From a virus: a stretch of DNA of 22,009 nucleotides. Positions 1-22,009 of the stretch are shown here, one piece after another. Position 1 is the first letter of the stretch, and every line of letters begins with the position of its first letter. The stretch is taken from IMG/VR virus record IMGVR_UViG_3300025645_000521, positions 1 through 22,009 of that record; one strand, given 5' to 3'. A program made the position numbers and the translations under genes. The notes below the pieces were generated by a model, which did not search any database, had not been told where the DNA came from, and was given only the letters and a program-made list of their open reading frames with translations.

Positions 1-1
1 T

Positions 2-205
2 GCAGTCCATATAACAATGTGGTCTAGCCCAACAGGGCTTCCTTTGGTACATCAATCAACTTCTCTTCTCCCTGAAGGAAAGGCTTTACTCATAGAGCCA
101 ACGGTGTCCCAAACAGCCCAACGCCCCATAGAATATCTAGTAGTACAACCATCCAAAGAACCCTATGAAACCCAAGAATACTCAAGGAGGTTATGGCTAT
201 GCTAA
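2..205 (+). CDS. 3' end of an upstream ORF, partial, unknown product
   Basis: This frame is open from the left edge of the window to a TAA at 203-205, so only the last 67 residues would be visible. The other two forward frames are closed early (stops near 12 and 27). The peptide has no recognisable domain, membrane segment or repeat and is rich in Pro, Ser and Gln. In T7-like genomes the gene before the lysis and terminase genes is usually a tail fibre or another virion protein, so this could be a C-terminal tail, but that rests on position only. The stop overlaps the chosen start of the next gene by 7 nt, which would suit translational coupling. It could also be non-coding, with the true upstream gene ending in another frame. 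Confidence 0.35.
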   Translation, partial: AVHITMWSSPTGLPLVHQSTSLLPEGKALLIEPTVSQTAQRPIEYLVVQPSKEPYETQEYSRRLWLC

Positions 206-639
206 TGGAAATCGCAGCAGCAAATGCCATTTTCAAAACGCTTTCGGTTGCCTTAAAGAACGGTAAGTCTATCTACGACATGGGAGAAAAGCTTACTGAT
301 TATTTCTCTGCCACCCACGAAATCAAACAAAAAGCTGGTGACTCAAGTTCTAGCGGGACAGCCTTAGAAGCCTTTCAATATCAAGAACAGCTTAATAGGC
401 AACGAGCCGAACTTGAGTACCACATGAAAAAAAGCCGACTACAAGGTTGGTCTGACTTCGTAAGGTTTGAAGCTGAGTGGCATCGACAACGTAGAGAAGA
501 GGAACAAGAGAAAGTGAACGCTCAGATCAGGAGAAATGCAAAGTTACAGAAGGACGTTAGCCTAGCCATTAATGTAGGTGTCTGTATGTTACTAGCAATG
601 GGACTCTTATTCGGAATCGCTGTTTACTATAGAGGTTAA
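199..639 (+). CDS. Membrane-anchored coiled-coil protein of the late region, unknown function
   Basis: The product is about 146 aa. The N-terminal part is amphipathic helix, followed by a Ser/Gly-rich spacer around residues 48-54. A long charged region rich in Gln, Glu, Arg and Lys (about 60-120) probably forms a coiled coil, and one hydrophobic segment near the C-terminus (about 124-144) ends in a short YYRG tail. I recall similar proteins of unknown role beside tail and lysis genes of marine podoviruses and myoviruses; I cannot assign a function. The Shine-Dalgarno AAGGAGG (184-190) lies only 2 nt from the ATG at 193 but 8 nt from the ATG at 199, so 199 is preferred. The stop overlaps the next gene's first possible ATG (TAATG). 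A virion or lysis-accessory role is a guess from its neighbours. Confidence 0.75.
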   Translation: MLMEIAAANAIFKTLSVALKNGKSIYDMGEKLTDYFSATHEIKQKAGDSSSSGTALEAFQYQEQLNRQRAELEYHMKKSRLQGWSDFVRFEAEWHRQRREEEQEKVNAQIRRNAKLQKDVSLAINVGVCMLLAMGLLFGIAVYYRG

Positions 640-644
640 TGAGA

Positions 645-872
645 ATGTCCCAAATGACAGACTATGATGCAGGACGTTTAGTGACCTTAGTAGAAACTCT
701 AGGCACTCAAGTCGAAACATTAAATGAAACAACAGTAACGCTATCTAACCGTATTAATGACTTAGAGAAGCAGCTAGTAAAAGGTAAGGGTTTCCTTGCT
801 GGTGCTATGCTTCTTTCAATAGGTCTAGGCGGTGTGGGTACTTCAGTCCTGTCCAAGTGGATGGGGACTTAA
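645..872 (+). CDS. Small coiled-coil plus C-terminal membrane protein, possible lysis accessory
   Basis: The product is about 75 aa. Heptad-like residues (VETLGTQVETLNETTVTL and onward) form a short N-terminal coiled coil. A basic stretch (KQLVKGKG) precedes a Gly/Leu-rich hydrophobic segment of about 20 residues near the C-terminus. This layout resembles XhlA-type or holin-associated small proteins, and the gene sits just before a 3-TM holin. There is no enzymatic motif. AGAGG (631-635) is 3 nt from an ATG at 639 and 9 nt from the ATG at 645, so I take 645; starting at 639 would add two residues. It is coupled to the preceding gene, whose stop overlaps the 639 ATG. Confidence 0.65.
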   Translation: MSQMTDYDAGRLVTLVETLGTQVETLNETTVTLSNRINDLEKQLVKGKGFLAGAMLLSIGLGGVGTSVLSKWMGT

Positions 873-924
873 AAACTAATAGTTAGTTCACATAAACTAA
901 TAGTAAGTTCACATTAAAGTGAAC
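873..924 (+). repeat. Two tandem 21-bp repeats plus a hairpin before the holin gene
   Basis: Positions 873-893 and 894-914 are direct copies differing at one base (unit begins AAACTAATAGT and ends AGTTCACAT). The second copy runs into an inverted repeat, GTTCAC (907-912) and GTGAAC (919-924), around a 6-nt loop. The element fills the gap between two late genes and ends about 48 nt before the holin start. It could be an operator, a weak terminator or an mRNA structure that sets holin expression; the sequence alone does not decide. Confidence 0.6.
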
Positions 925-972
925 ATTACAGTATACATTGTAAAGTATAAGAAACTTAAACAAGGAATAACC

Positions 973-1365
973 ATGCCTATTAACCCCCTAGCAGGTATTG
1001 CAGGGAGTGTCATGGAAGGTCTTGATGACCTGTTTACTTCGGATGAAGAGAGAGCCAACGCTGCTCTTAAAGTCCAAGAACACCTCCAAAAACCCCACGT
1101 TCTACAGGCAATGGCTAACATCGAAAGTGCTAAACATTCGTCTGTGTTCGTGGCTGGTTGGAGGCCAGCAATCGGTTGGGTATGTGCAATTGGTCTTGGC
1201 TACCAGTTCCTTATCCTTCCCTTTGCTGGACTCATCAATGCCTACTTTGCACTACCAGCAGAACTACCAGCAATCGCTTCAGCAGAACTAACAACGCTTG
1301 TCATGTCCCTATTAGGTCTAGGTGGCTTAAGAAGCTTTGAGAAGTCTAAAGGACTCACTAAATGA
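973..1365 (+). CDS. Holin, 3-TM phage/GTA type
   Basis: The product is about 130 aa and resembles the holin-of-3TMs family (GTA_holin_3TM). The N-terminal 60 residues are soluble and helical (DDLFTSDEERANAALKVQEH). The signature SVFVAGWRPAIGWVCAIGL begins the first hydrophobic segment, followed by two more membrane segments and a short basic tail (SFEKSKGLTK). Holins form lesions in the inner membrane at the end of infection and give the endolysin access to the cell wall; the amidase at 15026 is the likely partner. The ATG at 973 has AAGGA 7 nt upstream; an in-frame GTG at 919 lies in the upstream repeat and is less likely. The last codon overlaps the HNH gene start (ATGA). Confidence 0.85.
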   Translation: MPINPLAGIAGSVMEGLDDLFTSDEERANAALKVQEHLQKPHVLQAMANIESAKHSSVFVAGWRPAIGWVCAIGLGYQFLILPFAGLINAYFALPAELPAIASAELTTLVMSLLGLGGLRSFEKSKGLTK

Positions 1366-1604
1366 GTACAAGAGATTACAAACATGAATACGCTACTTAC
1401 CACTCTAGGCCAGACCAAAAGAAACGCAGGGCTAAACGCAATGCAGCTAGGTCACTTCTGATACAAAGTGGACGTGTTAAAAAAGGTGACGGTAAGGACG
1501 TAGATCATAAAGACCGTAACCCTAACAACAACTCACCCAGTAACTTAAGAATACAGCCAAAGTCTCAAAACAGAGCTTGGCGAAAAGGTAAAAATGGATA
1601 CTAA
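1362..1604 (+). CDS. HNH-family protein next to terminase
   Basis: The product is 80 aa and basic. After a Lys/Arg-rich N-terminus, residues 46-71 carry the HNH core: DVDHKD (D48, H49), then the Asn-rich N53-N57, SNLRI and a final QNR (N70). The length is that of small single-domain HNH proteins. HNH proteins beside terminase genes are a known part of many phage packaging systems (for example HK97 gp74), so a nicking or packaging role with the terminase at 1594-3519 is plausible. The start overlaps the holin stop by 4 nt and its end overlaps the small terminase by 11 nt, so all are translated from one late message. A free-standing homing nuclease is the alternative. Confidence 0.8.
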   Translation: MSTRDYKHEYATYHSRPDQKKRRAKRNAARSLLIQSGRVKKGDGKDVDHKDRNPNNNSPSNLRIQPKSQNRAWRKGKNGY

Positions 1605-1824
1605 CTTAGAAAAAATGCTCTCTACCTTACACACGGCAGTGGCCCAAGAGCTACTAGATCGTGTTGAGTCAGGTGAAGCTAAACCAGCAGACATGAGCAA
1701 CGCTATTAAGTTTCTCAAAGACAACAACATAGACGCAATTCCCGTACAAGGTTCACCTTTGGATGGGCTACTAGAAGCCTTACCGTTTAACAGTGAGTCA
1801 CTTCAAGACACTTTATCGCACTAA
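1594..1824 (+). CDS. Terminase small subunit, T7 gp18-like
   Basis: The product is 76 aa. It recognises concatemeric phage DNA for packaging together with the large subunit. The match to T7 gp18 (89 aa) is by pattern: a short helical N-terminus with LHTAVAQELLDRV (T7 LDTAMAQRMLADL), then an acidic stretch and SNAIKFLKDNNI (T7 YNAINKLLDRHKF). It begins 11 nt inside the HNH gene, with AAGG a few nt upstream of the ATG, and ends 15 nt before the large terminase, the same order as T7 genes 18 and 19. It is slightly short at the C-terminus compared with T7. Confidence 0.85.
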   Translation: MDTNLEKMLSTLHTAVAQELLDRVESGEAKPADMSNAIKFLKDNNIDAIPVQGSPLDGLLEALPFNSESLQDTLSH

Positions 1825-1839
1825 TAAAAGGGGACTTTA

Positions 1840-3519
1840 ATGGAGACAGATAAACACCCCTTAAAAGACTTTAGGAACTTCTTGTTCCTCGTATGGAAGC
1901 AGCTAAACCTACCTGTACCTACAAAGGTACAATACGACCTTGCAGATTACCTTCAGACTAGCCCCAAGCGTTCCATCATTCAGGCGTTTCGTGGTGTAGG
2001 GAAGTCCTACATTACGAGTGCTTATGTGGTGTGGCGTTTGATGCTAGACCCTGACCTTAAGATCATGGTGGTGTCTGCAAGCAAGGAACGTGCAGATGCG
2101 TTCTCTATGTTTACTCAAAGACTCATTATGGAGATGCCACTACTGGCCCATCTTATCCCCGACAAAGACCAACTATGGAGCAGAATAGCCTTTAACGTAC
2201 AAGGTTCTATGGCCTCACACAGTCCTAGTGTCAAGTCGGTGGGTATCACTGGTCAGCTTACAGGCTCACGCGCAGACCTCATCATTGCAGATGACATTGA
2301 GGTTCCTAACAACTCACAGACTCAACAGATGCGTGAGAAGCTAACGACCCTAGTGACTGAGTTCGATGCCGTACTGAAGCCTTTAGACACCTCTAAGATC
2401 ATCTACCTTGGGACACCTCAGACAGAAGAGTCCTTATACGATGCTCTACAGGACAAGGGATACGTAACCCGTATATGGCCCTCTAGGTATCCTAAAGCAG
2501 ACCAAGTAAACAGGTACGGTGATCGTATTGCTCCTAGCCTTATGCTAGAGCTTGAAGCTGACCCTAGTATTGAGTGGAACCCTACAGACCCTATGAGATT
2601 CGATGAAGAAGACCTCATAGAACGTGAATTATCCTATGGACGCTCTGGCTATGCCCTTCAGTTCCAACTAGATACAAGCTTGTCAGATGCAGACAGACAC
2701 CCCCTCAAGCTTAAAGACCTAATAGTCATGTCAGTGGATGGTCAGAAAGCACCAGAGAAGCCCATACACGGCACCATGAGCCACCTTGAAGTCAAAGATG
2801 TACCCAACTTAGGGATGCGTGGAGATCGTTTCTACGAGCCTTTTAAGCTCTCTGGGGATTGGGTAGATTACACAGGTTCAGTCATGGCTATAGACCCTTC
2901 AGGTCGAGGCTCAGACGAGACTTCTTACGCAGTTCTAAAGATGCTCAATGGCTTCCTCTACTGTCCTGATATTGGGGGAGTAGAAGGGGGTTATTCAGGG
3001 CAGACGTTAGAGTCCTTAGTAGACATTGCTAAGAAAAACCAAGTGAACTACGTGCTAGTAGAAAGTAACTTTGGTGACGGTATGTTCAGTGAACTAATCA
3101 AACCTTACTTTACTAAAAGCTACCCCGTGACCTTGGAAGAAGTCAGACATAGCAAACAGAAAGAGTTAAGAATCATAGATACCCTAGAGCCAGTGATGAA
3201 CCAACATAGGCTTGTTATAGATCGTGAAGTTATCCAAAAGGATTATGACTCTATACAGAAGTATCCTAATGACATAGCTCAAAGATACTCACTGTTCTAC
3301 CAGATGACTAGAATTACTAAAGACCGTGGAGCATTAGCACACGATGACCGTTTGGATGCCCTAGCAATGGCTACAGCCTACTGGGTAGAGCAAATGGCAG
3401 GTGATGCAGATGAGCTAATGAGAGAAAGACACGGTGAATTATTAGACCTAGAGTTAGATAAGTTCTTAGGAAATCTTAATACATCCAATGTGCAAACCTC
3501 TAGTAACTCTTGGATTTAG
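1840..3519 (+). CDS. Terminase large subunit (ATPase/nuclease), T7 gp19-like
   Basis: The product is 559 aa (T7 gp19, 586 aa) and is similar throughout. It drives ATP-powered DNA translocation into the prohead and cuts the concatemer. The N-terminal ATPase has Walker A AFRGVGKS (49-56), the conserved VSASKERADA (78-87), SVKSVGITGQLTGSRAD and Walker B LIIADDIE (147-154), with YLGTPQ as coupling motif. The C-terminal RNase H-like nuclease has AIDPSGRGSDE (D352), VLVESNFGDGMF (E408) and HDDRLDAL (D502, D503, D506). AAGGGGA lies 6 nt before the ATG. The last conserved T7 C-terminal residues are replaced by a Ser/Asn-rich tail. This is the last gene before the presumed genome junction. Confidence 0.97.
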   Translation: METDKHPLKDFRNFLFLVWKQLNLPVPTKVQYDLADYLQTSPKRSIIQAFRGVGKSYITSAYVVWRLMLDPDLKIMVVSASKERADAFSMFTQRLIMEMPLLAHLIPDKDQLWSRIAFNVQGSMASHSPSVKSVGITGQLTGSRADLIIADDIEVPNNSQTQQMREKLTTLVTEFDAVLKPLDTSKIIYLGTPQTEESLYDALQDKGYVTRIWPSRYPKADQVNRYGDRIAPSLMLELEADPSIEWNPTDPMRFDEEDLIERELSYGRSGYALQFQLDTSLSDADRHPLKLKDLIVMSVDGQKAPEKPIHGTMSHLEVKDVPNLGMRGDRFYEPFKLSGDWVDYTGSVMAIDPSGRGSDETSYAVLKMLNGFLYCPDIGGVEGGYSGQTLESLVDIAKKNQVNYVLVESNFGDGMFSELIKPYFTKSYPVTLEEVRHSKQKELRIIDTLEPVMNQHRLVIDREVIQKDYDSIQKYPNDIAQRYSLFYQMTRITKDRGALAHDDRLDALAMATAYWVEQMAGDADELMRERHGELLDLELDKFLGNLNTSNVQTSSNSWI

Positions 3520-3600
3520 TATAGGCCGTGTTTGAAAACGCTCTACAGCCTTAGTGCTGTGTGGCTTTCACTGACCCCCCTTGTTTACGAATTAGCGTAC

Positions 3601-3665
3601 CGTTATAGGATACCCCCGTATACCCCTATAGGAAGGGGGGAGGAGGAGGCGTAGCCTACCCCCCC
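3601..3665 (+). repeat. Hairpin element, copy 1 (partner at 11221)
   Basis: This 65-bp stretch aligns without gaps to 11221-11285. Shared parts include CGTTATA at the left, an ACCCCC run, CCTATAG, and an inner hairpin AGGC-GTA-GCCT (3647-3657). The outer stem is GGGGGG (3635-3640) with the C-run 3659-3665. In the partner copy the outer stem is GGGAGC with GCTCCC and the loop is GCA, so both sides changed together. It lies 80 bp after terminase. Function is unknown; a structured RNA, a transcription stop or pause, or a packaging or processing site are options. Confidence 0.7.
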
Positions 3666-3973
3666 AACTACAGGTAATAGCTATTAGTTAACCTACTAGC
3701 TAGTAACAACCCAATACGGGATAACAGCGTATGTGTTGGTATGGCTTTTTGTTAACTCTAGGGTGGTGTAGGAGGGTTTAAGTTTTCTTAAGAAAAATCT
3801 GAGGGGGTATATATACGACCCGCCCAAGCCCTTCCCCCCGTGGCCCCCCCCTGCATACAAAGAGACAAAGGGGGGCACCCATCACCCCCACGGCATATAA
3901 TTACCGCGCCACTACCAAACTATTAATATAACTCGTTGATTTTACTGGGGTAACATGCGTTATTAAATCACTT

Positions 3974-4042
3974 GCCTATATATAGTGGGGAGTTGTGCCT
4001 ATATATAGCGGTGAGTTGTGCCTATATATAGCGGTGCGTATT
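3974..4042 (+). repeat. 23-bp tandem repeat, three units
   Basis: Units start at 3974, 3997 and 4020. Each begins GCCTATATATAG and continues G(C/T)GG(T/G)G and a GTTGT end; the third unit diverges at its last bases. The CCTATA core recurs nearby at 3624 and 4101. A GT-rich tract follows directly. T7 has arrays of a short repeat (CCTAAAG type) bordering its terminal repeat, and position here is equivalent, so a role in end formation or replication initiation is possible; tandem promoters are the alternative. Confidence 0.75.
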
Positions 4043-4286
4043 GTGTGGTGTGCTTTGGTGTTTGTGTGTGTGTTGTGGCCTACTGTTTTCATTTGGCCCC
4101 CTATAGTTTTCATTAGGTAATATAGGTATTACCTTAAGCCTACTTAATGTTAAATAAATGTTAATTAGTTGTTGCACATACGTTCTAACTGTGGCCTACT
4201 ATACCTACTAACACAACAACGCCTCGCTTGGTTCGGCTATTCGGAACCCTTAAGCCCCTTAACAATAAAGGGATAGACTTAAGTAA

Positions 4287-4399
4287 GCGGCCTAGCTCAT
4301 AGATGAGCATGAAGCCGCAGCACCGTGTTAGTTTTATCTAAGTGCCCCCTACTATATGTAGTTATTGTGATAGTTAGGAGGTGCTTAAATAAAACTAAC
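4287..4399 (+). promoter_or_regulatory. Two consecutive long hairpins in the leader of the early region
   Basis: The first hairpin (4287-4318) has outer stem GCGGC/GCCGC and inner stem GCTCA/TGAGC with a 4-nt loop. The second (4327-4399) pairs GTTAGTTTTAT (4327-4337) perfectly with ATAAAACTAAC (4389-4399), continues with an 11-bp stem containing two G-U pairs and one mismatch (4340-4350 with 4076-series bases 4376-4386), and a 4-bp top stem. The long broken duplex resembles RNase III substrates of T7 early transcripts (inference). The GTGATAGTTA at 4367-4376 is the reverse complement of a motif repeated further downstream. The first early ORF starts 26 nt after the second hairpin. Confidence 0.65.
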
Positions 4400-4421
4400 A
4401 GTAACTAAAAAGAGGTATTAA
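4396..4421 (+). repeat. 26-bp translation-leader repeat, copy 1
   Basis: This 26-bp stretch containing CAGTAACTAAAAAGAGGT is identical to 5014-5039. It holds the AGAGGT ribosome binding site of the ORF at 4425. Shorter parts of it (AAGAGGTATTAA, GGTATTAA) recur before the ORFs at 4666 and 6185. Confidence 0.75.
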
Positions 4422-4424
4422 ATT

Positions 4425-4631
4425 ATGACTAATTACCAATTAAGCAAAAAACTTCAATTAAAATTAAGTAGCTTGGAATGGGATGAGCGCGAACTCAGCC
4501 CTTTCGATGCCAGCTTTCTTAAAGATTCAAAAGTTATTACGGATAAAATAGCATCAACTTGGGACGAAATTGGAAACATTCCTTGGACGGAAGATGAGAT
4601 CAACGCTGCCGAAGCACGTTACGACAATTAA
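4425..4631 (+). CDS. Small acidic early protein, unknown
   Basis: The product is 68 aa and strongly acidic in its second half (WDEIGNIPWTEDEINAAEARYDN), with no membrane segment and no known motif. It is the first ORF after the presumed genome junction. T7-like phages place short host-takeover or anti-restriction proteins here, and several of those are acidic DNA mimics, but I see no specific similarity to a named family. The ribosome binding site AGAGGT lies in a 26-bp repeat shared with the ORF at 5045. A UUCG-type hairpin follows the stop. Confidence 0.65.
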   Translation: MTNYQLSKKLQLKLSSLEWDERELSPFDASFLKDSKVITDKIASTWDEIGNIPWTEDEINAAEARYDN

Positions 4632-4638
4632 CTATAAT

Positions 4639-4650
4639 GGGCTTCGGCCC
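4639..4650 (+). other. GGGC-TTCG-GCCC tetraloop hairpin
   Basis: A perfect 4-bp GC stem closes a TTCG tetraloop 8 nt after the stop of the preceding ORF and 15 nt before the next start. There is no T-run, so it is unlikely to be a terminator; it may protect a processed 3' end or shape the next ribosome binding site. Confidence 0.55.
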
Positions 4651-4665
4651 TTGGGGTATTAAATT

Positions 4666-4947
4666 ATGACTATTATAATAGAAGCTATTAACAAGACTTA
4701 TCAATCAACCGTAAATCGTATGTATATAGCAGAGCGTAAGTACAACGATTTAGTTGACGCTACTAGCAGACTTGAGGACGTGTCTAAACACATCAACTTA
4801 GATGATGATAAGGCATGGGCTAAAAGCATGCGTAAGCAAGAGGACATGTGGTGCAAGTTTATGGATTACTTTAATGACTTGCCGAAACGTGAACAGCAGA
4901 ACGCAGAGCGTAAGTATAAAGCTATACACGGCTATAGCTGCGTTTAA
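4666..4947 (+). CDS. Small helical early protein, unknown
   Basis: The product is 93 aa, highly charged and predicted mostly helical (RMYIAERKYNDLVDATSRL, KSMRKQEDMWCKFMDYF). No known motif is visible. The 18 bp around its start (GGTATTAAATTATGACTA) match those at the start of the ORF at 4425, which suggests duplication of a gene-start cassette. It belongs to the early block of small genes; function cannot be inferred. Confidence 0.65.
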   Translation: MTIIIEAINKTYQSTVNRMYIAERKYNDLVDATSRLEDVSKHINLDDDKAWAKSMRKQEDMWCKFMDYFNDLPKREQQNAERKYKAIHGYSCV

Positions 4948-5013
4948 CAATGATGATGATAGTTATCAGGTCGGCATTGAGTACCAGTGCCACTGAGTAA
5001 ACATCAACACTAA

Positions 5014-5039
5014 TAACAGTAACTAAAAAGAGGTATTAA
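5014..5039 (+). repeat. 26-bp translation-leader repeat, copy 2
   Basis: Identical over 26 bp to 4396-4421. It supplies the AGAGGT ribosome binding site of the membrane-protein ORF that starts at 5045. Confidence 0.75.
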
Positions 5040-5044
5040 CCCTA

Positions 5045-5290
5045 ATGACTACTTTAAGAACCCGCACTTTAATCAACCGAACTAACCACAACCCAAAGCC
5101 TAGTAAGATAGTTATGGTTTTTAATGAGGCCATAGTTTTACTTGTGTTTGTTGGTATATCGTTATTTATTTATTCAGCTTTAGTAATGCACCCAACTGTT
5201 AGCTTTTTGGGTTTATCTCTATTGTTTGTTTATTGCTGGATGTGTTTTCACTTATTTACTGGGCTAGTTAAAAGAATATTCAACCTTTAA
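5045..5290 (+). CDS. Small protein with two membrane segments, unknown
   Basis: The product is 81 aa. A basic Asn/Thr/Arg-rich N-terminus of about 20 residues is followed by two hydrophobic segments (EAIVLLVFVGISLFIYSALV, then SFLGLSLLFVYCWMCFHLF) and a short basic tail KRIFNL. By the positive-inside rule both ends would face the cytoplasm. It has no similarity I recognise. Position suggests an early membrane-acting protein, for example one affecting superinfection or host membrane functions, but that is a guess. Confidence 0.65.
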   Translation: MTTLRTRTLINRTNHNPKPSKIVMVFNEAIVLLVFVGISLFIYSALVMHPTVSFLGLSLLFVYCWMCFHLFTGLVKRIFNL

Positions 5291-5295
5291 TCTAA

Positions 5296-5311
5296 TTGCA
5301 CCTTATGTGCT
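5296..5311 (+). promoter_or_regulatory. 16-nt repeated motif, copy 1 of 5
   Basis: TTGCACCTTATGTGCT. It fits the consensus TTGC(A/G)(A/C)C-N2-ATGTG(C/T)T seen also at 5839, 11018, 11187 and 13820, always on the + strand in gaps between genes. This copy is 48 nt before the ORF at 5359 and can also fold as GCAC/GTGC. Confidence 0.45.
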
Positions 5312-5358
5312 TAATAATTACTTGAGGCCTTATAGCCGCTATGTGGAGTTGTACCCTT

Positions 5359-5838
5359 ATGCTTACTTATACTGAACTTAAAGACGTTAAAACCTTTTGT
5401 AATTCTTTACATTCTACCCCCGATTTTAAAGAGGTAGTTATTAGCCTTACTGAATACGCTACCCCCGACACTATAGTCGATCATAACGATACGATGCCCG
5501 ATGATTTCGAGGTTGATAACGTGCGCTTTATACGTTCTGACGCTATCGACTCAATACAAGTTGAGGAGCTATGCAGCGACCTTTATATGTTAGGTTGCTT
5601 CAATTCTTGGTTTTTATCTAGTGTTTTAGATATAGATGAGGACGTGATAGCTGCCCTTCAGGAGGCCGAAGCTTACGAGGCTTTAGGTAAGATGATTGTA
5701 TCTATGGGTAAGCTTAAAGAGGTACAGCAGGGTTACTCAAGTACCGATGGGTACGGGCACCACTTTAACCACTATGACTTCAGTGAGCAAGAGCTAACCA
5801 TAGCAGGAACCGATTATTTGGTATTTGATAACCATTGA
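5359..5838 (+). CDS. Acidic early protein, unknown
   Basis: The product is 159 aa from ATG 5359, which has GGAG (5345-5348) 10 nt upstream; an in-frame ATG at 5341 would add six residues but has a poorly placed ribosome binding site. The protein is rich in Asp/Glu throughout (for example SVLDIDEDVIAALQEAEAYE). Its C-terminus is dense in Tyr, His and Asp, including a GYGHHFNHYDF stretch. No domain is recognised. Its charge would fit a DNA-mimic or host-protein inhibitor, but neither is shown by any motif. Confidence 0.7.
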   Translation: MLTYTELKDVKTFCNSLHSTPDFKEVVISLTEYATPDTIVDHNDTMPDDFEVDNVRFIRSDAIDSIQVEELCSDLYMLGCFNSWFLSSVLDIDEDVIAALQEAEAYEALGKMIVSMGKLKEVQQGYSSTDGYGHHFNHYDFSEQELTIAGTDYLVFDNH

Positions 5839-5854
5839 TTGCAACTTATGTGTT
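5839..5854 (+). promoter_or_regulatory. 16-nt repeated motif, copy 2 of 5
   Basis: TTGCAACTTATGTGTT, directly after the stop codon of the preceding ORF and 82 nt before the ORF at 5936. It matches the motif also present at 5296, 11018, 11187 and 13820. TTGCA is followed 18 nt later by TGCAA (5862-5866), so this copy also lies in an inverted repeat. Confidence 0.45.
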
Positions 5855-5868
5855 GTTTTGGTGCAACG

Positions 5869-5893
5869 GCTGCTAATTCCCCTAGCGGCTTTT
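5869..5893 (+). terminator. Candidate rho-independent terminator
   Basis: GCTGCTA (5869-5875) pairs with TAGCGGC (5883-5889), 7 bp with one G-U pair, around a 7-nt loop, followed by TTTT. The T-run is short, so termination would be partial at best. Confidence 0.4.
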
Positions 5894-5935
5894 GCCATGA
5901 ACCAACCCAACTATTAAAACAAGAGGTACTAACTA

Positions 5936-6166
5936 ATGTTACATAACACATTTAACGCACACTTAAGCGCAGACTTTTATTCTAATGATGAGGCCATTGC
6001 ATGGGCTAACGGTATTGTTTGGAATGAAATAGAAATTGAAGCCGAAGATATTCGACACGGTGACCATATCGCCACGGTACAGGGTGATGTTGGTGTTTGG
6101 TACGACTATGTTGGGGGCTATTACTTTTTTACTGAAGAAATTCCCTTTGAAAATATTCCCTATTAA
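5936..6166 (+). CDS. Small acidic early protein, unknown
   Basis: The product is 76 aa with many Asp, Glu, Trp and Tyr residues (for example IVWNEIEIEAEDI and GVWYDYVGGYYFFTEE), and no membrane segment or known motif. The alternating hydrophobic and acidic pattern suggests a small beta-rich fold. AGAGGT sits 8 nt before the ATG. It is followed 18 nt later by another acidic early protein that uses the same AAGAGGTATTAA leader seen at 4425 and 5045. Confidence 0.65.
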   Translation: MLHNTFNAHLSADFYSNDEAIAWANGIVWNEIEIEAEDIRHGDHIATVQGDVGVWYDYVGGYYFFTEEIPFENIPY

Positions 6167-6184
6167 TAAAGAGGTATTAATCTA

Positions 6185-6700
6185 ATGAATACTACAATTA
6201 ACTTTGGTGGTTTTTACCACACACATCACGAATACATTATTGAGCAAGCCGTGGGTTATATGCTAGGCATAGATGACCCCGAAACTGGCGAAATAGACAG
6301 TGAAGCTTTATATGATTTTAATGATTGGCCTAGTGTTATGAATGATTACGCTAAACAATGGTTAGATATGCTTAATGCTGACTTAGGTACGTCACTATCA
6401 TTTATGGAACTAAATAGCCCCCGTGAGTACAACTTTAAAACTGACGTTATATTTGCAGATATACCTGATGACGATATTTTATTAATCAAAGAATACATAA
6501 AACATAATCATTTAAGTACGTCATTAAGTGAGCATATAAAGAACGTGACAACATCTTACGATGGATACCGCGCCTTTTATTCTGGCCCTGATTTAGAGTT
6601 GCCAGAAAATGAGGACGTTTTAATTCAACTTATGCTTGATGTAATCATTGCAGACTTAGGGGAAAACTATCCCTATATTTGTGAAGATTTTCAATCTTAA
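6185..6700 (+). CDS. Conserved-looking phage protein, unknown function, acidic
   Basis: The product is 171 aa. Features are an N-terminal NFGGFYHTHHEYIIEQ segment, a central WLDMLNADLG...FMELNSPREYNF region, and a C-terminal GYRAFYSG and LDVIIADL region. I recall the FY(x)H(D/E)xxI ... SPRxYNFxTDxI pattern in hypothetical proteins of unrelated phages and plasmids, so this is likely a real widespread family, but I cannot name it with certainty. The protein is acidic overall and soluble. The ribosome binding site AAGAGG belongs to the repeated early leader. Confidence 0.75.
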   Translation: MNTTINFGGFYHTHHEYIIEQAVGYMLGIDDPETGEIDSEALYDFNDWPSVMNDYAKQWLDMLNADLGTSLSFMELNSPREYNFKTDVIFADIPDDDILLIKEYIKHNHLSTSLSEHIKNVTTSYDGYRAFYSGPDLELPENEDVLIQLMLDVIIADLGENYPYICEDFQS

Positions 6701-6720
6701 TAAAGGGGGGTTTTAATTGT

Positions 6721-6852
6721 ATGGAACCTATAGTCCTTTTTAATATCGTACTGCACCCACACACTTGGCCTTTAGTTTTGGGGGTGCCCTCGTTTCTAAT
6801 AATTACCGCAGTAATCGCGGGTATTTATGAGCTAGTAAAAAGACCGCAGTAA
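6721..6852 (+). CDS. Small single-pass membrane protein
   Basis: This 43-aa ORF follows the preceding gene by 20 nt, with an AGGGGGG ribosome binding site 12 nt upstream. It has a hydrophobic stretch WPLVLGVPSFLIITAVIAGI and a basic C-terminal tail (ELVKRPQ), so a single membrane span is likely. No family is recognised. It ends 8 nt before a terminator stem and is probably the last gene of the 4425-6852 transcription unit. Confidence 0.55.
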   Translation: MEPIVLFNIVLHPHTWPLVLGVPSFLIITAVIAGIYELVKRPQ

Positions 6853-6860
6853 ATCGAGTG

Positions 6861-6926
6861 CCTATAGTTTTCCTTTTTATTTTATTTTATTTTGAAATTA
6901 ATTGGAAAATTATAGGTATTTTTTTT
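6861..6926 (+). terminator. Rho-independent terminator with long loop
   Basis: A 13-bp stem with one G-U pair joins CCTATAGTTTTCC (6861-6873) to GGAAAATTATAGG (6904-6916) around a 30-nt A/T-rich loop and is followed by TA and eight T. It closes the first block of small early genes. Confidence 0.7.
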
Positions 6927-6969
6927 GGCCTCAATTTTAGCGATTCACCTATCATGGCTAACTATCATC
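6919..6969 (+). repeat. Post-terminator repeat cassette, copy 1
   Basis: The T-run and the following GGCCT-N-AATTTTAGCGATT, CTATCAT and TAACTATCA are nearly identical to 8534-8585. In both copies a small ORF starts 82-84 nt after the T-run begins. CTATCAT occurs twice here, 13 bp apart (6949 and 6962). TATCAT could act as a -10 element, but the best -35 is 19 bp away, so an operator or a phage-specific promoter is as likely. Confidence 0.6.
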
Positions 6970-7000
6970 GAACCCGCACTTCAAATATTTAGGATTTCCC

Positions 7001-7078
7001 ATGGATTTAAATACCACCCTCACGGCTATTACGTTAATTGTCGTGTTGGTTTTTCTACTTACGTTTAATGGTGAATAG
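7001..7078 (+). CDS. 25-aa membrane micro-protein
   Basis: This short ORF encodes 25 residues, of which about 17 in the middle are hydrophobic (LTAITLIVVLVFLLTF), with a polar N-terminus (MDLN) and an NGE end. An AGGA motif lies 6-7 nt before the ATG. It sits alone downstream of a terminator and a repeated promoter-like cassette, which argues that it is expressed on its own. The small size limits confidence. Confidence 0.45.
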   Translation: MDLNTTLTAITLIVVLVFLLTFNGE

Positions 7079-7135
7079 ACCCACCACCAGTAATCTATTA
7101 TGATCTAAACTATAAAAAAGAAGGGAGTAAAGAAA

Positions 7136-7453
7136 ATGCAAAAAGCACATTTACATTTAATTAAATGGGCAGTGGCCCGTGGTTACTCAGCAGCCGTATA
7201 CGGTGAAGGTGAGTTTGATGGTATTCATTCAACCTATAAAGATATTAAAGACAACTGCGAAGCTTGCGATATGGGCCAATTGGTTCTAGTTAAGCCTAGC
7301 AAGCAAGAGGGTAAATGGATTTCGTTAGCTACCTTTGCCTACGTCCATGAGTACGAACAAGAGCCAGAGGAGAGCATTTACGACTACGGTGTTAACTCAA
7401 TATCTGAGCAGTGGGAGCAGGACTATGCAGCAACAAAAGGGGTAACAGCATGA
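7136..7453 (+). CDS. First gene of a coupled five- to six-gene early operon, unknown
   Basis: The product is 105 aa. The N-terminal part (HLHLIKWAVARGYSAAVYGE) is followed by a DGIHSTYKDIKDNCEACD stretch and an acidic C-terminal half (EYEQEPEESIYDYGVNSI). I recall this general arrangement in short phage hypotheticals (a strand reading as 'visual' or 'status' proteins with W/Y-rich ends), but no function is known to me. AAGGGAG lies 9 nt before the ATG. Its TGA overlaps the next gene's start (ATGA), the first of several such overlaps through 8484, so the genes are translationally coupled. Confidence 0.7.
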   Translation: MQKAHLHLIKWAVARGYSAAVYGEGEFDGIHSTYKDIKDNCEACDMGQLVLVKPSKQEGKWISLATFAYVHEYEQEPEESIYDYGVNSISEQWEQDYAATKGVTA

Positions 7454-7638
7454 ACAAACCTAACAACCGCTATGACGCATTAACATTGGCTCTTGAGTTA
7501 GCCATAACCGCTAAAACTGACGATGGGGCATTTAGGGCCACGTCAATGGCTGAAGAGTTTGCTAGTACCATGAGCAAGTCTGAAGTTGAACGTGCCAAGT
7601 TAGAAGTAGAAGCTAAACTAAATGAGGTTAACGCATGA
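7450..7638 (+). CDS. Small helical early protein, unknown
   Basis: The product is 62 aa, mostly helical and charged (DALTLALELAITAKTDDGAF, KSEVERAKLEVEAKLNEV). The ATG at 7450 overlaps the upstream stop and has AGGGG about 8 nt upstream; an earlier in-frame ATG at 7411 lies inside the preceding gene and has no ribosome binding site. It ends in an ATGA overlap with the next gene. No family is recognised. Confidence 0.65.
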   Translation: MNKPNNRYDALTLALELAITAKTDDGAFRATSMAEEFASTMSKSEVERAKLEVEAKLNEVNA

Positions 7639-7850
7639 ACAAGCTAATCGAAACAACCACCAACGAAACTAATCACATTCATTGGGCAGAAATTGATGGG
7701 GTTAAGTACGGGATTTACGATTCCTTTGACCCAGACACGTTGATGGTCGCTGATGATCAATGGAATGTTGATAACTGTGACCGCTCAGAACGTGCTGCTA
7801 ACGAGAAGATTGCAGATCAGATACATAGTTTAGTGGGAGGTGACAAATGA
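7635..7850 (+). CDS. Small early protein with W-x-x-x-(D/N)G-x-(K/R)YG motif, unknown
   Basis: The product is 71 aa and acidic. HWAEIDGVKYGIYDSFD resembles LWFTFNGARYGYVYAID in the ORF at 8263, with matching spacing, so the two may be distant paralogues or share a small beta-hairpin fold. The rest is charged and helical (DRSERAANEKIADQIHSLV). It is coupled on both sides by ATGA overlaps. Function unknown. Confidence 0.65.
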   Translation: MNKLIETTTNETNHIHWAEIDGVKYGIYDSFDPDTLMVADDQWNVDNCDRSERAANEKIADQIHSLVGGDK

Positions 7851-8047
7851 ACATTGTAATTAATGGTGACACCGTTTTAACGGTTAGTATCGGTGCTGGT
7901 AAATATGCCCACCGTAAAATCAAAGCGGCAGTAGTTAACGCTGGTTTTGATTGGGAAAAGACTGACGTAGCAGTAGCTAACTGGCCTGAAAAGGGCCGTT
8001 ACTTGCAGAAAGTTGCAGGTCGTACTCAAATCAATGCGGGAGGTTAG
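7847..8047 (+). CDS. Small basic early protein, unknown
   Basis: The product is 66 aa. It is basic (KYAHRKIKAAVVNAGFDW, KGRYLQKVAGRTQ), unlike most neighbours, which are acidic. The first 15 residues suggest two beta strands, with an alanine-rich helix after them. No DNA-binding motif can be named. It overlaps the upstream gene by 4 nt; GGAGG precedes the start. Confidence 0.65.
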   Translation: MNIVINGDTVLTVSIGAGKYAHRKIKAAVVNAGFDWEKTDVAVANWPEKGRYLQKVAGRTQINAGG

Positions 8048-8050
8048 AGC

Positions 8051-8266
8051 ATGAGCAATCCAACAAACGGGTGGGGTGACAGCACTGTTGCCACCTCATA
8101 TATTTGCAGTAGGCTATACGACATACTGGACGCAAGATTTGCGCCTGAAAAAGACATGGCTCAAGAATTGTCAAACCTTTATAGTGAGTTAGCCCATAAT
8201 TTTACTGTAGATACAGGGCTTAAAGTTGGCCCTTTTATCCAAAGCTTAAATGAGGGTGGCGAATGA
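8051..8266 (+). CDS. Small early protein, unknown
   Basis: The product is 71 aa, probably all helical (YICSRLYDILDARF, MAQELSNLYSELAHNF), with a Gly-rich C-terminal LNEGGE. The start at 8051 has GGGAGG 7 nt upstream. The last codons overlap the next gene by 4 nt. No family is recognised. Confidence 0.65.
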   Translation: MSNPTNGWGDSTVATSYICSRLYDILDARFAPEKDMAQELSNLYSELAHNFTVDTGLKVGPFIQSLNEGGE

Positions 8267-8484
8267 GTGATATACAACTAACCCACGAATTAGCCGAAAG
8301 ACTCCTAACGAATCCCAATGACACTGATGAAATACTTTGGTTCACCTTTAACGGTGCTAGGTATGGATATGTGTACGCAATCGACTCTGTTGTTGATTAC
8401 AAGCTCAAACGTCAGGAATTTGGCCTAGCATCTTTAGCAATCATGTACGCATTGGAGGCGTTACGAGTACGTATTGTCTGCTGA
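8263..8484 (+). CDS. Small early protein, last gene of the coupled operon, unknown
   Basis: The product is 73 aa. It contains LWFTFNGARYGYVYAID, similar to the motif in the ORF at 7635, and a C-terminal helical hydrophobic segment (FGLASLAIMYALEAL). The stop at 8484 is 29 nt before a clear rho-independent terminator, so it ends the transcription unit begun at or before 7136. Function unknown. Confidence 0.65.
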   Translation: MSDIQLTHELAERLLTNPNDTDEILWFTFNGARYGYVYAIDSVVDYKLKRQEFGLASLAIMYALEALRVRIVC

Positions 8485-8512
8485 CCTACACCAGCACTTG
8501 CAGCACCCATTA

Positions 8513-8541
8513 AAGCCAGCCACACAAGCTGGTTTTTTTTT
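8513..8541 (+). terminator. Rho-independent terminator
   Basis: CCAGC (8516-8520) pairs with GCTGG (8528-8532) over a 7-nt loop, the stem being extended by A-T pairs into the run of nine T (8533-8541). It is the best terminator in the window by shape. Confidence 0.8.
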
Positions 8542-8586
8542 GGCCTTAATTTTAGCGATTCAGCTATCATTTTACTAACTATCACC
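8533..8586 (+). repeat. Post-terminator repeat cassette, copy 2
   Basis: This stretch repeats 6919-6969: T-run, GGCCT, AATTTTAGCGATTCA, CTATCAT (8564-8570) and TAACTATCACC (8576-8586). It again follows a terminator and again lies about 84 nt before a small ORF. The TAACTATCACC part recurs at 9610 before the integrase and, as CAACTATCACC, at 10981. Confidence 0.6.
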
Positions 8587-8617
8587 AGACCTTAATTAAA
8601 ACTTGGAGTATTTTTAT

Positions 8618-8728
8618 ATGCGAGATTATAACGAAACAACTTTTGACGATTTACCACCAGAGTTATTAGAGACTCTTAGCGACCATATCAGCCATGCGGA
8701 GGGACGGAGCAACTACAATAACAGGTAG
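8618..8728 (+). CDS. 36-aa acidic micro-protein
   Basis: The ORF encodes 36 aa, acidic in the first two thirds (FDDLPPELLETLSDHISHAE) and ending GRSNYNNR. GGAG lies 10 nt before the ATG. Its spacing from the repeated cassette mirrors that of the ORF at 7001, which supports expression. No similarity is recognised; short length keeps confidence moderate. Confidence 0.45.
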   Translation: MRDYNETTFDDLPPELLETLSDHISHAEGRSNYNNR

Positions 8729-8742
8729 CTAATCTACCAACC

Positions 8743-8796
8743 TTTGTGTTAACTTGGCCTGTCGGTGGTATTTGCCGACACTCAACAAAGCACAAA
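8743..8796 (+). other. Long imperfect hairpin in the gap before 8833
   Basis: TGTCGG (8760-8765) pairs with CCGACA (8775-8780), and TTTGTG (8743-8748) with CACAAA (8791-8796) farther out. There is no T-run on the + strand, so it is more likely an mRNA leader structure or processing site than a terminator. Confidence 0.4.
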
Positions 8797-8832
8797 CATC
8801 TATAAGTAATCATATAATGGAGATGGATTAGG

Positions 8833-9003
8833 ATGTTTATAAAAAACTTCTTAGGTTTAAGGCGCGATTTGCACTTATGTAAATGGCCCAAAGGAACCTT
8901 TTATTCCGCAACTTACTTTAACTTTACGGTTAAAGCTATTCAACTAAGGATTGGGCTTTATGAGCTTGAACTAAGCAAAAAATTTAAGGATAATTCACAA
9001 TGA
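8833..9003 (+). CDS. Small basic protein, unknown
   Basis: The product is 56 aa with a basic, aromatic-rich N-terminal half (MFIKNFLGLRRDLHLCKWPKG) and a helical second half (VKAIQLRIGLYELELSKKF). The composition would suit an amphipathic membrane-associated or nucleic-acid-binding peptide; nothing more specific can be said. GGAG lies 10 nt before the ATG. The TGA overlaps the next start (ATGA). Confidence 0.5.
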   Translation: MFIKNFLGLRRDLHLCKWPKGTFYSATYFNFTVKAIQLRIGLYELELSKKFKDNSQ

Positions 9004-9245
9004 ACACACATAATAAAATAACGGTGGCTGCTATACGCGGTTCACTACAAGTGCCATACATGGCTTGGATGGAACATTCAGAATGGCCTATTTACATGAC
9101 CTTCATAGACCATATGTCTGATACATCCCCAGTGTATATATCTAAAACACCAGACTTTTCAAACAGCATCTTAAGTTTTGGGGCAGATTCAATGTCACAG
9201 ATTCCTCAAGGCCCAAACGGAGACACCACAAATGGAAGCAATTAA
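9000..9245 (+). CDS. Small protein upstream of the regulator, unknown
   Basis: The product is 81 aa with mixed composition, several Met and Trp residues (VPYMAWMEHSEWPIYMTF) and a polar Gly/Asn-rich C-terminus. There is no membrane segment or known motif. It starts within the ATGA overlap with the preceding ORF and its 3' end overlaps the winged-helix regulator gene by 14 nt, so the three genes 8833-9612 form one unit. An association with lysogeny control is suggested only by position. Confidence 0.6.
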   Translation: MNTHNKITVAAIRGSLQVPYMAWMEHSEWPIYMTFIDHMSDTSPVYISKTPDFSNSILSFGADSMSQIPQGPNGDTTNGSN

Positions 9246-9612
9246 AATAGAAGATGGGCTTAACCCAGAACAGCGTAAGACCCTTAAGAAACTTATAGAT
9301 GTACTGGAGCAGTTCAGGACATTAGACCCTGACATGCCCACTCAAACTCTACTCGCTTTTCTCTACTGCAAGGTATTGGAAAACGAGGAAGATTTTGCAA
9401 CTGTGAGAATGATTTCTGAGAAACTTCGCACATCTAGCTCTAGTGCTAGTCGCAATATCCTAGCTCACACTGAGCATAACCGTCAGTTAAAAGGAGGTAC
9501 GAAATTAGTAGAGACTTTTGAGAACCCACTCAAACGCAATGAAAAAGTTGTACGGTATACCCTGAAGGGTGAGCGTATGCTTGAGTCAGTTTTATCCCGC
9601 TTGTCGGACTAA
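9232..9612 (+). CDS. Winged helix-turn-helix regulator, MarR-like
   Basis: The product is 126 aa. The order is an N-terminal helix (QRKTLKKLIDVLEQFRTLD), then a helix LLAFLYCKVLENEE, FATVRMISEKLRTSSSSASRNILAHT as the helix-turn-helix with recognition helix, and a wing-like part with KLVETFENPLKRNEKVVRYTLKGERML, all typical of MarR-type winged helices. The start at 9232 is preceded by GGAG; an in-frame ATG at 9178 lies inside the upstream gene. It stands directly before the integrase, so it could be the repressor or another regulator of lysogeny or of int. Palindromes at 10888-11166 and the TAACTATCACC motif are candidate binding sites (inference). Confidence 0.75.
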   Translation: MEAIKIEDGLNPEQRKTLKKLIDVLEQFRTLDPDMPTQTLLAFLYCKVLENEEDFATVRMISEKLRTSSSSASRNILAHTEHNRQLKGGTKLVETFENPLKRNEKVVRYTLKGERMLESVLSRLSD

Positions 9613-9709
9613 CTATCACCTCTTAAATTAAATAACTTCTTTTCAGCAAAACACACTATTTATTGGTGGTTTTGTTGTGTCTGAAATCCTAAATAAAAAG
9701 GAAAATCAA

Positions 9710-10723
9710 ATGTCTATTTCCCCGCAAGCAGGTGGCACTTTTAGCAGCGCATTTATGGCGCAATCAGAACGATACTATGCAGCAGGTTTTGCTACTAAGA
9801 ACTTGGCCCACATATGGGAACTCTCTGCAAAAGAAGAGATTAAACAAGGCTTCGCAGTCACATACCCCAAGGGCACTATAAGCCCCAGTAAAGGTGTTGA
9901 TGTGAGCATATCTGTATGGCTAGATAAGACGTATAGAATGTTCTGGGAAGGTACTGCAAGTGCTTCACAATCACGTCACAAGATGAAAGAAATTAATGCC
10001 TACTTCGGTGCTAAAACTGATGTTAATGACCTAAGTACCGTATTAATAGATGAATTTATTCACCATCTTAAACGTGACAATAACGCAAACTCAACTATCA
10101 ATCGCAAGTTGGCAACAATAAGCAAAATGCTTAACTACGCAGACGAATGTATTCAATTGCGACATAAGCCAAAGATACATAGGCAGAAGGAACCACAAGG
10201 TCGTATGCGGTTCGTAAGCCCTGAAGAAGAGTTGCAGATTATGCACACCCTCGACCAGTGGAGCCAGATAGATTTAAAAGATTCAATCACTGTTCTTTTG
10301 GATACGGGGATGCGTAGGAGTGAGCTAGGACGTATTGAAGGAGCCGATATTCAGTCTGACGTAATCAACATATGGAAGACTAAGAATACGATTGAACGCT
10401 CCATACCCATGACTAGCCGTGTAAAAGAAATCATGGCAAGGCGCACAATTAAAGCTAACTCTGTTTCTACAAAAACCTCTAAGCTTTTTCCTCAGAACAT
10501 GGAAACCTTATCGAAGCACTGGAACAGAGTACGGTATCACTTAGGCTTTGATGACATGGTATTGCACACCTTTAGGCACACTACTGCAAGTCGCTTAATA
10601 CAGCGAGGAGTTGGTGTAGGTGTAGTTAAAGAGTGGATGGGACACAAGACGATTTCCGTCACTATGCGCTATGCTCATTTAAGCCCTAAAAACTTACTTG
10701 ATGCTGTTGCAGTCCTTGAGTAA
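9710..10723 (+). CDS. int: Tyrosine-family site-specific integrase
   Basis: The product is 337 aa. A core-binding N-terminal domain (to about 165) is followed by the catalytic domain with all expected residues: LDTGMRRSEL (R202), WKTKN (K223 or K225), LHTFRHTTASRL (H286, R289), WMGHKT (H312) and the nucleophile in TMRYAHLS (Y321). It would integrate and excise phage DNA, most likely in the tRNA-Leu gene whose copy lies 46 bp downstream. ATG 9710 has AAGGA 7 nt upstream; a GTG at 9677 would add 11 residues and is less likely. TAACTATCACC at 9610-9620, right after the regulator gene, may be an operator or arm-type site. Integrase genes occur in marine T7-like phages such as P-SSP7. Confidence 0.95.
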   Translation: MSISPQAGGTFSSAFMAQSERYYAAGFATKNLAHIWELSAKEEIKQGFAVTYPKGTISPSKGVDVSISVWLDKTYRMFWEGTASASQSRHKMKEINAYFGAKTDVNDLSTVLIDEFIHHLKRDNNANSTINRKLATISKMLNYADECIQLRHKPKIHRQKEPQGRMRFVSPEEELQIMHTLDQWSQIDLKDSITVLLDTGMRRSELGRIEGADIQSDVINIWKTKNTIERSIPMTSRVKEIMARRTIKANSVSTKTSKLFPQNMETLSKHWNRVRYHLGFDDMVLHTFRHTTASRLIQRGVGVGVVKEWMGHKTISVTMRYAHLSPKNLLDAVAVLE

Positions 10724-10757
10724 AAATGTATAATCACGGCCTCTTCTTCGGGAGAGG
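10707..10757 (+). promoter_or_regulatory. sigma70-type promoter and leader hairpin of the tRNA gene
   Basis: TTGCAG (10707-10712) and TATAAT (10729-10734) are 16 bp apart. The -35 is inside the last codons of int. Transcription would start near 10741, at a 7-bp hairpin (10740-10757) closed by a C(TTCG)G tetraloop, then 12 nt to the mature tRNA. The arrangement looks like an intact bacterial tRNA transcription unit. Confidence 0.6.
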
Positions 10758-10769
10758 TTCACCCTAAAA

Positions 10770-10855
10770 GCCTTGGTGGTGGAATTGGTATACACAAGGG
10801 ATTTAAAATCCCTCGGCTTATGGCTATGCGGGTTCAAGTCCCGCCCAAGGCACCA
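10770..10855 (+). tRNA. tRNA-Leu (UAA), complete with encoded CCA
   Basis: The 7-bp acceptor stem GCCTTGG (10770-10776) pairs with CCAAGGC (10845-10851), followed by A and the encoded CCA (10853-10855). The anticodon stem AGGGA/TCCCT encloses the loop TTTAAAA with anticodon TAA (10804-10806). A long variable arm is present and GGTTCAAGTCCC forms the T arm. The sequence resembles gammaproteobacterial leuZ-type tRNAs. As it lies just after the integrase it most likely represents the attP identity region, but it is a full gene with promoter and terminator, so it may also be an active phage tRNA. Confidence 0.95.
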
Positions 10856-10857
10856 CT

Positions 10858-10885
10858 ATGAGATGTTTTATCTCATGTTCTTTTT
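10858..10885 (+). terminator. Rho-independent terminator of the tRNA gene
   Basis: ATGAGAT (10858-10864) pairs perfectly with ATCTCAT (10870-10876) over a 5-nt loop and is followed by GTTCTTTTT. It begins 3 nt after the tRNA CCA. Confidence 0.75.
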
Positions 10886-10887
10886 CA

Positions 10888-10912
10888 TGGTAAATTGCCG
10901 TGGTAATTACCA
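10888..10912. promoter_or_regulatory. Operator-like palindromes, cluster 1
   Basis: TGGTAAATT (10888-10896) is followed 4 bp later by the perfect palindrome TGGTAATTACCA (10901-10912). The same 9-mer and a related palindrome recur at 11146-11166. The spacing suits a dimeric regulator such as the MarR-like protein at 9232, or integrase/excisionase arm sites next to the tRNA. Confidence 0.5.
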
Positions 10913-10979
10913 AGATTAAGGTCAGTACCAGCAAGTCTTTTGTTGATATGATCTTATGAATCAATGACTTACACCTACC

Positions 10980-11069
10980 TCAACTATCACCAATTAGACT
11001 TAAAATGTCATGCTTAATTGCAACTAATGTGTTCAATGCTCCAATAAGCCCACCAGCAGTGCCTTTCAT
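10980..11069 (-). CDS. Possible 29-aa ORF on the opposite strand
   Basis: On the - strand an ATG at 11069 is preceded by AAGGGG at a good distance (9 nt) and opens 29 codons rich in Gly, Leu and Ile (MKGTAGGLIGALNTLVAI at the start). It lies in the otherwise gene-free gap between tRNA and RNA polymerase, and would be the only - strand gene of the window. There is no homology I can name, and the ORF could be chance. Confidence 0.2.
   Translation of the reverse strand: MKGTAGGLIGALNTLVAIKHDILSLIGDS
11018..11033 (+). promoter_or_regulatory. 16-nt repeated motif, copy 3 of 5
   Basis: TTGCAACTAATGTGTT matches the motif at 5296, 5839, 11187 and 13820. It lies in the gene-free region 278 nt before the RNA polymerase start. 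Confidence 0.4.
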
Positions 11070-11119
11070 GCTGATAAACCCCTTAAATTAACCTTGTCAC
11101 ACATGAGCAGCAGACTTTA

Positions 11120-11166
11120 TGGTTTTACCATTAAAGGGCTGTGTGTGGTAATACCAGTGGTAAATT
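11120..11166. promoter_or_regulatory. Operator-like palindromes, cluster 2
   Basis: Three related sites occur here: TGGTTTTACCA (11120-11130), TGGTAATACCA (11146-11156) and TGGTAAATT (11158-11166), the last identical to the site at 10888. They precede the 47-bp repeat and the RNA polymerase gene by 145-190 nt, a position from which a repressor could block transcription of the polymerase. Confidence 0.5.
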
Positions 11167-11180
11167 TATTTAATAAAACA

Positions 11181-11227
11181 CTTGACTTGCGACTCATGTG
11201 CTGAAAGCCCATAAGTATCCCGTTATA
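11181..11227 (+). promoter_or_regulatory. 47-bp repeat upstream of the RNA polymerase gene, with motif copy 4
   Basis: This stretch is the same as 13814-13860 at 45 of 47 positions. It contains the 16-nt motif TTGCGACTCATGTGCT (11187-11202), then GAAAGCCCATAAGTATCC and CGTTATA. The two copies flank the RNA polymerase gene on both sides, each about 40-85 nt before a gene start, which suggests promoter or processing elements. CGACTCA inside this copy also occurs in the T7 promoter, but the other motif copies lack it. Confidence 0.55.
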
Positions 11228-11285
11228 CCGCACCCCCCTGCATACCTATAGTAAGGGAGCAGAGGGAGGCGCAGCCTAGCTCCCC
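11221..11285 (+). repeat. Hairpin element, copy 2 (partner at 3601)
   Basis: Aligned base for base with 3601-3665. The inner stem AGGC-GCA-GCCT (11267-11277) is kept, and the outer stem is GGGAGC (11255-11260) with GCTCCC (11279-11284). It ends 26 nt before the RNA polymerase start codon, overlapping the 47-bp repeat by 7 nt (CGTTATA). Confidence 0.7.
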
Positions 11286-11310
11286 AATATTAGCTAACTT
11301 AGGAATTATT

Positions 11311-13809
11311 ATGTATATCAAACACACACAAGAAGAGTTACTTCAAATACAGATACAGCATGAGCAGGAGATGCTAGATCGTGGTGTTTCAAGATACCGT
11401 AGGAATGTACTAAAAGCACAAGCTAAAGGTCAGGAGTCCGATACACAACATGGCTCTTTGTTGATGAAAACAACCATAGATAAACTTATTAATAGTTTAG
11501 ATATTTACATTAAAACGTCACTGGCAGGAGAGGCAGGGAAGCACACTACGGCTGCTAAAATACTATCCACCTTAGACATAGAGGTATGCTGCTACGTAGC
11601 TCTCAAGTCCGTTATAAACTCACTCACGACCCGTTCAACAATGACCACTGTATGTGTGCAGATAGGCCAGAACATCCACGACCAACATCTATGTGACGAG
11701 TTCAAGTTACACAACAAGCTATGGTTTAAATCCACGATGGATTATATGGCGAAGCGTAAAGCTTCACGTATTCACCGCAAGATGACATTACGTAAGGCAG
11801 CAGATAAAGCTAACACTTCTTACAATACTTGGACTACTCCAGAGCTTTATCACATAGGCTCAAAGCTAGTCGATTTGATAATCCAGACAACAGGTATGGT
11901 GTTTGTTGACAAGGTGCATACAGGTAAGAAGAGGGTGACACATTATCTATCTGCGACACCTGAGATTCTTGATTGGGTGCGCCAACTTAATAGTCTGAAT
12001 GAAACCTTAACACCTGAAGCATTGCCCTTTGTCATTCCACCTAAAAATCGTACAACCATCATGTCCGAGGTTATGCACTCAACTATATGGAAGAAACGTC
12101 TACCGCTTATTAAGACACGCAATCGTCATCTACTGGAGGAGTTAGAGGGCGACCCTGATTTGAAGAAGACTATAGACGCTGTAAACATTCTTCAGAACAC
12201 ACCGTTTCGTATCAATAAACGTATAATTAAATTGCAACGCATGTGTTGGGAGTCTGGTCAGTCTTGGGGTGGTATTCCGTCTTGGGATGACACACCTATG
12301 CCGCTTTCACCCTTCCCTAATATGCCTACGCATACACTTAATGAATCTCAGAAGCAGATACTGTTTAAACATAAAAAAGCACTACAGTTGGTACACGAAA
12401 GGAACGCTAGTGCATTGTCTAAAAAGATAGCCTTTGAACGTAGTCTTATTGTTGCTGAACGGTTCAGTAAGTACAGCGAATTGTTCTTTATTTATCAGAC
12501 AGATTTCCGTGGACGTATCTATCCAGTTGCACAGTTTCTAAGTCCTCAAGGTAGCTCAGTAATTAAAGCCCAGATGGTACTTGCTAACGGCGCGCCTATT
12601 GACACGTTTGAGGAATTGTCATGGTTGTACCACCATGCAGCTAATTGTTTTGGCTATGACAAGAAGACCATTAGTGAACGTGTCAGACTAATTGAGGAAA
12701 TGATGCCAGAAATAATAGCTATTGATTCTGACCCTCTTACTCATACTTCTTGGAAAGACTGTGACGACCCGTGGGGATTCCTTGCAGCCTGTTTTGAGAT
12801 TGCCCAGTTTCAACGTGAGGGGTACGGTTTCATAAGTCACATTTCTGTAAATCTTGATGCAACTAATTCGGGACTCCAACTATATAGTGCTATGTTAAGA
12901 GATAAAGTTGGTGCCTTGGCGACAAATGTAATGCCTAGTGACAGTCCCGCAGACGTTTATAAAGACGTAGCTATCATCTGTGAAAACAAACTTGCTGAAG
13001 AAGCATTACTAGACACTGATGAAGCGGAGTGGGCTAAAGTTTGGTTAGAGATGGGCATAGATCGAAAGCTGTGTAAGAAGCCGTGTATGACTCGCTGCTA
13101 TAGCGCAACTTTGTTTTCTTGCCGCGACTATGTGAGGGACGAACTTACATATCGCTTTGAGTCTGGAAAGCTTATTAATCCTTTCGGGGACAACGATGAT
13201 GCTTTTATAAAGGCAACTTTTTACCTAGCTAAAATGATCTGGGCCAGCATTAGTGATTGCGTCATATCGGCACACGAAGCTATGAATTGGCTACAAAAGA
13301 TTGCGCGGGATGTGAGCCGAGAAGAGATACCACTCATGTGGCAAACACCAAGCGGCTTTAAGATCGTTCAGAGCTACCCTGAGATGAAATCCTTACGGAT
13401 ACAGACCCACATTGATGGACAGCTTGTGCGCCCTCGTATGGCCTCTCCTAACTATACCAAGGTGGATAAGAAGAGAGCAGCGTCTGGAGTCTCACCCAAT
13501 TTTGTTCATGGGATAGATTCTGCGTTCATGGTGCTGACGATACTTTCCTGCGCTTCTGGTGGTTCTGCTGGTGAAAAACCCATTACAGATTTTTGGATGA
13601 TTCACGATTCCTACGGAACGACAGTAAAGAATGTTGCACTGCTGGCAAAAACTCTCAGGGAGGTGTTTGTACAAATGTTTGAGGACAACGATGTGCTAGA
13701 GCAATTCCGTGATTCAATGCTAAAGGCTATTCCCGAAGTAGCCCACCCACCAAAGAAAGGCACCCTATGTTTGAAGGGCGTTATTGAATCTAAGTATTTT
13801 TTCTCTTAA
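11311..13809 (+). CDS. Single-subunit DNA-directed RNA polymerase, T7 gp1-like
   Basis: The product is 832 aa (T7 883). It transcribes the phage middle and late genes. Catalytic residues align with T7: D516 in NLDATNSGLQ (T7 D537), K589 and Y597 in KKPCMTRCYS (T7 K631, Y639), and D766 in MIHDSYGT (T7 D812). Also conserved are YQTDFRGRIYPVAQF, LYSAMLRDKVG, SGVSPNFVHGIDSA and the C-terminal ESKYFFS foot. Two oddities: the Gly after the catalytic Tyr in T7 is Ser598, and the specificity-loop positions that read the promoter in T7 (N748, R756, Q758) differ, so a T7-type promoter is not expected. AGGA precedes the ATG. Repeats stand on both sides of the gene. Confidence 0.97.
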   Translation: MYIKHTQEELLQIQIQHEQEMLDRGVSRYRRNVLKAQAKGQESDTQHGSLLMKTTIDKLINSLDIYIKTSLAGEAGKHTTAAKILSTLDIEVCCYVALKSVINSLTTRSTMTTVCVQIGQNIHDQHLCDEFKLHNKLWFKSTMDYMAKRKASRIHRKMTLRKAADKANTSYNTWTTPELYHIGSKLVDLIIQTTGMVFVDKVHTGKKRVTHYLSATPEILDWVRQLNSLNETLTPEALPFVIPPKNRTTIMSEVMHSTIWKKRLPLIKTRNRHLLEELEGDPDLKKTIDAVNILQNTPFRINKRIIKLQRMCWESGQSWGGIPSWDDTPMPLSPFPNMPTHTLNESQKQILFKHKKALQLVHERNASALSKKIAFERSLIVAERFSKYSELFFIYQTDFRGRIYPVAQFLSPQGSSVIKAQMVLANGAPIDTFEELSWLYHHAANCFGYDKKTISERVRLIEEMMPEIIAIDSDPLTHTSWKDCDDPWGFLAACFEIAQFQREGYGFISHISVNLDATNSGLQLYSAMLRDKVGALATNVMPSDSPADVYKDVAIICENKLAEEALLDTDEAEWAKVWLEMGIDRKLCKKPCMTRCYSATLFSCRDYVRDELTYRFESGKLINPFGDNDDAFIKATFYLAKMIWASISDCVISAHEAMNWLQKIARDVSREEIPLMWQTPSGFKIVQSYPEMKSLRIQTHIDGQLVRPRMASPNYTKVDKKRAASGVSPNFVHGIDSAFMVLTILSCASGGSAGEKPITDFWMIHDSYGTTVKNVALLAKTLREVFVQMFEDNDVLEQFRDSMLKAIPEVAHPPKKGTLCLKGVIESKYFFS

Positions 13810-13813
13810 AGGG

Positions 13814-13860
13814 CTTGACTTGCAACGCATGTGCTGAAAGCCCATAAGTATCCCGTTATA
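13814..13860 (+). promoter_or_regulatory. 47-bp repeat downstream of the RNA polymerase gene, with motif copy 5
   Basis: Same as 11181-11227 at 45 of 47 positions, beginning 5 nt after the RNA polymerase stop. It holds TTGCAACGCATGTGCT (13820-13835). A perfect 12-bp palindrome TACACAAGTGTA (13859-13870) overlaps its right end. The next ORF starts 40 nt later, so this is a likely promoter or processing site for the replication genes. Confidence 0.55.
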
Positions 13861-13899
13861 CACAAGTGTACCGAAAAACACACTTGATGGAGAGGAATA

Positions 13900-14025
13900 A
13901 TGAATGACATAGATAGAGCAGTCCAACTAATCACCAACGGTGAGCCTATACCACTAGACCTCTTTGCCACCCTGATTGGGCAAGGCATAGATGTTTCAGA
14001 ACTTGAACGAAAATACAAAAGGTAA
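13900..14025 (+). CDS. 41-aa protein between RNA polymerase and SSB genes, unknown
   Basis: The product is 41 aa and helical, with a charged N-terminus (MNDIDRAVQLITNGEPI) and a basic end (ELERKYKR). AGAGGA lies close upstream of the ATG. T7 has its small host-RNA-polymerase inhibitor gp2 at this map position, but there is no sequence resemblance that would justify that name. It ends 7 nt before the SSB start. Confidence 0.55.
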   Translation: MNDIDRAVQLITNGEPIPLDLFATLIGQGIDVSELERKYKR

Positions 14026-14032
14026 CTATAGC

Positions 14033-14662
14033 ATGGCTAATAAAATGATGATGACACCTAAAGGCTCGGCAAATTGGGTTAAGGTTTTTCAACCTGACAC
14101 AAAATACCAACCAGAAGGGGAATACTCAATGAAGCTTGTTGTACGGGAAGATTTAGCTGAAGACTTGTGTGGTCAGCTAGATAGTCTTACAGATGCAATT
14201 TATGCAAAGTCTTTAAAGGACAACCCAAGGCTTAAGACTAAGCTGACTAAGCGTACCCCTTACGAGCAAGTGCTTGATGACGAGGGCAATGAAACAGGTG
14301 AGATTGAATTTAAATTCAAGACCAAGGCCCGTATTACAGCTAAAGACGGCAGCACGTACACCAACAAAGTTGCTGTGTTTGATGCCAAAGCGAAGCCCAT
14401 TACTGAGCAGTTAAACATTGGTAATGGTTCGATTATGAAAGTTGGTTTCGAGCCTGTCCCTTACATGATGCAGTCTACTAAAGAAGCATCAGTTTCATTA
14501 CGTTTAAAATCCACTCAATTAATTGACCTTGTTGAGTATGGCGCGTCAAGTCCATTCGGAGAAGAAGAAGGATATACGTTTGAAGAAAGCTCAAAGCCCT
14601 CAGAAGTTGCAGAAGAAAGTAGCAGTGACTTCAGCAACGAAGAAGACGAAGAAGACTTCTAA
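14033..14662 (+). CDS. Single-stranded DNA-binding protein, T7 gp2.5-like
   Basis: The product is 209 aa (T7 gp2.5, 232). It coats ssDNA and coordinates helicase and polymerase during replication and recombination. An OB-fold core (SANWVKVFQPDTKYQPEGEY, FKFKTKARITAKDG, IGNGSIMKVGFEPVPYM) precedes an acidic tail ending NEEDEEDF; the final Phe after acidic residues is a functional hallmark of gp2.5. The ATG at 14033 follows an AAGG; the in-frame ATG at 13991 lies inside the previous ORF. The 3' end overlaps the endonuclease gene, so the acidic tail (GAA/GAC codons) is read in another frame as a basic Lys/Thr-rich N-terminus. Confidence 0.92.
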   Translation: MANKMMMTPKGSANWVKVFQPDTKYQPEGEYSMKLVVREDLAEDLCGQLDSLTDAIYAKSLKDNPRLKTKLTKRTPYEQVLDDEGNETGEIEFKFKTKARITAKDGSTYTNKVAVFDAKAKPITEQLNIGNGSIMKVGFEPVPYMMQSTKEASVSLRLKSTQLIDLVEYGASSPFGEEEGYTFEESSKPSEVAEESSSDFSNEEDEEDF

Positions 14663-15029
14663 GAAAGAAGTTAAGTATCGAAGCGGCCTTGAACGAAACG
14701 TAGCACTTGACCTAAACAAACGGGGTATTAGCTTTCAGTATGAACATGAGCGTATCCCGTATGTGGTCGAGCGTAAGTATCTACCAGACTTCCAGTTGCC
14801 TAATGGTATCTACATTGAAGCAAAGGGATGGTTTAAAGACGAAGACTGCCGAAAGATGAAGTTACTCAAGAAGCAGTACCCTGACAAGGAGTTTCGATTC
14901 TTGTTCCAAAACAACAACACAAAAGTTCAATCTAAGCGGTTCACTAATTCCCAGTGGTGTGAGAAGTATGACTTCAAATACTGTGAAGGTAAGGTGCCCG
15001 ACAGTTGGCTTAAGGAAAAACTAAAGTGA
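14625..15029 (+). CDS. Endonuclease I (Holliday junction resolvase), T7 gp3-like
   Basis: The product is about 134 aa (T7 149). It resolves branched DNA and degrades host DNA. Motifs follow T7: RSGLE (T7 E20), GISFQYEHERIPYV, LPDFQLPNGIYIEAKGW with the PD-(D/E)XK residues (T7 D55, E65, K67), then WCEKYDFKYCEGKVPDSW. Start choice: GTG 14625 gives 18 residues before RSGLE, close to T7's 15, and overlaps SSB by 38 nt; the first ATG (14538) would overlap SSB by 125 nt and add a Lys-rich extension without counterpart in T7. The ribosome binding site is poor (AAGAAAG), so coupling to SSB translation is likely. Confidence 0.9.
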   Translation: MTSATKKTKKTSKKEVKYRSGLERNVALDLNKRGISFQYEHERIPYVVERKYLPDFQLPNGIYIEAKGWFKDEDCRKMKLLKKQYPDKEFRFLFQNNNTKVQSKRFTNSQWCEKYDFKYCEGKVPDSWLKEKLK

Positions 15030-15463
15030 AACTAAGAGAACGCACAGACTATGTGGTAATTCACTGTGCCCAAACTAAACCGTCAATGGATATAGGTTTT
15101 AAAGAAATCGACCAGTGGCATAAACGCAGAGGTTGGGCGGGTTGCGGGTACAATTTTATTATACGACAGAACGGTATCATTGAAACAGGACGTGCCTTAG
15201 AGCAAGTTGGTGCCCACGTAAAGGGCTTCAATCACAATTCCTTGGGAATCTGTTTGGTAGGTGGCATAGATGAAGATGGTGACTTCGATGTTAACTACAC
15301 TCCTGAACAATGGGACACGTTAGATTGTCTCGTTGAAACAATGACTAAAATTTATCCTAATGCTGCTGTAGTCGGTCATAAAGACTTGGACTCACATAAG
15401 GCATGCCCAATATTTGAGGTAGCAGCATGGCTAAAACAGACCAAGGAGATTCGCACCTCTTAA
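15026..15463 (+). CDS. N-acetylmuramoyl-L-alanine amidase, T7 gp3.5 lysozyme-like
   Basis: The product is 145 aa (T7 151) and cuts the amide bond between muramic acid and the peptide, causing lysis; T7 gp3.5 also binds and restrains T7 RNA polymerase. Zinc ligands are H13 (VIHCAQTKP), H118 (VVGHKD) and C127 (HKACP), with Y42 (GCGYNFII) and K125 as catalytic helpers, all with T7 spacing. HVKGFNHNSLGICLVGGID is the conserved core. There is no signal peptide, so it needs the holin at 973. The start is GTG in a GTGA overlap with the endonuclease stop; AAGGA is 9 nt upstream. Confidence 0.95.
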   Translation: MKLRERTDYVVIHCAQTKPSMDIGFKEIDQWHKRRGWAGCGYNFIIRQNGIIETGRALEQVGAHVKGFNHNSLGICLVGGIDEDGDFDVNYTPEQWDTLDCLVETMTKIYPNAAVVGHKDLDSHKACPIFEVAAWLKQTKEIRTS

Positions 15464-17097
15464 GTGGAAAGCTTCCCTGCCCTAAGTGTACATCCAGTGA
15501 TGGATACCATCTGTACTCAAACGGGTGGGGAAAGTGCTTCGCGTGTGACGCAAACGTGCCGTGGGATGTGGCCCTACAATCAACAGAAGAGGCACCTAAA
15601 GTGAGTGGATTGATACCTAAAGGGGAACACACTTCCCTAAACAAACGTAAGATCAATGCCGATACCTGTGCCCTATGGGACTACACCAAGGCTGAGTACA
15701 ACGGTACTACGGTTCAGATAGCAAACTACAAAAACGATAAGGGCACCACCATTGCTCAGAAGGTGCGCTTTCCTAATAAGGACTTTAAGTTCTTAGGTGA
15801 TACTCAAAACATCCCTCTCTATGGTCAATGGCTTTGGAAAGACGGTGGAAAGATGGTCACGCTCGTAGAAGGAGAAATCGATGCCTTAAGTGCAAGCCAG
15901 ACCCAAGACAACAAGTGGGCCGTGGTGAGCGTCCCAAACGGCTGTCAAGGGGCAGTCAAAGCTGTCAAGAATAACCTTGAGTGGCTTCTTAAGTTTGACA
16001 CCGTGGTCATTATGTTTGACCAAGATGAAGTCGGGCAGGAAGCCGCCCACAAGGTTGCTGAGTTGCTTCCACCACGTAAAGCTAAGATAGCATCACTACC
16101 TCTTAAAGATGCTTCAGAGATGCTAATGGCAGGTCGCAGTAAAGACCTTATCACTGCCATGTGGCAAGCCAAGACTTACACCCCTGCGGGTATCGTAAGT
16201 GGTTCTGAGTTACGTAAGCGTCTTGAAGATCGTCCCGAAGTGCAGAGCTATGCTTGGCCTAGTTTTATGCAGGGAATGAATCAAAAGACCTACGGCATAC
16301 GCCTTGGGGAGCTTGATGTATTCACTAGCGGCAGTGGTATGGGTAAGACTACTCTTATCAAGCAACTTCAACATCACTTCATGCAGACCACAGACCTTAA
16401 CCAAGCCCTCATTCATCTTGAGGAACCTTTGGAGGAGACTGCTGAAGGGCTTATAGGTATTCACATAGGCAAGCGCCTTAACCTTCCAGACGTACGTGAA
16501 TACGTACCTGAAGAGGACTACTGGCAAGGCTTTGATGAAACCTTTGGTGCTGTAGATATTGATGGTAACTCTAGGCTTAACGTCTACGATGCCTTTGGTT
16601 CTCTTGATGAGACTGACCTGTACAACAAGGTTCGATACTTCGCTACTGGCTTAAACTGTAAGGTCATTTGGATTGACCACCTCTCCATATTGGTCAGTGA
16701 CTTAGGTAGTGAAAGCCAAGATGAACGTAGGGCTATAGACAGTATTATGCACAACCTAAAAATGTTGACGCAAGAGCTTGGGGTCTACATAGGACTCATA
16801 AGCCACTTGAAGAAAGCACCGCAAGGTAGATCGTTTGAAGAAGGGTACGTACCTAGCTCAGATGACTTACGTGGTTCAGGCTCAATCAAGCAACTGTCTA
16901 ACAATGTCTACGCAATAAGCCGTAACCAGCAAGAGGAAGACGATAGGGCACGTAACACCTCACTACTCACTGTACTTAAGTGTCGCTACACGGGACGTAC
17001 AGGAAGGGCAGACTACCTTTACTTTGACGAACACACAGGCCGCATGGTCATTGGGCAAGACCCCGATGCAGCTATGGTTGCCAATGGTTCTAACTAA
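15427..17097 (+). CDS. Bifunctional primase-helicase, T7 gp4-like
   Basis: The product is 556 aa (T7 566). The N-terminal zinc finger has C18, C21, C37 and C40. The TOPRIM primase has VTLVEGEID (E148) and IMFDQDEVG (D198, D200). A linker leads to the RecA-like hexameric helicase with Walker A TSGSGMGKTT (300-309), LIHLEEPLEE, the Walker B region VIWIDHLSIL, a LISHLKK motif and DDLRGSGSIKQLS. It makes primers and unwinds DNA at the fork. GAGG lies 8 nt before the ATG, and the gene begins 37 nt inside the amidase gene. An internal start at 15601 could yield a helicase-only form, as in T7. Confidence 0.97.
   Translation: MAKTDQGDSHLLSGKLPCPKCTSSDGYHLYSNGWGKCFACDANVPWDVALQSTEEAPKVSGLIPKGEHTSLNKRKINADTCALWDYTKAEYNGTTVQIANYKNDKGTTIAQKVRFPNKDFKFLGDTQNIPLYGQWLWKDGGKMVTLVEGEIDALSASQTQDNKWAVVSVPNGCQGAVKAVKNNLEWLLKFDTVVIMFDQDEVGQEAAHKVAELLPPRKAKIASLPLKDASEMLMAGRSKDLITAMWQAKTYTPAGIVSGSELRKRLEDRPEVQSYAWPSFMQGMNQKTYGIRLGELDVFTSGSGMGKTTLIKQLQHHFMQTTDLNQALIHLEEPLEETAEGLIGIHIGKRLNLPDVREYVPEEDYWQGFDETFGAVDIDGNSRLNVYDAFGSLDETDLYNKVRYFATGLNCKVIWIDHLSILVSDLGSESQDERRAIDSIMHNLKMLTQELGVYIGLISHLKKAPQGRSFEEGYVPSSDDLRGSGSIKQLSNNVYAISRNQQEEDDRARNTSLLTVLKCRYTGRTGRADYLYFDEHTGRMVIGQDPDAAMVANGSN
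15585..15603 (+). promoter_or_regulatory. Candidate internal translation start for a helicase-only form (gp4B-like)
   Basis: AGAAGAGG (15585-15592) lies 8 nt before an in-frame GTG (15601), codon 59 of the primase-helicase. The product would be 498 aa without the zinc finger. T7 gp4B starts at codon 64 of gene 4 and has 503 aa. Confidence 0.5.
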
Positions 17098-17121
17098 TTA
17101 CTCCAACGAGAGAATAATCAT

Positions 17122-18846
17122 ATGACTACTTACGTATTTGATATTGAAACAGATGGGCTACTAGAAGAAGTTTCTAAAATACACTGCATTGTAATGGCTG
17201 ACATGGGGACACGAAAGTTACTTAAGTTCACCACAGCTTCTAATAATATTGACCAAGGCTTAAAGCTTCTTAGTGAAGCCACCGAGCTTATTGGTCATAA
17301 CATTATGGAGTACGACTTAGGTGTGATTAAAAAGCTTTACCCAACTTGGCACACAAGCGCAGTATTAACAGATACGTTGATATGTAGTCGGTTGATCTGG
17401 GGAAATATGTATGAAGTAGATGCTACGCATTATAGGCACATACCAATACATGTTAAAGGTAGGCACTCGTTAGAATCTTGGGGGCACCGCTTGGGTTTCT
17501 ATAAAGGAGACTTCGGCTCTACGGCAGATTGGACGGTGTATACACCTGAGATGCTTAAGTATTGCTCACAAGATGTGTTAGTGAACGTCAAGTTCTACGA
17601 GCATGTGTTAACTCAGAAGTACAGCGAGGATGCAATACTTCTTGAGCATGACATACACCGTATCTGTCTTGAACAACAAGCCATAGGTTTCCCCTTCAAT
17701 GAAGAAAAAGCTGTGCTTCTTTACGCAGAGCTTGGTGGTCGTAGGGATGAAATCAAGCAGTTAATGATTGACACCTTTGAACCAAACATTATTGAGCTTA
17801 AGACAAAGACTAAAACCATACCCTTCAACCCCAGTAGCCGACAGCAAATAGCTGATAGGTTGAAGAAGCGTGGTTGGGTTCCAACAGAGTTTACCGAATC
17901 TGGACAAGTCGTGGTCAACGAGACAACGCTGAAAGCTATTGAGGATTCAATACCAGAAGCTAAGTTGCTGCTTGAGTATCTAATGCTCATCAAACGCCTT
18001 GGACAGTTAAGTGAGGGTAATAACGGTTGGCTAAAGCTAAGTAAGAACGGACGTATTCACTACCGCACTAACACCCTTGGGGCAGTGACAGGGAGAGCCA
18101 CAGCCAGTAAGCCAAACATTCAGCAGGTGCCCAGTGACAGAGCAGAGTACGGCAAACAGTGCCGTGAGTTGTTCTATGCGCCTGACGGATGGGAGTTATT
18201 TGGCTCCGACCAATCGGGCGTGGAATTACGCGCACTTGCCCACTACATGTCTGAGTGGGATGAGGGTTCCTATGGAAAAGTCATTCTTAATGGTGACATA
18301 CATACAGCCAATCAAGAAGCGGCAGGTTTAGAGACACGTTCTCAAGCCAAGACCTTTATTTATGGTTGGCTCTACGGGGCAGGTAGCGCAAAGATTGGTT
18401 CTATTGTAGGCAAAGGTGCAAAGGAAGGTACACGACTTAAAGAGCAATTTCTTAAAGGTTTACCTGCTCTTAAGAGTCTACAAGAACGAGTACAAGAGCA
18501 AGCCAAAAAAGGCAAGGTCAAGGGACTAGATGGTCGCTACATTCCAGTGCGCCACCAACATGCAAGTCTCAACAGCTTACTTCAAAGTTGTGGCGCGATT
18601 TTAGCTAAACGATGGGTAGTTATCTTTCATTCAATCTGCAAATCCCACGGCTACATACATGGTAAGGACTACCAACAGGTAGCGTGGGTGCATGACGAAA
18701 TTCAAGTATTAGTTAAAGAAGGTACAGGAGATGAGTTTGGAAAATACGCACAAGACGCAATGCGGAAAACAGGCGAATACTATAACTTCGGGATTAGACT
18801 TGATGCCGAATATAATATTGGCAAATCGTGGGCAGACACCCATTAA
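17122..18846 (+). CDS. DNA polymerase (family A) with 3'-5' exonuclease, T7 gp5-like
   Basis: The product is 574 aa (T7 704). The exonuclease domain has VFDIETDGL (D7, E9), LIGHNIMEYDL (D65) and KYCSQDV (D151). The polymerase has motif A LFGSDQSGVELRALAH (D363), motif B RSQAKTFIYGWLYGAG (R406, K410, Y414) and motif C VAWVHDEIQV (H524, D525, E526). Y414 equals T7 Y526 (E. coli PolI F762). Between the exonuclease domain and NPSSRQQIADRLKKRGWVPT, the roughly 70-residue thioredoxin-binding insertion of T7 is missing, which explains most of the shorter length. The gene follows the helicase by 24 nt. Confidence 0.97.
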   Translation: MTTYVFDIETDGLLEEVSKIHCIVMADMGTRKLLKFTTASNNIDQGLKLLSEATELIGHNIMEYDLGVIKKLYPTWHTSAVLTDTLICSRLIWGNMYEVDATHYRHIPIHVKGRHSLESWGHRLGFYKGDFGSTADWTVYTPEMLKYCSQDVLVNVKFYEHVLTQKYSEDAILLEHDIHRICLEQQAIGFPFNEEKAVLLYAELGGRRDEIKQLMIDTFEPNIIELKTKTKTIPFNPSSRQQIADRLKKRGWVPTEFTESGQVVVNETTLKAIEDSIPEAKLLLEYLMLIKRLGQLSEGNNGWLKLSKNGRIHYRTNTLGAVTGRATASKPNIQQVPSDRAEYGKQCRELFYAPDGWELFGSDQSGVELRALAHYMSEWDEGSYGKVILNGDIHTANQEAAGLETRSQAKTFIYGWLYGAGSAKIGSIVGKGAKEGTRLKEQFLKGLPALKSLQERVQEQAKKGKVKGLDGRYIPVRHQHASLNSLLQSCGAILAKRWVVIFHSICKSHGYIHGKDYQQVAWVHDEIQVLVKEGTGDEFGKYAQDAMRKTGEYYNFGIRLDAEYNIGKSWADTH

Positions 18847-19333
18847 CATTAACACCTCGTTTGAGGATGGAGAATGGTGGATAAGAAACAAAAGGACTGA
18901 CGAGCGTAGGCGGTGCGTACCCTTAAACAAAAAGAACGCTAAACGTATGTTCGTGGACGGTACGTACATTCCTCAATCCCACCCTCTGTGGAAGTCGGGC
19001 AGGTACAAATCATTTAATGATGCGGCCTTTAGTTCCCTTAAGAACTACCCAAAGTCAACCATAGGCTGTGTCTACGTTATCCAAAACCCCGCATGGCCTG
19101 ATTGGGTCAAAGTAGGTAAAGCCGTAGATGCTCAAGATCGACTCAACAGTTATCAAACCAGTGACCCTTTCAGGTCATACATTCTGCACCACCATATCGA
19201 AGTTTCTAACCGACACAAAGTAGAGCTACAGGTTCATCAAGAACTTGAGGTAGCTAGTGCGTTACGTAAAAACGAGTGGTTTAAAATTACGGCATATAAC
19301 GCAGCAATAATACTAAATAACACTAAGGAATAA
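18803..19333 (+). CDS. GIY-YIG family nuclease (T5orf172/MUG113 type), free-standing
   Basis: The product is about 176 aa from ATG 18803, which overlaps the polymerase gene by 44 nt. The N-terminal part (TSFEDGEWWIRNKRTDERRR onward) is basic and Trp-rich. The C-terminal domain begins GCVYVIQNPAWPDWVKVGKA, where (G)xVYV and VKVGKA are the GIY-YIG-like pair, followed by DRLNSYQTSDPF and a VELQVHQELE catalytic Glu region ending NEWFKI. It sits between replication genes, typical of mobile nuclease genes of phages. Whether it helps spread the intron at 21582 is an inference. An ATG at 18731 would give a longer overlap (116 nt). Confidence 0.8.
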   Translation: MPNIILANRGQTPININTSFEDGEWWIRNKRTDERRRCVPLNKKNAKRMFVDGTYIPQSHPLWKSGRYKSFNDAAFSSLKNYPKSTIGCVYVIQNPAWPDWVKVGKAVDAQDRLNSYQTSDPFRSYILHHHIEVSNRHKVELQVHQELEVASALRKNEWFKITAYNAAIILNNTKE

Positions 19334-19336
19334 ACG

Positions 19337-19594
19337 ATGAAAACAGGACGTATGACAATAACCCTAACCGTTGAATCTGACTGTGAATCGGTGAAATTTA
19401 GTGGTGGCTGTGACGGTGAACCTACACCTGAACAAAGTGGAATAGGAGCAGCAATCTACGCTGCTGTCGTAGACATAATTAATGATGAAGATACGTTAAT
19501 GCACTACCTTGCACTGGCTTCTGCCATAGCTGACGAAGAAGAAGAGGAAGAAGAAACAAAGCCAAAGCAGTTTAAGTTACGGCTAGTTCACTAA
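19337..19594 (+). CDS. Small acidic protein in the replication cluster, unknown
   Basis: The product is 85 aa. An N-terminal beta-type stretch (RMTITLTVESDCESVKFSGG) is followed by a helical part (SGIGAAIYAAVVDIINDEDTL), a run of acidic residues (DEEEEEEE) and a basic tail (KPKQFKLRLVH). AAGGA precedes the ATG by 7 nt. It stands 3 nt after the GIY-YIG gene and 18 nt before the exonuclease. No family is recognised. Confidence 0.65.
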   Translation: MKTGRMTITLTVESDCESVKFSGGCDGEPTPEQSGIGAAIYAAVVDIINDEDTLMHYLALASAIADEEEEEEETKPKQFKLRLVH

Positions 19595-19612
19595 TATCAG
19601 GAGAGTAAACAC

Positions 19613-20368
19613 ATGACCCGAAATACACTACTACTGGACGGTGACTTAATTGCTTATCGTATTGCAGCAGCACTAGAAAAGCCCGTTCACTGGGGTGATG
19701 GTTTGTGGACACTACACTGCTATGAGAACGAAGTATTTGCAGCTTTTGTAAGTAAGGTTGAGTCAATTAAAAAAGATACAGGGCTTACCGATGTAGTAGT
19801 AACTATATCCAGCCCTCGTAACTTCCGTAAAGAAATTAACCCGCTTTATAAAGCAAACCGAAAGTCAACAAGAAAGCCCATCTGCTTTGGGCCTCTCCTT
19901 GAGTTTATAAAAGAGGAATTTAACCACGTCATACTAGACCGACTAGAAGCTGATGACACAATGGGTATCCTCGCTACTCAAGAGCCTGACCGTTATCTCA
20001 TTGTAAGTGACGATAAGGACATGCTGACCATACGGGATGCCCGTATCTGGATAAAAGGTGCGGTGGTACATATAACTGAACAAGAAGCTTACGAAAACTT
20101 CATAACTCAAGCTCTCAAAGGCGACCCCACAGACGGCTATTACGGCTGTAAGGGTATTGGAGAAGTCACTGCTCGTAAGATCATAGATAAGCACCGAGGC
20201 ACCCCTGAGTCTTTATGGGAGGGTGTCCTAAAAACTTACAAGGGTGATGCGGAGGACGCACTACTAAATGCACGAATGGCCCGAATACTCACGGCAGAGC
20301 TTTGGGACGGTGAAGCACCTATTCTTTGGAACCCCCCAATTACATTAAAGGAAGTAGCTAATGCTTAA
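19613..20368 (+). CDS. 5'-3' exonuclease (FEN/RNase H type), T7 gp6-like
   Basis: The product is 251 aa (T7 gp6, 300). It removes RNA primers and degrades host DNA to nucleotides. Metal-binding acidic motifs are LLLDGDLIAYR (D9, D11), RLEADDTMG and VSDDKDMLTI; YKANRKSTRKP is the conserved basic segment; KGDPTDGYYGCKGIGEVTA is the helix-3-turn-helix DNA-binding part. C-terminal MARILTAE matches T7 MARILRFN. AGGAG lies 8 nt upstream of the ATG. It overlaps the next ORF by 8 nt. Confidence 0.95.
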   Translation: MTRNTLLLDGDLIAYRIAAALEKPVHWGDGLWTLHCYENEVFAAFVSKVESIKKDTGLTDVVVTISSPRNFRKEINPLYKANRKSTRKPICFGPLLEFIKEEFNHVILDRLEADDTMGILATQEPDRYLIVSDDKDMLTIRDARIWIKGAVVHITEQEAYENFITQALKGDPTDGYYGCKGIGEVTARKIIDKHRGTPESLWEGVLKTYKGDAEDALLNARMARILTAELWDGEAPILWNPPITLKEVANA

Positions 20369-20612
20369 AAAGAAGAAGAAGCGTATTGAACCTGCTGTTG
20401 ATCTTATAAACCAACCCCCTCACTACACTCAGGCTTCTATCCAGCCTATTGACTACATCCGCGCACATGAGATGAGTTTTTGTGAGGGTAATGTAATTAA
20501 GTACCTAACCCGACACACACTAAAAGACACACCGATGCAGGATTTGCTGAAGTGCCGTTACTACATTAATAAACTAATAGATGATTTAGAACAGGAATAC
20601 CGACAAGCATGA
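20361..20612 (+). CDS. DUF3310 family protein
   Basis: The product is 83 aa. After a Lys-rich N-terminus (MLKKKKKRIEP) it shows the DUF3310 pattern: NQPPHYTQASIQPIDYI, then FCEGNVIKYLTRHTLKD, then DLLKCRYYINKLIDDL. Members are common in phages and often lie near nucleotide-metabolism genes; T7 gp1.7, a nucleotide kinase, is related as far as I recall, so a role in dNTP supply is possible but not shown. It overlaps the exonuclease (8 nt) and the RNR start (ATGA). Confidence 0.85.
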   Translation: MLKKKKKRIEPAVDLINQPPHYTQASIQPIDYIRAHEMSFCEGNVIKYLTRHTLKDTPMQDLLKCRYYINKLIDDLEQEYRQA

Positions 20613-21581
20613 ACACATATTTCCCCACCGACTACCAAGCTTTCATCCACACCAGCCGCTATGCTAAGTGGCTTGATTCAGAAAACCGCAGAGAAAATTG
20701 GAGTGAGACTGTAAATCGTTACGTTGATAACTTAGTCCTTCCTAAGATTAAAGATGACGAGACAGTAATGGCAGTGCGCGAGGCAATCACAAACCTAGAC
20801 GTGATGCCGAGCATGAGAGCTATGATGAGCAGTGGCAAGGCTTTCGATAGGGATAACGTGGCTGGATATAATTGTTCGTATCTACCTGTTGATGATATAC
20901 GAAGCTTCGATGAAGCCATGTTTATCTTACTGTGTGGTACAGGCGTAGGCTTCTCAGTCGAGCGTCAATACGTAAACGAGTTACCAACAGTGCCAAAAAA
21001 CCTCATCAACTTAGATGAGACAATCGTAGTGCCAGACAGCAAGGAAGGTTGGGCATACTCACTGCGTACACTAATCTCCTCACTGTACAACGGTGTCGTA
21101 CCTAAGTGGGATGTGTCACTGGTGCGTCCTGCGGGTGCAAAGCTTAAGACTTTCGGTGGTCGGGCTAGTGGCCCTGCACCTCTTGTGGACTTGTTTCAAT
21201 TTGTTGTTAGCAAGTTTAAAGAAGCTTCTGGTGAAAAACTAACGAGCCTCCAGTGTCACGATATTATGTGCAAAATAGGTGAAGTAGTTGTGGTTGGTGG
21301 AGTTCGTAGATCAGCAATGATTAGCCTGTCTAATTTGAGTGATGACCGCATGCGTCATGCCAAATCTGGGGCGTACTGGGAATCCAATGGTCAGCGTAAC
21401 TTAGCGAATAACTCAGTCGCCTACACCGACAAGCCTGACTCTACATCATTCATGCGGGAATGGTTAAGTCTTGTTGAGAGTGGTACAGGTGAGCGTGGTA
21501 TCTTTAATCGCCAAGCTGCGCAGAACCAAGCAGCTAAAAATGGTAGGCGAGATGCCACCTATGAGTTTGGAACAAATCCGT
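20609..21581 (+). CDS. Class II (B12-dependent) ribonucleotide reductase, exon 1
   Basis: Exon 1 encodes residues 1-324 and the first base of codon 325. It reduces ribonucleotides to deoxyribonucleotides using adenosylcobalamin. The pattern is that of monomeric class II enzymes (Lactobacillus leichmannii type): VMPSMRAMMSSGKAFDRDNVAGYNCSYLP style region with the first redox Cys at C89, then FILLCGTGVGFSVERQYV, VVVGGVRRSAMISL, NNSVAYTDKP, and FGTNP at the exon end. Read through, the frame would end at 21593 without the catalytic Cys. Spliced to 21857 it reads NP-C-SEIILRP. The start overlaps the previous stop (ATGA), with AGGA upstream. Confidence 0.95.
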
Positions 21582-21856
21582 CAATGGCGGCTTAGTGGGG
21601 AAACCCACTCCGAAGAATTGCGTTAATTCAGGGAACACCTCTACCTAGTAGAGACAATCCTGAGCGAAGCCTTGTATCGTAAGTTATAAGGAACGTGCAA
21701 CGACTATCCCGCAAGGGAGTAGGGCATAAGCTAATGATGCTCGAAAAGCGTAACATCCTGAAAATTGGATGATGATATAGTCTGGACTATGCGGTGACGT
21801 ATAGAAGTTCATAAGAGAACTGGTGAAAGTGTTGCGACTTTCATCGAACATAATCG
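21582..21856 (+). ncRNA. Group I intron, 275 nt, no ORF
   Basis: The 5' exon ends in U (21581) and the intron ends in G (21856), the universal group I boundary. P1 is CCGT (21578-21581) with GCGG (21587-21590), giving the U-G pair at the splice site over a 5-nt loop. TCAGG/CCTGA (21628-21632 with 21659-21663) and CTCTAC/GTAGAG (21639-21644 with 21648-21653) form P4-P5-like helices; their sequence (GGGAACACCTCT...GACAATCC) recalls the T4 td intron core. P7 is GACTAT (21702-21707) with ATAGTC (21777-21782); TCCC-GCAA-GGGA (21706-21717) would be a P7.1-type helix, suggesting subgroup IA2. Splicing restores the RNR frame exactly. Confidence 0.93.
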
Positions 21857-22009
21857 GTTCAGAAATAATACTAAGACCTTACCAATTCTGTAATCTCACA
21901 GAGGTTGTAATTCGTTCAACCGACACTGAGCAAGACCTTGAGCGTAAGATCGCAGTAGCTACAATCCTTGGGACTCTCCAAGCAACCTACACGAAGTTCC
22001 CGTATCTAC
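21857..22009 (+). CDS. Class II ribonucleotide reductase, exon 2, partial at window end
   Basis: Exon 2 begins with the last two bases of codon 325 (TGT, Cys) and continues SEIILRPYQFCNLTEVVI. In L. leichmannii numbering this gives the thiyl-radical Cys408 (here C325), Glu410 (E327) and the second redox Cys419 (C336), with the same spacing of 2 and 11. The frame stays open to the end of the window (IAVATILGTLQATYTKFPYL), so the gene continues beyond it. Confidence 0.93.

Follow-up and report, generated by a model that had tools for sequence, protein, structure and literature searches.

Genomic context of the repeated element

The virus record IMGVR_UViG_3300025645_000521 of IMG/VR, analyzed here over a stretch of 22,009 nt (the window), derives from a marine temperate T7-like phage. 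The window contains genes for a terminase, early proteins, a MarR-like regulator, an integrase, tRNA-Leu, a T7-type RNA polymerase (RNAP), SSB, endonuclease I, amidase, helicase-primase, DNA polymerase, exonuclease, and a ribonucleotide reductase carrying a group I intron (21572–21804; Rfam RF00028, 83.9 bits). The terminase gene is followed by a long noncoding stretch (3520–4424). The nearest named phages were LUZ100 and pelagiphages by RNAP (~34%) and roseophages such as CRP-114 by terminase DNA (~65%), and no close relative of the RNAP was found in bacterial genomes. LUZ100 is a temperate T7-like phage with experimentally mapped transcription starts (PMC10134795, OP329100). Judged by its gene order, the window phage belongs to the LUZ100 type: MarR-like and integrase genes lie upstream of the T7-type RNAP gene, which is preceded by a predicted promoter. 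Both phages share the MarR-integrase-tRNA-Leu module (36% for the MarR-like protein, 35% for the integrase). The complete tRNA-Leu (TAA) gene of the window is located at 10770–10855, between integrase and RNAP, and the position of this tRNA beside the integrase in both phages suggests a captured attachment-site tRNA.

Other repeats were observed in and near the early region. A 37-bp pair with a T-run at its start (6919–6955 and 8534–8570, 95% identity) has its second copy directly after a terminator-like hairpin (8512–8536). An imperfect inverted repeat of 26 bp (4326–4400, 85%) lies just 5' of the first early gene; it is retained in the related sequences L022 and L042 and may represent an RNase III-type processing site.

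Table 1 Features of the window discussed in the text; promoters, leaders, and the genome-end element are predictions.
Feature	Position	Strand	Basis or remarks
Terminase large subunit (T7 gp19-like)	1840–3519	+	Pfam Terminase-T7_RNaseH-like, E 2.7e-40
Terminator-like hairpin GCTCTACAGC-CTTAGT-GCTGTGTGGC + TTT	~3539–3568	+	Sequence; between terminase and promoter A
Promoter A, box1 AATTAGCGTACCGTTATA	3590–3607	+	Matrix score, upstream conservation; phiOR-like, predicted +1 at 3608
Leader A, C-run ACCCCC and box2 CTATAG	3608–3631	+	Spacing from box1 constant at 18 nt in nearly all relatives
Hairpin A	3625–3674	+	Base stem CCTATAG/CTACAGG (one mismatch), outer stem, inner stem, triloop GTA; 5'-side internal loop AGGAGG
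Conserved element AAAAATCTGAGGGGGTATATATACGACCC	3793–3821	+	Predicted genome-end (concatemer junction) element
MarR-like gene	9178–9612		Beside integrase
Upstream motif CTTGACTTG..TGCTGAAAG	11181–11207	+	Found with promoters B and C; absent from A and D
Promoter B, box1 CATAAGTATCCCGTTATA	11210–11227	+	Synteny; before RNAP gene, predicted +1 at 11228
Leader B, C-run and box2 CTATAG	11228–11251	+	
Hairpin B	11255–11284	+	Outer stem GGGAGC/GCTCCC, inner stem AGGC/GCCT, triloop GCA
Single-subunit (T7-type) RNAP	11311–13809	+	Pfam RNA_pol, E 2.3e-93; T7 RNAP structure 1aro, E 1.9e-98
Promoter C, box1 CATAAGTATCCCGTTATA	13843–13860	+	After RNAP, before SSB gene; no hairpin

Two hairpin copies with compensatory changes

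The 65-bp sequences at 3601–3665 (copy A) and 11221–11285 (copy B) align without gaps and are identical at 48 of 65 positions. The next best place for the 65-mer in the window reached 30/65, and dinucleotide shuffles of copy A (n = 300) at most 38/65; the two-copy observation is real and beyond chance. The locations given in the original prediction were also correct, with copy A after the terminase and copy B ending 26 nt before the RNAP start at 11311. The outer stem pairs 3635–3640 with 3659–3664 (GGGGGG/CCCCCC) in copy A and 11255–11260 with 11279–11284 in copy B, a difference of two compensatory pairs (G-C to A-T and G-C to C-G). The inner stem is the same in both copies (3647–3650/3654–3657 and 11267–11270/11274–11277), and a single base of the triloop differs. 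Gene conversion alone was rejected as the source of this likeness; it would not yield matched changes on both arms. Individual copies have unremarkable folding energies for their composition (z −0.2 to −2.0), so that the case for structure rests on covariation.

Among relatives, which were retrieved by RNAP and by terminase, further distinct hairpin copies were detected at the A site of L023 and at the B sites of L004, L005, L006, and L007, while the A copy of L004 is identical to that of the window within the hairpin. The outer 5' arms read GGGGGG, GGGAGC, AGGGGC, or AGGAGC, each matched by its 3' arm. Across the seven distinct copies all 70 of 70 pair cells are paired, and in three of the six outer pairs both partners have changed. 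At 0.324, the covariation score exceeded that of shuffles (0.140; 0/500 as high) and of slid controls (at most 0.171), with the support coming from only ~5 independent lineages. The original prediction had proposed selection on structure and had named stems broken in related phages as the finding that would speak against it; the stems hold in 7/7 distinct copies, which supports selection on structure, and compensatory changes keep the pairing across relatives. A covariance model, likewise proposed beforehand, matched only A and B sites, all in the subclade of the window. The inner AGGC/GCCT stem is invariant, so it gives no information on pairing, and a slipped AGG/CCT pairing is also possible. 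The triloop is GNA in all copies (N = T, C, or A), with G and A fixed. The base stem, which uses the CTATAG box as its 5' arm, can close in 8/8 copies examined and is weakest in copy B of the window and of L004.

The hairpins lie behind predicted phage promoters

Both 65-mers start with CGTTATA, the last seven bases of a T7/SP6-like phage promoter, and two copies exist because each begins inside such a promoter. This box1 is a CATTARCGTACCGTTATA-type motif of ~17 bp with a TATA-like melting region at its end, which recurs at gene-module boundaries. Each phage has four box1 sites, located after the terminase (A), before the RNAP (B), after the RNAP (C), and before the late genes (D); the window covers three of them, and D (CACTAACGTACCGTTACA) was found in L110. 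We infer that all four are T7-type promoters read by the phage's own RNAP. Promoter A scored 27.6 bits with a matrix built from other subclades only (random maximum 18.6). The box1 sequences of B and C scored 12.4 bits with the subclade-free matrix, no better than chance; their identification relies on synteny and on an upstream block of 48 bp that they share. Promoter B is syntenic in L004, L005, L007, L009, L010, and L025, and in ~20 A-site relatives an upstream conserved block ends at the box1 of promoter A.

LUZ100 has the phage promoters phi1 before the RNAP, phi2/phi3 after the RNAP, and phi8 after the terminase (PMC10134795, OP329100). Because these mapped promoters occupy equivalent places, A can be read as a phiOR-like promoter and B as the RNAP promoter. 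The two phages also agree in having a terminator after the terminase and a conserved element before the terminal repeat. They differ in the promoter sequence (ATTACCACACAG... in LUZ100) and in the hairpin of the window, of which LUZ100 has no copy.

Only the first two sites, after the terminase and before the RNAP, carry a hairpin leader. At C, a third copy of the upstream part (13798–13861) is found without the hairpin. Upstream of B and C lies CTTGACTTG-9-TGNTGAAAG (11181–11207 and 13814–13840), which is present in all relatives with B/C regions and is a candidate operator of the MarR-like regulator or a candidate overlapping host promoter.

In addition to the hairpin, A and B have in common the phage promoter end, an 18-nt spacer, and the CTATAG box (box2). 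Relative to the predicted start, the hairpins span ~+28 to +57; they are preceded by the C-rich leader of 18 nt and by CTATAG. The part of the original prediction that assigned the copies a shared role in transcription therefore stands with respect to location, as both are leaders of predicted phage promoters, which it had missed. Its suggestion of transcription termination was not supported. A GC-rich stem-loop shortly after a start site might act as an intrinsic terminator or attenuator, but U-runs are lacking after all copies, which sit just behind a predicted promoter and are not among the terminator-like sites of our scan. A terminator-like hairpin is instead found upstream, after the terminase, where it is kept in related A regions and occupies the same position as terminator T20 of LUZ100. 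By its sequence the hairpin thus does not appear to be an intrinsic (class I) terminator, and we regard this function as very improbable.

The strongest rival explanation concerns box2 itself. As CCTATAG it resembles the T7-type promoters of VSW-3 (...CACCTATA+GTA) and phiA318 (...GCCCTATA+G), and it could be a second tandem promoter 23 bp downstream of box1, which would place the hairpin at ~+4 of its transcript. The 23-bp spacing is constant, and LUZ100 possesses the tandem promoters phi2/phi3. However, within one genome the A and B versions of box2 are not alike at −8 to −12, and these bases also vary from family to family. Box2 is missing at C and D, which retain box1 by itself, and it also makes up the 5' arm of the base stem. 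We consider a box2 promoter unlikely.

The palindrome could also be a protein site on duplex DNA, namely an operator by which the MarR-like repressor silences A and B in lysogens. The MarR-like gene (9178–9612) adjoins the integrase, promoters A and B would serve the early genes and the RNAP, and MarR sites flanking the promoter before the RNAP were hypothesized for LUZ100 (PMC10134795). Yet within a single genome A and B have different outer arms that nevertheless stay matched, and relatives replace the sequence with other hairpins. Moreover, the internal loop has 6 nt in one strand of the stem and 1 nt in the opposite one, an asymmetry that leaves the nested arms without a shared dyad. This asymmetry and the differences between the arms of A and B disfavor an operator, and we give this explanation little credence.

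Copy A and the predicted genome end

In T7, the phage promoter phiOR lies between the terminase gene and the terminal repeat. Promoter A has the same arrangement. It differs from phiOR by its hairpin leader, and the junction element contains ATCTGAG instead of ATCTGTT, the class II pause motif (PMC11617373). Pausing of T7 RNAP at the concatemer junction starts packaging (PMC3276506). The element at 3793–3821, which includes ATCTG and a TATAAT-like box, is located ~185 bp beyond the +1 predicted for A, and versions of it occur downstream of the terminase in >30 distinct contigs. The general form AAAAATCTGAG.GGGTATAT was observed in the window, L119, L122, L130–L189, and LUZ100 (about 37071–37099) and represents a candidate genome-end or pause element. 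Its LUZ100 counterpart, AAAAATGCGAGACGGTATAGCGCCAACCC, ends where the 244-bp direct terminal repeat begins, so the terminal repeat of the window phage probably starts near 3822. Beside this predicted genome end, the noncoding stretch contains, at 3973–4041, three head-to-tail 23-bp repeats (TGCCTATATATAG.GG.GAGTTG), whose copy number varies between relatives.

Promoter A is situated ~185–215 bp before the predicted terminal repeat, and DNA end handling, which the original prediction had also considered, is therefore conceivable for copy A but leaves copy B before the RNAP unexplained. This idea applies to the neighborhood of A and not to the hairpin as such. The related explanation that the structure acts in DNA, as a single-strand hairpin for replication priming, concatemer processing, or terminal-repeat formation, gains from the position of A and from the ability of inverted repeats to fold as well on one strand as on the other. 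Across 27 loci, mean fold z-scores were −1.89 for the plus and −1.83 for the minus strand, and G.U pairs likewise showed no strand difference. Several points count against it: the same element occurs at B, well away from the ends, neither C nor D has it, and each copy is positioned where a promoter would direct its transcription. Conservation of the G.A-type triloop is restricted to one strand, which is the sole hint of a strand preference. We judge a DNA-level role to be decidedly unlikely.

Distribution of the leader element

The exact hairpin is confined to the subclade of the window. A pattern scan of IMG/VR found it behind a promoter in this subclade only, with other matches lacking promoter context, and a looser scan combined with the model search yielded no additional copies; a mobile or widespread repeat was accordingly rejected. 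Across IMG/VR, the exact box1-to-box2 pattern mostly hit unrelated sequence outside the subclade. At the B sites of the sister group (L010, L025) promoter and box2 are present with only a trace of the hairpin, which is thus not essential for RNAP expression in these phages. The A sites of other families contain unrelated sequences with strong hairpins (L042, and L040/L041 with a long outer stem), and 9 of 27 A regions gave fold z-scores below −3, although for the more distant families a rule, and not an alignment, fixed the positions.

The cultured roseobacter phages CRP-114 and CRP-227 also have MarR and integrase genes before the RNAP, and both their A and B sites consist of the promoter TTAGGTTGC..CCTAA, a C-run, TTCAG, and CTATAG. 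They differ from the window phage in promoter bases, do not match the hairpin model, and have a B leader too short for the hairpin. Sequence comparison with these phages and the sister groups indicates that the promoter, C-run, and CTATAG, common to A and B, are older than the hairpin. An Rfam 15 scan of the window detected only the group I intron and the tRNA, with no family matching the hairpin element above gathering score, and the open papers that we searched contain no description of this element, although subscription journals may hold one.

A proposed structured leader on two phage transcripts

The element is best read as a promoter leader and no longer as a site of termination or end handling. 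We see an even chance that the hairpin is a structured 5' leader behind two T7-type promoters, serving RNA stabilization or protein binding; this presumes that the promoters are in use and that the RNA form, rather than the DNA form, matters. The phage RNAP would start just after CGTTATA and produce a transcript whose first ~18 nt are C-rich and which then folds into a bulged stem-loop. At B, the RNAP mRNA would gain a 5' stem-loop with its ribosome site left free; simple masking of the translation start is unlikely here because the site (AGGA, 11301–11304) lies outside hairpin B. At A, the leader would head a transcript that runs from between terminase and terminal repeat toward the genome end. 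The structure would most probably protect the 5' end from decay or present the bulged hairpin (GGAGGC-GNA-GCC) to a protein.

T7 gene 10-type leaders carry a 5' stem-loop directly behind a phage promoter. The window leaders resemble them in the order of phage-RNAP promoter and stem-loop near the transcript 5' end. They differ in the ~27 nt between start and outer stem, in having no known sequence relation, and in being found on the RNAP promoter and on a promoter without an adjacent gene. As a long shot, one phage protein might bind the hairpin on both the RNAP mRNA and the packaging-site transcript and couple the two by RNA feedback, or the A transcript might be a small structured RNA in DNA packaging.

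For an uncultured group of marine phages of the temperate T7-like kind, our results provide a predicted promoter set, a testable leader element, and a predicted genome-end element. They also indicate that, in more than one lineage, a common leader follows both the phiOR-like and the RNAP promoter. Should the hairpin be bound by a protein, synthesis of the polymerase would be linked with transcription of the packaging site.
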